Of a stretch of 63,743 nucleotides of DNA, positions 1-63,743 are shown piece after piece (position 1 is the stretch's first letter; each line of letters opens with the position of its first letter). The position numbers were made by a program, and so were the translations under genes. Under the pieces are notes generated by a model. The model was given only the letters and a program-made list of their open reading frames with translations. It had not been told where the DNA came from and made no database searches. Origin of the DNA: Andreprevotia sp. IGB-42 (GTDB lineage Bacteria > Pseudomonadota > Gammaproteobacteria > Burkholderiales > Chitinibacteraceae); contig NZ_WXTX01000012.1 in NCBI RefSeq assembly GCF_009848685.1, positions 1 to 63,743 on the forward strand. The letters are read 5' to 3'.

Positions 1-20
1 CTATCTAACCGAACAGTATT

Positions 21-343
21 GGGTCAGGTCTTGTATTTTGCAACGGACGAGCCATGATGTTGAAACCCCAACAAAAACCAGAGGTTCAACATTGGTCAGG
101 CTGGGGTGAAATGCAAAAGCTAAACGCCTCTCCTTTATATAAGCACATTTGCTCGTCGAAATAATCGAGGTCATCTTCTTTGATCCTAAGCATAGCAATC
201 TCCCTATGGCTTGAGTGTAGCGGAACAAAATTCAATCAATTGCTGCAAATTCACAAACTCAAGGTCAGGTCTGTATTTTTCATCAACCGTTCAGCCATTT
301 TATGCGCGGCCTGGTTCATTGCAAAAAATAAGACCTGGCCCCG
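21..343. repeat. Three copies of a ~22-bp GGTCAGGTCT repeat
   Basis: The first 366 bases hold no gene I can support. They contain three copies of a short motif: 21-42 and 262-282 in direct orientation (core ggtcaggtct followed by a tattttgca-like tail) and 320-343 inverted (tgcaaaaaataagacctggc, reading ggccaggtct on the other strand). Motifs of this kind often lie beside REP-associated tyrosine transposase genes in proteobacteria, but no transposase is visible here; one could lie left of the window. An open frame at 1-228 on the minus strand runs through the first copy and is not called as a gene. Confidence 0.5.
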
Positions 344-366
344 AAATTCATTCATTTTCCGCAGGC

Positions 367-645
367 CTATTCAGCGTGAATATCTGAGTAAATTCCAGCT
401 ACTTGCAAATCCACTTTCGCCTTTTCCACTGTGTATTTCCGGTAATAAGGTCCCAGCCGGATGCGATCTAGCTGCCGCCATTCAAGCAGCAGCATGGCGG
501 GCGAGAGCGCCGCCAAGCCAGGCCCAATCAGTCGCAAAGTGGCCACTTGCTTGACAGACAATGGCTTGGGCAAATGTACATCAAGGTAAAAAACCGGTTC
601 TATCTCGACAGCCGGTATTGCATCGTTATTTTTCATATTCATCAA
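367..645 (-). CDS. Small hypothetical protein
   Basis: A 92-codon frame that I do not recognise. Its start overlaps the last 20 bases of the LysR-type gene upstream on the same strand, an arrangement that would allow translational coupling. The product is rich in charged residues and has a basic middle (RIRLGPYYRKYTVEKAK). It has no signal peptide or clear membrane segment. The DNA is less GC-rich than the LysR gene. The overlap and the protein-like composition are the only support; it could be a chance frame in the tail of the transcript. Confidence 0.35.
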   Translation of the reverse strand: MMNMKNNDAIPAVEIEPVFYLDVHLPKPLSVKQVATLRLIGPGLAALSPAMLLLEWRQLDRIRLGPYYRKYTVEKAKVDLQVAGIYSDIHAE

Positions 646-1564
646 TTACATTTTCCGTCTCACAACTAGGCGCAGGCATCAACTCCCCCGCCATCTCCCC
701 AAACCCCGCCACCACAAAATCAAGCAGTGCACGGATACGTGGCGTGTCGCGCAGGTCGGGGTGATAGCCCACGCGTACGCTACGCGGGGGCTGGGGTGGG
801 CCGAGGGGGATGCGGCGCAGCGTGGGTTCGCGTTCGCCCAGCAGGCACGGCAGCACAGCCATGGTGGCGCCGCTGTGGGTGGCGGCTAGGTGCGCGCGCA
901 GGCCGTTGGCGTGCAGGGCGATGTTGGCGTGCGGGGCCATGGCGCTTAGCCAGGCTTCGTGCGGTACGTCGCCGGCGGCGCGGTCCAGCAGCACCAGTTG
1001 GTGGCCGCGCAGGCCGTCGCCCGCCTGCGGCTGGCCGTGGCGGGCCAAGTAGGCGTCGCTGGCGTAGAGCGCGTATTGCACCTCGCCCACGCGGCGCTCG
1101 ATCAGGTTTTCCTGCGTGAAGGGGCCAAAGCGGAAGGCCAGGTCGGCCTCACGCCGCGCCAGGTTGTACACCTTGCCGTCGTTGATCAGCTCGATGGTCA
1201 GGCCCGGGTGCTGGGCGCCAAAGCGCGCCAGCATGGGGGCCAGCACTTCGTCGCCCAGCCAGTCCAGGCTGGTGACCACAATCTCGCCATGCAGGCCGGT
1301 ATCGCGCGCGGCAATCTGCCGCTCTACCGCCAGTGCGCCCGTCTCCATCTGCGCCAGCCCAGCCAGCAACGCATCACCCAGCGCGGTCAGCCGTAGGCCG
1401 GTGGCCTCGCGCTCGAACAATTGCGCGCCCAGCCGTTGCTCCAGTGCATCCAGCCGGCGGCTGACGGTGGGCTGCGTGCTGCCCAGCGCGCGTGCCGCAG
1501 CGCTGAGCGTGCCGCTACGGGCAATCGCCAGCGCGATTTTCAGATCGTCCCAATCCAGTGCCAT
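626..1564 (-). CDS. LysR-family transcriptional regulator
   Basis: A 312-residue protein of normal LysR length. Residues 5-65 form the winged helix-turn-helix (SGTLSAAARALGSTQPTVSR is the recognition region), and about 90-295 is the periplasmic-binding-protein-like effector domain. It is divergent from the VOC/SDR pair that starts 130 bases away, so those two genes are the likely targets (inference from LysR convention). A small frame overlaps its 3' end. The effector is unknown. The C-terminal tail after residue 295 (acidic, ending IDEYEK) is slightly longer than usual. Family assignment is firm. Confidence 0.93.
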   Translation of the reverse strand: MALDWDDLKIALAIARSGTLSAAARALGSTQPTVSRRLDALEQRLGAQLFEREATGLRLTALGDALLAGLAQMETGALAVERQIAARDTGLHGEIVVTSLDWLGDEVLAPMLARFGAQHPGLTIELINDGKVYNLARREADLAFRFGPFTQENLIERRVGEVQYALYASDAYLARHGQPQAGDGLRGHQLVLLDRAAGDVPHEAWLSAMAPHANIALHANGLRAHLAATHSGATMAVLPCLLGEREPTLRRIPLGPPQPPRSVRVGYHPDLRDTPRIRALLDFVVAGFGEMAGELMPAPSCETENVIDEYEK

Positions 1565-1693
1565 AGGCAGTGTTTACCCCATACCGTTTTGCAGAGCGGG
1601 CATGCCGATTCGTTGACTGCCCCTGTCAGCCTTGCTGCGTAGACTGCCAGTCAGTGCCGCAAGCCACAAGCGCGGCGAAAACAGGAGCCAGCC

Positions 1694-2071
1694 ATGCCAC
1701 AACTTGACCATCTCATCGTCCGCGTCAGCGATCCGCTGCGTTCGGCACGCTTTTACGAACAGTTGCTGGGCTTTGCCCATGAGCACAACGGCGGGCCATT
1801 CGAGATCGTGCGGGTGAACGCAGCCACCACGCTGGATTTGCTGGGCGAGCCCCCCAAAGACGCGATGCACCTGGCCTTCACGCTGGACCGTGCCAGCTTC
1901 GAGGGCGTGCGGGCACGCTTGCTGGCACGCGGCATTGCCTATGGCGGCCAACCGTTCACGCGGGATGGGCGCGTTGCGCTACAGCAGGGCGCGCACGGCT
2001 GGGCCGATTCGCTCTATTTCTATGACCTGGACCAGCACAATATCGAGGTACGCACCCATGACAACGTCTAA
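1694..2071 (+). CDS. VOC-superfamily (glyoxalase-like) protein
   Basis: A single vicinal-oxygen-chelate module of 125 residues, the usual size for one-domain members. It opens with LDHLIVRVSD and SARFYEQLLGF and ends with YFYDLDQHNIEVR; the first His and last Glu are at the typical metal-ligand positions. Members include lyases, dioxygenases and antibiotic-binding proteins, so the substrate cannot be read from sequence. The gene is divergent from the LysR gene and precedes an SDR oxidoreductase on the same strand. A small inverted-repeat element begins exactly at its TAA stop and separates it from the SDR gene. Confidence 0.88.
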   Translation: MPQLDHLIVRVSDPLRSARFYEQLLGFAHEHNGGPFEIVRVNAATTLDLLGEPPKDAMHLAFTLDRASFEGVRARLLARGIAYGGQPFTRDGRVALQQGAHGWADSLYFYDLDQHNIEVRTHDNV

Positions 2072-2213
2072 GAACCTGCTTGCGATCCCGGCGAGAGGAG
2101 ACTCAGCGGGGCGAAGCGCAGCGCAAAAACCGGAATGTACTGCAGTACATGAGGATTTAGAGCAGCGCATGAACCCCGATCAGGCCCTCGCAGCCAGATC
2201 GCAAACAGGTTCT
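2071..2213. repeat. 143-bp MITE-like element with 17-bp inverted ends
   Basis: The segment starts agaacctgcttgcgatc (2071-2087) and ends gatcgcaaacaggttct (2197-2213). These are inverted repeats with a single mismatch. The interior holds a perfect gtactgcagtac palindrome and no plausible gene. It begins at the last base of the VOC stop codon and ends 33 bases before the SDR start, as expected of a small non-autonomous repeat that settles between genes. The sequence style resembles intergenic repeats seen many times in related genomes (recollection, not checked). Confidence 0.7.
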
Positions 2214-2246
2214 GAGCGCATCAGCACGCCCTCTTCCACCGTACCA

Positions 2247-3005
2247 ATGTTTGCAGACTTGCGCGGCAAGGTGGCGGTAGTGACTGGCGGTTCGCGCGGC
2301 ATTGGCGCGGCCACTTGCCTGGCGCTGGCGCGCAACGGCGTGCTGCTGGTCATCAACGGGCGTGATCCGCAGGCGCTGGCTGCCAGCGTGGCGGCGGTGC
2401 GCGCAGTGGGGGGCGAGGCGATTGCCGTCCAGGCCGATTGCACCGATCTGGCACAGGTGGAGCGGCTGCGCGATGAGGTGGAAGCACACTATGGCGTGCC
2501 GGATTTCGTACTGGCCTTTGCCGGCGGCGGCACAGGCAAGCCCGTGCCATTGCACGAGATCAGCGAGCAGGATTGGCGCTCCAGCCTGGACAACAACCTG
2601 ACGGCCACTTTCTTCACGCTCAAGTGCTTTCTGCCCGGTATGCTGGCACGCGGCATGGGCAGCATCGTCACCATGGCCTCTGCCGGGGCACGCGTGGCAT
2701 CGGGCGCGCCAGCCGGCTATGGCGCGGCCAAGGCCGGCATCATCATGCTCACGCGCCATCTGGCCAACGAGGTCGGCCCGGCCGGCATCCGCGTGAACTG
2801 CATCTCGCCCTCTGCCGTGCTGACCGAACGCACCCGCAACACCATGCCGCCAGAGCGGCTGGCGCAGATGCTGGCCGGTTTTCCGCTCGGCCGGCTGGGC
2901 ACGCCGGATGATGTGGCGGCGGCGGCGCTGTTCTTGCTGAGCGATGCAGCGGCGTGGACGACGGGGGTGGTGCTGGATGTGGCGGGGGGGCGGGTGATGG
3001 TGTGA
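2247..3005 (+). CDS. SDR-family NAD(P)-dependent oxidoreductase
   Basis: A classical short-chain dehydrogenase of 252 residues. The cofactor motif TGGSRGIG is near residue 13, the NAG-equivalent is AFAGGGTG, the catalytic Ser is in the IVTMASAGA region and the YGAAK (Tyr-x3-Lys) motif is present. The frame stays open upstream to ATG 2169, but that start lies inside the inverted-repeat element, so I place the start at 2247 (MFADLRGKVAVVTGG), which gives the normal family length. A ribosome site is not obvious. It probably forms a unit with the VOC gene under the divergent LysR regulator. FabG-like in sequence, substrate unknown. Confidence 0.9.
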   Translation: MFADLRGKVAVVTGGSRGIGAATCLALARNGVLLVINGRDPQALAASVAAVRAVGGEAIAVQADCTDLAQVERLRDEVEAHYGVPDFVLAFAGGGTGKPVPLHEISEQDWRSSLDNNLTATFFTLKCFLPGMLARGMGSIVTMASAGARVASGAPAGYGAAKAGIIMLTRHLANEVGPAGIRVNCISPSAVLTERTRNTMPPERLAQMLAGFPLGRLGTPDDVAAAALFLLSDAAAWTTGVVLDVAGGRVMV

Positions 3006-3049
3006 GGGGCATGGCATGCCGCTGTGGGTTTCAGCGCCTTCGGCGCGAG

Positions 3050-3265
3050 GTTTAGGGCGGGAGAGCGTCCCGCTTGCCGCCTCCCTTTTCTTGCTTCGCC
3101 AAGAAAAGGAAGCAAAAGAAGGCGCCCCTACTTCAGCGCCACTTGGCGATGCCAAGTGGTTCCCTGCGCTGCGCGCCAAGCCCGGCGGGGAGGTAACTCG
3201 CCCTACGGGCTCAGACATCCCTCCCCTTCATCCGGGCCTGGCTGTGCTGCTCGGCGCTTCAGAAG
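3050..3265. repeat. Intergenic block with two strong hairpins
   Basis: Between the SDR and DUF2325 genes (3006-3346) there is no supported gene. The block holds two perfect inverted repeats: ccttttcttg/caagaaaagg at 3084-3109 and ccacttggc/gccaagtgg at 3139-3159. Frames through it are low-complexity and change from copy to copy in related genomes as I recall, so I treat it as a dispersed non-coding element. The first hairpin could also stop transcription of the SDR gene. Confidence 0.4.
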
Positions 3266-3346
3266 GGGATGTGCGTCTCGAGAGCCAGTGGCGATGACTA
3301 TCAACGCCACTGGTCAATCTTAAATACTCGCTGCTATTTGCGGCTC

Positions 3347-3670
3347 TTAGTGCCGCGTACGCTCCGGGCAATCAGCACACTGTTTGGGCGCGCCGATCTT
3401 GTCCAGCGATGTAGCCAGTGCGCAAGTGGAACGGCGGCAGGCGACGAAGCGCACGTTGGCGGCCTGCGCGGCCTGGCGGTAGTTGCGCATCACGTTGTGG
3501 CCGAGGAAATCGGTGAACAGGATCACGATATCCATGCCCTTGATGCCAGATGGCTTGCGCTGGTGGGATGGATTGCGGCCGGTAACGTGGTGGCCCACCT
3601 TGATGCCGTAGCCAGCCAGCACATCGGGGATATTGCCAAGCACATCTGCGCCTACGATATACGCTTGCAT
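3347..3670 (-). CDS. DUF2325 domain-containing protein
   Basis: A 107-residue protein matching the DUF2325 pattern: an N-terminal strand-turn-helix (MQAYIVGADVLGNIPDVL), a basic RNPSHQRKP segment, then GMDIVILFTDFLGHNVM and a C-terminal part ending in a cysteine cluster (four Cys in the last 30 residues, including CRRSTC and CADC). The family is of unknown function; the fold is thought to be a small alpha/beta unit. It is the distal gene on its strand, 95 bases after the MFS gene 3' end. The Cys pairs could bind metal (inference). Confidence 0.8.
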   Translation of the reverse strand: MQAYIVGADVLGNIPDVLAGYGIKVGHHVTGRNPSHQRKPSGIKGMDIVILFTDFLGHNVMRNYRQAAQAANVRFVACRRSTCALATSLDKIGAPKQCADCPERTRH

Positions 3671-3765
3671 CTGCAGCTTTCCGGTTTGGCCGCACTGGGC
3701 CGGTAAAGCAAGACTAGCAGCGCTTCATTATTCCTATAAATAATATATTTTCAGATTGATATAAC

Positions 3766-4995
3766 TTATTTAACGATTCGATCTGAATGCAAGGTATCGC
3801 GGTTGGCCAACGACGGAAACCAGCGCATCCATAGCGCCACCACCGCCAGCGTGCCCACCCCGCCCAGCACCACGGCGGCCACCGGGCCGAACCAGGCGGC
3901 GGTTGCGCCCGATTCGAATTCGCCCAGCTGGTTGGATGCGCCGATGAACAAGCCATTGACCGCGCTGACGCGCCCGCGCATTTCATCCGGGGTTTCCAGC
4001 TGCACGAATGCGCCGCGTATCACCATGCTGACCATGTCCGACGCACCCAGTACCGCCAGCGCCAGCATGGACAGCCAGAACGAGTGCGACAGGCCGAATA
4101 CGATAGTGGATACGCCAAACACCGCCACCGCCAAAAACATGATGTGCCCTACCCGCCGTTGTATCGGCCGGTGCGCCAGCCATACCGACATGGCAATCGC
4201 CCCCACCGCAGGTGCCGAGCGCAACAGGCCCAGCCCCCACGATCCGGTATGCAGGATATCCTTGGCAAATACCGGCAGCAGCGCCGTGGCGCCGCCCAGC
4301 AGCACCGCAAACAGATCCAGCGAGATAGCGCCGAGGATGTCCGGGCGCGAGCGGATGAAGTGGATGCCGGCCAGCAGCGACTGCAGCGCGCTGCCCTGGC
4401 GCACGTACAGCGGCTTCTGCGGTGGCAGGCGCAGCATCAGCACAGTGGCCACTACGTAAACCAGCGCGGACAGCACATAGGTTTCCACCGGGCCGACGGC
4501 GTACAGGAAGCCACCCAGCGCTGGCGCCACGATGGTGGCTGCCTGCATGGCGGAGGCCGATGCGGCAATGGCGGCCGGCAAAATGGCCGCCGGCACGATG
4601 CCCGGCAGCATGGCCTGCATGGCAGGCATCTCGAACGCGCGCGCAGTGCCGAACAGGAAGGCCACCACAAAGATCAGCTCACGCGTCACCATGTGCTGCG
4701 CGGTGGCCACTGCCAGCACCACGGCGGCAATCAGTTGCAGTACCTTGGTCAGCGCGGAGATATAGCGCCGGTCAAACCGGTCTGCCACGTGGCCGATCTG
4801 CAGGATGAACAGCACCCTCGGCAAGAACTCCGCCAGCCCCACCAGGCCCAGGTCCATCGCACTGCCGGTCAGTGTATACATCTGCCATGCAATCGCCACG
4901 CTCATTACCTGGAAAGCGCCGGCAGTAAACACGCGGGACAGCCAGAACGCCACGAACGGGCGATGATGGCGCAGCGACAAGGTATCGGCAGACAT
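3766..4995 (-). CDS. MFS transporter (EntS-like exporter group)
   Basis: A 409-residue membrane protein with 12 predicted hydrophobic segments and the MFS loop motif GHVADRFDRR after the second segment. The pattern (FWLSRVFTAGAFQVMSVAIAW at the N-terminus, DMRGRVSAVNG-like loop late in the protein) fits the MFS_3 / enterobactin-exporter-like group. It sits in the inner membrane; substrate unknown. It precedes the DUF2325 gene on the same strand with a 95-base gap, so co-transcription is possible. A bidirectional hairpin lies between its start and the Tas-like gene. Confidence 0.88.
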   Translation of the reverse strand: MSADTLSLRHHRPFVAFWLSRVFTAGAFQVMSVAIAWQMYTLTGSAMDLGLVGLAEFLPRVLFILQIGHVADRFDRRYISALTKVLQLIAAVVLAVATAQHMVTRELIFVVAFLFGTARAFEMPAMQAMLPGIVPAAILPAAIAASASAMQAATIVAPALGGFLYAVGPVETYVLSALVYVVATVLMLRLPPQKPLYVRQGSALQSLLAGIHFIRSRPDILGAISLDLFAVLLGGATALLPVFAKDILHTGSWGLGLLRSAPAVGAIAMSVWLAHRPIQRRVGHIMFLAVAVFGVSTIVFGLSHSFWLSMLALAVLGASDMVSMVIRGAFVQLETPDEMRGRVSAVNGLFIGASNQLGEFESGATAAWFGPVAAVVLGGVGTLAVVALWMRWFPSLANRDTLHSDRIVK

Positions 4996-5141
4996 GGGCA
5001 GGCTTTGTATGAAGTTAGATAATCAAAAACGCAATCAATTCTAAAGCGTTGACCGGCATCTGGCAGCTAAAGCGTTTCCCATATGCCTTTGCGGCAGCTG
5101 CTTGCCTGCCAGCCAATGCGCGATGCATCGGGGGTGCAAAC

Positions 5142-5172
5142 AAAAACCGGGCATGCGCCCGGTTTTTGTTTT
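5142..5172. terminator. Bidirectional intrinsic terminator
   Basis: Stem aaaaaccgggc / gcccggttttt with an atgc loop, followed by more T residues on the plus strand and T residues on the minus strand as well. It is well placed to end the Tas-like transcript read from the right. The remainder of 4996-5299 holds no gene. Confidence 0.8.
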
Positions 5173-5227
5173 CCACACGACACTTGGAGTCGTTAACAAA
5201 GCCCAGTGCAACGGTGCTGGCAAGGCG

Positions 5228-5264
5228 TGCGAAACGCAGACAGTACAAGCCGTACGGCAAGTGA
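5228..5264 (+). repeat. Diverged dispersed repeat, copy 1
   Basis: 37 bases starting tgcgaaacgcagacagtac. By eye it matches 49876-49912 at 29 of 37 positions. Both copies lie in gene-free spacers. Confidence 0.4.
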
Positions 5265-5299
5265 GCACAACGCAGCCAGCAGGGGTTTGTTAGCGATTC

Positions 5300-6349
<1,050 letters not shown>

Positions 6350-7721
6350 GTTCTGCTGTCTCTTGCTTCGTTGGAGGGGTGGGCCGGCGTGGCGGGGGCT
6401 GAAACCGGGTCGCTGAGCAGGCCGTGGCGTTTCAGCAAGGTACGCAGCACGTTGCGGGTAATGCCCAGCAATTCGGCCGCACGTACCTGGTTGTAGCGGC
6501 TGTGCTTGTAGGCCCGCTCGACGATCAGGTTTTCCAGATCGTCGAACAATGCCTCGCCCGGCGCAGCAAACAGGCGGTCGAGCTGGCGGGCTATCGCGGC
6601 TAGCGGCGCCTCGTCGCTCGGGGCGGCAGCATGGGCCGATGGGCCCAGGCCGCCGGAAAACTTCAGGTGTTCGGGCTGGATGGTTTCGCCGCTGGATACC
6701 AGCAGCGCAAAGTGCATCACGTTTTCCAGCTCGCGGATATTGCCCGGCCACGGGTAGCGGATCAGCGCCTGGCAAGCGGCATCGGACAGCGCCGGTATCT
6801 GCACGCCCAGGCGCTGGCCATATACCCCCATGAAATACTCGGCCAGCGGCAGAATGTCGCCGGTGCGCTCGCGCAGCGGCGGCAGCCGCACCTGGGCAAT
6901 GTTCAGCCGGTACAGCAGATCCAGCCGGAAATGCCCGGCGGCCACGGCCTGATCCAGATCGATGTTGGTGGCGGCCACCAAGCGCACATCCACCGGGATG
7001 GGCTTGCGTGAGCCGATGCGCACCACTTCGCGCTCTTGCAGCACGCGCAGCAGCTTCACCTGCAATGCCAGCGGCAGATCGCCGATTTCATCCAGGAACA
7101 GCGTGCCACCATGCGCGGCCTCGAACCAGCCTTCGCGCCGGCCCACTGCACCGGTAAACGCGCCGGATTCGTGGCCAAACAGTTCGCTCTCTGCCAGGTG
7201 TTCGCTGATGGCGCCGCAATTGACGGCCACGAATGGCCCCTTGCGCCCGGAAAGGTGGTGCACATGCCGTGCCACCAGCTCCTTGCCGGTGCCGGTTTCG
7301 CCGATGATCAGCACCGGTGCCTCGGACGGCGCCAGGCGCTCCAGGTATTGCAGCAGCTGGCGCGATGCCGGGTCTGCAAACACCAGCGCCTTGGCGCGTA
7401 TCGACAAGGGTTGTACTTCCCCGCCTTGCAGCGAGAGCAGCGTGGGTTGTTCGGTGCTCATTTCATCCCCCTGAGGTCGCCCTGGATGCGGCGACTGAAT
7501 CGAATGACAGGAAATGTAAACCTCGTTTTATATATCCACAAATAATTTTGAATAAACGCCATATAACCAAACTTTGCATAAACACACAGAATGCACGGAA
7601 AAAACCAGCAAATACCGGTTTTTGCAAAGCGCTTCAGTCGCGGCATGCATATACCTTGTATTACAAAGTACATGGTTATAGAGTGTAGTCATTCAAGCAA
7701 CAGCCCACAGGGCGGAGCCAG

Positions 7722-8057
7722 GTGAAAACCCAACTGAAGAAAGGTGCGCTGGAGCTGTGCGTGCTGGCGGTACTGGCGCGCGGCGACAGCTACGCCTACG
7801 ACATTGTCAACCAGCTATCGCGCTCGATGGCCATCAGCGAAGGCACCGTGTACCCGCTGATGCGCCGCCTGCAGGACGAGGCCTGGGTGACCACTTACCT
7901 GGTTGAATCCAGCGCCGGGCCATCGCGCAAGTACTACCAGCTCACGCCCGCCGGCCATGCCGCGCTGGCTGCCATGCAGCGCGAGTGGCGAGAATTCGTT
8001 TCCGAAATAGACAGCGTGCTCGTACCGGGCAGCGTTGCAATGGAGCATCAGCAATGA
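7722..8057 (+). CDS. PadR-family transcriptional regulator
   Basis: A 111-residue PadR protein (winged helix, GALELCVLAVLARGDSYAYD, ISEGTVYPLMRRLQDEAWV, SRKYYQLTPAG). Start is GTG 7722 with ggcggag upstream. Its stop overlaps the ATG of the DUF1700 gene (ATGA), a fixed pairing in many bacteria in which the regulator controls the membrane partner. The DNA before it (7475-7721) is AT-rich and holds the promoter region shared with the divergent sigma-54 activator gene; no clear operator palindrome was seen. Confidence 0.93.
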   Translation: MKTQLKKGALELCVLAVLARGDSYAYDIVNQLSRSMAISEGTVYPLMRRLQDEAWVTTYLVESSAGPSRKYYQLTPAGHAALAAMQREWREFVSEIDSVLVPGSVAMEHQQ

Positions 8058-8893
8058 ATGAGCAAAGTTATACGCACGCACTGGAACAGGCGCTGGCCGG
8101 CCTGCCCCGCGCGGTGATCGATGAAGCACTGGCCGATTGCCGCGAATACTTCCGCGAAGCGCTGGCCGAAGGCCGCAGCGAGGAAGACGTGGCCCGTGCG
8201 CTGGGTGATCCGCAGCAACTGGCGCGCGAGCTGCGGGCCAGAAGCAGCATCACGCGCTGGGAGCAGCAAAAATCCTTCGGCTCGTTATGGGGTGTGATCG
8301 CCGCCACTGCGGGCCTGGGGCTGCTCAACTTCGTGCTGGCCGTGCCTTTCCTGATTTACCTGAGCCTGCTCACCGCGGCGCTCGTGCTGTCTTTCAGCGT
8401 GGCGCTCGGCGGTTTGCTGCTGACCATGTTGTGGGCCGGCAATGCGTTGTTTGACTGGCCCGGTGATCAATACCTGCTGTCCGGCTGGCAACGGCATGCG
8501 GCGGTCAGCCAGGAAGGTGGCAACCTCGCTATCAACATTCAGGGGGACGAAGGGGAGCGGGTACTGATCAGCAATGCCAGCGGTGCCGGCAGCATCCACA
8601 TCGAATCGCCCGATGGCAGCGTGCATATCGAAACCGGGCAGGATGGCAGCATGTTGCTGCTGAGCGATGGCGAACAGCAGTTCAGGTTGCAAGGGCTGAT
8701 GGGGCGCCATGGCAAGCAGGTGCTGCTGGGCTTGGGCGCGGGCATGCTGATCCTTGGCTCGCTGACGCTGCTGCTATGTGCGTGGCTGGCCCGGCTGACC
8801 TTGCGCGTTGCCAGCCGTTACTTCCGCTACCAGCTCAGCCTGTTCCGCTCGGCCAGCACGGGCGTGCAGCAACAGTCGCTGGCCAGATCGTGA
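8054..8893 (+). CDS. DUF1700 membrane protein
   Basis: A 279-residue protein. Residues 1-70 are the soluble DUF1700/HAAS-like helical part (ALAGLPRAVIDEALADCREYF, ALGDPQQLARELRAR), followed by two or three membrane segments at about 78-135, a soluble beta-rich region (about 150-220) and a last membrane segment near 230-255. The start overlaps the PadR stop by ATGA. Members are partners of PadR regulators and often affect envelope stress; the exact role is unknown. The C-terminal half with repeated SIHIES/SVHIET patterns may form a beta-strand domain. Confidence 0.85.
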   Translation: MNEQSYTHALEQALAGLPRAVIDEALADCREYFREALAEGRSEEDVARALGDPQQLARELRARSSITRWEQQKSFGSLWGVIAATAGLGLLNFVLAVPFLIYLSLLTAALVLSFSVALGGLLLTMLWAGNALFDWPGDQYLLSGWQRHAAVSQEGGNLAINIQGDEGERVLISNASGAGSIHIESPDGSVHIETGQDGSMLLLSDGEQQFRLQGLMGRHGKQVLLGLGAGMLILGSLTLLLCAWLARLTLRVASRYFRYQLSLFRSASTGVQQQSLARS

Positions 8894-9015
8894 AGGGCCA
8901 CGATCAGTGCCGGCGCACTGGCAACAGCATTTTGACGGGATTCGGCAGGCTTTGACACGTTGAATCTGCATTAATCGCGTTATGCTTGCGGGCTGACCGA
9001 TCCCCCACCGCAAAC

Positions 9016-10791
9016 ATGACGCTCACTACCCAGATTGCCGCCTTCCTCGCCGCTGCCGTTGTCATGGTGCCGCTGTTCCGCCGTGGCGGGCTGGGCGCCA
9101 TCCTGGGTTACCTGGCCGCCGGCATGCTGCTGGGGCCGTATGCACTGAAAGTGGTTTCCAATGTGGATGCGGTGCTGCACTTTGCCGAGCTGGGCGTGGT
9201 GCTACTGCTGTTCGTGATCGGCCTGGAGCTGCAGCCGTCGCGGCTGTGGGTGCTGCGCCGCTCGGTATTTGGCCTGGGTAGCCTGCAGGTGGGCATTACC
9301 GGCGTGGTGCTGGCGCTGGCTGGATGGGCGCTGGGGCTGAAGCCGGCTGCGGCCATCGTTACCGGCCTGGGGCTAGCGCTGTCGTCCACCGCCTTTGTGT
9401 TGCAGATGCTGGCAGAAAAAAACCAGCTGACCACCCGCCACGGGCGCGAGAGTTTTTCCATTCTGCTGTTCCAGGATCTGGCGGTGATTCCGCTGCTGGT
9501 GATCTTGCCGCTGCTGGGTAATTCGGCCGATGCAGCCATAGGCTGGCAGGACATCGCCATTGCCGCCGCTGCGGTGGTGGGCGTGGTGGTGGGTGGCCAT
9601 TACCTGCTGCGGCCGGCATTGCGGCTGGTGGCCAAAAGCGGCAGCAATGAAGCGTTTACCGCCGCCGCATTGCTGCTGGTATTGGGTACCGCGCTATTGA
9701 TGGAATCTGCCGGGCTGTCGATGTCGCTGGGGGCTTTCCTGGCCGGTGTGCTGCTGGCCGATTCCGAATACCGGCACGAGCTGGAAGCGGATATCGAGCC
9801 CTTCAAGGGCTTGCTGCTGGGGCTGTTCTTCATTGCGGTAGGCATGTCGGCCAATCTGGCGTTGCTGGCGGCAGAGCCGCTGCTGCTGATCGGGCTGACG
9901 CTGGCGCTGATGGCGGCCAAGTTCTGCGTGCTGTATTTCATCGGCCGCATTACCGGCGCCGGCGACCATAGCGCCCGCCACCTGGGTGTCGCACTGGCGC
10001 AGGGCGGTGAATTTGCCTTCGTGCTGTTCAACCTGGCCACCCAGCAGCAGATGATGGATGGCCGCCAGGCCGACATGCTGGTGATGGTGGTCACCCTGTC
10101 GATGGCGGCCACACCGCTGGTGGCACTGGCGCACGAGCGCTGGATTGCCCCGCGCCTGGCCGCACGCCCGCAGCGCGAATTCGATGAAATCACCCCGCAC
10201 GAAGCCAGCCGCGTGATCGTGGCGGGCTTCGGCCGCTTTGGCCAGATCGTGGCGCGTTTGCTGCGCATGCGCAAAATCCGCTTCACCGCGCTGGAGATCA
10301 GCCCCGATCAGGTGGACTTCGTCCGCAAGTTCGGCAACAAGGTGTTTTACGGCGATGCATCGCGGCTGGATCTGCTGCGCGCCGCCGGAGCGGACAAGGC
10401 CGAGATCTTCGTGCTGGCCATCGATGACATCGAGGCCTCGGTGAAGACCGCCGAGATGGTGCGGGAGCACTTTCCCGAGCTGCCGGTGTACGCACGGGCA
10501 CGCAACCGCTTCCATGCCTACCGGCTGATGGATCTGGGCATCACCGTGATCCACCGCGAAACCCTGCTGTCGAGCGTGGCACTGGGCCGTGAAGTGCTGG
10601 AGCGGCTGGGCACCCCGGCTGAGGATGCAGAAAAAACCGCTGCAAAATTCCTGCTGCAGGATGAACAGCTATTGACACGCCAGCATGCGACCTATCATGA
10701 AGAAACACAGCTGATCCAGACTACGCGCGATGCCATGAAAGAACTGGAAGGCATCTTCGAAGCGGATTCCGGCAGTGTGGAGCGCGCCTGA
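9016..10791 (+). CDS. CPA2-family cation:proton antiporter with RCK domain (KefB/KefC-like)
   Basis: 591 residues. About 1-385 form the sodium/hydrogen-exchanger fold with 12 or so membrane segments (typical GVVLLLFVIGLELQPSRLW and LGAFLAGVLLADSEYRHELE). About 400-520 is a TrkA-N/RCK nucleotide-binding domain opening with VIVAGFGRFGQIVARLL. It fits glutathione-gated potassium efflux systems or YbaL/RosB-type antiporters; no KefF/KefG-like ancillary gene is adjacent. The start ATG 9016 gives the usual short N-terminus. Inner membrane; role in ion homeostasis is known for the family, specificity here is inferred. Confidence 0.92.
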   Translation: MTLTTQIAAFLAAAVVMVPLFRRGGLGAILGYLAAGMLLGPYALKVVSNVDAVLHFAELGVVLLLFVIGLELQPSRLWVLRRSVFGLGSLQVGITGVVLALAGWALGLKPAAAIVTGLGLALSSTAFVLQMLAEKNQLTTRHGRESFSILLFQDLAVIPLLVILPLLGNSADAAIGWQDIAIAAAAVVGVVVGGHYLLRPALRLVAKSGSNEAFTAAALLLVLGTALLMESAGLSMSLGAFLAGVLLADSEYRHELEADIEPFKGLLLGLFFIAVGMSANLALLAAEPLLLIGLTLALMAAKFCVLYFIGRITGAGDHSARHLGVALAQGGEFAFVLFNLATQQQMMDGRQADMLVMVVTLSMAATPLVALAHERWIAPRLAARPQREFDEITPHEASRVIVAGFGRFGQIVARLLRMRKIRFTALEISPDQVDFVRKFGNKVFYGDASRLDLLRAAGADKAEIFVLAIDDIEASVKTAEMVREHFPELPVYARARNRFHAYRLMDLGITVIHRETLLSSVALGREVLERLGTPAEDAEKTAAKFLLQDEQLLTRQHATYHEETQLIQTTRDAMKELEGIFEADSGSVERA

Positions 10792-10865
10792 CCGCAATCA
10801 GCCCGGCATGCGGCAACCCGACCCGAATCGATGAACAACAGTGGCCATACCCAGGATAAACCACG

Positions 10866-12710
10866 GTGATTGCCCCTTCCCTCCCGGCCAACGAAGCAGC
10901 GCGCATCGCGCTGCTGCACCGGCTCGATATCCTCGATACGCCTGCCGAGGATGACTTCGACCGCATCACGCGCTTGGCCGCACGCATCCTGGGCATGCCG
11001 GTGGCGCTGATCACGCTGGTCGATACCGACCGGCAATGGTTCAAATCGCGTTACGGGCTGGATGTGAGCGAAACCGCGCGCGAGCTGTCGTTCTGCGCGC
11101 ACGCCATCAATGGCGAGGGCGCCATGGTGGTCAACGATGCGCATGCCGATGCACGCTTTGTCGATAACCCGCTGGTTACCGGCCAGCCGCACGTGCGCTT
11201 CTACGCCGGGCAACCGCTGAAATCACGCGACGGGCTGGCGCTGGGCACGCTGTGCGTGATCGACCAGCAACCGCGCCAGCTCGACGCCGCAGACCTGCAG
11301 GCACTGCAGGACCTGGGCCACGTGGCCGAGCAGGCGCTGCAGGCGCGCGAGCTGGTGAAGCTGTCGCGCAAGCTGCACGTGGATACCCAGCAGGCACTGA
11401 ACCAGCAGGAAGCGCTATACCGCGAAACCTTCGAGCAGGCGCCGATGGGTATTGCGCACATTACGCCGGATGGCCAGTGGCTGACTGCCAACTCCTACCT
11501 GATCGACCTGCTGGGCTACCGGCGCGATACGCTGTTCAAATGCTCGCTCAGTGATCTGGTCGATGCAGCGGACTGGAAAAAACTCAGCGCACAGACCAGC
11601 CGGCTGATTTCCGGCTACATCACGGATTTCCAGCAGGAAGTGCGCTTTCACCGCGGGCATCGCGAGCACTTCTGGGGCAATCTCACGGTGGCGCTGCACC
11701 GCAACGAACAGGGCGTGGCCGAGCATTTCATCCTGATCGTGGAGAACATCGAGCTGCGCAAGGCGGCCACCGCTGCGCTGGAAACCATGCAGCGCAGCCT
11801 GGAACAGCGCGTGATCGAGCGCACCGCCGAGCTGGTGGACGCGCGGCATGAGCTGATCACCATCATCGATCACCTGCCCATCCTGATTGCGTATATCGAC
11901 CGCCAGCGCAAATACCGCTTCGTCAATGCGCTGTATGGCGAATGGCTGGATCTCGATCACAAGGCGCTGATCGGCAAGGAGGCCTACCGGCTGCTAAGCC
12001 AGCCGGACCGCGAGCAGCTGCAACCCTATATCGACAAGGTGATGCAGGGCATGACGGTGAAGTTCAACCTCACCCAGCGCTTTCACGGGCTGGTGCGCGA
12101 TGTGCGCTACACCATGGTGCCGGATGAAGACGCCAGCCACCATGTGCGCGGCTACTACCAGATGGTGCAGGACATCAGCCAGATCAACCAGTTGATGGCG
12201 CAACTGCGTGACCAGGCGTTTGCCGATACGCTCACCGGCCTGCCCAACCGCCGCGCCATGCTGGAAGAACTGAAAGGCGCCATCCTGCGCCAGAAGCGCC
12301 ACAAGCGCCCGCTGGCGGCGCTGTTCCTCGACCTGGATGGCTTCAAGAGCGTCAACGACAGCCTGGGTCACGATGCGGGCGACGAACTCCTGAAGCAGTT
12401 TGCCGGCCGGCTCAAGGCCTGCGTGCGCGAGATGGACAGCGTGGCGCGGCTGGGCGGCGACGAATTCACCATCCTGCTGCAGGGACTGACCGATGCGCCG
12501 CAGGATGCCGCGCAGGTTGCCGGCAAGATTATCGCTGCCATGGCCGACCCCTTCCCGCTGGAGGGGCAGCACGTCACCATTTCCACCAGCATCGGCATTG
12601 CCATCCGGCACGCAGAAGACAGCAGCGACGGCGATGCGCTGCTGGGCCAGGCGGATGAGGCCATGTATCGTGCCAAGCGCGGCGGCAAGAACCGCTACGT
12701 AATGAGCTGA
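10866..12710 (+). CDS. GAF-PAS-PAS diguanylate cyclase
   Basis: A 614-residue cytosolic signalling protein. The N-terminal GAF domain (about 15-165, with the family hallmark WFKSRYGLDVSETAREL), two PAS domains (about 180-300 and 325-440) and a C-terminal GGDEF domain (about 450-614) are clear. The active-site GGDEF is intact at 530-534, and an RxxD inhibitory site (REMD, 521-524) lies five residues before it, so product inhibition by c-di-GMP is expected. No EAL domain. Start is GTG 10866. It has no membrane segment, so it senses a cytosolic cue. Confidence 0.95.
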   Translation: MIAPSLPANEAARIALLHRLDILDTPAEDDFDRITRLAARILGMPVALITLVDTDRQWFKSRYGLDVSETARELSFCAHAINGEGAMVVNDAHADARFVDNPLVTGQPHVRFYAGQPLKSRDGLALGTLCVIDQQPRQLDAADLQALQDLGHVAEQALQARELVKLSRKLHVDTQQALNQQEALYRETFEQAPMGIAHITPDGQWLTANSYLIDLLGYRRDTLFKCSLSDLVDAADWKKLSAQTSRLISGYITDFQQEVRFHRGHREHFWGNLTVALHRNEQGVAEHFILIVENIELRKAATAALETMQRSLEQRVIERTAELVDARHELITIIDHLPILIAYIDRQRKYRFVNALYGEWLDLDHKALIGKEAYRLLSQPDREQLQPYIDKVMQGMTVKFNLTQRFHGLVRDVRYTMVPDEDASHHVRGYYQMVQDISQINQLMAQLRDQAFADTLTGLPNRRAMLEELKGAILRQKRHKRPLAALFLDLDGFKSVNDSLGHDAGDELLKQFAGRLKACVREMDSVARLGGDEFTILLQGLTDAPQDAAQVAGKIIAAMADPFPLEGQHVTISTSIGIAIRHAEDSSDGDALLGQADEAMYRAKRGGKNRYVMS

Positions 12711-12805
12711 ACGCCGGCTGCCACAGCAGGCAACACCCGGCACGGGCACAGGGAAAACCTGCCCCCTACCCACTCTTTCACCTTCAAGAACAGGCACGGC
12801 CAGCA

Positions 12806-14596
12806 ATGCGCCAGATCATCAAGCCAGACGCGCCGGGCGTACTGACAGGCAACGGAGCGGCATTCCAGAATGCCGCGCGCCAGTTTGCACTGACAGGCCG
12901 CACCGACAACGACACCTACAAGGCCAACCTGAAGAAACACGCCCTTTACCGGAAGGGGCGCGGCAAGGTTTTCCAGCGCTATGCCAGCAAGCTCTTCAGC
13001 ACCTACAGCTATTACTCCGACCCGGCAGCCAAGCAGCGCCTGATCGTGGCCCACCACGGCAAATGTGCATTTTGCGAAAGCTTCATCATGGATACGGATG
13101 TGGGCGACGTGGAGCACTTCCGTCCCAAGGCAGAAGTGACGCGGGTGGACCCCGACGACGCCCGCGCCGAAATCACGCTGGATGATCATCCCGGCTATTT
13201 CTGGTTGTCTGCCGATTGGGGCAATCTGTTTCTCAGTTGCAAACAGTGCAACCAGGCGTACAAGCGCAACCTGTTCGACGTGTGGCCGGATACACCCCGT
13301 GCAACCCCGGCCAACCCCACCCAGGCCGAGGAGCACCTGCTGCTCGACCCGGCATCCACGGATGCACTGCTGCGCCAGTTGATCCGCTACGACCCGCGTA
13401 CCGCAGAGGCCCTGGCCAACCCGATCGAGCTATTTGGCGAGCTGGCACATGACGTTGCCAGGCACATACCGCGCATCGCCCGCACGATAGGCACCGTTGG
13501 GCTGAACCGGCCACGCCTGAAAGAAGCCCGCGCGCGTCATCTGGTCAAGCTGCGTGCGTTCTTCATCATGGTGGCCAATCACGGCGGGCTTCCCCAGGGG
13601 CATGCAGCACCCGCCCTGACCGATACCCGCCCGGCCATTCTCGATTTCATCGTGCAGGAAAGCACTGCAGAGCAAGATGCACTGTCCGCCTTGCTGGAGG
13701 CAGTCAACCCGCGGGCCGAATACTCTGCGCTGGCACTGGATGCGCTGATTGTCTGGAGCCAGCAGCTGCGTTTCCAGACCACGCTGACCCCGGTTGCCTT
13801 GCATAGCGTCAACCATATCACCCTGCTGGCAGTCAAAGAGCGCTTTCGCCCCCAGCTGGATCTGGCGGAAACGATACGCGCCGAAAACGCCGCATCCAGT
13901 GCCGATGAATCGCAGCCGGACACCCGTGACCTGGACATCAGTTATAACAAGTTGCTTGATGCATACCGCAAACTGACCAAGGAAATTGGCCCCAAAGCCA
14001 AAAAGCTCGCGCAACTGCGTGACAAGGTCGCCGCGGCACGCGCCAAACATCAGGAAGAGCGCGACGCCGGCCCCCTGCCGGGTGCAGAGGACCGCTACCA
14101 GGAGCTGAAAAGCCAGCTGCAGGATCTGCTGCTGAAAGCCGGCCTGCTGGAAGAAGATGAGGTGCCGCTGGATATGCCGGTGCAAACGCGACTGGAAAAC
14201 CTGAGGCTGGCCGGAGCGGACTTCAGCCAGGCAGAGCAACCCAAATTCGATAACGTGGTCAGAGAACTGCTGGTGGCTGAAGAAGCATTTTCCAAGGATC
14301 CCTTGCTGCTGCAAGCGATGAAAAAAGACCTCTACCGGCTGACGGTGATTATTGACCTTGAAGCCCCGCTTGATGCTTACCATACCCGTATCTTCAGCAT
14401 GAACGAGGACCTGACCGAGCTGCAGACCGGCTATGAAAATTGCGGTTCGCGTGCGGAGCGGCTCAATCGTTGCCGGCTGTTTGCAACCGCGCTGGATGAT
14501 TTGCAGACCTGGCTGGAGAGCGATGGCGCGGTGCCGAGCGACGATCTCAAGCACCATCTGGCTGGCAAAGGCTACCCGCCAGGCGTACGGAAATGA
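12806..14596 (+). CDS. Large HNH nuclease-like protein (TIGR02646/PtuB-related)
   Basis: A 596-residue protein. Residues 80-160 show a zinc-finger HNH core: CAFC at 87-90, DVEHFRPK with the catalytic-type His 104, then the WGNLFLSCKQCNQ stretch with Cys 145/148. The following ARTIGTVGLNRPRLKEAR is typical of the TIGR02646 group that includes the PtuB and retron Ec78 nucleases. Those proteins are much shorter; here about 300 further residues follow, with a probable coiled coil at roughly 365-430. No PtuA-type ATPase is adjacent. The next gene starts 4 bases after the stop, so they form an operon. Nuclease activity is inferred from the motif; whether it serves defence or is a secreted toxin is unknown. 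Confidence 0.8.
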   Translation: MRQIIKPDAPGVLTGNGAAFQNAARQFALTGRTDNDTYKANLKKHALYRKGRGKVFQRYASKLFSTYSYYSDPAAKQRLIVAHHGKCAFCESFIMDTDVGDVEHFRPKAEVTRVDPDDARAEITLDDHPGYFWLSADWGNLFLSCKQCNQAYKRNLFDVWPDTPRATPANPTQAEEHLLLDPASTDALLRQLIRYDPRTAEALANPIELFGELAHDVARHIPRIARTIGTVGLNRPRLKEARARHLVKLRAFFIMVANHGGLPQGHAAPALTDTRPAILDFIVQESTAEQDALSALLEAVNPRAEYSALALDALIVWSQQLRFQTTLTPVALHSVNHITLLAVKERFRPQLDLAETIRAENAASSADESQPDTRDLDISYNKLLDAYRKLTKEIGPKAKKLAQLRDKVAAARAKHQEERDAGPLPGAEDRYQELKSQLQDLLLKAGLLEEDEVPLDMPVQTRLENLRLAGADFSQAEQPKFDNVVRELLVAEEAFSKDPLLLQAMKKDLYRLTVIIDLEAPLDAYHTRIFSMNEDLTELQTGYENCGSRAERLNRCRLFATALDDLQTWLESDGAVPSDDLKHHLAGKGYPPGVRK

Positions 14597-14600
14597 TGCC

Positions 14601-15248
14601 ATGAGCAATGCCTGGGTTCAGCTCGGCAAGGAAGACAGTGTCGACAATCTTGCCTACAACGCGGGCCTTTTGCCGGCGACCTTGTGGGGCCATGCCAAAA
14701 ACCAGCCGCTACGCGATACGCGGGCATCCATGCACGTGCTGCAGGAGGGCGACAAGCTGTTTGTGCCTGCCATCGACATCAAGACGCTGGATGGCCAGAC
14801 CGGGCAACGCCACCGTTTCCGGCGCCACAGCGTGCCTGCGCGGCTTGCGCTTACGCTCGCCATCAACGGGCAGGCCCTTGCCAACCGGCCATGCCGCATC
14901 GAAATAGCGGGGCGCCCTCCGCTGGAAACCAGCACCGATGCGCAAGGGGGCCTGACGTTGCCGGTGATGCCGGACACCGGCCATGGCCAGGTGTCAGTCA
15001 CGCTGGCATCAGGCGAAATCCTGGATATCCCGCTGGCCCCACGCCGGCTCGATCCGGTGGACACCGCCAGCGGCGCGCAGGCCCGCCTGCAAAACCTGGG
15101 CTATCTGCAAGGCGAATTCTCTGCCGGCATGCTGGACCTGACCACGGTCCTGGCACTGGCGAGCTTCCAATGGGACCAGGACATGGAAAGAAGCGGCATG
15201 CTTGACCAAGCGACGCAGGATGCGCTCATCGCCGCGCATGGCTGCTGA
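14601..15248 (+). CDS. LysM-like / peptidoglycan-binding-domain protein
   Basis: 215 residues. The N-terminal 60 (DSVDNLAYNAGLLPATLW, HVLQEGDKLFVPA) resemble a LysM-type unit. The middle (about 75-140) is a beta-rich carboxypeptidase-regulatory-like stretch with the sequence TSTDAQGGLTLPV. The C-terminal 60 (ARLQNLGYLQGEFS, FQWDQDMERSGMLD) is a PG_binding_1 domain. Proteins of this design are frequent beside type VI effector/PAAR genes as I recall them. There is no signal peptide, which fits a T6-loaded or adaptor protein rather than a Sec-exported one. Start ATG 14601, 4 bases after the HNH gene. Confidence 0.75.
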   Translation: MSNAWVQLGKEDSVDNLAYNAGLLPATLWGHAKNQPLRDTRASMHVLQEGDKLFVPAIDIKTLDGQTGQRHRFRRHSVPARLALTLAINGQALANRPCRIEIAGRPPLETSTDAQGGLTLPVMPDTGHGQVSVTLASGEILDIPLAPRRLDPVDTASGAQARLQNLGYLQGEFSAGMLDLTTVLALASFQWDQDMERSGMLDQATQDALIAAHGC

Positions 15249-15319
15249 GCGCCGCCCTGCTGCTGGCGGCATCGTGCGCACCTCGCCGGCCACACCTCGC
15301 CGGCCGCACCTCGCCTCGC

Positions 15320-15847
15320 TCAAATCGGGGACCAGGCATCCTTGTCCAGCTCCGGGAAGGATATCTGGCAGGTATCCGGGTCCAGCCCATCCACTCTGGC
15401 AAGACCTTCTGCATTCAGGTAACCGCTCAATACCAGGCCATTCGACAAGGTGATTTCGTATTTTTCACCGGGAATGGGTTTGTCGTCCTCTCCCAGCAGC
15501 TGGATCTCTATCCAGGTTTTGGCCACGGGCGTTGACGCGGGCGTCGGGGTTGGGGCGATGGTAGTGGCCGTTGCCTCTAAATAAGGCGCTGCACTGCTGC
15601 TGCGCGCTGCGGCAGGCGCAGGCGCAGGTGCCGGCGTTGCCCCCGTTGCCGGTACGTTCTTCGAGCCGGTCGATAGCAGGCCCGGCCAACGTTCGCGCTC
15701 GGCAAAGTACACACGCAACACGCGCATGTCATCCCAGCTGGCGCTGCCCGGATGGGTGTCATGCAGGGCCGTGCGAATGCGCCGCATGGTGCCTGCATCG
15801 GCCAGCGCTGCACGTAACTCCGCTGAATCGGGTATATCGAAAGCCAT
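15320..15847 (-). CDS. VgrG/T6-associated C-terminal-type extension protein
   Basis: 175 residues in three parts: a helical N-terminus (SAELRAALADAGTMRRIRTA), an Ala/Pro/Thr-rich linker at about 70-108, and a C-terminal domain (WIEIQLLGEDDKPIPGEKYE ... ARVDGLDPDTCQISFPELDKD). That domain closely resembles one found at the ends of VgrG proteins and in stand-alone proteins next to type VI effectors. It is convergent with the HNH/LysM pair (71 bases between stops). It may act as an adaptor or carry a small cargo; the function is not known. No signal peptide. Confidence 0.7.
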   Translation of the reverse strand: MAFDIPDSAELRAALADAGTMRRIRTALHDTHPGSASWDDMRVLRVYFAERERWPGLLSTGSKNVPATGATPAPAPAPAAARSSSAAPYLEATATTIAPTPTPASTPVAKTWIEIQLLGEDDKPIPGEKYEITLSNGLVLSGYLNAEGLARVDGLDPDTCQISFPELDKDAWSPI

Positions 15848-16088
15848 TGCTTCATCCCACCGACATTTGAATCGGGCCGGTCAGCATCCATCGCTCACCA
15901 GCCAGCGGCAATTGTAATCGTAGTGCCAGCTGCGCCCAAGCATCCTTGCCCATCCAGCCCCGTGGCAGGCCGATCCTTCAATGCCCGGTAACGCTTCATG
16001 CTGCGGTAACATGCATTGCTTATCGTTCGCCCATCCCCAGTGGATGACTTAGGCAAGGCTGAGTCCGATACGCCTTGCACCAATTTCT

Positions 16089-16113
16089 AGCCCCGCCTTC
16101 GAGCGGGGCTTTT
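16089..16113 (+). terminator. Intrinsic terminator
   Basis: Stem agccccgc / gcggggct with a short cttcga loop, followed by tttt. It points rightward, but no plus-strand gene ends close by, so it may end a leftover or unannotated short transcript. Confidence 0.6.
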
Positions 16114-16170
16114 GCTTGCCACCGGGCTAATTCACTGCCTGGGTTCACCGCGTATGGCAGCGCAAATGCA

Positions 16171-16200
16171 AACACCCCGATGGCAAGCCATCGGGGTGCA
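16171..16200 (-). terminator. Terminator of the autotransporter gene
   Basis: Stem caccccgatggc / gccatcggggtg (16173-16198), with a T-rich run (tttgcattt) on the minus strand after it. It lies 21 bases past the autotransporter stop. Confidence 0.75.
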
Positions 16201-16220
16201 AGAACGGTCAGCGGGTGCGA

Positions 16221-19200
16221 TCAGAACTTGATCTTGAGGCCGATCATCGCTTCGTAGCCGCGGCTGTCCTTTTCAAAAGACTGCTGGTAACCCACCGAGC
16301 CGGTCAGCGTCGTATCCTCGCTGGCCTGGTGATCCACACCCAGGTTGACCTCGCCCCACGTGCCCTTCATGTTGACCACGAAGGGGATGTAGCCATCTGC
16401 CGACGAGAACGCGGTGGCAGGCGTGCCCCTGAACTCGTGCCACACGCTGGGGCGCAGCCAGGCGCTGGTACGGAAGGTCTTGCCGTTGTCGTCCGTGCGC
16501 AGCCAGTCCTTGTACAGGCGTACCCCAAGGCGGCCGGTCAGCGAATCGACGTTATCGAAGCGCACGTCGGCGGCACCGTCGCTGGCGCCATCGAGCTTGA
16601 CCCTGGAATAGATCACCTGCGCCTGCGGCTCCAGATACAGCTGCCTGCTTTCACTGATCTGGAACGGGTAGCCGGCTTCGAGCGAAGCGGTCAGGCCATG
16701 GCCGCGGGTCTTGAGTGCAGCCATGTCATCCGGCTGGGCCTCCACATGGAAGCGGTTGTATTGCAGCACGCTATCCAGATAAGCGCCTTCCGGGGTGAAA
16801 TGCGTCCAATAGCCACCAATGCCGAACGCACGCAGTGCATCGGTACCGGCATGACGCCCATCGGTATGCATCAGGTCACCCTCGATCCGGCCCAGGCTGC
16901 CCGACAGCCCGGCCTGGTCGGTACTGCCATCGGTATCTTCGCGGCGGTACAGATCCATGCCCAGCTGCACGGCGCGCAGGTCGTAAGTGGAATCGACATT
17001 GCCCAACGCATCCTCGCCAGCGTGGTAGATCACCCGGCCCCAGCCCAGCGATGGTTCACGGCGATCGATTGCTTCTGCCGGCAGCGGATCACTGTACAGG
17101 CGGCGCTCTTCCCCCACCCGTTCATGCAGGGTATCGACCATGACACGCCCGTAGATCAGCGATAACGCCGGGATGCCGCTGTAAAGCGATGTTTCCGGGC
17201 GATACATCGGTGCTTGCGGTGCACTCGGGACCGGTGTGGGTGCCGGCAATACCGAATCCTGCGGCCGCTGGCTGGGGATGGCCGGATCCTGCGGCACCGG
17301 GGTGGGGTTGGCTGGTTCAGGCGTCGGGTTCACCGGTGTCGGGGTGGGGTTGACCGGAACAGGCGTCGGGTTGGCAGGTTCCGGGGTGGGTGTCGGATTG
17401 ACCGGCGTCGGAGTCGGATTGACCGGGGTGGGCGTCGGTGCAACGTCCCGGCCCGAGCGCAGGTACCAGGCTTCGGCATTGCTGTCATCCAGGCTGGCGC
17501 GATGCAGATTGTATTCATACGGGCCGGCCTTCACCTGGCTGAGCAGGCGGAACGACTGCTGCCCGGTGGTGCCGCCGTTGATCGCATCCACCACCTTGAT
17601 GCCGTTACCGGTGGTGAGCGCACCGGCACCACCGGCATTGCGGATCTGCAGATTGGTACTGCCGTCTGCGTTGCCGCCATCGATCACCAACTGGTCGGAA
17701 GGCGAATTGTCGTCGAACAGATAGGTATTGAGTGCAATGGTGCCGTTGTCACCGTGGTAGTTGTTCACGCTCAGCTGCTTGTAGGCGTTGCCGGCGGGGG
17801 CGCCGAAGTCGATCAGGCTGAAGCGGTTGTGCAGCGTGCTGAGGTTGGAATTGCCGGTCATGTTCCAGATGCTGGTATCGCGCATCACCACATTGGCGTT
17901 GCTGCCGGCAGCGGTACTGGCGGCACCGTTCACCACCGAGCCGGACAGATCCAGATCGGCCAGGCCGGCGGTGCCGGCAGAGCCGTCCACGTTCAACCAG
18001 TGGCCGCTACCGCCAGCCAGCACGTTGCCGAGCTTGACGCTGGCAGCGCCGGCCACGTTGATGGTGGCGCCATGGTGGTTGCCCAGCACGCTGTTGTCGA
18101 ACTGCGCGGTGGCCTCGTTGCCATTGTCGCCTTGCAGGTAAAGGGCGGCGGCATCGGCACCGGTGCTGCTCACGCTGGTATTGTCGGCCTGCAATGCGCC
18201 GCCATTCCTGGCAAACGTACCGTGTGCGCCATCGCCTGTGGTGGCAATGCTGACCTTGTCCAGCGTGATCGTACTGGGTGCGCTGTTGACGATGGCACCA
18301 TGCGCACCGGCACCCTCGGTAGCCACCACGGTGTTGGTGGCGGCCAGCGCGGCACCGGATTCAGCCTGCAAGCCATGCGATTGCGCACCGTGGGTATGGA
18401 TGCTGGTGTCGTTGAGATTCAGCTGTGCGGTTTCATCCTTGAACTTGCGGCTGGTGATTGCGCCGGCAGCATTGTCGCCCATGGTTTCCACCGTCACGCC
18501 ATTTGTGGTCAGGCTGACATTGCCCGGCTTGGCGGCACCGATACCGGCGTAGAGGCCTCTGGAGGCATCGCCTTCTGTCCTGACCGACAGGTTGTTGAGG
18601 ATCATCGTGCCGCCATCATCAACAGCCACGCCATAAGCCTGGCTACCGGTAGTAAGCACGCTGGTGCCGTTGGCAACCAGCAGTGCGCCTTCGTTGCGCG
18701 ATGCCAGCCCATGCGGGAAGGTAAGGTTGGAGGCTACCGGCGAGCCATTGCCGGTGGTAGTGACCGAACCACCGTTCAGGGTGACGGTGCTGCCGGCATC
18801 GGCAATCACGCCCATCGCGTTGTCGTTGCCCGAGGTATGCACGGTGACGTTGCTGGCAGTGATCGTGGCATTGGCCGCGCTGATTGCGGTCGAATAATTG
18901 CCTTCGGTACTGATGCGGCCATTGGTGATGTCGAGCGCAGCGCCGTCCAACGCACGTACGCCATAGCTGGTTTTTTGCGTGGTGTGCACATCGGTATCCG
19001 TCAGCACCAGTGTCGAGCCTGCACCTTCTACCTGCACGCCCGGTGCAAAGGGGCCGGTTGCGCCAGCGGGCGAATCCAGCAGCACGCTGCTGTTGCTGAC
19101 GCGGGCATTGGCCCCGCCGGTCACATACACGCCCATGGCGCGATTGCCGTTGGCCACGATTGCGCTATCGGTCACCAGCGCCTGCGAGCCCGCACCTTCC

Positions 19201-20648
19201 ACCGATACCCCGTGGCCAAAGGCGCCCTCGGCCGAGAGCTTGCTGGCGGCTACGCTCACGCTGGCGCCATTCATGGCCCGCACCGCAGCGGCCGGGTTGG
19301 CTACGCCACCAGCACCGCTCAGCTGCACGGTACTGTCCTGCAAAGCGACGTTGCTGCCGGTGCCCTCGGCCCGTGCACCGCCCACATTGGTACCCGATGC
19401 AGTCACATCGAGGCCGTTACCGGTAATCTGCCCGCCGTTCTGGGCGTGCAGCACTGCGGTGGTCGTGGTGGTGGTGGCTGCACCGGTACTGTTGAATGTA
19501 CTGTCCTGCAGCGTAATCACCGCACCATCCTCGGCTCGGGCACCACTGGCCGATGTAGCGGCGATATTGATAGTGACGCCGCTGCCGTCGATGCGGCTGT
19601 CGCTACCCGTTGCCAGCAAACCGTGACTGATGCTGAGTGCTTTCTCGCCAGCCGGCGGTGTGGCTGCAGATACCGCAGCGCCACTGGTGTTGACGCGGGC
19701 ACCATTGCCAAGCTGCACCGTGCCACCGTCCTTTGCCCACACGCCCACCGCGCCCTTGCCGCCAGTGGTGACGGAACCGGCGGAAAGCTCGACCTTGCTG
19801 TTTGCACCCGCGGCCACCACGCCATGCCCATAGCCAGCCACGTTGGTGTTGATGGTGGTATCCACCAGGCTGATGCCGGCGCCGTCTTCCGCAAGCACGC
19901 CATTGGCATAGCCGCCGGCCACATTCACGGTGACACCGTTACCGCTGATGCGGCTGGCATTCCCGGTGGCTTTCAGGCCGTGGCTGGCGGTAGCGGTGCT
20001 GTTTGCCCCGGTGGTAGTCACTGTGCTGCCACTACCAAAATGGATGGCCGCGCCATCCTGCACCAACGCACCCACCGAACCCTTGGATTGGGTATTGACC
20101 GCACTGCCATTGAAATCAATACGGCTGGCCGCACCAGTGGCAACCAGGCCGTTGTTGTTCTGGCCCGCTGCACCGCCCCCCATGGTAACGACTGCGTCAT
20201 CGAGCAGCACCGTACCGCCGTTTTCCGCCACCACGCCGGTCATGTTGCTGGCGGTAACCGCCGCGCCGGCTGCGGTCTTGGGCACCATGACCACGCTGGC
20301 TTCATCGGCGTTGATCTGGCCACCGGCACCGGCAACAAGGCCCTTCTGGCCATTGGCGATGGCTGCAGTGGTCGCGCCCGAAACTACCGCGCCATGCTCG
20401 AATTCGATCACGCCATTCTGTGCCTGCACACCGGTGGTGTTGGTGGCACTCAGCTTCACGCTTTCGTCGTCGTGCACGCCAGCGGTATTGATACCCGCAC
20501 TGCCCGCAACGGTGACATTGGTTTCCGCATCGGCGCGCTCCGCGAAGCCGCCGCCCAAGCCTGCCAGCACCAGGCCGACGGCTTGCGCCAGCACGTTGCG
20601 GCGCATTTTTTCCAGCGTGGATACCTGGATCAGATTGGCGGTTTTCAT
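16221..20648 (-). CDS. Autotransporter with pertactin-like passenger
   Basis: 1475 residues. The extended N-terminus (MKTANLIQVSTLEKMRRNVL, then a hydrophobic Ala/Gly/Leu core ending in ERADAE) is a long type V signal peptide. About 45-1100 is a passenger of irregular repeats (variants of TGNGVTV, GARAEDGA, NTTGV) expected to form a beta-helix. A Pro-rich linker of NPTPTPV/NPTPEPA units follows. The last ~280 residues form the autotransporter beta-barrel ending in Phe (GYEAMIGLKIKF). It is exported to the outer membrane as an adhesin-like surface protein; the binding partner is unknown. No protease or RGD motif was seen. A terminator follows the stop. Confidence 0.93.
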   Translation of the reverse strand: MKTANLIQVSTLEKMRRNVLAQAVGLVLAGLGGGFAERADAETNVTVAGSAGINTAGVHDDESVKLSATNTTGVQAQNGVIEFEHGAVVSGATTAAIANGQKGLVAGAGGQINADEASVVMVPKTAAGAAVTASNMTGVVAENGGTVLLDDAVVTMGGGAAGQNNNGLVATGAASRIDFNGSAVNTQSKGSVGALVQDGAAIHFGSGSTVTTTGANSTATASHGLKATGNASRISGNGVTVNVAGGYANGVLAEDGAGISLVDTTINTNVAGYGHGVVAAGANSKVELSAGSVTTGGKGAVGVWAKDGGTVQLGNGARVNTSGAAVSAATPPAGEKALSISHGLLATGSDSRIDGSGVTINIAATSASGARAEDGAVITLQDSTFNSTGAATTTTTTAVLHAQNGGQITGNGLDVTASGTNVGGARAEGTGSNVALQDSTVQLSGAGGVANPAAAVRAMNGASVSVAASKLSAEGAFGHGVSVEGAGSQALVTDSAIVANGNRAMGVYVTGGANARVSNSSVLLDSPAGATGPFAPGVQVEGAGSTLVLTDTDVHTTQKTSYGVRALDGAALDITNGRISTEGNYSTAISAANATITASNVTVHTSGNDNAMGVIADAGSTVTLNGGSVTTTGNGSPVASNLTFPHGLASRNEGALLVANGTSVLTTGSQAYGVAVDDGGTMILNNLSVRTEGDASRGLYAGIGAAKPGNVSLTTNGVTVETMGDNAAGAITSRKFKDETAQLNLNDTSIHTHGAQSHGLQAESGAALAATNTVVATEGAGAHGAIVNSAPSTITLDKVSIATTGDGAHGTFARNGGALQADNTSVSSTGADAAALYLQGDNGNEATAQFDNSVLGNHHGATINVAGAASVKLGNVLAGGSGHWLNVDGSAGTAGLADLDLSGSVVNGAASTAAGSNANVVMRDTSIWNMTGNSNLSTLHNRFSLIDFGAPAGNAYKQLSVNNYHGDNGTIALNTYLFDDNSPSDQLVIDGGNADGSTNLQIRNAGGAGALTTGNGIKVVDAINGGTTGQQSFRLLSQVKAGPYEYNLHRASLDDSNAEAWYLRSGRDVAPTPTPVNPTPTPVNPTPTPEPANPTPVPVNPTPTPVNPTPEPANPTPVPQDPAIPSQRPQDSVLPAPTPVPSAPQAPMYRPETSLYSGIPALSLIYGRVMVDTLHERVGEERRLYSDPLPAEAIDRREPSLGWGRVIYHAGEDALGNVDSTYDLRAVQLGMDLYRREDTDGSTDQAGLSGSLGRIEGDLMHTDGRHAGTDALRAFGIGGYWTHFTPEGAYLDSVLQYNRFHVEAQPDDMAALKTRGHGLTASLEAGYPFQISESRQLYLEPQAQVIYSRVKLDGASDGAADVRFDNVDSLTGRLGVRLYKDWLRTDDNGKTFRTSAWLRPSVWHEFRGTPATAFSSADGYIPFVVNMKGTWGEVNLGVDHQASEDTTLTGSVGYQQSFEKDSRGYEAMIGLKIKF

Positions 20649-20873
20649 GGCTGTTCTCCAATACGTTGCGATGGAGACCAGTCTGCTTTTGCATGCCGGA
20701 TGCGTATGCCGTGGGTCTCCGAAGCAGCTGTAGTGGATTTCCGAAACGCGCCGCGCCCGACGACAGGCGGTGCAGCGTCAGCGGCAAATCGATGTACCCC
20801 CGGCGATTGCCGGATTTCGCTTTGCGCCGGCAGGCACTACCCTTAGCTGTGTCGGTACAGCGGGTGATTGCAG

Positions 20874-22661
20874 ATGAGCGGGATCGTCATTGTTGATGAG
20901 CAGCCGGTGACGCGGCATGCGTTGCGGCTGCTGATGGAAGCCGAAGGCCACCAGGTGCTGGCCGAAGCCGACAATGGCATCGACGCGGTGCAGCTGGCGC
21001 GCGACGGCAAAGCCGCGCTGATGATCCTCGACCTGGCCATCCCGCGGCTGGGCGGCCTGGCCGTGATGGAACGGCTGGAGGCGATGCCGACCAGGCCCAA
21101 GGTGCTGGTGCTGACCGCACAGAACACCGAGTACTTTGCGCTGCGCTGCCTGGAAGCGGGTGCCGCCGGCTTTGTCAGCAAGGCAGAAGACCTGGATGAA
21201 TTGAAAGTGGCCGTCAATGCGGTGCTGCATGGCCACAGCTATTTTCCCAGCCATGTGCTCACGCCGGGCAACCATATTGCGGTGGGCGATGGCGCCGATG
21301 CCACGCTGAAGGAACTATCCAGCCGCGAGCTCTCGGTGCTGCAACTGCTGGCCAAGGGCATGAGCAATATCGCCATCGCCGGGCAACTGGCGCTAAGCGA
21401 CAAAACCATCAGCACCTACAAGATCCGCCTGAAGCAGAAGCTGAACGCCGGATCATTGCTGGAATTGATCGATATCGCCCGCCGCCATGGCTTGGTGGAG
21501 GGCACCCCGGACGATGCAACACCCCCGGCGCAGCCACTCGATGCGGCGCAACAACGCGAGCTTGATCTGCTGCACAAGATGCTGGATGCGCTGCCGCATG
21601 CAGTGTGCGTGCGCGATCCGGAAGGCCGGCTGATTACCTGCAACCAGCACTACCTGCAGCAGTTCCGCGTGCAACTGGCCGATATCAAGGGCAAGCGGCT
21701 GTACGAAACCGAAGAGCTGGCAACGGATAACGCCAGGCTGGTACACCAGCAGTTGATGGCCGCCGCGGCATTGCGCAAGCCGTATTCGCGCGACGTAACA
21801 CTCAATATCGCGGGCAGCGAGCACATCCTGCGCCACTGGGGGCGGCCTTATCTTGACGAGCAGCAGCGCTATCTGGGGTTCATCTGCGGCAGCGTTGAAG
21901 TCACTGACCGCGACCAGGCGCTGATCGACTTGCGCAACGCCAACGAAAAAGCCGAGCGCGCCAGCCATGCCAAGAGCGCTTTCCTGGCCTCCATGGGCAC
22001 CGAAATCAGCGTGCCGGTGCAAAGCATCGTGGCGATGCTGGATCTGGCATTGGCGCAGTCGCCCCCGCAGCAGGAGCCGCTGCAGGTAGCACGCGCGGCA
22101 GCCATCAACCTGCGCGCGCTGCTGGATGACCTGCAGCAGCTCAGCCAGCTGGAAGCGGGCAAGCATCCGCTGGCACCCCGACCCGTCGACCTGGTGACGC
22201 AGCTTGCAGCACAGCTGGATACCTATCGGCACGAAGCGCAGCATAAAAACCTGCAACTGCAGCTCGATACCACGCTGGCACGCAAATCCATGGTGTGGGT
22301 AGACCCGCAACACTGGCAGCAACTGGTAAGCAGCTTGCTGAGTAACGCGCTGAAATTCACCGAGCAAGGCGGAATTACCGTACGGCTTGCCGCACTGGGG
22401 CGGGGCCAGGGGCTGGTGGCGGTGACGCTCGAGGTGGCCGATACGGGCATCGGTATCCCCAAAGATCAGCAGCAAGACCTGTTCGAGCCCTTCAGCCAGC
22501 GGCTCGACAGCCAGCGTATCCGCCATGGCGGCAGCGGCCTGGGCCTGGCGCTGTGCAAATGCCTGGTGGAACAGATGCAGGGCACGATCACGCTGCACAG
22601 CCAGCCTGGCGTGGGCACCACGTTCAGCATCGCATTGATGCTGACCGAGGCCAGGATTTGA
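20874..22661 (+). CDS. Response regulator fused to PAS and degenerate histidine kinase
   Basis: 595 residues from ATG 20874 (a TTG six bases earlier is possible). About 1-120 is a receiver with Asp53 (LMILDLAIPR), the acidic pair DE at 8-9, the Thr in VLTAQ and the Lys in VSKAED. About 147-205 is a LuxR/NarL helix-turn-helix (SNIAIAGQLALSDKTISTYK). A PAS domain (about 225-345) follows, then a dimerisation helix and an HATPase domain with N-box SNALKFTEQGG, G1 DTGIGIP, F-box FEPFSQ and G2 GSGLGLAL. The H-box reads SMGTEISVP instead of the usual SMSHEIRTP: the phosphoacceptor His is Thr376. So the module cannot autophosphorylate at the normal site. Divergent from the autotransporter gene, which may be its target. 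Confidence 0.92.
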   Translation: MSGIVIVDEQPVTRHALRLLMEAEGHQVLAEADNGIDAVQLARDGKAALMILDLAIPRLGGLAVMERLEAMPTRPKVLVLTAQNTEYFALRCLEAGAAGFVSKAEDLDELKVAVNAVLHGHSYFPSHVLTPGNHIAVGDGADATLKELSSRELSVLQLLAKGMSNIAIAGQLALSDKTISTYKIRLKQKLNAGSLLELIDIARRHGLVEGTPDDATPPAQPLDAAQQRELDLLHKMLDALPHAVCVRDPEGRLITCNQHYLQQFRVQLADIKGKRLYETEELATDNARLVHQQLMAAAALRKPYSRDVTLNIAGSEHILRHWGRPYLDEQQRYLGFICGSVEVTDRDQALIDLRNANEKAERASHAKSAFLASMGTEISVPVQSIVAMLDLALAQSPPQQEPLQVARAAAINLRALLDDLQQLSQLEAGKHPLAPRPVDLVTQLAAQLDTYRHEAQHKNLQLQLDTTLARKSMVWVDPQHWQQLVSSLLSNALKFTEQGGITVRLAALGRGQGLVAVTLEVADTGIGIPKDQQQDLFEPFSQRLDSQRIRHGGSGLGLALCKCLVEQMQGTITLHSQPGVGTTFSIALMLTEARI

Positions 22662-22745
22662 TGGCTGCACAGCGCAGAACAGAAAAATCCGCAGCGGTTT
22701 TCAGAAAGCCCTGATAGGCCACGCCCGGCCGGCATGGGACAGTGG

Positions 22746-22863
22746 CCCTACCGGCTGGCATCCCGCTACGCCCTTTCCTCGCTGGGGTAGGGAGTCATGC
22801 CGGTAGCACATCTGCAATGATGTGCTGGACTACAGCCCCGGCAGATCGTTGGGGCTTTTTTTC
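22746..22863 (+). ncRNA. Candidate structured RNA or 3' UTR ending in a terminator
   Basis: Three successive foldable parts lie after the regulator-kinase gene. The first is a long nested hairpin, ctaccggctggcat (22748-22761) with atgccggtag (22797-22806), closing over an inner ctacgccc/ggggtag stem. The second is agcacatc/gatgtgct (22805-22826), which competes for two bases with the first. The third is a strong terminator agcccc/ggggct followed by seven T (22834-22862). It could be the regulator's own terminator region or an independent small RNA. No family recognised. Confidence 0.45.
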
Positions 22864-22871
22864 GCCACCCG

Positions 22872-24482
22872 CTACTGCACCAGCACCGTCAGTTGCGCGC
22901 CGGCCGGCAGCATCACCGTTTCGCTGTAGCTGGCCCCCAGCCCCGTGCGCTGCATCGGGTAAGCGCCGTGTGCCTGCAGCTTTTGCGGCATGCTGGCCGG
23001 CCAGCGCAAGTTGCCGCCGATGCTGACCACATCCATCGCAGATAACAGATAACCTGCATCGTTACGCTCCGGGAAACCCAGCCCTGCCGGGCTGCCTGCC
23101 GGCAAGCCGGCCATGCTGGCCTGCCAGCGCCGCTGCGCGGTGCCCAGATTGCTGCCGTACGCGCGCAACTGCGCATCCAGCAGCGCGATATCGTCGCCCT
23201 GCCCCTGTGCGCCCAGCAACTGGCGGTAAAACGCCACGCCGTACTGGCGCAACAGGTAGGCCGAAAAACTGCCGCCCACGCTGTAACTGTTGCAGCGGCT
23301 GTCCGCGGCGGCGTAAACGCTGAAATCGCAGTTGTATGCGGTGGCGGTCAGCCAATCGCGCATGCGCAGATCGCGCACCGCGTTGAAGCCGGGCGTGAGG
23401 CGCGCAGCCAGCAGGTCTTCCGCCATCATGGCGGTCATCTCCTCCAGCCAGATATCGAATGCCTGGCTGCTGGCCGGTGGCTGGTACAGCTGCACGCCGC
23501 GGCGGTAGAAGTTGGCGGCATGCGTGAGCTCGTGTGCCAGCGTACTGACGGTGGTATCGAATGCCTGCGGCCCGCCCAGATACAGCGTTTCGGTATCCAG
23601 AAATACCGCCAGCGCAGCGTTGCTGCGTGCATTGGCAGCACGGGTGAAATTGTTGCGCGACCAGAAATATCCGACCAGCCCCCAAGGCTGTGCATCATGA
23701 TCGAAATCGAGCAGCACCACATTGAGCGGCTGCTCGGCAGCGATCAGGCTGGCAATGGCGTGCGTACCCCAGACCGGGCCGGCCAGACCGGTCACCAGTT
23801 CGTATGCGGCGTCGGAGCGGCCGGCAACGCGGCTGGCCAGGCGATCGAGCAATGCATCGTCGATCTTGCCCGCCCCCTGCTGACCGTTTTCCAGCCAGAT
23901 GTTCACGATGCGGCCATCTTGCGCGGTGAGCTGGCGCACCAGCGTGGTTTGCCGCTCGCTTTCGTCTTCGTGCACCCACATGCGGCTTGCGCCGGGCTGC
24001 TCCGCGCTACCGCGGGTGGCGCGCAAGACGCGCTGCGCGGGCGCGCTCATGTACGCGAGGAAGCCATCCCGATTGAAGCTGGCAATATGGTCTGCCTGCG
24101 CAGGCGGCGTCAGCATATTGGCGCTGGCCGTGGCGGGCAGCAATGCCATGGCATCGCCGGAGGGGTTGCTCAGCACCAGTGTGGCGGTGCGCCCTGCCAC
24201 ATTGCTCAATTGCACGGAAACCGGCGCAGCGGTGTTGCCGGCATTGGTGTAAAGCCAGCTGGCAACACCTTGCCCGGCGTACTGGCCGCCTTCAAGTGCG
24301 CCACACGCCGGGCCGCTGCAATCGATCTGCGATGGCGATGGCAAAGGGGTAGGCGTTGCGGCAGGCGCAGTCTGGCTGGATATGGCGGGGCTGTTACCGC
24401 TTGCGCTGCCACCGCCGCCCCCGCAGGCGACCAGCAGGAAAAACGGCAACACGGAAATGCCGCGCAGGAAAAAAACATGCAT
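22872..24482 (-). CDS. Lipoprotein, M30-like zinc metallopeptidase
   Basis: 536 residues. The signal peptide ends in a lipobox (LVAC, Cys20) and is followed by a Gly/Ser/Pro-rich linker. The active-site helix HELTH is at 317-321 within STLAHELTHAANFYRRG, and a downstream Glu pair (IWLEEMTAMM, 347-348) fits the third zinc ligand. The overall pattern (VYLLDFD-like strand, YFWSRNNF, FLDTETLYLG) fits the hyicolysin/M30 family. It would sit on the periplasmic side or at the surface as a protease. It is convergent with the candidate RNA terminator. Substrate unknown. Confidence 0.85.
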   Translation of the reverse strand: MHVFFLRGISVLPFFLLVACGGGGGSASGNSPAISSQTAPAATPTPLPSPSQIDCSGPACGALEGGQYAGQGVASWLYTNAGNTAAPVSVQLSNVAGRTATLVLSNPSGDAMALLPATASANMLTPPAQADHIASFNRDGFLAYMSAPAQRVLRATRGSAEQPGASRMWVHEDESERQTTLVRQLTAQDGRIVNIWLENGQQGAGKIDDALLDRLASRVAGRSDAAYELVTGLAGPVWGTHAIASLIAAEQPLNVVLLDFDHDAQPWGLVGYFWSRNNFTRAANARSNAALAVFLDTETLYLGGPQAFDTTVSTLAHELTHAANFYRRGVQLYQPPASSQAFDIWLEEMTAMMAEDLLAARLTPGFNAVRDLRMRDWLTATAYNCDFSVYAAADSRCNSYSVGGSFSAYLLRQYGVAFYRQLLGAQGQGDDIALLDAQLRAYGSNLGTAQRRWQASMAGLPAGSPAGLGFPERNDAGYLLSAMDVVSIGGNLRWPASMPQKLQAHGAYPMQRTGLGASYSETVMLPAGAQLTVLVQ

Positions 24483-24848
24483 CTGGATGCGTCCTCATGC
24501 GTGCGCTCCGGCACGCGAGCAGGTTCATCCTCGCTGAAACATCGGTTGCTGCAGGCGTGTTGCGCTGCCCAACCGCAGATTCCTCTATGGGAATTCGGAC
24601 GCGGACTATATGGCCTGCATCACCACCGGGCAAGCACCAGCCGACGAATGCACGGCATTGCCTGGATCAGATTGGGCGCAGTGTGTTGCTGCGCTGGCAA
24701 ACCATGCATCCTGGGCAGCCAGCTGATCCATTTTCAGTTTCAGCTTGCCGCCCATCCGTTTGTGAAAATAATTTTCTTGAAATCACGGTGATGTAGTCGT
24801 AATCTTGCCAACTACAGCCCTGAACGACCGTAACGCGAGGACCCCGCC
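24483..24848. other. Promoter-bearing spacer before the deaminase operon
   Basis: 366 bases between divergent genes. I see no coding region, no strong palindrome and no riboswitch. It must contain the promoters of the metallopeptidase gene (left) and of the seven-gene catabolic operon (right). An RpiR operator is expected here but I could not pick one out by eye. Confidence 0.5.
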
Positions 24849-26129
24849 GTGAACCCTGAAAACATTTTCCAGAATGCGCTCCTCAGCCCTTGTGGCAAAG
24901 GTTTGGGGGACTTGGCCGCAGGGCAGCGCGTTGCGGCAGCTGCGACGCTGGGCTGGAATATCCTGCGGGAAGACGTGAGCCTGCCGGTGGCGGTGCTGCG
25001 TAGCGAGCGCATTGCGCACAACCTGGCATGGATGCGTGATTTCATCGCCACCTATAACGTGAAGCTGGCGCCACACGGCAAAACCACCATGAGCCCGGCG
25101 CTGTTCCACAAGCAACTGGCGCACGGTGCCTGGGGCATCACGCTGGCCAACGCGCCGCAAACGCAGGCGGCCTACCACCACGGCATACGCCGGGTGATCC
25201 TGGCCAACCAGCTGGTGGGGCGCGGCAATATGGCGATCATCGCCCGGCTGCAGCAGGACCCCAGTTTCGATTTCTGCTGTATTGTCGACTCCCCCAGCAA
25301 TGTGGATCAACTGGGCCGCTTCTTTGCCGCTGCCGGCCAGCGCCTCAAGGTGCTGATCGAACTGGGCGTGCCCGGTGGCCGTACCGGCGTGCGCAACGCG
25401 GAAGAACAGGATGCCGTGCTGGCCGCCATTGCGCGCTGGCCGCAATCGCTGGCGCTGGCCGGTATCGAGCTATACGAAGGCGTACTCAAGGAAGAAGCCG
25501 ATATCCGTGCCTTCCTGCAGCGCGCCGCGCAGCAGATGCAGGTGCTGCAGGATGCCGGGCGTTTTGCCACCGACAGCGTGATCCTGACTGGCGCGGGTTC
25601 CGCCTGGTTCGACGTGGTGGCGGAAGCATGGAGCGGGCTGCAGATCGGCCGCCCGCTCGATATCGTGCTGCGCCCGGGCTGCTACCTCACCCACGATGTA
25701 GGCATCTACAAGGCGGCGGAAACCCGCATCCAGGCCAACAACCCGGTGGCGCGCGACATGCACGCCAGCCTGCTGCCCGCGCTGCAGGTGTGGGCGTATG
25801 TGCAATCGCTGCCCGAGCCGGGCCTGGCCATCATTGCCTTGGGCAAGCGCGATGCCGCGTTCGATGCCGGCCTGCCTATCCCGGCGCTGCATTACCGCCC
25901 GGGCAGCGCTGCCCCTGCTGCCCCTGCAGCGGCACCTGCCGCGTGGAAAGTCACCGCGATGATGGACCAGCATGCATTCATGCATATCGACGCCGGCAGC
26001 GACTTGCAGATCGGCGACATGATCGCCTTCGATATCTCTCACCCCTGCCTGACGTTCGACAAATGGCGGCAACTGCTGATCATCGATCCGTCGTTCAACG
26101 TGACCGAGATCGTTGAAACGTTTTTTTGA
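24849..26129 (+). CDS. PLP-dependent amino acid deaminase (D-serine/D-threonine aldolase fold)
   Basis: 426 residues from GTG 24849. Fold-type III enzyme: the N-terminal alanine-racemase-like barrel carries the PLP lysine in VKLAPHGKTTMSP, and the C-terminal domain has the metal-site pattern DQHAFM ... SHPCLTFDKW of D-serine dehydratases. Close relatives are annotated amino acid deaminase. In this operon, with a deacylase, RidA and a KDG kinase, it most likely removes ammonia from D-glucosaminate to give 2-keto-3-deoxygluconate; a D-amino acid substrate is the alternative. RidA would clear the enamine intermediate. First gene of the operon. Confidence 0.9.
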   Translation: MNPENIFQNALLSPCGKGLGDLAAGQRVAAAATLGWNILREDVSLPVAVLRSERIAHNLAWMRDFIATYNVKLAPHGKTTMSPALFHKQLAHGAWGITLANAPQTQAAYHHGIRRVILANQLVGRGNMAIIARLQQDPSFDFCCIVDSPSNVDQLGRFFAAAGQRLKVLIELGVPGGRTGVRNAEEQDAVLAAIARWPQSLALAGIELYEGVLKEEADIRAFLQRAAQQMQVLQDAGRFATDSVILTGAGSAWFDVVAEAWSGLQIGRPLDIVLRPGCYLTHDVGIYKAAETRIQANNPVARDMHASLLPALQVWAYVQSLPEPGLAIIALGKRDAAFDAGLPIPALHYRPGSAAPAAPAAAPAAWKVTAMMDQHAFMHIDAGSDLQIGDMIAFDISHPCLTFDKWRQLLIIDPSFNVTEIVETFF

Positions 26130-26276
26130 AGCTGGCTTTTACGAAAACGACCATCGCGAGAAAAGCACGGGCAGGCCCAACGCAGCCCTTGGCTGCAGTA
26201 GCCATTAAAGAGCCGGTCAGCGGCCTTGCAACACCCCGATAACTGTTCCAATCCGTTAACCCGGAGGAGTGAAATC

Positions 26277-27620
26277 ATGACCCCAGGCACCCTGCTGCTG
26301 GTGTATGCGGCCGTCGCGATCATCGCGCTGGTACTGCTGATTGCCCGCTACAAGCTCAACCCGTTCATCACCCTCACCATCGTCTCGCTGGGGCTCGCGC
26401 TGGTGGCGGGCATGCCGGCCAAGGATATCGTTGCCTCGTACGAAGGTGGCGTGGGCAAAACGCTGGGCCATATCGCGCTGATCGTGGCGCTGGGCACCAT
26501 GCTGGGCAAGATGATGGCCGAATCGGGCGGCGCCGAGCAGATTGCCCGCACGCTGATCGCCCGCTTTGGCGAAAAGAACGTGCACTGGGCGATGGTGTGT
26601 ATCGCCTTCCTGGTGGGCCTGCCCATCTTCTTCGAAGTGGGCTTCGTGCTGCTGGTACCGATCGCGTTCAACGTGGCGCGCCGCACGGGTACTTCCATGC
26701 TGCTGGTGGGCTTGCCCATGGTGGCCGGCCTGTCCGTGGTGCACGGCCTGGTGCCGCCGCACCCGGCGGCGATGATCGCGGTGGGCGAATACCATGCCGA
26801 CGTGGGCCGCACCATTTTCTACGCGCTGCTGGTGGGCATCCCTACCGCCATCATCGCTGGCCCGCTGTTTGCCAAGTTCATCGCGCCGCGCATCACGCTG
26901 CCGGCCGTCAACCCGCTGGAGGCGCAATTCATCCAGCAGGATGAAGCACGCGTACTGCCCGGCTTCGGCATCACCTTGCTGACCATCCTGCTGCCGGTGA
27001 TCCTGATGCTGCTGGGTGGCTGGGCAGATGTACTTGCCACGCCGGGCTCGCACCTGAACAACCTGTTCCGCTTCATCGGCAACTCGGTGGTGGCGCTGCT
27101 GGTGGCCACGCTGGTCAGCTTCTATACGCTGGGCCTGGCGCGCGGCTTCAGCCGGGAAACCATCCTGAAGTTCACACAGGAATGCCTGGCGCCCACCGCC
27201 GGCATCACCTTGCTGGTAGGTGCCGGTGGCGGCCTCAACCGCATCCTGGTGGATTCGGGCGTGGCCAAGGAAATCGTTGGCCTCTCCGCGGTGTTTCACC
27301 TGTCGCCGCTGATGCTGGGCTGGATACTGGCGGCACTGATGCGCGTGGCAACGGGTTCCGCCACCGTGGCGATGAGCACCGCGGCCGGCATCGTGGCGCC
27401 GATCGCGCTTGCGTCCGGCTATCCGCACCCGGAGCTGCTGGTGATTGCCACCGGCGCCGGTTCGCTGATCCTGTCGCATGTGAATGACGGCGGCTTCTGG
27501 CTGATCAAGGAGTACTTCAACATGACCGTGGCGCAAACCTTCAAGACCTGGACCGTGCTGGAAACCATCATCTCTGTGGTGGCGCTGGGCCTGGTCTCGC
27601 TGATTGCCGCAGTGATCTAG
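26277..27620 (+). CDS. GntP-family permease
   Basis: 447 residues with about 12 hydrophobic segments. GntP pattern: YKLNPFITLTIVSLGLALVAG at the start, GVGKTLGHIALIVALGTMLG, GLVPPHPAAMIA, and near the end GSATVAMSTAAGIVAP and SHVNDGGFWL. Inner-membrane proton symporter; family members carry gluconate, related sugar acids or D-serine. A good ribosome site (ggaggagtgaaatc) sets the start at 26277. It sits between the deaminase and the RpiR regulator, so it probably imports the sugar acid or amino acid degraded by the operon. Confidence 0.95.
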   Translation: MTPGTLLLVYAAVAIIALVLLIARYKLNPFITLTIVSLGLALVAGMPAKDIVASYEGGVGKTLGHIALIVALGTMLGKMMAESGGAEQIARTLIARFGEKNVHWAMVCIAFLVGLPIFFEVGFVLLVPIAFNVARRTGTSMLLVGLPMVAGLSVVHGLVPPHPAAMIAVGEYHADVGRTIFYALLVGIPTAIIAGPLFAKFIAPRITLPAVNPLEAQFIQQDEARVLPGFGITLLTILLPVILMLLGGWADVLATPGSHLNNLFRFIGNSVVALLVATLVSFYTLGLARGFSRETILKFTQECLAPTAGITLLVGAGGGLNRILVDSGVAKEIVGLSAVFHLSPLMLGWILAALMRVATGSATVAMSTAAGIVAPIALASGYPHPELLVIATGAGSLILSHVNDGGFWLIKEYFNMTVAQTFKTWTVLETIISVVALGLVSLIAAVI

Positions 27621-27626
27621 GCTGCC

Positions 27627-28502
27627 ATGAATACGCTGGTCGATATCGTTTATCACATCCGCAGCTGCCGCGACCGGCTGTCCGGCACCGAGCAGAAAGT
27701 GGCGGACGCCATTCTGGCCGACATCGCGTTTGCCGCAGCCGCCAGCATCGATCAGCTGGCGGCCAAGGCCGGAGTGAGCATTGCCACCATCTCGCGCTTT
27801 GCCAAGGCAGTCGATTGCGATGACATCCGCAACCTCAAGCTCAAGCTGGCGCAGGCCAGCGCGGTGGGCGCGCGCTTCCTGGCCGATGTACCGGCCGGCG
27901 GCGACGAGAATTCGTTCTACGCGCGCATCTGCGGCGATATCGAAAACACGCTGCGCGGCAACCTGGCACGCTTCAGCGAGGCACAGTTCCGCGCGGCAGC
28001 TAGCCTGCTGTCCGATGCACGCATGATCTACGTGGCCGGCATGGGCGGCGGCTCGACCATGCTGGCCGAAGAAGTGCAGTTCCGCCTGGCGCGGCTGGGC
28101 TTTGCAGTGGCCGCCTACAGCGACCCGGTGCTGCTGCGCATGCTGGCCGCCACCATGACGCAGCGCGATGCGCTGCTGCTGCTGTCAGTTACCGGTGTCA
28201 CGCCGGAGCTGCTGGCGGTGGCGGATATCGCGCGTGAATACGGTGCGCGCGTGGTGATCATCACCGATCCGGATTCGCCACTGGCCGCCAGGGCCGACGC
28301 ATTGCTGCCGGTAAAAACCGAAGAAACCGATTTCATCTACAAACCGTCCGCATCACGCTACGGCATGCTGCTGGCGATCGATATCCTCGCGACCGAACTG
28401 GCGCTGACCCACAAGGAACAGAGCAAGGAAATGCTGCGCCGCGTGAAGTTTGCGCTCGACGAATACCGGGGTGGCGACAACCGTCTGCCGCTGGGCGATT
28501 GA
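27627..28502 (+). CDS. MurR/RpiR-family regulator with SIS domain
   Basis: 291 residues. HTH at about 10-80 (SIDQLAAKAGVSIATISRFA) and SIS sugar-isomerase-like ligand domain at about 120-255 (IYVAGMGGGSTMLAEEVQFR, LLLSVTGVTPELLAVADIA, VIITDPDSPLA). It starts 7 bases after the permease stop. RpiR proteins with SIS domains bind phosphosugars or sugar acids, so a ligand such as KDG/KDPG or glucosaminate is plausible (inference). Being inside the operon it is probably autoregulatory. Confidence 0.93.
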   Translation: MNTLVDIVYHIRSCRDRLSGTEQKVADAILADIAFAAAASIDQLAAKAGVSIATISRFAKAVDCDDIRNLKLKLAQASAVGARFLADVPAGGDENSFYARICGDIENTLRGNLARFSEAQFRAAASLLSDARMIYVAGMGGGSTMLAEEVQFRLARLGFAVAAYSDPVLLRMLAATMTQRDALLLLSVTGVTPELLAVADIAREYGARVVIITDPDSPLAARADALLPVKTEETDFIYKPSASRYGMLLAIDILATELALTHKEQSKEMLRRVKFALDEYRGGDNRLPLGD

Positions 28503-28527
28503 GCCTGCACCGGGCTGGAGAAGTGCC

Positions 28528-30003
28528 ATGAACTACGACCTGATCATCCGCAACGCGCGCATTTTCGACGGCAGCGGCAATGCCGAGTACACCGCCGATA
28601 TCGCGGTGAATGCCGGGCGCATTGCCGCCATCAACCGCAGGGGCGAAAGCAGCGTGCTGGCGCAGGCCACCGCCACGCAAGACGTGGATGCTGCCGGCCT
28701 TGCGCTCGCCCCCGGCTTCATCGACGTGCATACGCACGACGACACCAACGTGATCCGCCAGCCGGACATGCTGCCCAAGATATCGCAAGGCGTGACCACC
28801 GTAGTGGTAGGCAATTGCGGCATCAGCGCCAGCCCGGTATCGCTGAAGGGCGATCCGCCAGACCCGATGAACCTGCTGGGGCAGGCGCAGGATTTCAGCT
28901 ACCCCACATTCGGCGACTACCGCCGTGCGGTGGATGCCGCACAGCCGTCGGTCAACGTGGCGGCGCTGATCGGCCACACCGCATTGCGCAACAACCATAT
29001 GGACAGGCTGGACCGCACCGCCACGCCCGGCGAGATCAACAGCATGCGCGAGCAACTGCGTGATGCACTGGAGAACGGCGCGCTGGGGCTCTCCACCGGC
29101 CTTGCCTATGCATCGGCCAACAGTTGCAATACCGAGGAAATCAAGACGCTAGCCGAGGTGCTGGATGAATACGGCGGCGTCTACACCACGCATCTGCGTA
29201 CCGAGTTCGACGGCATCCTGGCAGCAATGGATGAGGCCTTCGAAGTGGGCCGCCATGCCAGATCGCCGGTGATCGTCTCGCACCTGAAATGCGCGGGCGC
29301 GGGCAACTGGGGCCGCAGCGTGGAAGTGATCAAGAAAATGGAAGCCGCCGCCCAAAATCACCCGGCCGGCTGTGATTGCTACCCGTATTCGGCCAGCTCA
29401 TCCACGCTGGACCTCAAGCAGGTGACCAGCGATTTCGACATCGTGATCACCTGGAGCACGCCGCACCCGGAAATGGGTGGGCGCAAGCTGGCCGAGATCG
29501 CGGCGGACTGGAATACCAGTCTGATCGAAGCCGCCCGGCAGCTGCAGCCGGCCGGCGCCGTTTACTACGGCATGGATGAAAACGACGTGCGCCATATCCT
29601 GGGCAACCCGCTCACCATGGTGGGCTCCGACGGCCTGCCCAACGATCCGCTGCCGCATCCGCGACTGTGGGGCGCGTTCCCGCGTGTGCTGGGCCATTAC
29701 AGTCGCGATGTGGGGCTATTTCCGCTGGCAGAGGCAGTACGCAAGATGACCGGGCTGTCGGCAGACCGTTTCGGGCTGAATGACCGGGGCCGCATCAAGG
29801 TGGGGCTGTCGGCCGACCTGGTGTTGTTCAACCCGGCCACCATCAAGGACACCGCCAGCTTCAGCGATCCGGTGCAGGCGGCCGACGGCATAGAAGCCGT
29901 GTGGGTGAATGGCGTGCTGTCTTACCAGCACAAGCAGCTGACCGGGCTGCGCGCCGGGCGCTTTCTGCCGCGCTCGCGCGATTTGCGCACCGGTTTTCAC
30001 TGA
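28528..30003 (+). CDS. N-acyl-D-amino-acid deacylase family amidohydrolase
   Basis: 491 residues. Amidohydrolase motifs of D-aminoacylases: GFIDVHTHDD (first HxH), VVVGNCGIS with the zinc-binding Cys, GHTALRN, THLRTE, VSHLKCAG and VGSDGLPN with the catalytic Asp. Cytosolic. D-aminoacylases hydrolyse N-acyl-D-amino acids; N-acetyl-D-glucosaminate has the same 2R configuration at the amino carbon, and in the described GlcNAc-1-acid pathway of marine bacteria an enzyme of this family does the deacetylation. With KDG kinase in the same operon I favour that substrate. Start 28528 has ggctggagaag upstream. Confidence 0.93.
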   Translation: MNYDLIIRNARIFDGSGNAEYTADIAVNAGRIAAINRRGESSVLAQATATQDVDAAGLALAPGFIDVHTHDDTNVIRQPDMLPKISQGVTTVVVGNCGISASPVSLKGDPPDPMNLLGQAQDFSYPTFGDYRRAVDAAQPSVNVAALIGHTALRNNHMDRLDRTATPGEINSMREQLRDALENGALGLSTGLAYASANSCNTEEIKTLAEVLDEYGGVYTTHLRTEFDGILAAMDEAFEVGRHARSPVIVSHLKCAGAGNWGRSVEVIKKMEAAAQNHPAGCDCYPYSASSSTLDLKQVTSDFDIVITWSTPHPEMGGRKLAEIAADWNTSLIEAARQLQPAGAVYYGMDENDVRHILGNPLTMVGSDGLPNDPLPHPRLWGAFPRVLGHYSRDVGLFPLAEAVRKMTGLSADRFGLNDRGRIKVGLSADLVLFNPATIKDTASFSDPVQAADGIEAVWVNGVLSYQHKQLTGLRAGRFLPRSRDLRTGFH

Positions 30004-30062
30004 CGCCGTATTCAATCACCCGACCATCAATCCCAATTCAATTCATCAATCAGGAGCAACAG

Positions 30063-30452
30063 ATGTCCGATATCAAACGTTATGGCGTGGAAGGCGGCAA
30101 GGGCACTGGCGGCCAGCACCTGCCGTTCTCGCGCGCGGTGGAGGCCGATGGCTGGCTGCATGTATCCGGCCAGGTGCCGATGGTGAATGGCGAGGTGATC
30201 GACGGCGGCATCGTTGCGCAATCGCACCAGGCCATCAAGAACGTGCTGGCCATCCTGGCCGAAGCCGGCTACGGCCCGGAAGATGTGGTGCGCTGCGGCG
30301 TGTGGCTGGATGACCCGCGCGATTTCATGTCGTTCAACCGCGTGTTCATGGCATATTTTGGCGCCAACCCGCCGGCCCGCGCGTGCGTGGTGTCCAGCAT
30401 GGTGGTCGATTGCAAGGTTGAAGTCGACTGTATCGCCTACAAACGTAAATAA
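30063..30452 (+). CDS. ridA: RidA-family enamine/imine deaminase
   Basis: 129 residues, standard RidA length. Hallmarks: HLPFSRAVEADGWLHVSGQV, the loop with conserved Arg (NPPARACVVSSMV) and the C-terminal KVEVDCIAYKR with the conserved Glu. The ribosome site caggagcaacag is near ideal. It speeds hydrolysis of reactive enamines released by PLP dehydratases, so its place next to the deaminase and deacylase fits a shared pathway. Genes of this subfamily are commonly found in such catabolic clusters. Confidence 0.93.
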   Translation: MSDIKRYGVEGGKGTGGQHLPFSRAVEADGWLHVSGQVPMVNGEVIDGGIVAQSHQAIKNVLAILAEAGYGPEDVVRCGVWLDDPRDFMSFNRVFMAYFGANPPARACVVSSMVVDCKVEVDCIAYKRK

Positions 30453-30505
30453 GCGTCGAGGCCGGCGGCATTGCCGGCCCGCTTGCAACCGGAATGGATC
30501 ACGCC

Positions 30506-31405
30506 ATGAATATCGCAGCAATCGGCGAATGCATGATCGAGCTATCGGGCAACCCGCTGCGCAAGACCTATGGCGGCGATACGCTCAATACCGCCGTTTA
30601 CCTGGCGCGGCTGTTGCGCGGCACATCGCACACGGTGCGCTACCTGACCGCATTGGGAACAGACAGCCTGTCGGACGACCTGCTGGCCGCCTGGCAGCAG
30701 GAAGGTATCGCCACTGACCGCGTGACGCGGCTGCCCGCGAAGATGCCCGGGCTTTACATGGTGGAAACCGATGCCGCCGGCGAGCGGCGTTTCCACTACT
30801 GGCGCAGCGACAGCGCGGCGCGTGCGTATTTCTCCAGCGGTATCGATTTCTCTACCCTGCTGGCCGGGCTGGATGTGGTTTATCTATCCGGCATCACGCT
30901 GGCGCTGTTCCCGGCATCCGAGCGCGCGCACCTGATTGCCGCGCTGCAAGCATTCAAGGCATCGGGCGGGCAGATCTGGTTTGACAACAACTTCCGCCCC
31001 GCGCTGTGGTCTGCAGCCGCCGCGCGCGAGGCCTACGCCAGGCTGTATGCCATCGCCGACGTGGCGCTGCTGACCGGGGATGACGAAATCGCCGTCTTCG
31101 GTGCAGCCACGCCGGAGGAAATGGTCACGCGCGCGCTCAGCGCCGGCAGTGGTGAAGTGGTGATCAAGCGCGGCAGCCAGCCTTGCCTGGTGGCAAGCAG
31201 CGATGAACAAGGCAGCGTGGCAGCCACGCCAGTGGCAAAGGTGGTGGACACCTGTGCGGCGGGCGATTCGTTTGCCGCCGGCTATCTCGCCGCACGGCTG
31301 GCCGGCCAGGATATGCAGAGCGCTGCGCAGCACGGCCACCGGCTGGCTGGCACGGTGATCCAGTACCCGGGCGCCATCATGCCTGCAGACAAGATGCCCG
31401 CATAA
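30506..31405 (+). CDS. kdgK: 2-keto-3-deoxygluconate kinase (PfkB family)
   Basis: 299 residues. PfkB family: IAAIGECMIELSG start as in KdgK proteins, YGGDTLNTAVYLARL substrate loop, PALWSAAAAREAY, and the catalytic VVDTCAAGDSFAAGYLAARL, in which AAGD replaces GAGD as in known KDG kinases. ATP-dependent conversion of 2-keto-3-deoxygluconate to KDPG. ATG 30494 in frame is an alternative start, but MNIAAIGEC at 30506 matches the family. A hairpin between ridA and this gene may tune expression. It points to a sugar-acid rather than an amino-acid substrate for the operon. Confidence 0.9.
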   Translation: MNIAAIGECMIELSGNPLRKTYGGDTLNTAVYLARLLRGTSHTVRYLTALGTDSLSDDLLAAWQQEGIATDRVTRLPAKMPGLYMVETDAAGERRFHYWRSDSAARAYFSSGIDFSTLLAGLDVVYLSGITLALFPASERAHLIAALQAFKASGGQIWFDNNFRPALWSAAAAREAYARLYAIADVALLTGDDEIAVFGAATPEEMVTRALSAGSGEVVIKRGSQPCLVASSDEQGSVAATPVAKVVDTCAAGDSFAAGYLAARLAGQDMQSAAQHGHRLAGTVIQYPGAIMPADKMPA

Positions 31406-31444
31406 AATCAAAACAATGAAAACAATCAAAGCCAGGAAAAAACC

Positions 31445-32632
31445 ATGAGCAAAACCAATCCGCAACGCTCGCTTTACACCTATGCCTGGGATATCGCCGG
31501 GCGTGATGTCGAAAGCGTGGTCGACGAAGTACTGGAGCTGGGGCTGGACGGCATCAAGCTGGCCGCCAGCTACCACGCCGGCAAATTCATCCGCCCGCCG
31601 CGCCCCGGCCAGGTGGGTGGCCGCGTGGTGTTCCCGGAAGATGGCGCGCTGTACTTCGAACCGACGGTATCGCGCTACAAGGCACTGCCTGCACACCCGC
31701 ATTCAGACCCGGCGCAACGCCGCGTGGCGTATGACCTGGCTGCCGACGGCCGCTTGGCGCTGTCGGCGTGGACGATCTTGTTCCACAACTCGCGCCTGGG
31801 TGAAATGCACCCGGAATTGACCGCACGCAATGCCTGGGGCGATGGCTATGTATATAGCCTGTGCCCGATGCAGCCGGCGGTGTTCGACTACGGTGTGACG
31901 CTGGCCACCGATATCGCGCAAACGCTGCCGTGGCAGAGCCTGACACTGGAAAGCCCCGGCTGGGCGCCGTTCAACCATGGCTATCACCACGAATTTGCCC
32001 AGGTACGCAGCAACCTGTGGCTCGATACCATGCTGGGCCTGTGCTTCTGCGGCGCCTGTAGCCAGGCAGCGCAGCAACGCGGCATCGATGCCGCCGGCCT
32101 GGCTGGCCGCGTGCGCAACCGCGTGGATGGTTACCTGGCGGCCAATATCGATGCCGCGCCGGACCAGGCCGGTGCCTGGCTGGCGGCAGACCTGTATGAG
32201 GACGCCGACCTCGCCGCCTTCATCAAGCTGCGCCAGAACCGCGTGACCGAGTTCGTCTCCACCGTGCGGGCAGAAATGAAGCCGGAAGTAGCGCTCTACG
32301 TGATCCCCACCGTGCAGCGCCCCACTGCGCAAACCTGGCTGGAAGGCAGCGATCTGGCCGCGCTGGCCAAGGTATCGGACGGGGTGGAAATTCCCTTCTA
32401 CGAGCCCAATGCCGGCCGCGTGATTGCCGATGCCGTCGATACCATCCGCCGCGTGGGTGATGCCGGCAAGGTGTGCGCCATCCTGCGCCCCGGCGTGCCG
32501 GACCTGGGCGATGGTGCAGATCTGGGCGGCGCCTACCATGGCCTGAAAGCGCTCGGTATCGAGGCGTTTTCCTTCTACAACTACGGCATGTTGCGGCCGG
32601 ATTCGCTGGCACGACTGCGCAGCCTGGCATGA
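31445..32632 (+). CDS. Uncharacterised TIM-barrel-like protein of the sugar-acid operon
   Basis: 395 residues, no signal peptide, so cytosolic. I recognise no named family. The pattern is that of a barrel: an early YTYAWDIAG strand with DVESVVDEVLELGLDGIKLA, a tryptophan/charge-rich WTILFHNSRLG, a central LTLESPGWAPFNHGYHHEF, then LGLCFCGACSQAAQQ, whose cysteines resemble those of glycoside-hydrolase-like proteins, and a final FSFYNYGMLR. It is the last gene of the operon, 39 bases after the kinase. It may act on an oxidised oligosaccharide or epimer before the deacylase; this is a guess. Conserved Glu/Asp residues (ESPGW, EIPFYEP) could be catalytic. Confidence 0.6.
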   Translation: MSKTNPQRSLYTYAWDIAGRDVESVVDEVLELGLDGIKLAASYHAGKFIRPPRPGQVGGRVVFPEDGALYFEPTVSRYKALPAHPHSDPAQRRVAYDLAADGRLALSAWTILFHNSRLGEMHPELTARNAWGDGYVYSLCPMQPAVFDYGVTLATDIAQTLPWQSLTLESPGWAPFNHGYHHEFAQVRSNLWLDTMLGLCFCGACSQAAQQRGIDAAGLAGRVRNRVDGYLAANIDAAPDQAGAWLAADLYEDADLAAFIKLRQNRVTEFVSTVRAEMKPEVALYVIPTVQRPTAQTWLEGSDLAALAKVSDGVEIPFYEPNAGRVIADAVDTIRRVGDAGKVCAILRPGVPDLGDGADLGGAYHGLKALGIEAFSFYNYGMLRPDSLARLRSLA

Positions 32633-32638
32633 TGCCCA

Positions 32639-32673
32639 GCCCGGGCAAACGGCACCTTGCCGCTCGCCCGGGC
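32639..32673 (+). terminator. Possible operon-end hairpin
   Basis: Stem gcccgggc / gcccgggc with an inner ggc/gcc pairing, 7 bases after the last operon stop. There is no T run, so it may be a factor-dependent end or a 3' stabiliser. Confidence 0.3.
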
Positions 32674-32744
32674 CGCAACCATCCAGATGCAGCAGCCCGC
32701 CGCCATTGAGCCTGCTTGCCGCCGCATCACAGCATCGTGCGGCA

Positions 32745-34178
32745 TCACCGCGCCTCTGCGGCCAGCGCTGTGCGAATCATCGCCGCGCGGCTGCCTATCA
32801 CTACTCCGACCGCCACCAGCGCTCCGGCAATACCGAAAGAGATACGCATTCCCGATGCCACCGCGTCAGGTGGTGCCAATGCGATATCAACAGTGCCACT
32901 GGCGTGCATGAATACCGCCCCCATCACCGATGCACCGGTAATCAGGCCCAGATTGCGGGAGAGATTGAGCAAGCCGGAAACCACGCCCCGCTGATCCGCA
33001 GCGATGCCCGTCATCACCATGGTGTTGTTGGCAGCCTGGAACAGCGCATAGCCAGCGGTAATGATGATCATCGGCGCCAGGTAAGCCGGTACGCCAAACC
33101 GCGTGGGCAGCATGCACAGCACGGCATAGCCGCACAGCATGCCACCTAGGCCGATGAGGGTGGTGCTGCGCGTGCCCAGATGATCGACCATCCGGCCGGC
33201 CGGCACGCCGCACAGCGCGGCAACGATGGGGCCGACCGACATCACCGCACCAACCAGCGCAGTGCCCAGTGACAACGCCCGCGACAGGTAGAACGGCCCG
33301 ATCACCAGCGTGGTCATCAACACCGTGGAAACCAGCAGGCTCATCGCCAAGCCAGCGCGCAACCGGGGCTCGCGCAGCATGGCAAGGCGGACCAATGGCG
33401 CAGCGGCCTTGGCCTGCGCAAACACGAACGCGCCCATGCCCAGCGCGGCAGCCAGCAACAACAGCATATTGAGTAGCCCGAACTGGCCGCGCCCGAGCGT
33501 CATGGCGAGCGCATAGGCAGCCAGAGTGAGCGCCAGCAATACCGTGCCGGGGTAATCGAAGCGGGCGCGGTTCGCTTTTGGCGCGCCATCTGCAGGCAGC
33601 TTGCGAAATGCCAGCCAGAAAGCCGCCACACCCAAAGGCACATTGATCAGGAAAATCGCTTGCCAGCCCGATACGGCAATCAATACGCCCCCCAGCGACG
33701 GGCCGAGTGCGGTACCCGTTGCAGACATCGTACCCAGCAAACCCATTGCCCGGCCGGTCCGCTCCCTGGGGACGATATCCGCGACGAAGGCCATGCTCAG
33801 CGCCATCATGATGGCAGCGCCCACACCCTGCAGCGCCCGTGCGGCGATCATCACGCCCAGCATGGGTACTGCGCTGCCCAGCGATGCCACAGTAAAGAGG
33901 CCGATACCGACCAGCAACAAACGCCGCCGGCCGAAGAGGTCACCGAGCCGCCCCACGCTGACGATAACGGTGGTAATGGCCAGCAGATATGCCAGCACCA
34001 CCCACTGCACCTGCTGGAACGAGGCAGCAAAAACCTGCGACAGTGTCGGCAACGCTACATTGGCAACACTGGTGCCGAGCGACGATAGCAACATGACCAG
34101 CGACAGGCTGGCCAGTGCCCAGCGGCGGGCGCCCTGCCCGGCTGGCTGTACGTGTTGCGGATTGCTGACTGGCTTCAT
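32745..34178 (-). CDS. DHA2-family MFS drug exporter (EmrB/QacA type)
   Basis: 477 residues with about 14 hydrophobic segments, the DHA2 count. Motifs: ANVALPTLSQVF in the first segment, GRLGDLFGRRR in the loop after segment 2, ARALQGVGAAIMMALS, and GPSLGGVLI (motif C). Start ATG 34178 is chosen for its aggag site nine bases before; 34196 is an in-frame alternative. Inner membrane, proton-driven efflux of drugs or metabolites. It is divergent from a LysR gene whose presumed operator lies between them. Confidence 0.92.
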   Translation of the reverse strand: MKPVSNPQHVQPAGQGARRWALASLSLVMLLSSLGTSVANVALPTLSQVFAASFQQVQWVVLAYLLAITTVIVSVGRLGDLFGRRRLLLVGIGLFTVASLGSAVPMLGVMIAARALQGVGAAIMMALSMAFVADIVPRERTGRAMGLLGTMSATGTALGPSLGGVLIAVSGWQAIFLINVPLGVAAFWLAFRKLPADGAPKANRARFDYPGTVLLALTLAAYALAMTLGRGQFGLLNMLLLLAAALGMGAFVFAQAKAAAPLVRLAMLREPRLRAGLAMSLLVSTVLMTTLVIGPFYLSRALSLGTALVGAVMSVGPIVAALCGVPAGRMVDHLGTRSTTLIGLGGMLCGYAVLCMLPTRFGVPAYLAPMIIITAGYALFQAANNTMVMTGIAADQRGVVSGLLNLSRNLGLITGASVMGAVFMHASGTVDIALAPPDAVASGMRISFGIAGALVAVGVVIGSRAAMIRTALAAEAR

Positions 34179-34251
34179 TCCGGATTGCTCCTGCATGCCG
34201 ATGTAATGCGCAAAGCCTACGCCGCCGCCACACCTACCGGAAGACGCAGCA

Positions 34252-34276
34252 GTTGCAATAAATACCTGCATGCAAC
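34252..34276. promoter_or_regulatory. Putative LysR-type operator
   Basis: Dyad gttgca - 13 bases - tgcaac, with T/A at LysR-box-like positions, between the DHA2 exporter and the LysR gene. The placement in the divergent spacer supports autoregulation and control of the exporter. Confidence 0.4.
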
Positions 34277-34311
34277 GCCATATATCGACACTGCCGTGCT
34301 ATGGTGGGCAG

Positions 34312-35195
34312 ATGACGACGCCCGACTTCAACCTGCTGATCACGCTGGATGTATTGCTGGCAGAAGGCAGCGTGGCGCGTGCCGCGCGGCGGCTGAAGCT
34401 GAGCCCGTCGGCAATGAGCCGTGCGCTGGCGCGGCTGCGCGAGACAACCGGTGACCCGTTGCTGGTGCGCGCCGGGCGTGGCCTGGTGCCGACACCGCGC
34501 GCGCTCGAACTTCGTGAAAGGGTACGGCTGGTGGTCGAGGATGCAACAGCCATCCTGCGCCCTGCAGAACAGCCTGATCTTGGGCGGCTGGTGCGCACCT
34601 TTGCAATCCGCAGCAGTGATGGCTTCGTGGACAACTTCGGCGCGCGGCTGATCGCCCTTGCCCATGCACAGGCCCCCGGGGTGTTGCTGCGCTTTGTGGC
34701 CAAGCTGGACCGGGACAGCATGCTGCTGCGGGACGGCACGGTAGACCTGGAAACCGGCGTGGTGGCAGACAGCACCAGCCCGGAAATCCGCACCCGTGTA
34801 TTGTTCCAGGACCGTTTTGTCGGCGTGGTGCGGCAAGGGCATGCGCTTTGCCAGGGTGCGGTGACTGCGGAGCGCTATGCGGCCGGGCGGCATGTGGGGG
34901 TAAGCCGGCGCGGCATTGACAAGGGCGCCATCGACGATGCATTGCTGCTGGGCGGGGTTGAACGGCACATTGCCACGGCAGTGGCAGGGTTTTCGACCGC
35001 GCTGGCGGTTGCGCGCGCTTCCGACCTGATTGCCACGGTGCCGGAGCGCCACACTGGCTGCCTGCGCGATGGCATGCATAGCTTCGTGTTGCCGGTTGCC
35101 GTGCCGGACATCAAGGTATCGATGTTGTGGCACCCGCGCCACGACGCCGATCCGGCCCACCGCTGGCTGCGGGAGTGCGTGAAGGCTATTTGCAC

Positions 35196-35199
<4 letters not shown>
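34312..35199 (+). CDS. LysR-family transcriptional regulator
   Basis: 295 residues from ATG 34312; an upstream ATG at 34270 is less likely because it lies in the putative operator. HTH with EGSVARAARRLKLSPSAMSR, then the effector-binding domain from about 90 (TFAIRSSDGFVDNFGARLI). It groups with NodD-like/PBP2_LTTR regulators by eye. Divergent from the DHA2 exporter, the likely target. Its stop overlaps the stop of the convergent hybrid kinase gene by 4 bases. Confidence 0.92.
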
Positions 35200-39236
<4,037 letters not shown>

Positions 39237-39265
39237 GGGGGCTCCAGACGGCCGGCGGGCAGGGA

Positions 39266-40429
39266 TCAGTGGGAACCGGCGATGTGCTGCAGGGCGGCAG
39301 CCTTCTGCGCGATATCGTGGTCGGAATCGGCAAATTGCGCGGCGATATGCTGGAACTGTTCGGCACAGGCCAGGAAGGCATCGCAGATGTCCGGATCGAA
39401 ATGCGTGGCACGGCCTTCGCGGATGATGTGCAATGCCTCATCGTGCGACATGCCTTCCTTGTAGACACGCCGGCTGATCAGCGCATCGTAAACATCTGCC
39501 ACCGCCATCATCCGCGCCGAGATGGGGATGTCGTCGCCTGCCTTGCCTTCCGGGTAGCCCGATCCATCCCACTTTTCCTGGTGGCCATAGGCGATCTCCT
39601 TGGCCAGGCGCAGGAAGCCGACATCCATGCCCAGTTGTTGCTCGGCATGGGCGATGGCATCGCGGCCCAGCGTGGTATGGGTTTTCATGATCTCGAATTC
39701 TTCCGGGGTAAACCGCCCCGGCTTGAGCAGGATGCGATCGGGAATGCCGATCTTGCCGATGTCATGCAGCGGCGCGGATTTGAACAGCAGTTTGATGGTT
39801 TCGTCGTCAAGAAAATGCCGGAACCGCGGGTGATCGCGCAGGTGTTCGGCCAGCACCTTGATGTAGTGCTGGGTGCGGCGGATATGGTTGCCGGTTTCGT
39901 TGTCGCGTGTTTCCGCCAGCGAGGCCATGGCGTGGATAGTGACATCCTGGATGGCCATCACTTCCAGCGTGCGCCGGGCCACTTCCTGTTCCAGATAATC
40001 GTTCTTGTCCCGCAGGAAGTCGGCCGCGGCCTTGACCTTGAGCTGGGTGTCCACGCGGGCCAGCACCACTGGCGGGCTGATCGGCTTGGTGATGTAGTCT
40101 GCGGCACCCATTTCCAGCCCCTGCGTTTCGTCGGCGGTCGAGGCCATGGCGGTCAGGAAGATGATGGGAATATCCCGCGTGGCGGGTGCCGCTTTCAGTA
40201 TCCGCGCCACCTCGTGCCCGGAGATGCCGGGCATCATGATGTCGAGCAGGATCAGGTCGGGCGGCGGATCGGCCTGGGCGATACGCAGCGCTTTTTCGCC
40301 ATTGTTGGCAGCCTTGATGATGTACTGATCACTCTCCCTGAGGAGGTTGGACATCAGCAACAGATTGTCCGGCGTATCGTCGACAATCAGAATGGTGGGC
40401 TTGTGGGCTAAGCCGAACGGGCGTGGCAT
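39266..40429 (-). CDS. HD-GYP response regulator (c-di-GMP phosphodiesterase)
   Basis: 387 residues. Receiver at about 10-130 with Asp63 (LILLDIMMPG) and Lys in YITKPIS; HD-GYP domain at about 170-365 with the HD pair in LHDIGKIGIPD and the GYP loop HQEKWDGSGYPEG, both intact. It should hydrolyse c-di-GMP when phosphorylated. It precedes the hybrid kinase gene on the same strand (29 bases), so the two likely form a relay that lowers c-di-GMP, opposed to the GGDEF protein at 10.9-12.7 kb. Confidence 0.95.
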   Translation of the reverse strand: MPRPFGLAHKPTILIVDDTPDNLLLMSNLLRESDQYIIKAANNGEKALRIAQADPPPDLILLDIMMPGISGHEVARILKAAPATRDIPIIFLTAMASTADETQGLEMGAADYITKPISPPVVLARVDTQLKVKAAADFLRDKNDYLEQEVARRTLEVMAIQDVTIHAMASLAETRDNETGNHIRRTQHYIKVLAEHLRDHPRFRHFLDDETIKLLFKSAPLHDIGKIGIPDRILLKPGRFTPEEFEIMKTHTTLGRDAIAHAEQQLGMDVGFLRLAKEIAYGHQEKWDGSGYPEGKAGDDIPISARMMAVADVYDALISRRVYKEGMSHDEALHIIREGRATHFDPDICDAFLACAEQFQHIAAQFADSDHDIAQKAAALQHIAGSH

Positions 40430-40712
40430 GGTTTCCTCTTGGACGCGACCTGTTCTGCAGGTTGTTATTATCGCGTTGCTGGATACAGGCTAGACCATCC
40501 AGGGCTGGCCGTCAGGCCGGCCTGAGTACAACGCACGAGTCGTATCAGAGCAGGGCCGTGGGGTATAGGCATGCGTACCGGGCACCACCCGGATCGCTGG
40601 TCATGCCCACCGGTACTTGCAACGAACCGGCACAAGCAGACAAAAATACGCAAAGCTGGTGTAATTTACGTGTTTCCAGAAAACATCCAGCCCACTCGGG
40701 AGATCACAATAC

Positions 40713-40928
40713 ATGACCGAAACCGAAAAGGTAAAAGGCCCAGCCTCCTACTTTCCTTCCATCGAGCAGAAATACGGCCATCCCATCGCCTATTGGCTGG
40801 GTTTGCTGGAAACGCTGGGCGAGCGCAAGCATATGGAAATGGTGGCGTGGCTGAAAACGGAACACCAGCTCGGTCATGGGCATGCCAATGCGCTGGTTGC
40901 GCATTACCTGGCTGGCCGCAAGGATTGA
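40713..40928 (+). CDS. DUF4287 protein
   Basis: 71 residues matching the DUF4287 pattern throughout: SYFPSIEQKYGHPIAYW, HMEMVAWLKTEHQLGHGHAN, ALVAHYLAG. Small, charged, cytosolic; function unknown. It stands alone: the HD-GYP gene is divergent to its left and the ArsR gene is convergent to its right. A hairpin ccccggc/gccgggg follows the stop at about 40937-40957 without a T run. The 280 bases before it hold no gene. Confidence 0.85.
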   Translation: MTETEKVKGPASYFPSIEQKYGHPIAYWLGLLETLGERKHMEMVAWLKTEHQLGHGHANALVAHYLAGRKD

Positions 40929-40989
40929 TGCATCGGCCCCGGCCGGCGTAGCCGGGGCAATACGTAGGTCCGTGTACCGGCAACAGCGT

Positions 40990-41370
40990 TCAGTTGCTTT
41001 CCACAAACAGCTTGAGCTTGCCGAGCGCCACTTCCCACTCGCGGCCGATGGCTTCCAGCGTCTGCCGGGCGGCTTCCACCTGAGCCGGGTCGAGCTGCCA
41101 CAGGCGTTCGCGCCCCACTTTCACATCGCGCACCACGCCCGCCTCGGCCAGTACCTGCAGGTGCTTGGTAACGCCCTGCCGGCTGATATCCGTATTGGCG
41201 GTGAGCTGCGCAATGGAAAACGCGCCACCGGCACACAGCGCGGCGACGAGTTTAAGCCGGGTGGGATCACCCAGCGCGGCAAACACATGGGCCAGCGCCT
41301 CGCTCGACTCCACGATGGCGGCAGCACTGCGCTGGCCCAAGTGTTGCGGCTTATTGCTGGCTGGTGACAT
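40990..41370 (-). CDS. ArsR-family regulator
   Basis: 126 residues with the winged helix of ArsR proteins (VFAALGDPTRLKLVAAL, SIAQLTANTDISRQGVTKHL, VVRDVKVGRERLWQL). It lacks the Cys pair of metal-sensing ArsR proteins, as is usual for those linked to SRPBCC genes. It is the last gene of a three-gene operon and overlaps the preceding SRPBCC gene by 20 bases. The paired TGCAACC/GGTTGCA-like dyads upstream of the operon are its likely operators. Confidence 0.92.
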   Translation of the reverse strand: MSPASNKPQHLGQRSAAAIVESSEALAHVFAALGDPTRLKLVAALCAGGAFSIAQLTANTDISRQGVTKHLQVLAEAGVVRDVKVGRERLWQLDPAQVEAARQTLEAIGREWEVALGKLKLFVESN

Positions 41371-41824
41371 AGCGATCGATGTTGCCCAATTGGCCTACCC
41401 AGCCATGATTGTTCATGCGGAATGCTTCCTGGCGACGGTGCAGCGGCACCCGGTCGAAACCGGATTCGACCACCTTGAGCAAGGTGGCCTCACCCGGGGC
41501 ATCGCGCAGCGTGAACACCACATGCGTGGGGTGCTCCTGCTCGTAATCCACGGTGGGGTCTACCGGGAACGGGTGCCAATGATAGGACATCAGGTGCTCG
41601 GGCTCGATGCGCTCGATCACCACGTCGAAAAACACGTTTTCAAAGCCGCAAGCGGAGATCTGCCCGCGCGTGCGCTGGCCGGGCGCGAAGGCCTGACCAT
41701 CCAGCCGGGCACCAAACCAGGTACCAAAGGTTTCCGCATGCGATAGCGCCTGCCACACCCGCGTGCGCGGCGCGTTGATGACGATGCTGCGTTCGATGCG
41801 ATCGGTTTCTGTCACTGTAGTCAT
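41351..41824 (-). CDS. SRPBCC-family protein (AHSA1-like), second copy
   Basis: 157 residues of the START/Bet v1-like fold: IERSIVINAPRTRVWQALSH, TFGTWFGARLDG, the central FFDVVIERIEPEHLMSYHWH, and a C-terminal helix (GWVGQLGNIDRYV). Start ATG 41824. Middle gene of the SRPBCC-SRPBCC-ArsR operon. Such proteins bind hydrophobic ligands in a cavity; the ligand is not known. It differs clearly from its neighbour in sequence, so the two are old duplicates or separate acquisitions. Confidence 0.9.
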   Translation of the reverse strand: MTTVTETDRIERSIVINAPRTRVWQALSHAETFGTWFGARLDGQAFAPGQRTRGQISACGFENVFFDVVIERIEPEHLMSYHWHPFPVDPTVDYEQEHPTHVVFTLRDAPGEATLLKVVESGFDRVPLHRRQEAFRMNNHGWVGQLGNIDRYVTSQQ

Positions 41825-41849
41825 GATGGTGTCTCTCCTTGCCGGGGGA

Positions 41850-42320
41850 TCACTGTGCGGTGGCCAGCGCTTTTTCATGAGGCGTGCCCTGGCCGGTCTG
41901 CGCGTATTGCTGCAGGCTGGCCAGAAAATGCTGCCAGCCGCCCTGGCACAAATCGTAGCACTCGAATGCCGGTACAAGGCCGATGTGTTCGAAATCCAGC
42001 CGGGTGTGGTTGGCGCCCTGCGGGGTAAGGTGGAAATGCACTTGCGTGCCCACCCATTCATCCTGGCGCTTGAGATGATCGAAATCGAGATGCGCCACCG
42101 TGCATAGCCAGCGCACTTCACGGCCGGGCTCGAGTTGCTCCACCCGCATCTGCTTGTAGTGCGGGCCAAAGCGGAACTGCAACAAGCCGCCGAGCTGGTT
42201 GGCGGCATCGACATCGCTATCCTTTGTCCACCAGCCCTGCAGGCCGGCGGGGGTGGTCAGCGCGGCATAGACCGCTGCCGGGGTGGCGTCGATGGTGAGT
42301 GACTGCTGGAAATGGCTCAT
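41850..42320 (-). CDS. SRPBCC-family protein (AHSA1-like), first copy
   Basis: 156 residues. SLTIDATPAAVYAALTTPAG and LQGWWTKDSDVD open the fold; VRWLCTVAHLDFDHLK and the C-terminal helix (GGWQHFLASLQQYAQTG) close it. First gene of the operon, 15 bases downstream of tandem dyads (42336-42401) that look like ArsR operators. Twenty-five bases separate it from the second SRPBCC gene. Function as ligand carrier or enzyme unknown. Confidence 0.9.
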   Translation of the reverse strand: MSHFQQSLTIDATPAAVYAALTTPAGLQGWWTKDSDVDAANQLGGLLQFRFGPHYKQMRVEQLEPGREVRWLCTVAHLDFDHLKRQDEWVGTQVHFHLTPQGANHTRLDFEHIGLVPAFECYDLCQGGWQHFLASLQQYAQTGQGTPHEKALATAQ

Positions 42321-42335
42321 GGCTTGGCTCCTTTA

Positions 42336-42401
42336 TGCAACCATATTGTTGCGCAATTCATCATGCGACTTGCCGCACAAAAATGCAACCATTTAGTTGC
42401 A
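42336..42401 (-). promoter_or_regulatory. Tandem ArsR-type operators
   Basis: Two dyads, tgcaaccatattgttgcgca (42336-42355) and tgcaaccatttagttgca (42384-42401), share a TGCAACCAT half. They lie just before the SRPBCC operon that encodes its own ArsR regulator, the classical autoregulatory layout. The 48-base centre-to-centre spacing is a bit over four helical turns. Confidence 0.7.
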
Positions 42402-42431
42402 CTAAAGATCACATTGTAATAATGAGGCCAA

Positions 42432-42461
42432 CAAAAACAAGGCCCGCATTGCGCGGGCCCT
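42432..42461 (-). terminator. Terminator of the lipoprotein pair
   Basis: Stem gggcccgc / gcggg(c)c around gcaat, followed on the minus strand by ttgtttttgtt. It is 25 bases past the stop of the second lipoprotein gene. Confidence 0.75.
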
Positions 42462-42485
42462 GTGTTGCAATGCTGAAGCGTGCGG

Positions 42486-43361
42486 CTATTGCAGTGCTGC
42501 GCCGTTGACGGTGCCGGAGGTCAGGCTCAACGTGAGCGTGCCTTGCGGATCGACCGTGGTGGTTCTGGCGGCAAGACCCGAAGTGGTAAACCACTCGGTG
42601 GTGGTGGTGGTGCCCGATACCAGCTCGAACTTGCAGGTATTGAAGGTGCCGGCAGGCACCGATACCGATTCCTTGCCCAGGTATTTGACGGTACCGGCCA
42701 CATTGCTGCTGGCAGTCGTATCCGGCAAGCCGGTCAGTTGGGTAACGGATACGCTGTTGTACTGGTAGCTGTAGCTCTCGCCCACGGCCAGCGTCCATAT
42801 GCGGTTCAGGAACGGTGGCGTGTAGGTGGACGTGATCGTGCCGGCAAGCGGCGAGGTGATCGCGGCGACATTGCCATAGGTTTCCACCACATTGCCGCTC
42901 TGCAGCGCCGAATAGCTCTTCACCGATGTGGTGGCCGCTGGCAGGCCGGTATAGGTGGTGGTGGTATCCACCTTGGTTTCCAGCGCGCTGTGGCCGGCAA
43001 AGGTGGTGCTCTGCGTGATTTCGGCTGTGGATACAGACGTGCCGGTCTGCAGGCCGGTGATCTGGTAGTTGAGCGTCCATTTGCTGCCGACCTGGAACAG
43101 TGCCAGGTTGGCGCAGTCGTTGGCTGCACCCGGTGCGGGTGTAGGTGTGAAGGAGCCCGGAGCGGGAGTCGGCGTGGGAGCCCCTGGCGTAGGTGTCGGG
43201 GTAGCTCCCGGCGCGGGTGTCGGGGTGGCCGCTGGCGCGGGGGTTGGCGTGGGCGTCGGGGCGAAGGGATCGCCATCGGTGCTGTTGCAGGCGGCAAGGC
43301 CCAACAAGGCCAGAGTGCCCAACGCCAGGCCATGAGCGAGCCGTACAGGTGAAATGATCAT
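42486..43361 (-). CDS. Lipoprotein with Pro/Thr linker, paralogue A
   Basis: 291 residues from ATG 43361. Lipobox LAAC near residue 25, then a linker of TPTPAPG units, then a beta-rich domain with LFQVGSKWTLNYQITG, VPAGTFNTCKFELVSG and TEWFTTSGLAARTTTV. The same last part occurs in the next gene, so the two are paralogues. No enzyme motif; I recognise no named family. It is probably anchored in the envelope. Only 143 bases separate the pair. Confidence 0.8.
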   Translation of the reverse strand: MIISPVRLAHGLALGTLALLGLAACNSTDGDPFAPTPTPTPAPAATPTPAPGATPTPTPGAPTPTPAPGSFTPTPAPGAANDCANLALFQVGSKWTLNYQITGLQTGTSVSTAEITQSTTFAGHSALETKVDTTTTYTGLPAATTSVKSYSALQSGNVVETYGNVAAITSPLAGTITSTYTPPFLNRIWTLAVGESYSYQYNSVSVTQLTGLPDTTASSNVAGTVKYLGKESVSVPAGTFNTCKFELVSGTTTTTEWFTTSGLAARTTTVDPQGTLTLSLTSGTVNGAALQ

Positions 43362-43504
43362 TGTTCTTGCTCCAGTATCTCGGGTTGACGAGTCGCCGTA
43401 CACATTCTGACTTCAGTGTACTGACTGACCCCACAAACATAGAAAGCAGAGATACCGGATACAAGCCCGATCTGCACAGCACGATACGAATCGAAGCGCT
43501 TATG

Positions 43505-44275
43505 CTACTGAATGGCGATACCGTTGACCGCGCCAAAAACCAGGTTCCGCTGCAAGGTGCCGCTGGCATCGACCGTCGTGGTTTTTGCGACGATACCGGC
43601 TGTGGTAAACCACTCGGTCACTGTTGTACTGGCGGTTATGGTCTGGAATTTGCAGGTATTGAAGGTGCCTGCAGGCACGGTGATTTTCTCCTCACCCAGA
43701 TAGCTGATCACGCCGGAAACGGCCAAAGACGTTGGTTCACCTGGCGAGCCGGCAACATCGGATACCGTAGCCGCCGTATAGCCAAAGCTGTCCGCCTGTC
43801 CGCTTGCCAATGTCCAGCGCCGATCCAGCTTTGCCGGCGTATATGTTGCATGTGAGCCGAGCGGAATTGGCCCGAAAATGAAGATTTCATCAGCCAAGGT
43901 TTCGATCACGTTGCCATCGCGCAGCGCAAAGTAACGGGAATCGGTCTCGATACCCGACCGGCTGGTCATGACCAGCGCCGGCTTGCCGTCGAGGTTGCCG
44001 ACAGAAACCGTTTCATTTTCCGGCGGGCTGCCAACCAGCTTGCCAGTTGCATCGCGCTCTTCGTAGTTCAGCTCCCAATGACTGCCAGCCTGGAACAGGA
44101 CGGGATTGAAACAGGCGCTTGCCAGCGGCAGGGGGTGTGGCGTTGGCGTAGGGGCGACGGTCGGCACCGGGCTGGGTGTAGCCGACCCACTACCGCCTCC
44201 ACCGCAGCTTGCCAGGCCGAGCAGCAGAAGTGCGGCAAGGCAGAAACGGGACGGGACTTCAAAATCGGCATTCAT
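43505..44275 (-). CDS. Lipoprotein, paralogue B
   Basis: 256 residues. Lipobox LASC near residue 24, a short Pro/Thr linker, then LFQAGSHWELNYEERD, a central NVIETL strand, VPAGTFNTCKFQTITA and TEWFTTAGIVAKTTTV. Aligned by eye with paralogue A it keeps the order of all these strands; the linker is shorter. Upstream in the same direction, so co-transcription with A is likely, the terminator being after A. Function unknown. The Cys in NTCKF and a second Cys near the start of the domain could pair. Confidence 0.8.
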   Translation of the reverse strand: MNADFEVPSRFCLAALLLLGLASCGGGGSGSATPSPVPTVAPTPTPHPLPLASACFNPVLFQAGSHWELNYEERDATGKLVGSPPENETVSVGNLDGKPALVMTSRSGIETDSRYFALRDGNVIETLADEIFIFGPIPLGSHATYTPAKLDRRWTLASGQADSFGYTAATVSDVAGSPGEPTSLAVSGVISYLGEEKITVPAGTFNTCKFQTITASTTVTEWFTTAGIVAKTTTVDASGTLQRNLVFGAVNGIAIQ

Positions 44276-44487
44276 CGGTTTGTTTCCAAAGCATGGACAG
44301 CGGTACCGCCTGATTTGCCTGATCGGGCATTACAAAATGCAGGCTAAAACAAGAGAGACGAAATCTACCGGAAAGCAAACCGGGTAAGCCGTTCACCAGC
44401 GCAGTATTTTTTGTAACCGTGGCCATCATGCCATGCGCCATCCTCCACATGGCCCCGCGCCATTTTTTGGGGTTTGCCAGCCGCGCA

Positions 44488-45489
44488 TCAGGCCCCTTTC
44501 GCCTGCATCACGATCTCGTACGAGCGCAACCGATCAGCCTCGTCGAAGGTATCGGTACAGATGATGATTTCGTCCGCTTGCGTCTGGTCGATGAAATCCT
44601 GCATCTGCCGGCCTACCGTTGTAGCGTCGCCGATGGCGGTGGCTGCCAGCCGGGCATTGACGAGGATTTCCTCGCGCTCGTTCCAGATGCCCTGCATGCT
44701 TGCCACCGGTGGATCAAGCGGCGCACGCTCGTTGCGGATCATGCGCAGCCAGCGCTGCTTGAGCGAGGTGGCCAGGAACTCTGCATGTGCCTGCGTATCG
44801 GCAGCCACCACGTTCATGCCCACCTGTACGTACGGTTGTTGCAAGGTAGCTGAGGGCCGGAAGCTGCGGCGGTACAGATCCAGCGCGGCCACCACGTTAT
44901 CCGGTGCAAAGTGGCTGGCAAAGCCGAACGGCAGCCCAAGCATGCCGGCCAGCTGCGCACTGTATGCACCGGAGCCCAGCAGCCATACGGGAATATCCAG
45001 CCCCTCACCGGGAATGGCCCGCACATGCTCGCCGGGGCGCTCGGGCTTGAAGTAGCCGCGCAGTTCTGCCAGCAATTCGGCCATTTCGTTTTCGTCACTG
45101 CTGAGGTGGCGGCGCAACGCGCGCGCGGTCAGGCCGTCGGTGCCGGGTGCACGGCCCAGGCCCAGGTCGATGCGCCCCGGATATAGCGATTCGAGCGTAC
45201 CGAAATGCTCGGCAATGATCAGCGGCGCATGGTTGGGCAGCATCACTCCGCCCGAACCGACCCTTATGCTGTGGGTATTGGCGGCCACGAAGCCGATCAG
45301 CACGCTGGTAGCGGAGCTGGCCACCCCGGCCAGGTTGTGATGTTCGGCCAGCCAATAGCGTGTGTAACCCAGTGCCTCGGCATGCCGTGCCAGGGTTGCA
45401 GTACGCGCAAACGCCTCTGCTGCGGAACCACCGCGCTTGATGCTTGCCAGATCCAGTACCGAGAAAGCCGTTTCCGCCAGCGTTTTCAT
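44488..45489 (-). CDS. LLM-class flavin-dependent oxidoreductase (luciferase-like)
   Basis: 333 residues from ATG 45489 (GTG 45498 possible). Bacterial-luciferase-like barrel of the MsnO8/YhbW type: [61 protein letters not shown]. It would use reduced FMN and oxygen; the substrate is unknown. It is divergent from the thi operon; the TPP riboswitch lies in the spacer but on the thi side, so regulation by thiamine is not implied. Confidence 0.93.
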
Positions 45490-45633
45490 TGCCCGCACTC
45501 CTGATTCGATCCTGTTTACGTGCAGGCGATCGCACAGGATTCAACCGCGCGGGCAACAGGGTTTTGCCTTTGATCAAGGCAGGATGGCACCAGCATTGAC
45601 ATCATGCGTTGCACATGCGATTTTCAGCCATTG

Positions 45634-45713
45634 CTCGGGGTGCCTGTCATGGCTGAGAGGTAGGCTGCTACCAACCCGTTGAACCTGACCCGGATCATGC
45701 CGGCGTAGGGAAG
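45634..45713 (+). promoter_or_regulatory. TPP riboswitch (thiM leader)
   Basis: All conserved parts of the THI element are present: tcggggtgcc (45635-45644), ctgagag (45653-45659) and acccgttgaacctgacc ... catgccggcgtaggga (45674-45711). Downstream, ggttcc (45746-45751) pairs with ggaacc (45758-45763), which covers the tagga ribosome site of thiM. This fits control of translation start. Confidence 0.95.
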
Positions 45714-45766
45714 CCGCTGTATCAGCTGTTCCCCGCCCCATGCCCGGTTCCCGCTTAGGAACCACC

Positions 45767-46618
45767 ATGCCCTCTTCCGCTTCGTCCTCGCCCAGCCAGG
45801 CCGCCCAATTGATCTGGCAGGATATCGAAGCCGTACGCAACAACGCCCCGCTGGTGCACAACATCACCAATTACGTGGTGATGAACGTAAGTGCCAACGC
45901 ACTGCTGGCTGCCGGTGCCTCGCCGGTGATGGCGCACGCGGCCGAAGAAGTGGCCGACTTTGCCCGCATGGCCGGTGCCGTGGTGATCAATATCGGCACG
46001 CTGTCCGATCACTGGGTGAATGCCATGCACGCCGCCATGCGCGCGGCCAAGGCAGTGGGTACACCCATCGTGCTCGATCCGGTTGGCGCGGGTGCCACTG
46101 CCTATCGCAATGAAACACTGGCGGTGCTGCTGGAAACCGCCACGCCGGCAGTGATACGCGGCAATGCATCCGAAATCATGGCGGTGGCCGGCTTTGCCGC
46201 CAACACCAAGGGTGTGGATAGCCAGAATGCATCGCACGATGCCATTGAAGCTGCCGGCCAATTGGCCGCGCGCACCGGCAGCGTGGTGTGCGTGAGCGGC
46301 GAGATCGATTACGTGATCGACGCCACCGGCCGTGTGGCAGAGCTGGCAAATGGCGACGAATGGCTGACGCGGATGACCGGCACCGGTTGCTCGGCCAGTG
46401 CGCTGGTCGGCGCGTTTTGCGCAGTACAGCCCGATGCATGGCGCGCCACCATTTCTGCAATGAGCCTGGTGGCCATCGCCGGTGAAATCGCCGCTGAAAA
46501 AGTACGCGAACGTGGTCAGGGTGTGGGCAGCCTGCAGGCCGCGTGGCTGGATGCATTGCAACTGCTTACCCGCGACCAGTTGGCATCGTTCCTGCGTGTG
46601 GAAGGTTATCCGCAATGA
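45767..46618 (+). CDS. thiM: Hydroxyethylthiazole kinase
   Basis: 283 residues from ATG 45767, which has taggaa seven bases upstream; an in-frame ATG 45740 would sit before the ribosome site. Motifs: [45 protein letters not shown] and [15 protein letters not shown] with the catalytic Cys. Phosphorylates hydroxyethylthiazole for thiamine salvage. Under the TPP riboswitch just upstream and overlaps thiE by ATGA. Confidence 0.96.
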
Positions 46619-47268
46619 CCCGTACGCCCAGAATCGATCGCAGCGCACTGGCGCTCTATCTGGTGACCGATGAAGCAGCCTGCCTGGGCCGCAACCTGCT
46701 GGATGTGGTGATGCAGGCGGTGGCGGGTGGGGTGCGCTGCGTGCAGCTGCGCGAGAAACATCTGCCGGCCGACGCATTCATCGCAAAAGCCAACGCGCTG
46801 AAGGCCCTGCTGGCGCCACTGGGCGTGCCGCTCATCATCAATGACAGGCTGGACGTGGCGCTGGCGGTGCAGGCAGATGGCTTGCATATCGGGCAGAGCG
46901 ATATCAGCGTGGCGGAAGTGCGCCGCGCCATGCCCGATGCCATTGTCGGCCTTTCAGTGGAAACGCCGGAGCAATTGCTGCTGGCCAACCGGCTGGATGT
47001 GGATTACCTGGGTATCAGCCCGATCTTTGCCACCCCCACCAAGCCAGATACCGGTGCGCCATGGGGGCTGGCCGGGCTGGCGGCGGTACGTGAAATCACC
47101 AGGCTGCCGCTGGTCGGCATTGGTGCCATCCACGCCGGCAATGCCGCCAGCGTGCTGGCTGCCGGTGCGGATGCCATTGCGGTGGTCAGCGCCATTTGCA
47201 GCGCGCCATCGCCGCGTGCAGCCGCCGCGGAGCTGGCAGCCCTCCTCCCCGGGAACAGGACAACATGA
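46615..47268 (+). CDS. thiE: Thiamine-phosphate synthase
   Basis: 217 residues. [46 protein letters not shown] and [13 protein letters not shown] with a C-terminal [18 protein letters not shown] phosphate site. Joins HMP-PP and THZ-P to thiamine phosphate. ATGA overlaps on both sides make thiM-thiE-thiD one translationally coupled unit. Confidence 0.96.
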
Positions 47269-48104
47269 CCAAGCAACATTACCCGCGCGTACTGACCATT
47301 GCCGGATCGGATAGCGGCGGCGGTGCCGGTATACAGGCCGACCTGAAAACCTTCGCCGCGCTCGGCTGCTACGGCATGACCGCCGTTACGGCGCTGACCG
47401 CGCAGAACACGCTGGGCGTCACCGCCATACACGCGGTACCAGCGGATTTTCTGGCAGCGCAGCTGGATGCGGTATTCAGCGATATCGGCGTGGATGCGGT
47501 GAAGATCGGCATGCTGCACGCACCGGAAGTGGTGGATGTGGTGGCCGCCAAGCTGCTGCAATGGCGGCCGGCCACGGTGATCCTGGACCCGGTGATGGTG
47601 GCCACCAGTGGTGCCAGGCTGATCGAGAATGCCACCATAGGCCGCATGGTGGATACCTTGTTCCCGCTGGCCACGCTGGTCACGCCCAATCTGGATGAAC
47701 TGGCTCTGCTGGTGGATGCTGTGGCGATTACCGAGCGTGCACAGTTGCAAACGGCAGCATTGCGCCTGCTGGGCATGGGCTGCCAGGCGGTGCTGGCCAA
47801 GGGCGGGCATCTGGCGGGTGAAACGGTATGCGATATCCTCGTCGCGGCCGACGGGCACAGCAGCGTGCTGGAGGCGCCACGCATTGCATCGAACAACCTG
47901 CATGGCACCGGCTGCACCTTATCATCCGCCATTGCCGCGCATAGTGCGCTGGGCCTGCCGCTGCTGGAGGCGATTACCGCAGCCCGCGCATACATCAGCG
48001 GTGCGATTGCCCATGGTGCGGAGGTGACCACCGGCGGCGGCCATGGGCCGCTCAATCACGGTTACGCACCACGACCGATGCGCATACTGCAAAGCGCCAA
48101 CTGA
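47265..48104 (+). CDS. thiD: HMP/HMP-P kinase
   Basis: 279 residues. Ribokinase-like: TIAGSDSGGGAGIQADLKTF at the start, DPVMVATSGARL, TPNLDELALL, and NLHGTGCTLSSAIAA with the anion hole and catalytic base. Phosphorylates hydroxymethylpyrimidine and its monophosphate. Last gene of the salvage operon; a strong terminator follows. The cytX transporter converges on it from the other side. Confidence 0.96.
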   Translation: MTKQHYPRVLTIAGSDSGGGAGIQADLKTFAALGCYGMTAVTALTAQNTLGVTAIHAVPADFLAAQLDAVFSDIGVDAVKIGMLHAPEVVDVVAAKLLQWRPATVILDPVMVATSGARLIENATIGRMVDTLFPLATLVTPNLDELALLVDAVAITERAQLQTAALRLLGMGCQAVLAKGGHLAGETVCDILVAADGHSSVLEAPRIASNNLHGTGCTLSSAIAAHSALGLPLLEAITAARAYISGAIAHGAEVTTGGGHGPLNHGYAPRPMRILQSAN

Positions 48105-48106
48105 AG

Positions 48107-48134
48107 AAAAAGCCGCACTACCGTGCGGCTTTTC
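48107..48134 (+). terminator. Terminator of the thi operon
   Basis: Stem agccgcac / gtgcggct with a tacc loop, flanked by aaaaa and tttt, so it can serve both thiD and, from the other side, cytX. Confidence 0.9.
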
Positions 48135-48167
48135 CCTTGCAGCGTCATCGACTTATTGCAATGCCGC

Positions 48168-49439
48168 TCAGGCGGCCTGCAAACGGCGCAAGCCCGCGCT
48201 GGCCAGCACGTGGTACAGCACGAATGCCACCGCCAGCGCTGGCAGCGATGCGCCCCAATCCGGCGCCAGGCGGCTGATCAGCTGGTAGACGGCAATACCG
48301 GCAAGCCACGCCAATGCGCCCGGCCAGACGATGGCTGGTGTGGTGGCGGACGGCGCCAGCGGGTGCTTGCCGTGGTGCGCAATCACCACGCCGAACAGCG
48401 GCACGAAGACCGAGCCCAGCAGGTACAGGAAGCCCTGGTAATCCTGGATGGGCAGCGTAAGCGCAATTACCGTGGCCACGATGGCCAGCAGCGGCCCATA
48501 GGCGCCTACCGGCAGCTTAGGCAGCAAACCATGGCTGGAAACAGCGGCCGAATACAAATCGCCATAGGCGTTATCGACTTCGTCGACCAACAGCAAGCCC
48601 AGGGCCAGCGCGCCACTGCCCGCCAGCATGATGGTGGCGATCATGTCGCCGCCCGGGTGTACTGCAGCGATCAGGATGGCCAGCGCAAAGCACCAGATAT
48701 TGGCCACGGTGTAGCCGATGCCGATGCCGGCCACCACGCTGCGGCTATTCTTGCTGTAGCGGGTGTAATCGGCCACCAGCGGCAACCACGAGATCGGCAT
48801 GGCCACCACCAGATCGACCGCAGCGCCAAAGCCCATGCTGCCATCGCCGGCGCGGCCCCAGAATGCCGCCCAGCCCGCCGTAGCCACTTCACCGGCAAAA
48901 CGCACGGTGAGCCAGCCCAGTGCCACCAGCATCAGGATCAGGCCGGCACGGCGGATGAACTGGCGCACGATGCCCACCATGGACAAGCGCAGCAAGCCCA
49001 GCAGCAACAGGCCGGTCAGGATGGTGAACACTGCCGGGCTATCGATGCCCAGTTGCTGCCGGGCAATGGCCGACAAGCCATCACGCAGCACGATGATTTC
49101 AAACACCGACCAGCCCAGCAGCTGCAGCACGTTGGCCGCCACCGGCAGCGTGGCAAAGCGGCGCCCCAGTGCAGGCCAGATCAGCCCGGCGCTCGATACC
49201 CCCGATTGCGCGCCCAGCCAGCCCACCCAGGCCAGCAGCGACACGCCGATCAGCGAGCCCAGCACGATGGCGGCCATGGCATGCGCGGCGCTCAGCGCCG
49301 GCACCAGGAAGGTGCCTGCCTGGATGACCAGCAGGCCAACGCCCAGGCTGCCCCACAGGGCGAGATGATCGGAAAACCCGAGCTTGCGCTCGGCGGGGGA
49401 TACCGCTTCGAGCGCGGTATTGACGATATTGCCGGACAT
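48168..49439 (-). CDS. cytX: CytX-type hydroxymethylpyrimidine permease (NCS1 family)
   Basis: 423 residues with about 12 membrane segments. CodB/CytX pattern: LALWGSLGVGLLVIQAGTFL, GSLIGVSLLAWVGWLGAQSG, and the substrate-side SWLPLVADYTRYSKNSRSVV. Imports a pyrimidine precursor of thiamine, consistent with the thiM-thiE-thiD genes that converge on it and with the TPP riboswitch in its leader. Start 49439 is 58 bases after the riboswitch. Confidence 0.92.
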   Translation of the reverse strand: MSGNIVNTALEAVSPAERKLGFSDHLALWGSLGVGLLVIQAGTFLVPALSAAHAMAAIVLGSLIGVSLLAWVGWLGAQSGVSSAGLIWPALGRRFATLPVAANVLQLLGWSVFEIIVLRDGLSAIARQQLGIDSPAVFTILTGLLLLGLLRLSMVGIVRQFIRRAGLILMLVALGWLTVRFAGEVATAGWAAFWGRAGDGSMGFGAAVDLVVAMPISWLPLVADYTRYSKNSRSVVAGIGIGYTVANIWCFALAILIAAVHPGGDMIATIMLAGSGALALGLLLVDEVDNAYGDLYSAAVSSHGLLPKLPVGAYGPLLAIVATVIALTLPIQDYQGFLYLLGSVFVPLFGVVIAHHGKHPLAPSATTPAIVWPGALAWLAGIAVYQLISRLAPDWGASLPALAVAFVLYHVLASAGLRRLQAA

Positions 49440-49496
49440 GGCCGCTTCCTGATGAGTTCAACAAATTGATCAGGTGCGACAGGAAGATGGACAGAT

Positions 49497-49652
49497 GCTT
49501 CCCTACGCTGGCGCGACCCAGATCAGGTTCTACGGGTTGGCAGCGTGGCCGCCTCTCAGCCGGTGTGGAAAATCCGTCAGCTTTTTGCGTAGGCGGCCGA
49601 CGAAGCGGTGCGTATGCAAGCTGACGGGTGCTTCCTTACCGGCACCCCGAGC
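49497..49652 (-). promoter_or_regulatory. TPP riboswitch with extended P3 arm (cytX leader)
   Basis: Read on the minus strand: cggggtgcc, then about 75 extra bases, then ctgagagg and acccgtagaacctgatctgg ... gccagcgtaggga. The insertion folds as a hairpin, its 10-bp base ccgtcagctt / aagctgacgg at 49574-49583 and 49618-49627. All TPP-binding cores are intact. Regulation of cytX by thiamine diphosphate is well supported; the long arm is unusual for bacteria. Confidence 0.93.
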
Positions 49653-49748
49653 GGGTGCGACATTGTCATGTGCACAACACCACGTCAAGCCGGAACAGCC
49701 GTCCGGTCATGATTAGGGCACAATCGAGGCTGTTGCAGCTTGTTTCCT
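49651..49748 (+). repeat. Island-flanking direct repeat, left copy
   Basis: 98 bases beginning gcgggtgcgacattgtcatg and ending ttgcagcttgtttcct. It matches 52955-53053 with one small indel and about five substitutions. It lies immediately upstream of the cytX riboswitch and probably contains the cytX promoter. Confidence 0.85.
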
Positions 49749-49875
49749 GAGGGTGCCTTCCCCGCATCACGCATTGCCTGAAGCAGACTTGGCAGGGATG
49801 GCTATTGGGCAGCCGGTAGCAACACCCGGTGAGGTTTGGCCGGCGAAGTGCTGCTGATAAAGCATGACAGTGAGA

Positions 49876-49912
49876 TGCGAAACGCAGAAGGTACAGCACA
49901 AACGGCAACTGA
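49876..49912 (+). repeat. Diverged dispersed repeat, copy 2
   Basis: Counterpart of 5228-5264 (29 of 37 bases by eye). It lies just inside the left border of the island. The rest of 49749-50044 holds no gene. Confidence 0.4.
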
Positions 49913-50044
49913 AACCAGGCACTCCCGGGCAACGTGGCAAATAGTTTTTTAGCGGCTCGTAGTCCACAGTTGATGGCTTGTACCCGAACGTGCAGCACCG
50001 CCAAATGTTTCTGTCATTTTTTTGGGGCCTCAGGAATTTTCAGG

Positions 50045-50947
50045 ATGGACAGTCTCTTCAGTGCCAAGCGCATTTTCAATACAATGGATTGGTTGGAAGG
50101 GAAGATGCATCAGGATTACAATCTTGATGACTTGGCCCGTCGTGCCAATTACTCCAAGTATCACTTTGAACGCCTTTTTTCCGAACAAGTCGGCCAATCG
50201 CCCTTTGAATATCTTCGTCGGCGCAAGTTGCTCATCGCAGGCATGCGCGTGCGTCACGAATCCAGTTCGATAACACAAATTGCACTGGAAAGCGGCTTTG
50301 CCAATAGCGCATCCTTTGCCAAGTCTTTTCGTCAGCAGTTTGGCTATTGCGCCCGCGACTGGCGCCACGGTGCCTGGCGTAGTTTCATGGACGCAAACCG
50401 CTATCAATCTTCCAGTCCGGCTAAGAGCGGAACCGCACCGACTTGGCTACATTGGTCGGAAGCGCTGGAGCCTACTCCGGTTAACTTGATCCATATTGAA
50501 AAACTGCACGCTTTTTCCTATATCTACAAACGCTGGATTGGTGAAGTTTGTTACACACTGAAACGTGATCTTGTTCATGAAATCATCGATGATGCCGAAT
50601 TTTCCACACTATCCGATGTAGTCTCATATTGCGCTGTTGTACGTGAGGATAATGGATTGGTGCCCGCAGCATTGCTGATGTTTGATTTTGGCATACTTAA
50701 CGTTGTTCCCGAGCAGTTCCAAAATCCGCCCCCGGGGTTTCAAACCGGCGTCATCGTTGGCGGTGAGTATGCTTGCATGCCTTATGCCGGCTCAATTCCG
50801 CATTGGCGCTGGATGCACGATCTGTGGCTGGATCGACAGCGCAACTATATACTTGACGCCAGTAGGCCCTATTTGGCCATCGGCAAAGTGAAAAATGACC
50901 TGCATAGCGGAAAATTGCTTTTACCGGTCAAGCCCAGTGGCTATTAG
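50045..50947 (+). CDS. AraC-type regulator with GyrI-like ligand domain
   Basis: 300 residues. The N-terminal 110 hold the two helix-turn-helices (YNLDDLARRANYSKYHFERL, ITQIALESGFANSASFAKSF) and about 140-300 is a GyrI/AraC-effector-binding-like domain (VNLIHIEKLHAFSYIYKRW, VIVGGEYACMPYAG). Codon use and base composition are more AT-rich than in neighbouring genes. Relatives such as Rob/SoxS-type proteins respond to small molecules through this domain. Start 50045 is the first ATG before the HTH; the ribosome site is weak. No obvious target is adjacent. Confidence 0.88.
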   Translation: MDSLFSAKRIFNTMDWLEGKMHQDYNLDDLARRANYSKYHFERLFSEQVGQSPFEYLRRRKLLIAGMRVRHESSSITQIALESGFANSASFAKSFRQQFGYCARDWRHGAWRSFMDANRYQSSSPAKSGTAPTWLHWSEALEPTPVNLIHIEKLHAFSYIYKRWIGEVCYTLKRDLVHEIIDDAEFSTLSDVVSYCAVVREDNGLVPAALLMFDFGILNVVPEQFQNPPPGFQTGVIVGGEYACMPYAGSIPHWRWMHDLWLDRQRNYILDASRPYLAIGKVKNDLHSGKLLLPVKPSGY

Positions 50948-51357
50948 ATGAGCAAGAAACCGGGGCTTTTTCTAATTCGATCAAGCACAATCAGCTTTGA
51001 AACCATCAGTTTTCCAGCACCGTAAATCATTCCATTAAAAATCTGGCCGCTCTCCGATCCGGATATATAAAATCGGCAAAACATTACATTTTCGAACAAT
51101 CATATTTTTCAGAAAAACCCACCCACATTCAATCGATTCTTATGCTATAAATCCCCAACCTCACACCATTTCACCTTCAATTCAAGCCACACTTATCAGC
51201 ATCGGAAAATATCAGAAAAACGCCAAATCAATTTTGGGACAACTTGAATATTTCCGCATCCTTTTCATCACCATAGAGGTCCGTACGAGCCGAAGCATTC
51301 ATTAAGATATGCAGCCTCTGTCAAACAAATCTCTGCGGTGCATTTCTTACACATCAT
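50948..51357. other. AT-rich spacer inside the island
   Basis: 410 bases with no gene or structure I can support. Base composition is markedly AT-rich. It separates the AraC-type gene from the convergent TPR gene. Confidence 0.5.
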
Positions 51358-51756
51358 TCAATATGTTTTTTTGAAATGTTGTATCGCATCATTGCATTTC
51401 TCCACCATATGATGCGCAGCATTGGGAGAGCGTATAAATTCCCGCAAAATCGCCTCTGCCTTTTCAAAACGCCCACAATTAGCATGTGCTAGTGCTCTCC
51501 AGAAAAAAACCTCCTCAGTACCTTGCCCTCCGAGTTGCTCGGCATGCCTGAAAGCCATGATGCTTTCTTCGAAACGCTCCAGCGCAAACAACGCTTCCCC
51601 TCGGAAGCGATGACTCATCCCCAGCTCTGGTGCAATTTCAATACAACGATCTATTTCCCTGAGCGCACGCTCATAATCACTGCCCTGAAAGAAAGCCAAT
51701 GCTCTTTGGCCAGATGATTCGATTTCCGATTGTTTACGTTTGAATATCCCAAACAT
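51358..51756 (-). CDS. TPR-repeat protein
   Basis: 132 residues from ATG 51756, which has a gaggggg ribosome site. Helical repeats typical of TPR: ALAFFQGSDYERALREIDRC, GEALFALERFEESIMAFRHA and ALAHANCGRFEKAEAILREF. No signal peptide. Such proteins bind partners; none is evident next to it. AT-rich like the rest of the island. In-frame codons upstream to 51792 are unlikely to be used. Confidence 0.75.
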   Translation of the reverse strand: MFGIFKRKQSEIESSGQRALAFFQGSDYERALREIDRCIEIAPELGMSHRFRGEALFALERFEESIMAFRHAEQLGGQGTEEVFFWRALAHANCGRFEKAEAILREFIRSPNAAHHMVEKCNDAIQHFKKTY

Positions 51757-52011
51757 GATGATTACCCCCTCTGACAATTTCACAATTATCATGAATACAC
51801 TTCAATCGAACAGATCAATAGCCACGCAATATGCAACTCCAATCGAACCCCTCGCAACTCTGGCTGTCACACAAGCGCACTTCAGCTCTCGCGATACGCA
51901 TGCAATTCGATTTTATGCAAAACCATTTCAAGACTGGAGCAACAAAAAATTCAAACAATTCTCATAGATTAATCAACATATAGAAGGTGATACAAATAGC
52001 AATCACGCCCA

Positions 52012-52329
52012 TTATTGAAACAAAACAAATGCAATGACCCCACAATATACAAGTGTAATCATGCTGCTGAAAATCGCACCTGTACGCGCAGAAGTATTGT
52101 AACTATCTCTATGCACTTCTCTCCATGCAAATATCATGTCGACTGTTGATAGGACAGCGAAAAGCGGCACCAGTATCAATGCAACCATAGCAACCATGAA
52201 TCCAGGGCCAAAGTGCTGACCATCCCGTGTACATGCGGGCAAGCTGATCAAATAAAGACTGATCGCGATTCTAAGAAAAACTCTCCAGGGAAGGTCGTCT
52301 TCGGAACCTTGAGGGTTATTGTCTTCCAT
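52012..52329 (-). CDS. Small membrane protein
   Basis: 105 residues from ATG 52329; a longer version from 52428 would add 33 residues with no ribosome site. Three hydrophobic segments (VFLRIAISLYLISLPAC, GFMVAMVALILVPLFAVLST, GAIFSSMITLVYCGVIAFVL) with a DNNPQGSEDD acidic head. No family recognised. AT-rich, same strand as the TPR gene, 255 bases upstream of it. The orientation suggests possible co-transcription. Confidence 0.55.
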   Translation of the reverse strand: MEDNNPQGSEDDLPWRVFLRIAISLYLISLPACTRDGQHFGPGFMVAMVALILVPLFAVLSTVDMIFAWREVHRDSYNTSARTGAIFSSMITLVYCGVIAFVLFQ

Positions 52330-52580
52330 TTTCAATTCCAGGTTATGAATGCGTACAAAAAACCATCCACTCAACCCTTGGGGCAGATTATCTTTGGCAT
52401 CTTGCGATAAAATATCTAGCATCTGCACCGGTTTAGCCCACGCAAAATCTCTCTACCAAAGCACGTTTGGTAACATTTTGATCAGCCCGGATTGATAACG
52501 CCTCCGGACCGATAACTTGCATCCCTCCAATATCTGTGGGTCTAGCCAATCAACAAGGTTAATCAGATTTTCCGGCGTAT

Positions 52581-52865
52581 TTGAATATTTTTTCCGGAAC
52601 AGAACATGAACAATGCCAAAGAATTACCAGAAAAACTTGTCCTGAATTGCGGTTTTACGCGTTCGTGATGGATGCTAGCGGGCATGTTTGCCTCACCTCA
52701 GAACCAGCTCTCGCTGATGGACAGCTGATGCTGCGTGCGGCACAGTGGATCGGCGCAACAAGGATGCCGTGTAAACTGATACGACCCGATAGCCAACAAT
52801 GGCTGGTCCTATTGGATATAAACGCCACCTATCGGCGACCACCTCGCCCAACGGTCAGCCTCTAG
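52581..52865 (+). CDS. Doubtful small hypothetical protein
   Basis: A 94-codon frame that opens with TTG; the first in-frame ATG (52668) would give 65 residues. The stretch FYAFVMDASGHVCLTSEPAL looks protein-like, but there is no recognisable family, ribosome site or partner. It ends 90 bases before the right flanking repeat. It may be a remnant. Confidence 0.25.
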   Translation: MNIFSGTEHEQCQRITRKTCPELRFYAFVMDASGHVCLTSEPALADGQLMLRAAQWIGATRMPCKLIRPDSQQWLVLLDINATYRRPPRPTVSL

Positions 52866-52954
52866 CGACACTCACGGTTGTAAATCATGCAGATCCGAGC
52901 TGAACTTTCCGCTACACATCCCCATGAGTATCTGGCTGGAGCAGATATTCCTCA

Positions 52955-53053
52955 GCGGGTGCGGTAATTGTCATGTGCACAACACCACGTCAAGCCGGAA
53001 CAGCCGTCCGGTCATGATTTGGGCACAATCGAGGCTGTTGCAGCTCGTTTCCC
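52955..53053 (+). repeat. Island-flanking direct repeat, right copy
   Basis: 99 bases, the partner of 49651-49748. It ends 8 bases before the first possible start of the lipoprotein gene, so here it probably supplies that gene's promoter. In the undisturbed chromosome a single copy would have served both that gene and cytX divergently. Confidence 0.85.
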
Positions 53054-53078
53054 GGATGCCATGCCACGTATCGACCCC

Positions 53079-54131
53079 ATGCCCCGCATCAAGCGTTGCC
53101 TGCTGCTTTCCAGCGTGCTGCTGCTGGCAGCGTGCGCCAGCATCGGCCCCACCACGCTGGTGGATGATCGCTTGCGCTATACGCTGTCTGCCGCGCAATC
53201 ACTGGAAGAACAGCTGCTGCTCAATATCGTGCGGGCACGCCATGCGGAAGCACCGAGCTTTGTGGAAGTCAGCCAGATCGTGGGCAGCTACGAGCTGACG
53301 CGCGAAGTGAGCGTGGGCGGCGAAATCCACCCGCAGGATACCGCCGGCTTCATGAGCCTGGGCAGCAGCGCCAGGCTGGCTGACCGCCCTACCGTCACTT
53401 ATTCGCCGCTGGGTGGCGAGCACTTTGCCCGCGCAGTGATGGCCCCGGTGCCCATCGACGCAGTGCTGTCGCTGATCCAATCCGGCTGGGCGGCCGATGC
53501 GGTATTGGAAATGCTGGTGCGCTCGGTCAACGGTATCCAGAACCGCTTACCGCGGCTGGACCACCCGCTGGCGGCAGACCCGCGCTACGCGGAACTCAAA
53601 ACGCTGATGCGCCAGTTGCAGGATGAAGGCGCAATCGAATTCCGCATCCACAAGCGCGGGCAACAAGCGCAATCGCTATTCATCATGCTGCGCAAACCGG
53701 CCACCGCAGCAGCGGCCAGCCATCTGGCTACATTGCATCAGTTGCTGGACCTGCCCTCTGATATGCAGGAACTGCCCATCACCGCCGGCCTGCTGGCCGG
53801 GCAGCGCGGCGAAGTTGCCATCTATACCTATTCGCTGATGCAGGTATTGATCTCCCAATCCGAGCAGATCGATCTGCCGCCTGCGCATGTAGCCGGCAAG
53901 CTGGTGCCCATGCGGGCGCCGGGCGAGGTGCCGGAACGCATGCATATCCACAGCGGTGAAACCCAGCCCGCCGATGCGGCAGTGAGCGTGCGTTACCGCA
54001 GTCACTGGTACTGGATTGCTGCTGACGACCGGCGCTCCAAAACCATCATGATGGCGATGGCGGTGATTTACCGGCTGCTGGAATCGGGCAACCAGGGTAA
54101 TGCGCCCTTGCTGACCTTGCCCGCCAATTAG
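53079..54131 (+). CDS. Lipoprotein of unknown function
   Basis: 350 residues from ATG 53079; ATG 53061 is also possible. Signal peptide with lipobox LAAC. The mature part has a helical front (LEEQLLLNIVRARHAEAPSF) and no catalytic pattern I know. Similar lipoproteins occur in proteobacteria without a role assigned, as I recall. It is probably the original neighbour of cytX before the island entered. Its stop overlaps the stop of the convergent YdjM-like gene by 4 bases. Confidence 0.8.
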   Translation: MPRIKRCLLLSSVLLLAACASIGPTTLVDDRLRYTLSAAQSLEEQLLLNIVRARHAEAPSFVEVSQIVGSYELTREVSVGGEIHPQDTAGFMSLGSSARLADRPTVTYSPLGGEHFARAVMAPVPIDAVLSLIQSGWAADAVLEMLVRSVNGIQNRLPRLDHPLAADPRYAELKTLMRQLQDEGAIEFRIHKRGQQAQSLFIMLRKPATAAAASHLATLHQLLDLPSDMQELPITAGLLAGQRGEVAIYTYSLMQVLISQSEQIDLPPAHVAGKLVPMRAPGEVPERMHIHSGETQPADAAVSVRYRSHWYWIAADDRRSKTIMMAMAVIYRLLESGNQGNAPLLTLPAN

Positions 54132-54667
54132 GCGTTACCAACCTTGGCCTGCGGGTTTGCCACAGGAGAGGCTGCCGGCTTCTTGAACCAGAGATAGCCC
54201 GCCCACGCCACCAGCAGCAGCTCCAGCCCGAACGACCAGTGCAGCAGGAAGTTGAGCCACCAGGGGTGATAGAGCGCCGGCACGGTGGCCAGCGCAAATG
54301 GCCGGTCTATAAACGGTGCCAGCCACCAGATATCGCCAACGATGCTATCGAGCAACAGGTGAATAAAGCCGGACACGGTAAACAGCACTGCGTAGATGCC
54401 CAAGCGGGAACGGGTGCGTGTGTTGGCATACAGCAGCAGTGCACCCGACAGCAGCCCAAGCCAGAAAATCGGGAAATGCGAGAAATAGCGGTGGTGATGC
54501 GTGCTGCGGTGATCAATCAGGTGAAAATAGAACATGTCCAGATCGGGCGCGACGGCACCGAACAGCCCCCAGAACATATACCAGCGGTAATGGCCGATCT
54601 GCCCGCTGAACTTGCGGTAACTGAGCTTGGCCAGCACGTAGCCGGCGGGCAGGTGCCCGATGATCAT
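54128..54667 (-). CDS. YdjM-like membrane-bound metal-dependent hydrolase (DUF457)
   Basis: 179 residues with four or five hydrophobic segments. The metal-site pattern is clear: MIIGHLPAGYV at the start, APDLDMFYFHL, HHHRYFSH and IHLLLDS. Family members are inner-membrane proteins of unclear substrate, some LexA-controlled. No LexA box is seen here. It lies downstream of the small two-TM gene on the same strand. Likely a stand-alone gene. Confidence 0.85.
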   Translation of the reverse strand: MIIGHLPAGYVLAKLSYRKFSGQIGHYRWYMFWGLFGAVAPDLDMFYFHLIDHRSTHHHRYFSHFPIFWLGLLSGALLLYANTRTRSRLGIYAVLFTVSGFIHLLLDSIVGDIWWLAPFIDRPFALATVPALYHPWWLNFLLHWSFGLELLLVAWAGYLWFKKPAASPVANPQAKVGNA

Positions 54668-54797
54668 GATTCAATGCCCGATATCAATGGCTGGTAGACA
54701 GTACATGGCCGGCTGGCCCGAGCCAGCCGGCGCAACGGTATGCACCTGCGCTGCCAGCGCCGGCTGCATGGTGCCTGCATGGCAAGCAGTGCATGCA

Positions 54798-55019
54798 TTA
54801 CTTTTTGCGTGAGCCGATCACCAGTACGGCCACGCCGCCCACCAGCAATGCCCAGCCCAGCGGCGCCGGCAGCGGCACGCGCTTTTCCGTCTCCGCGGTG
54901 GCCTTGAGCGGGCCGATCTCGAATACTTTCTCTTCCGTCTTGTAGCTGAAATGACCCAGCGCCAGTATGCCCGCGCCCAGCACGATCAGGATGATGCCGA
55001 TAATCATCGGTGCTTTCAT
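54798..55019 (-). CDS. Small two-helix membrane protein
   Basis: 73 residues from ATG 55019 (ggggagag upstream). Two membrane helices (MIIGIILIVLGAGILALGHF and GWALLVGGVAVLVIG) joined by a charged loop with EKVFEIGPLKATAETEK. Topology suggests both ends on the same side. Common in proteobacteria as a hypothetical protein; function unknown. It is divergent from dinB and 130 bases before the YdjM-like gene on the same strand. Confidence 0.75.
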   Translation of the reverse strand: MKAPMIIGIILIVLGAGILALGHFSYKTEEKVFEIGPLKATAETEKRVPLPAPLGWALLVGGVAVLVIGSRKK

Positions 55020-55171
55020 TATTGTTCTCTCCCCGGTTTGCAGATGCCTGACATGGCAATTGCGTAGCGAGTTTACCACTGACCGCGATGCTTGCCGGTG
55101 ACACACAATTCACAAGCAAAGCATATAGAACGATCGTACAATACAGCCATCTTCCAGCCTAGCTGCCACCC

Positions 55172-56248
55172 GTGCGCAAGATCATCCACATCGATTGCGA
55201 TTGCTTTTACGCCTCGGTCGAAATGCGTGACCGGCCCGAGCTGCGCGACGTGCCGCTGGGCATAGGTGGCAAGGCCGAGCACCGCGGCGTGATTGCCACC
55301 TGCAACTACCCGGCACGGCGCTTCGGCATCCACTCCGCCATGCCCACGGTGACCGCGTTCAAGCGCTGCCCGGATCTGGTGCTGCTGCCGCCGGATTTCG
55401 AACGCTATCGCGCCGCATCGCGTGCGGTGCATGCCATCTTCCGCGACTACACCGATCTGATCGAGCCGTTGTCGCTGGATGAAGCCTATCTGGACGTCAG
55501 CAATGCCACGCGCTGCCATGGCAGCGCCACGCTGATTGCCGAGGAAATCCGCGCCCGCATCGAAGCCGAGGTGGGCATTACCGCCAGCGCCGGCATTGCC
55601 AGCAACAAGCTGATCGCCAAGATTGCCAGTGACTGGCACAAGCCCAACGGGCAGTTCGTGGTACTGCCAGACGAGATCGATGCGTTCATCCTGCCGCTAG
55701 CGGTGAAAAAGCTGTGGGGCGTAGGCAAGGTGACCGCCGCGCGGCTCAATGCCGCCGGCGCTGAAACCTGTGCCGACCTGCAGCAGTGGCCGGAGGAAAA
55801 ACTGGCGCGTGAATTCGGCAAGATGGGGTTATCGCTATACCGGCAATGCCGCGGCATCGACCACCGCAAGGTGGAACCCAACCAGGTTCGCAAATCGTTA
55901 TCGGTGGAAAACACCTATTCCAACGATCTGCCGGACCTCGCTGCCTGCCATGCGGCGCTGCCTGCGCTCTGGGATGATTTCAGCCGCCGCTTTGCCCGTT
56001 GCGATACCGTGCCGCATAAAACCTTTGTAAAAATCAAATTCAACGACTTCACGCAAACCACCATGGAATGCGTGCACAGCGCCCCCACGCCCGAGATATT
56101 CGCCCAGTTGCTGGGTGAAGCATGGCAGCGCAAAGGCATCCCCGCCCGTTTGCTGGGCATCGGCGTGCGCTTCGAGGAAAACCACGCCAAGCCAAGACCG
56201 CCCAGCGCCAGCCTGCCATTGTGGGAAGAAGCAGATCAAACGCATTGA
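55172..56248 (+). CDS. dinB: DNA polymerase IV
   Basis: 358 residues from GTG 55172. Y-family motifs: IHIDCDCFYASVEMRD (first catalytic Asp), SLDEAYLDVS (catalytic Asp-Glu), ITASAGIASNKLIAKIASDW. The little-finger domain and a short C-terminal tail with ASLPLWE, a plausible clamp-binding peptide, follow. Translesion polymerase. The upstream spacer shows no convincing LexA box. Length and order of domains are complete. Confidence 0.95.
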   Translation: MRKIIHIDCDCFYASVEMRDRPELRDVPLGIGGKAEHRGVIATCNYPARRFGIHSAMPTVTAFKRCPDLVLLPPDFERYRAASRAVHAIFRDYTDLIEPLSLDEAYLDVSNATRCHGSATLIAEEIRARIEAEVGITASAGIASNKLIAKIASDWHKPNGQFVVLPDEIDAFILPLAVKKLWGVGKVTAARLNAAGAETCADLQQWPEEKLAREFGKMGLSLYRQCRGIDHRKVEPNQVRKSLSVENTYSNDLPDLAACHAALPALWDDFSRRFARCDTVPHKTFVKIKFNDFTQTTMECVHSAPTPEIFAQLLGEAWQRKGIPARLLGIGVRFEENHAKPRPPSASLPLWEEADQTH

Positions 56249-56351
56249 CCGGCAGCGCGCACCCGCTTTGCAGTCGCCCGGCAATCGCCTACAGTGAGCT
56301 TCCTTGCCCACCCTGCTCTCTGTGGGCAGATCGATAGAAGCCCTCGCTACC

Positions 56352-56672
56352 ATGACCGAACCACCTATCAACCTCGCGGCCTACCGCAAGCGACGCACCC
56401 GACAGCAACGCCGTGGCCCTCTGGCGTGGCTGCGCAACTGGCGCACACGCCGCCAGCCAACGACCACGCATGCACCGGGCACTTGCGTGCGTTGCGGCCA
56501 TGCACTGGCAAAGGAAGCAAGCTGGTGCCAGCATTGCGGCGTGCATTACACGCGGCCGGAATCAGCTGACGATCTGGACGATGCCCGCCCGGCATGGGTG
56601 AACAAGGTTGCGGTGCTGGTGTTGATTGGATTGATAGCAATGGTGTTGCTGCCGCTGCTTGCTTCAGTCTGA
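56352..56672 (+). CDS. Zinc-ribbon protein with C-terminal membrane anchor
   Basis: 106 residues. Basic N-terminus (AAYRKRRTRQQRRG), then a zinc ribbon with two Cys-x2-Cys knuckles (CVRCGHALAKEASWCQHCG) and a C-terminal hydrophobic segment (VAVLVLIGLIAMVLLPLLA). It resembles small tail-anchored zinc-ribbon proteins of unknown role. It follows dinB by about 100 bases on the same strand, so co-transcription is possible. The Arg-rich head may bind nucleic acid (inference). Confidence 0.75.
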   Translation: MTEPPINLAAYRKRRTRQQRRGPLAWLRNWRTRRQPTTTHAPGTCVRCGHALAKEASWCQHCGVHYTRPESADDLDDARPAWVNKVAVLVLIGLIAMVLLPLLASV

Positions 56673-56763
56673 ACAAACGTTAGCCAAGTGGCTTGGGCTA
56701 GTGAAAACATTGGCTGAAGTCGGCGGGCAAGTTCAAGGAGTCTTGCCAGCAGGGCACCCGGCT

Positions 56764-57084
56764 TTATGCAAAGAGCACCATGGCGCCAAGCAAGAGGGCT
56801 ATCCCGATCAGAAAAACAAACAGCCAGATGATGTTTTCTTGCCATGGCGCGAGCTGACGTTGATTCAATTTGGCCCCCAGTTGTTTGGCAGGCAAGCCGG
56901 TTGCGAGTTCGGCAAGTCCTATAAGGGCAAACGCACCGGGAAGACCCAATATAACGACTCCGCCTCCCATGGGAAATGAATGCCAATTGATGCTGATCCA
57001 ATAAAACACAAGCCAAAGGAGTGCGGCAATGCATCCGCATCCAAAGAATTTAATGGCCCCAAACGCGCATACGCCCGCTTTCAT
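56764..57084 (-). CDS. Small membrane protein
   Basis: 106 residues with three hydrophobic segments (IAALLWLVFYWISINW, GGGVVILGLPGAFALIGLAE, IIWLFVFLIGIALLLGAMV). No family recognised. The DNA is more AT-rich than dinB on its left. It is convergent with the zinc-ribbon gene. Start ATG 57084; the 5' spacer contains a long inverted repeat. Confidence 0.6.
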   Translation of the reverse strand: MKAGVCAFGAIKFFGCGCIAALLWLVFYWISINWHSFPMGGGVVILGLPGAFALIGLAELATGLPAKQLGAKLNQRQLAPWQENIIWLFVFLIGIALLLGAMVLFA

Positions 57085-57105
57085 GCTTGCTCCCGAAGTG
57101 AAATC

Positions 57106-57215
57106 TCAAGGGGACTTCCAAAAACCTCGATTTTCAACCGCCGTGCGCATGTAACCTATTGATTTATATCAGTGGTTTTTTATGGGAAAAGGGGTTTTTG
57201 GAAGTACCCTCAAGG
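57106..57215. repeat. Inverted-repeat element
   Basis: acttccaaaaacc (57114-57126) and ggtttttggaagt (57193-57205) are exact inverted repeats; flanking ctcaagggg and accctcaag extend the similarity with a bulge. The gap between them is about 66 bases. It may be a small non-autonomous element. No gene inside; 57085-57329 otherwise empty. Confidence 0.45.
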
Positions 57216-57329
57216 CTTAGAAGTTACTTCAAACCCGCAGATTCAGGTCGCAGCAGATTGCCACATTTAACCTGCCTCTTTAATAAACGGCAATAGTACG
57301 CTGCCTGTTTTCACATAATTCATGGCTTG

Positions 57330-57902
57330 TCAGAACAGTTGCCACCAGCGTTTCTTCATCAGGCCAGGATAACGCTTTGCCAACGCTTCATAGCCATAAG
57401 CTTTGAATAAATCATCTTCCATGTAGTCGCACGACCAAGCCAGCCAGTCAGTGGATACATATTTTTCCTCTACATCCACAAGGATGCCCTTGCTTATTCT
57501 TCCCAGGAACCGTGTCGACGCATTGAAAATCAGATTGATCACAGGGTTCAGCTCCCGCTGACCAGACAGGGTAACGCAATGCAGCTGCAAAAGCCGATCA
57601 TGCGTATCATTTGCATGATCATAGCCGTCGAAACTCGCCACCAGTTCAGCAACGGCATGTTCAAGCTGCAGGAAGCATGCCATGTCCGCTGGAAATCCTG
57701 GCGTATATATCCGGATGTCAGTGCCGTCTTTTATCTCGAATTTCAGATTCAAATTGAATTGCCTGCTTTCTCTTTTTAATGCGGACACCCAATCATCCAG
57801 CTTCATATCAATATTGCCAAAAACATGAAACTTCTGGAACAGGCTCATCCTCTCCTCTTGCACTGCCTTGAATCTGCTTTTTCTTTCCTGTTTGGTTAGC
57901 AT
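57330..57902 (-). CDS. Hypothetical protein near the T6SS cluster
   Basis: 190 residues from ATG 57902 (tggag upstream; the frame is open to 57941). Soluble, mixed charge, many aromatic residues (DWLAWSCDYMEDDLFKAYGY, KKRWWQLF at the end). No family recognised. AT-rich relative to dinB and tssH. Genes of this kind next to type VI clusters are often immunity proteins or effectors, but nothing in the sequence proves it. Confidence 0.65.
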   Translation of the reverse strand: MLTKQERKSRFKAVQEERMSLFQKFHVFGNIDMKLDDWVSALKRESRQFNLNLKFEIKDGTDIRIYTPGFPADMACFLQLEHAVAELVASFDGYDHANDTHDRLLQLHCVTLSGQRELNPVINLIFNASTRFLGRISKGILVDVEEKYVSTDWLAWSCDYMEDDLFKAYGYEALAKRYPGLMKKRWWQLF

Positions 57903-58149
57903 GAACGCTCCAGAAATGCTTTTCACAAAGTACCAACCCAAGTTTATCTGTGTGCGGAAAGATTGAACCGGGTGCCCAAACCAAAGCTGATGTTTTATAG
58001 TGCATCAAGCTGGATCAGTCAAAAACGAAACACTTGAAGCATGCAGCACTGATGAATTTGACAAAATGACTTGCGCACCCTCTTTTAACAGGAAAAATCC
58101 AATAGCAGGCCAATGGAAAATCAGCGATGTCCGTCAATTGCTTTTCCAT

Positions 58150-58602
58150 TCAAGCCAAGTTCGCCCATTTTTGCAAAGCTTCCAGCGCGGCATCGGGCTG
58201 ATCTCCACTGACGCGAATCAGAAAAGCAACAATAACGCGCTGTTCAACCGGCCTGAAGCGCTGCCATCTGCCAGCAAAGCCGGGGCGGCTGGGGTCAGCC
58301 TTGGGTGGTAACAGTTTTGCCTGCAGCGTATCAATCAACACGTCGGCCGTTACCGGATCATCCAGCACTGCCAGCATGAATGCGGGCAGGAAGTAACAGA
58401 ATGCTTCATCGGTAGAGAAATGCAGCGCGGACTCGTGCGTGCGCAGCTGCTGCACGCCGAGATCTGCCCAGCGTTTATCGGTGAACCATGCATCGGTGCC
58501 TTCATCGTCGTAAGTGGCGACGGTCAAAGCGCCTGCGGGATAGCGGCGCTGCTGGAATGCAGCGCGTATCTGCACTGAAAGATCGGCGACTGCGCTCTGC
58601 AT
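58150..58602 (-). CDS. Hypothetical protein (DUF6714-like)
   Basis: 150 residues. ADLSVQIRAAFQQRRYPAGA at the start, and a hallmark AFCYFLPAFMLAVLDDP in the middle that resembles DUF6714 proteins. Soluble. Downstream of tssH on the same strand but with a terminator between, so separately expressed. Family members are often found beside toxins and may be immunity proteins (inference). No catalytic motif. Confidence 0.6.
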   Translation of the reverse strand: MQSAVADLSVQIRAAFQQRRYPAGALTVATYDDEGTDAWFTDKRWADLGVQQLRTHESALHFSTDEAFCYFLPAFMLAVLDDPVTADVLIDTLQAKLLPPKADPSRPGFAGRWQRFRPVEQRVIVAFLIRVSGDQPDAALEALQKWANLA

Positions 58603-58655
58603 GCGGCCTCCAGTTGGGTGCGCTGATCAATGCTCAGAGACTTGGCCTCTGTTTG

Positions 58656-58689
58656 CAAAAAGCGAACCGTGGCATTCACCGCGGTTCGC
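58656..58689 (-). terminator. Terminator after tssH
   Basis: Stem gcgaaccgcgg / ccacggttcgc around tgaatg, followed by ttttt on the minus strand. It lies 30 bases past the tssH stop. Confidence 0.75.
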
Positions 58690-58718
58690 GTTCACAAAAT
58701 CAGCCCCGCCGCAGCGAA

Positions 58719-61361
58719 TCACTCCACTGCAGCAACAACGTCATCCTTGAGCAGGATCTGGCCATTTTCCACCACGATGCGGATCACGCCACCAGGCACG
58801 GGTGCTTCGGCAGCGGCCAGCAGGCGCAGGCTCAACTCAGTCAGCACCAGGCGGTTGAGCAATGCATCGATGATGCGGCCACCGCTTTCCACCTGATTGC
58901 AGCGGGCACGCAGCTCGGCCAGCACGGCGTCGTCCCACTCCAGCCGCAGTTGGTGGCGTGCCTGCAGGCGGTCGGCAATGCGGCGCAGTTTCAGCGATAC
59001 CAGTTGCTGCAACACCGCGTCGGACAGCGGGTAGTACGGCACCACGTTCATGCGGCCAAGGAAGGCGGCAGGGAAGACCTGGCGCAGCGGCTCGCGCAGT
59101 TCCTGCGCCAGCACGGCCGGTGGCGGGGCCAGATCAGGGTCTGAACACAGCTGGATCAGGTGCTCGCTGCCCACGTTGGAGGTGAGCAGGATCAGCGTGT
59201 TGCGGAAGTCGATATAGCGGCCTTCGCCATCTTCCATCCAGCCCTTGTCGAACACCTGAAAGAACAGTTCGTGCACGTCCGGGTGGGCTTTCTCGATTTC
59301 ATCCAGCAGCACCACGCTGTACGGGCGGCGGCGCACCGCTTCGGTGAGCACCCCGCCTTCGCCATAACCCACATAGCCGGGTGGCGCGCCCTTGAGCGTG
59401 GAAACGGTATGCGCTTCCTGATATTCGCTCATGTTCACGCTGATCAGGTTTTCTTCCCCGCCGTACAGCAGCTCGGCCAGCGCCAGCGCGGTTTCGGTCT
59501 TGCCCACGCCGGACGGGCCCACCAGCATGAACACGCCGGTCGGCTTTACCGGGTCTTCCAGCCCGGCACGGGCGATCTGCACCTGGCGGCTGATTTCCTG
59601 CAACGCATGGTCCTGCCCGACCACGCGGCGGGCCAGATCTTGCGGCAGTTGCAGGATGGCGTTGGTTTCATCACGCACCATGCGGCCCACCGGGATGCCG
59701 GTCCAGTCAGATACCACGGCGGCAACGGCGGCGGCGTCCACGCACGGATGCACCAGCTTGTCTTCACGTTGCAGCGCGTTCAGCTTCTGTTGCAGCGCGA
59801 TATACGCTTCGCGCGGTGCGGTATCGTCCTTGTTGTCACGGATGGCCTGGCCCAGGTCAACCAGCTCTTGCACCAGTTCTTTTTCGGCTTGCCAGCGCCC
59901 GGTCATTTCCAGCGCGGCAGCTTCGTCGGTATCGATGCTGCTGCGCAATGCGGCAATACGCTCGGCGTGATCGAGGCCGTGTTTCTGTTCTTCTTCCAGC
60001 ATCACCAGCGTATCGCTGGCGCGGCTGATGCCGGCGTGCAGGCGCTCGAGCGCGGCGGGCTGCTGCGATTGGCTGACCGCCACGCGCGAGCAAGCGGTAT
60101 CGAGCAGGCTGACCGCCTTGTCCGGCAACTGGCGTGCCGGGATATAACGGTGCGAGAGCTTGACCGCGGCTTCCACTGCTTCGTCCAGCAGGAACACGCG
60201 ATGGTGGCGTTGCAGGTGCGCGGCAACCGAGCGCAGCATGCCGGTGGCCTTGGTTTCGTCCGGCTCGTGCACCTGCACCACCTGGAAGCGGCGGGTCAGC
60301 GCCGGGTCTTTCTCGATGTAGCGCTTGTATTCGCTCCACGTGGTGGCCGCCACCGTGCGCAGCTCGCCGCGCGCCAACGCAGGCTTGAGCAGGTTGGCTG
60401 CATCGCCGGTACCGCTGGCGCCACCGGCACCGATCAGCGTGTGCGCTTCGTCGATGAACAAGATGATGGGCACTTCGGATGCGTGCACTTCGTTGATGAT
60501 CTGCTTGAGGCGGCTTTCGAACTCGCCTTTCACGCCAGCACCGGCCTGCATCATGCCGATATCCAGCGCCAGCAGGCGCACATTGCGCAATGGCTCGGGC
60601 ACGCTGCCTTCCACGATGCGCTGCGCCAGCCCTTCCACCACTGCAGTCTTGCCCACGCCAGCTTCGCCGGTCAGCAGCGGGTTGTTCTGGCGGCGGCGGA
60701 TCAGGATATCGATCATCTGGCGGATTTCATCTTCACGACCGGTCACCGGGTCCATCTTGCCCGAGCGGGCCTGCTCGGTCAGATCAGTGGTGTAGCGCTT
60801 GAGCGCATCGCCACGGCTGCCCGGCATGCCACCCTGCCCCCCTTCGGCTGCATCGCCAGCCGGTGCAGCCTCGGTCACTTCATTGCTTTCCGGTGAGCCG
60901 GCCAGGATGCTGCCCCAGCGTTCGGTCAATGCATCGACATCCAGCTTGCGCAACTCGCTGCTGATGCGGAACAGATCAGTGCGCATGGTAGCGTCGGACA
61001 GGATGGCAACGGTCAAATGGGCGCCACGGATACGCGCCGCACCATATTTGAGCGATGCGTACATCCACGCTTTTTCGACCGCGTGCTCCAGCTCACCGGA
61101 GAAATCGACGCCGGATGCGTTCTGCGGCAACCTGCCCATCAGTGCAGTGAAGTCGGCCGACAGCTTGCCCAGATCCACATCAAAGGCCTTGGCGATCTGA
61201 TGCAGATCAGACCCGCTCAGCTGCAACAACTGATTCAGCCAGTGCGCCACTTCCACGCGCGGGTTACCGCGATAGCGGGCATAGAGCGTTGCGCTTTCCA
61301 GTGCCTCGAATAGCGTGCGATCCAACTTCTCAAACAAGGCTGTGCGGCTGATGTCGGCCAT
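58719..61361 (-). CDS. tssH: Type VI secretion ATPase ClpV/TssH
   Basis: 880 residues from ATG 61361. N-terminal Clp-type domain (MADISRTALFEKLDRTLFEA), first AAA+ ring with GEAGVGKT and FIDEAHTLIGAGG, a middle helical domain, second AAA+ ring with GPSGVGKT and LLDEIEKAHPD, and the C-terminal D2-small domain. Disassembles contracted TssB/TssC sheaths after firing. It is divergent from the FHA gene, 80 bases apart, sharing a promoter region. Length is normal. Confidence 0.96.
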   Translation of the reverse strand: MADISRTALFEKLDRTLFEALESATLYARYRGNPRVEVAHWLNQLLQLSGSDLHQIAKAFDVDLGKLSADFTALMGRLPQNASGVDFSGELEHAVEKAWMYASLKYGAARIRGAHLTVAILSDATMRTDLFRISSELRKLDVDALTERWGSILAGSPESNEVTEAAPAGDAAEGGQGGMPGSRGDALKRYTTDLTEQARSGKMDPVTGREDEIRQMIDILIRRRQNNPLLTGEAGVGKTAVVEGLAQRIVEGSVPEPLRNVRLLALDIGMMQAGAGVKGEFESRLKQIINEVHASEVPIILFIDEAHTLIGAGGASGTGDAANLLKPALARGELRTVAATTWSEYKRYIEKDPALTRRFQVVQVHEPDETKATGMLRSVAAHLQRHHRVFLLDEAVEAAVKLSHRYIPARQLPDKAVSLLDTACSRVAVSQSQQPAALERLHAGISRASDTLVMLEEEQKHGLDHAERIAALRSSIDTDEAAALEMTGRWQAEKELVQELVDLGQAIRDNKDDTAPREAYIALQQKLNALQREDKLVHPCVDAAAVAAVVSDWTGIPVGRMVRDETNAILQLPQDLARRVVGQDHALQEISRQVQIARAGLEDPVKPTGVFMLVGPSGVGKTETALALAELLYGGEENLISVNMSEYQEAHTVSTLKGAPPGYVGYGEGGVLTEAVRRRPYSVVLLDEIEKAHPDVHELFFQVFDKGWMEDGEGRYIDFRNTLILLTSNVGSEHLIQLCSDPDLAPPPAVLAQELREPLRQVFPAAFLGRMNVVPYYPLSDAVLQQLVSLKLRRIADRLQARHQLRLEWDDAVLAELRARCNQVESGGRIIDALLNRLVLTELSLRLLAAAEAPVPGGVIRIVVENGQILLKDDVVAAVE

Positions 61362-61441
61362 CAATGATCTCCGGTGGTACATGCTAAAATAGGGTTCAGA
61401 TCGCAAAGCTCAGGGCTTTGCCCCAGGATTGGTTCAATTCA

Positions 61442-62224
61442 ATGTTTATTCAGCTGATTACTCAGAATGCTGCGGGCAGCGCAGCAAAAAGCGTGGCACT
61501 GGGCGATGCCCAGATCACCATCGGCAGCGCGGCCAGCTGCACGCTGGCCATTCCCGATACCGGCGCCATTTCGCCTGTTCATGCGGTCATCGTGCCGCAT
61601 GCATCGGGCTGGCAGATCCGTGACCAGGGTGATCTGCTGCCGGTCTTGATCAACCAGCGTGCCCTGGGTGCCGGCGAGACACATGTGTTGCGCATCGGTG
61701 ACTACGTCAAGATCGGCGCGTCCATCCTGCAAGTCGTCGCGGAAGTGTCCGCAGACAGCCTGATCGCCCCGTCGGGTGCGCCCGCAAGCAGCCCCCAGGC
61801 AACGCCGGCGCTGCAACCCGTTTCGCTGGTTCAGCAGCAACCTGCCACCCAATATGCCACGCGCATTGCCGCAGAGCGGCTGGCTGAGCTGGGCACGCAT
61901 CGCGGTCCCAGCATCGATCCGCTGGCCATGTTCGGCAGCAGCCAGGCAGGCAGCGCCAACGCACCGGCAGGCAAACCGGCCAGCAGCAGTGATCTGGACA
62001 GCATGTTCGGCCTGGCCGCCAGCACACAGCAGCGGCCTGCAACCATGCCGGTCAACAACAACCTGGATCCGCTGGCTTTGCTGGGCGGCCCCAGCAACCC
62101 GCCGGCCGGGCCGGCTTCGGTGCCGGAACAACGCCAGCAGGCCGCTTCCGCCATCAATATTCCGCGTGCCAGAAGCAGCGACGAAGATGCGCTCGACGCG
62201 CTGTTCCGTCCACCGGGCAAGTAA
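61442..62224 (+). CDS. FHA-domain protein of the T6SS
   Basis: 260 residues from ATG 61442. FHA domain at about 1-95 (IQLITQNAAGSAAKSVALGD, AISPVHAVIVPH, LINQRALGAGE) followed by a low-complexity Pro/Ala/Gln-rich tail with repeated short motifs (IDPLAMFG, LDPLALLGG, DALDALFRPPG). T6SS FHA proteins (TagH/Fha1) bind phosphothreonine partners and help control assembly. The tail lacks the usual C-terminal domain of long TagH proteins. Divergent from tssH. Confidence 0.88.
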   Translation: MFIQLITQNAAGSAAKSVALGDAQITIGSAASCTLAIPDTGAISPVHAVIVPHASGWQIRDQGDLLPVLINQRALGAGETHVLRIGDYVKIGASILQVVAEVSADSLIAPSGAPASSPQATPALQPVSLVQQQPATQYATRIAAERLAELGTHRGPSIDPLAMFGSSQAGSANAPAGKPASSSDLDSMFGLAASTQQRPATMPVNNNLDPLALLGGPSNPPAGPASVPEQRQQAASAINIPRARSSDEDALDALFRPPGK

Positions 62225-62268
62225 GGCTGCGGCGCCGGCCGGCGCGGCCACATGCAAACCCTGCAATG

Positions 62269-63285
62269 TCATGGGCGATGAACCATGTTCGCCCCGTGCA
62301 GGGTCTGCCGGCTGACGTCGGCATCCCGCGCCCAGGTATCAAAGCTCAGTCGCGCACCCTGCCCCAGCCGCAACTGCCGGGCGGGTGCAGCCTGTGCAAT
62401 CAGCCGTACTTCCCAGCGGTATTCAACGCCCACCCAGTTATTGACGAGCGCAGTGAGCGCCTGCATGGCAAAACCGCCGGGGGAAAACAGCTCGTACTGC
62501 ACGCGATCCAGCGGCCCCAGCTCGATAGAAAACCCGTACTGCACATCGGGTACGCGCGCCCCCAGCACCACGCTTTGCGCCAGACCGGCATTGTTGCGGC
62601 CCAGGCAGGATGTTTGGTCGGGCTCAAGCGCGATGTAACCGCGCACGTGTTCGTGTACCACCACATCAACCTGGAACAGCGCATGCAGCAATGACTGCAA
62701 TGCGCATGCGCTGCGTACCGACCGGGAAAAGAAGCCGCTATACAGCAGCTTGAATGAATCGCTGACCGCATCGCGCCCGGCCAGCGCGGCGCTGCCGTAG
62801 CCACACAAGCTCCCCAGCATGTTGCTGAACGGCCCACGCTCGGGGCGATCAAAACTGATCACCGGCTGGCTGTCTGCCCACGCACGGTAAAACAGGCTGT
62901 GCAAACGCTGATGGAATACGTCGGCAAACGCGACCAGACCATCATCCTGATGGTTGTGCAGCTGATCCCATGCCGCTTCGGTCATGTGCAGCTGCAGTGG
63001 CCCGTTTGGCCCGTACACACCAAAGCCTGCCGAGCGGATCATCGGCTTTTCACCCGCACCCGTGCGTACCTCGGCCACCTCGCTGGCGGCGAAGATCAGC
63101 GCAGGCGTTTGCGACAGGCGTACAGCCTCCTGTTGCGGGCGCTGCGCGCGGCCCAGCCGCGGCAAGCCGGGCGACGCGGCATCCACCAGCCGCAGCAGCG
63201 CAAAATAATCCTGGCGGGCTGCGTTCTCGGACAGCGGCGCCAGAACGTTCAGATCAACCCTTTCCGTCCCAGTTGCGCTGGCCAT
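62269..63285 (-). CDS. tssG: T6SS baseplate protein TssG
   Basis: 338 residues, normal for TssG. YFALLRLVDAASPGLPRLGR near the start, then GVYGPNGPLQLHMTEAAWDQ and FHQRLHSLFYRAWADSQPVI. Works with TssE, TssF and TssK in the baseplate wedge. It overlaps the 3' end of tssF by 37 bases, as is usual. It is convergent with the FHA gene. Confidence 0.93.
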   Translation of the reverse strand: MASATGTERVDLNVLAPLSENAARQDYFALLRLVDAASPGLPRLGRAQRPQQEAVRLSQTPALIFAASEVAEVRTGAGEKPMIRSAGFGVYGPNGPLQLHMTEAAWDQLHNHQDDGLVAFADVFHQRLHSLFYRAWADSQPVISFDRPERGPFSNMLGSLCGYGSAALAGRDAVSDSFKLLYSGFFSRSVRSACALQSLLHALFQVDVVVHEHVRGYIALEPDQTSCLGRNNAGLAQSVVLGARVPDVQYGFSIELGPLDRVQYELFSPGGFAMQALTALVNNWVGVEYRWEVRLIAQAAPARQLRLGQGARLSFDTWARDADVSRQTLHGANMVHRP

Positions 63286-63743
63286 GTCTTGATGTCCTTT
63301 CTCCCCAGACCGTGCAGGGTGGTTTCAACAAAGCTGTTCAGATTGGCGTGCTGGCTCAGGTAGTTCTTGAGCACCAACCCCAGCAAGAAAGCGCTGCCAC
63401 CGGCAAACGGCATTTCATCAAAAGTCAGCGCCACGTTGACGCCGCGCGCAAACACGATGGGGCCCCCTCCGGGGTAAGGCCGCGTCACCAGCCGGCTGTG
63501 CACCTGTTGCAGCGCGTTTGCGTGCACGGCATTGCGTCCCCCTACCAGCAGCGCATGCAGCGACAGCAATTCCTTCAACGCGGCCGCCGCCGCGCCATCT
63601 GCCTGATCGTGCAGATACAGGTAATTGAGCGACAGCAGGTTGATCAGCCGCCATGGCGTCTCTCCCTCGGTGACGGCAGGCGTGGGCTCGGTGGGGCCGG
63701 TAATGAAACGGATGCCATCCACCGGGGCCGAATCAGTCATGGC
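63249..63743 (-). CDS. tssF: T6SS baseplate protein TssF, C-terminal part
   Basis: The gene runs off the right edge; only the last 164 or so codons are visible. The end matches TssF: WRLINLLSLNYLYLHDQ, FARGVNVALTFDEMPFAGGS and LGLVLKNYLSQHANLNSFVE. It precedes tssG on the same strand with a 37-base overlap. Its N-terminus and the rest of the T6SS operon lie to the right of the window. Confidence 0.92.
   Translation of the reverse strand, partial: AMTDSAPVDGIRFITGPTEPTPAVTEGETPWRLINLLSLNYLYLHDQADGAAAAALKELLSLHALLVGGRNAVHANALQQVHSRLVTRPYPGGGPIVFARGVNVALTFDEMPFAGGSAFLLGLVLKNYLSQHANLNSFVETTLHGLGRKDIKTWPAQLGRKGLI

Follow-up and report, generated by a model that had tools for sequence, protein, structure and literature searches.

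The closest described system is the ong cluster of Pseudoalteromonas prydzensis ACAM 620, which contains OngC, OngR, OngB and OngD in the order C-R-B-D together with KdgK, the SSS carrier OngIT, the GH20 enzyme OngA and a TonB-dependent receptor, in a genome that also has an LPMO (PMC9537276). The receptor (OngOT-1) is the least conserved part of the pathway, and in 2022 the complete pathway was found in one betaproteobacterium, Achromobacter piechaudii, all other cases being Gammaproteobacteria (PMC9537276). The marine OngC accepts D-serine and D-threonine as further substrates for deamination. Concerning OngB, the crystallised PpOngB is a deacetylase of GlcNAc-1-acid (GlcNAc1A): Ser292 and Gln298 are said to separate such enzymes from D-aminoacylases, mutation of either residue impairs PpOngB, and D-aminoacylases of the AfDam/BbDam type have Thr at position 292 and Leu or Arg at 298, in PpOngB numbering (PMC12017989).

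The window is the whole analysed stretch of 63,743 nucleotides from Andreprevotia sp. IGB-42 (contig NZ_WXTX01000012.1). Seven ORFs, all on the + strand, form an operon at positions 24849-32632 (Table 1), with intergenic gaps of 144, 6, 22, 59, 53 and 39 bp in order. The initial annotation had described this single-strand operon and assigned it to GlcNAc1A catabolism; its family labels agree with Pfam/NCBIfam for all the genes it named, gene 7 being without a family, the AAGD motif of the kinase is present in the sequence, and no KDPG aldolase is found among the operon genes. Signals from a promoter scan (3 vs 1.8 +/- 1.4 in shuffles) and a terminator scan (8 vs 5.8 +/- 2.6) were rejected.

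Table 1. Genes of the operon and the proposed upstream operator; positions refer to the window.
Feature	Position	Strand	Remarks
ongC-like fold-type III PLP deaminase	24849-26129	+	GTG start; PF14031+PF01168
GntP-family permease, proposed GlcNAc1A importer	26274-27620	+	PF02447 E 9.8e-160; TIGR00791 above cut-off
ongR-like MurR/RpiR regulator with SIS domain, HexR-like	27627-28502	+	PF01418+PF01380
ongB-like putative GlcNAc1A deacetylase, subtype V amidohydrolase (D-aminoacylase-type)	28525-30003	+	PF07969
RidA (ongD), enamine/imine deaminase	30063-30452	+	PF01042 E 1.1e-24
kdgK-like PfkB kinase (predicted KDG -> KDPG)	30506-31405	+	PF00294 E 9.7e-55
gene 7, glycoside-hydrolase-like (beta/alpha)8-barrel by predicted fold	31445-32632	+	marine ongA slot
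palindrome TGAAAATAATTTTCT, proposed RpiR operator	24763-24777	.	71 bp upstream of ongC

The operon shares the C-R-B-D order and KdgK with P. prydzensis ACAM 620, and an LPMO is present in both genomes; it differs in having GntP where the marine cluster has OngIT, gene 7 where the marine cluster has ongA, and neither GH20 nor TonB-dependent receptor (PMC9537276). OngIT is not found in the operon, and OngOT-1 is found neither there nor in the two genes on each side. The cluster of P. shioyasakiensis has the same core order, with an SSS carrier, a kinase and a GH20. Cupriavidus metallidurans CH34 (L040) contains OngC, RpiR, OngB, RidA, GntP and a KdgK-like kinase, as the window does, but in another order and with an aldolase-like gene; gene 7 is not found in that 15.4-kb stretch. 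As other species show the same gene order, the arrangement is not due to chance. With OngC, RidA, KdgK and a MurR/RpiR regulator in one cluster, the operon is, judged from its sequence, a variant of the known marine pathway plus one conserved enzyme, gene 7. The initial annotation had taken the GntP carrier and the RpiR regulator as what distinguishes this version. The carrier does differ from that of the marine cluster, but it also accompanies ong genes in C. metallidurans and other genomes, and two close relatives, A. lacus and Chitinolyticbacter, have no GntP gene in their operons. The regulator is neither a difference nor a novelty, as the marine OngR is also a MurR/RpiR protein.

The OngB of the window is 55% identical to PpOngB (PDB 9kb1, PMC12017989; match 9.4e-167) and 48% to AfDam; it also matches 9g5m (1.8e-196), a structure for which the literature search found no naming paper, nor a D-acylase structure paper. 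The initial annotation had suggested comparing the deacylase with the marine enzyme, and in the alignment all 20 catalytic and pocket positions are identical to those of PpOngB. These include all compared metal and catalytic residues as well as the pocket residues Ala193, Glu226, Ala256, Ser290, Ser291, Ser292, Gln298 and Gly348, so that every compared specificity residue is shared, in a betaproteobacterial protein whose function is read from sequence. The D-aminoacylase residues (Thr292, Leu/Arg298) are absent, Ser and Gln being found instead. AfDam has Arg at the Gln298 column in our alignment and Leu298 in the structure comparison of the paper, and the column is therefore not structurally matched for AfDam-like enzymes.

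We searched 300 genomes of the order, the window included, for OngB-like genes (E <= 1e-100) and found 69, of which 19 have both Ser292 and Gln298. Neighbouring genes within 7 kb were identified by tblastn (E 1e-12), the references coming from the window, Klebsiella, Pseudoalteromonas and Undibacterium; partners that have diverged may have escaped this search, and, as several loci stop at contig ends, neighbours may be undercounted. OngC and RidA are both found near 18/19 genes with the pair (window counted) and 0/50 without it, relatedness being ignored; the one exception (L047) lacks OngC and is cut by a contig end. RidA is present within 7 kb of all 19 and of none of the 50, GntP near 8/19 (window counted) and 0/50, and a KdgK/DgoK kinase near 10/19 versus 2/50, with no kinase found within 7 kb by tblastn in the other nine. 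Pocket residues were compared in 117 of 138 loci (L001-L014, L046 and L086 were omitted as short or other stretches, L015, L016 and L026 as repeats of L048, L050 and L080, and L017 and L018 as having no ong genes), 95 of which have an OngB-like gene; among these 95, the genes with Ser292 and Gln298 group with PpOngB in a single clade (support 0.95). In these genome data, the pair separates predicted GlcNAc1A-type deacetylases from other OngB-like genes, and some annotations as ‘D-aminoacylase’ or ‘amino acid deaminase’ could therefore be refined.

An operon for N-acyl-D-amino acids or D-serine-like compounds, made up of a D-aminoacylase, a D-serine-type deaminase, RidA and a DsdX-like permease, would be consistent with the family names D-ser_dehydrat and D-aminoacylase and with the match of the permease to the DsdX model (323 bits, below the cut-off of 618). 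Also, Comamonas has a triad of deaminase, RpiR and D-aminoacylase with no kinase nearby; its pocket, however, reads FEAGSTLQ, against AEASSSQG in the window. AfDam and BbDam are inactive on GlcNAc1A, PpOngB is inactive on N-acetyl-D-amino acids, and a sugar-acid kinase sits in the operon. Because of the pocket residues and the kinase we reject this alternative as very improbable. The solved structure nearest to the deaminase is 3gwq, a ‘D-serine deaminase’ (E 2.5e-172), and its identity to the deaminase encoded in the P. shioyasakiensis cluster is 47%. The kinase scores 385 bits against NCBIfam NF052444 (2-dehydro-3-deoxygluconokinase, KdgK; cut-off 400) and matches 8iwl, ‘sugar kinase YdjH’ (1.7e-89), and 3lhx, ‘ketodeoxygluconokinase’ (5.2e-83). 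That the operon serves GlcNAc1A catabolism, as the initial annotation proposed, is highly probable, leaving aside the role of gene 7; this reading draws on the OngB specificity residues and on the way Ser292 and Gln298 track the ong gene set. Points against it are the D-serine and D-threonine activity of the marine OngC, the missing GH20 and outer-membrane receptor, the relatives' operons without GntP, the nine loci with no kinase found within 7 kb, and the family genomes in which LPMO does not follow ong.

LPMO and KDPG aldolase genes, for which a genome search had been suggested, are both found: one AA10 LPMO, and an aldolase adjoining an Edd-family gene and an RpiR-type regulator. The single GH20 of the genome is on another contig than the operon. 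The paper on Andreprevotia ripae, an anthill bacterium that is very probably the source of this genome, lists 32 chitinases, one LPMO and a single GH20 that is not predicted to be secreted; its abstract describes the LPMO as strongly upregulated on chitin, and its main text contains none of six terms for the operon genes. Presence of an LPMO was rejected as an indicator of ong within the family, as there is no positive association among 43 genomes (12/16 with OngB, 23/27 others); the four genomes of genus g7 have ong and no LPMO.

The best NCBIfam model for the regulator is HexR (163.5 bits, below the cut-off of 296). The 15-base palindrome TGAAAATAATTTTCT is proposed from its sequence as the candidate operator of this protein: the genome contains it twice without mismatch, and allowing up to two mismatches on both strands gives 20 matches versus six for the reversed pattern. 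An exact copy of its 13-base core GAAAATWATTTTC precedes ongC in the window and in six of the 29 further ong loci that were scanned (L048, L049, L050, L052, L062 and L064), the remaining loci having a degenerate copy or none. The second exact site was rejected as a regulon member, as it lies across the start of a small ORF, beside a gene that by eye seems phage-like. Another candidate before ongC, the inverted repeat TGTAGT-N13-ACTACA, was rejected because the other upstream stretches compared do not show it.

In the pathway that we propose, the AA10 LPMO acting on chitin would yield GlcNAc1A as the oxidised end sugar, GntP would import it and OngB would remove acetate. OngC and RidA would convert the resulting glucosaminate to KDG and ammonia, KdgK would form KDPG, and the aldolase encoded elsewhere in the genome would split it. 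The RpiR protein may repress at the palindrome before ongC until a sugar of the pathway is present. Gene 7 would be a cytoplasmic barrel enzyme (no signal peptide by eye) that readies the substrate; our best guess is that it cleaves a GlcNAc1A-yielding glycoside or lactone in place of the OngA that is absent from the operon.

The initial annotation listed the product of gene 7 as an unknown protein, and sequence searches of Pfam, NCBIfam and the PDB give no match; it is not incidental, however, being a conserved barrel by predicted fold that often lies near such gene sets. AF2 models of two family members (pLDDT 75 and 77) are (beta/alpha)8 barrels, and in Foldseek both match the C-terminal domain of PgaB (GH153), Cwp19 and GH42 (best E 3.1e-09 and 3.2e-10), alike in the barrel but at 11-14% identity and rmsd 6.5-10 A. 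Enzymes of glycoside hydrolase clan A have an acid where strand 4 ends and their catalytic Glu where strand 7 ends. In gene 7, E169 at the former place is invariant in 14/14 members; there is no invariant acid at the latter, though position 353, six residues beyond the strand, is D or E in 12/14. C140 and C200-F-C202-x-x-C205 are invariant in all 14; the zinc cluster of the GH42 type consists of a Cys plus a later CxCxxC motif.

Gene 7 could be a glycosidase of its own family that frees GlcNAc1A from imported oxidised chitobiose, replacing the periplasmic GH20 OngA. Its position in the ongA slot, the folds of the two homologues, sub-threshold Pfam matches to GHL6 (0.098) and GHL10 (0.2) in 2/14 members each, the location of the genome's one GH20 on another contig, and the A. 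ripae GH20 not being predicted as secreted all point this way. The loose fold matches and the lack of an invariant acid at strand 7 argue against it, as do the Rhizobium and haloarchaeal homologues, which have other gene sets beside them. Also, carriers of the GntP type are known to take small sugar acids and are not known to take disaccharides. We consider a glycosidase possible, if somewhat unlikely.

In the family, gene 7 lies after kdgK in 8 of the 12 genomes that contain it, and all 12 have OngB; four further OngB genomes are without gene 7. In the order sample, an OngB-like gene is present in 8/9 gene-7 genomes versus 49/291 others, relatedness being ignored. Together with its presence near ong or RidA/deaminase genes, in differing arrangements, in two betaproteobacterial groups and in Alphaproteobacteria, this makes it improbable that gene 7 is a hitchhiker with a function unrelated to the operon. 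Such a role would account for the four g7 genomes, in which it is not linked to ong, for G068 and two Silvimonas loci, where it is alone, and for Haladaptatus, in which none of the usual partners is adjacent. Linkage in G700, G297 and G702 was taken from contig positions and in G701 by reading the region; for plasmid-borne distant relatives, the contexts of 6 of 151 records were viewed.

In Undibacterium, gene 7 is directly followed by an SDR dehydrogenase and is found with a NagP-like carrier, a deaminase, an OngB-like enzyme and DgoK. The dehydrogenase would be consistent with a hexosamine being oxidised to its lactone, which gene 7, as a lactonase, would open to the acid (GlcNAc1A 1,5-lactone or another N-acetylhexosaminolactone). 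SDR genes also adjoin gene 7 or lie close to it in Mesorhizobium, G594, G013, G061 and Haloarcula, and LPMO products equilibrate with the lactone. However, lactones open spontaneously, the fold matches are glycosidases, and no Undibacterium-like SDR is found in the 43 family genomes at E 1e-50, in a search without a positive control. A lactonase is quite unlikely; as a guess, about half of the expectation is left to reactions other than these two.

With rather less than even confidence, we propose that gene 7 represents a new family of cytoplasmic, glycoside-hydrolase-like enzymes that pass oxidised hexosamine units, namely GlcNAc1A glycosides or lactones, to deaminase/RidA pathways, in a gluco (KdgK) and an Undibacterium form. 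The gluco form is that of Andreprevotia and its relatives; the Undibacterium form, with DgoK, the NagP-like carrier and an altered OngB-like pocket, is perhaps for oxidised GalNAc, an idea on which the literature search found no paper. Gene 7 is a concrete target for a new enzyme activity. The ong core, with a different carrier, is now seen in Andreprevotia, Chitinolyticbacter and Cupriavidus as well as in further genomes, and, if the source is A. ripae, the operon suggests a way in which a chitin specialist could use oxidised ends.

The seven-gene operon proposed in the initial annotation was borne out: all seven genes lie on the same strand, separated by 144, 6, 22, 59, 53 and 39 bp. Six genes matched families in Pfam or NCBIfam; gene 7 had no match among the Pfam, NCBIfam or PDB sequences. 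In Pseudoalteromonas prydzensis, OngB deacetylates GlcNAc-1-acid (GlcNAc1A), OngC then deaminates the product to KDG and KdgK phosphorylates KDG; loss of the gene for OngB, OngC, KdgK or RidA (ongD) abolishes growth on GlcNAc1A (accessible text of PMC9537276). Matches to OngB and OngC in freshwater Aeromonas are distant or absent, according to the accessible text of PMC11653859. A literature search for which subscription papers were mostly out of reach returned no report describing gene 7 or an ong-type cluster from Andreprevotia.

Features of the window and of compared loci (L, fetched loci; C1, contig of the source genome)
Feature	Location	Strand	Remarks
Operon	window 24849-32632	+	seven genes
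Gene 1, ongC-like			D-ser_dehydrat PLP enzyme; Pfam/NCBIfam match
Gene 2			GntP; Pfam/NCBIfam match
Gene 3			RpiR with SIS; Pfam/NCBIfam match
Gene 4, ongB-like			Amidohydro_3; Pfam/NCBIfam match
Gene 5			RidA; Pfam/NCBIfam match
Gene 6			PfkB kinase; KdgK model 385 bits, slightly below cut-off 400
Peptidase M30	window 22872-24482	-	divergent from operon
Large autotransporter	window 16221-20648	-	1475 aa; autochaperone and beta-domain
Low G+C	window 50001-52000		G+C 0.45
Low G+C	window 56001-58000		G+C 0.52
ClpB/ClpV-like AAA protein and neighbouring genes	window 58719-62224		
DgoK, RidA, gene 7, SDR, NagP-like carrier, OngC, OngB-like	L022:7379-16056		order as in Undibacterium; also L020, L023, L024, L027
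TonB-dependent receptor	L051:13054-15204		genus g5 (G238); downstream of gene 7
GH18 chitinase with CBM5/12	L048:3210-5441	-	A. lacus; precedes ong operon
RpiR, D-aminoacylase	L089:528-4482; L090:1985-4458		Comamonas/Variovorax
KDPG aldolase	C1:304017		

The initial annotation had proposed comparing the deacylase with the marine GlcNAc1A enzyme. We aligned the window OngB with PpOngB (the crystallised GlcNAc1A deacetylase, PDB 9kb1), the D-aminoacylase AfDam and 95 related genes, and compared 20 positions; the residues that set OngB specificity were taken from the accessible text of PMC12017989. The window protein equals PpOngB at 20/20 positions (HHCLAYHEHKAYSSSQGDLR). In six of the 20 alignment columns AfDam departs from PpOngB: Ala193 is Phe, Ala256 is Met, Ser290 is Gly, Ser292 is Thr, Gln298 is Arg (a sequence match only; the structure comparison in PMC12017989 puts Leu298 of AfDam opposite Gln298) and Gly348 is Met. 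The window OngB is 55.4% identical to PpOngB and 47.8% to AfDam, and these two share 45.4%. A solved 'Amidohydrolase family protein' (PDB 9g5m/9gv8), for which the literature search found no paper, scores above PpOngB against the window OngB and reads SSSTLDMKQV vs SSSTLDLNQV in PpOngB. In the Comamonas and Variovorax loci the D-aminoacylase pocket is FEAGSTLQ, Comamonas also has a deaminase, and no kinase was found nearby; these may be genuine loci for N-acyl-D-amino acids or represent a third specificity.

Searching 300 genomes of the order for OngB (E <= 1e-100; every match locus fetched, neighbours sought within 7 kb) gave 69 places in 57 genomes, the window included. Ser292 and Gln298 are both present in 19 of the 69, loci being counted regardless of relatedness; p-values from these tables likewise take no account of it. 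RpiR lies within 7 kb in all 19, OngC with RidA in 18 (the remaining locus is cut by a contig end), a KdgK or DgoK kinase in 10 and GntP in eight. Neither RidA nor GntP was found within 7 kb at the 50 loci without the pair (0/50 each); two of these, L058 and L059 of genus g19, have OngC, RpiR and DgoK. Across all 95 OngB-like loci the pair occurs in 33. In a FastTree phylogeny rooted on L137/L138, with the window entered twice (itself and L085), these 33 genes cluster with the window copy and PpOngB in a clade of exactly these 35 sequences (support 0.95).

GntP accompanies the ong genes at three of the four f27 loci, in two of the three g6 genomes, in the four genomes of genus g7, and in C. 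metallidurans, Gemmatirosa and genomes G158, G178, G007 and G670. The operons of A. lacus, Chitinolyticbacter and genus g5 are without it, and a Klebsiella plasmid carries an SSS carrier alongside annotated genes for DgoK and its aldolase. GntP is not mentioned in the main text of either ong paper (PMC9537276, PMC12017989), as far as accessible. The TonB-dependent receptor of g5 is a possible counterpart of marine OngOT.

Among named organisms, Andreprevotia chitinilytica (86%) and A. lacus (85%) have the closest relatives of gene 7. The order in P. shioyasakiensis is OngC, RpiR, OngB, RidA, SSS, kinase, GH20, whereas that of the window is OngC, GntP, RpiR, OngB, RidA, kinase, gene 7; gene 7 thus occupies the place of ongA. 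Among 43 genomes of the family, 12 have gene 7, following KdgK in eight and elsewhere in the four g7 genomes; all 12 contain OngB, as do four more without gene 7. Nine of the 300 genomes in the order sample carry gene 7, and eight of the nine also have an OngB-like gene; no ong gene turned up near the copy in G068. The phylum sample gave 6/398, its weaker homologues (G538, G599, the second copy of G607) having scattered partners at most. The OngB-like protein of the Undibacterium cluster has the pocket FEAGSTYQ vs AEASSSQG in the window, and this DgoK cluster may serve a different oxidised hexosamine; L058 and L059 hold variants without the NagP-like carrier. Distant relatives occur in 151 plasmid records, of which six contexts were viewed: on two Rhizobium plasmids and those of Aminobacter and Aureimonas, a PLP gene of the alanine-racemase type and an amidohydrolase lie close by, with RidA in all but Aureimonas; Haloarcula has RidA and SDR, and Haladaptatus has no RidA, SDR, PLP gene or amidohydrolase nearby.

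AlphaFold2 predicts a barrel for gene 7 (pLDDT 75) and for a Mesorhizobium relative modelled as a check (44% identical; pLDDT 77). For both models, Foldseek ranked PgaB (GH153), Cwp19 and GH42 enzymes among the leading matches (identity 11-14%, TM-score about 0.5-0.6, rmsd 6.5-10 A), values at which the predicted likeness to glycoside hydrolases is one of fold class only. Below threshold, Pfam gave GHL6 (E 0.098) and GHL10 (E 0.2) in two of 14 members each and two other families in one member each; a profile search gave a GH18 protein at E 0.0099 over a short stretch. Residues W15, D16, Y43, H44, H114, N115, E169, Y319, Y378 and N379, at barrel-strand ends, are invariant in 14/14 relatives; the end of strand 7, where the usual two-carboxylate mechanism would call for an acid, has no invariant one, position 353 being acidic in 12/14. 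Model confidence is low at 1-3, 43-81, 177-187 and 290-297, stretches that include Y43, H44 and two further invariant residues, H181 and H182. C140 and CFCxxC at 200-205 are also invariant, and we take them to resemble the GH42 zinc site.

A palindrome with core GAAAATWATTTTC lies upstream of ongC. Of the other 29 scanned loci, six have the exact core (L048, L049, L050, L052, L062, L064) and L063 and L067 have it with one mismatch; in the remainder it is degenerate or absent. Two sites in the genome match the full 15 bases exactly, and the second of them overlaps a small ORF at its start, so the LPMO is probably outside the control of this site; OngR of the marine strain likewise does not regulate lpmo (accessible text of PMC9537276). 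Elsewhere in the window, the start of the M30 peptidase is lipoprotein-like by eye. The low-G+C stretches (vs about 0.60-0.65 over most of the window) are a possible island, with genes for an AraC-type regulator and a TPR protein plus ORFs that match no Pfam family. The ClpB/ClpV-like protein and its neighbours resemble a segment of a type VI secretion locus.

LPMO and KDPG aldolase genes, which the initial annotation had suggested seeking in the genome (4,706,501 bases, 52 contigs), are both present. There is one AA10 LPMO and one GH20, as in the published genome of A. ripae, a species from an anthill and most likely the source; the accessible text of that paper reports the single LPMO as strongly upregulated on chitin and lists GH20 among enzymes not predicted to be secreted, and the terms sought there for the operon's genes, GlcNAc1A and oxidised products are absent from its main text. 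The C1 aldolase adjoins an Edd-family dehydratase, with an RpiR-type regulator and a gene reading as Zwf by eye nearby; the LPMO is ~14 kb away, a distance given no weight. A second, weaker aldolase match lies on contig C23, near a mandelate-racemase-type gene. The four g7 genomes (L054-L057) have ong genes and GntP and no LPMO_10 match, so GlcNAc1A may come from LPMOs of other organisms. Judged from its sequence, the operon is very likely a GntP variant of the known GlcNAc1A pathway, in a host that would very probably be a terrestrial chitin specialist.
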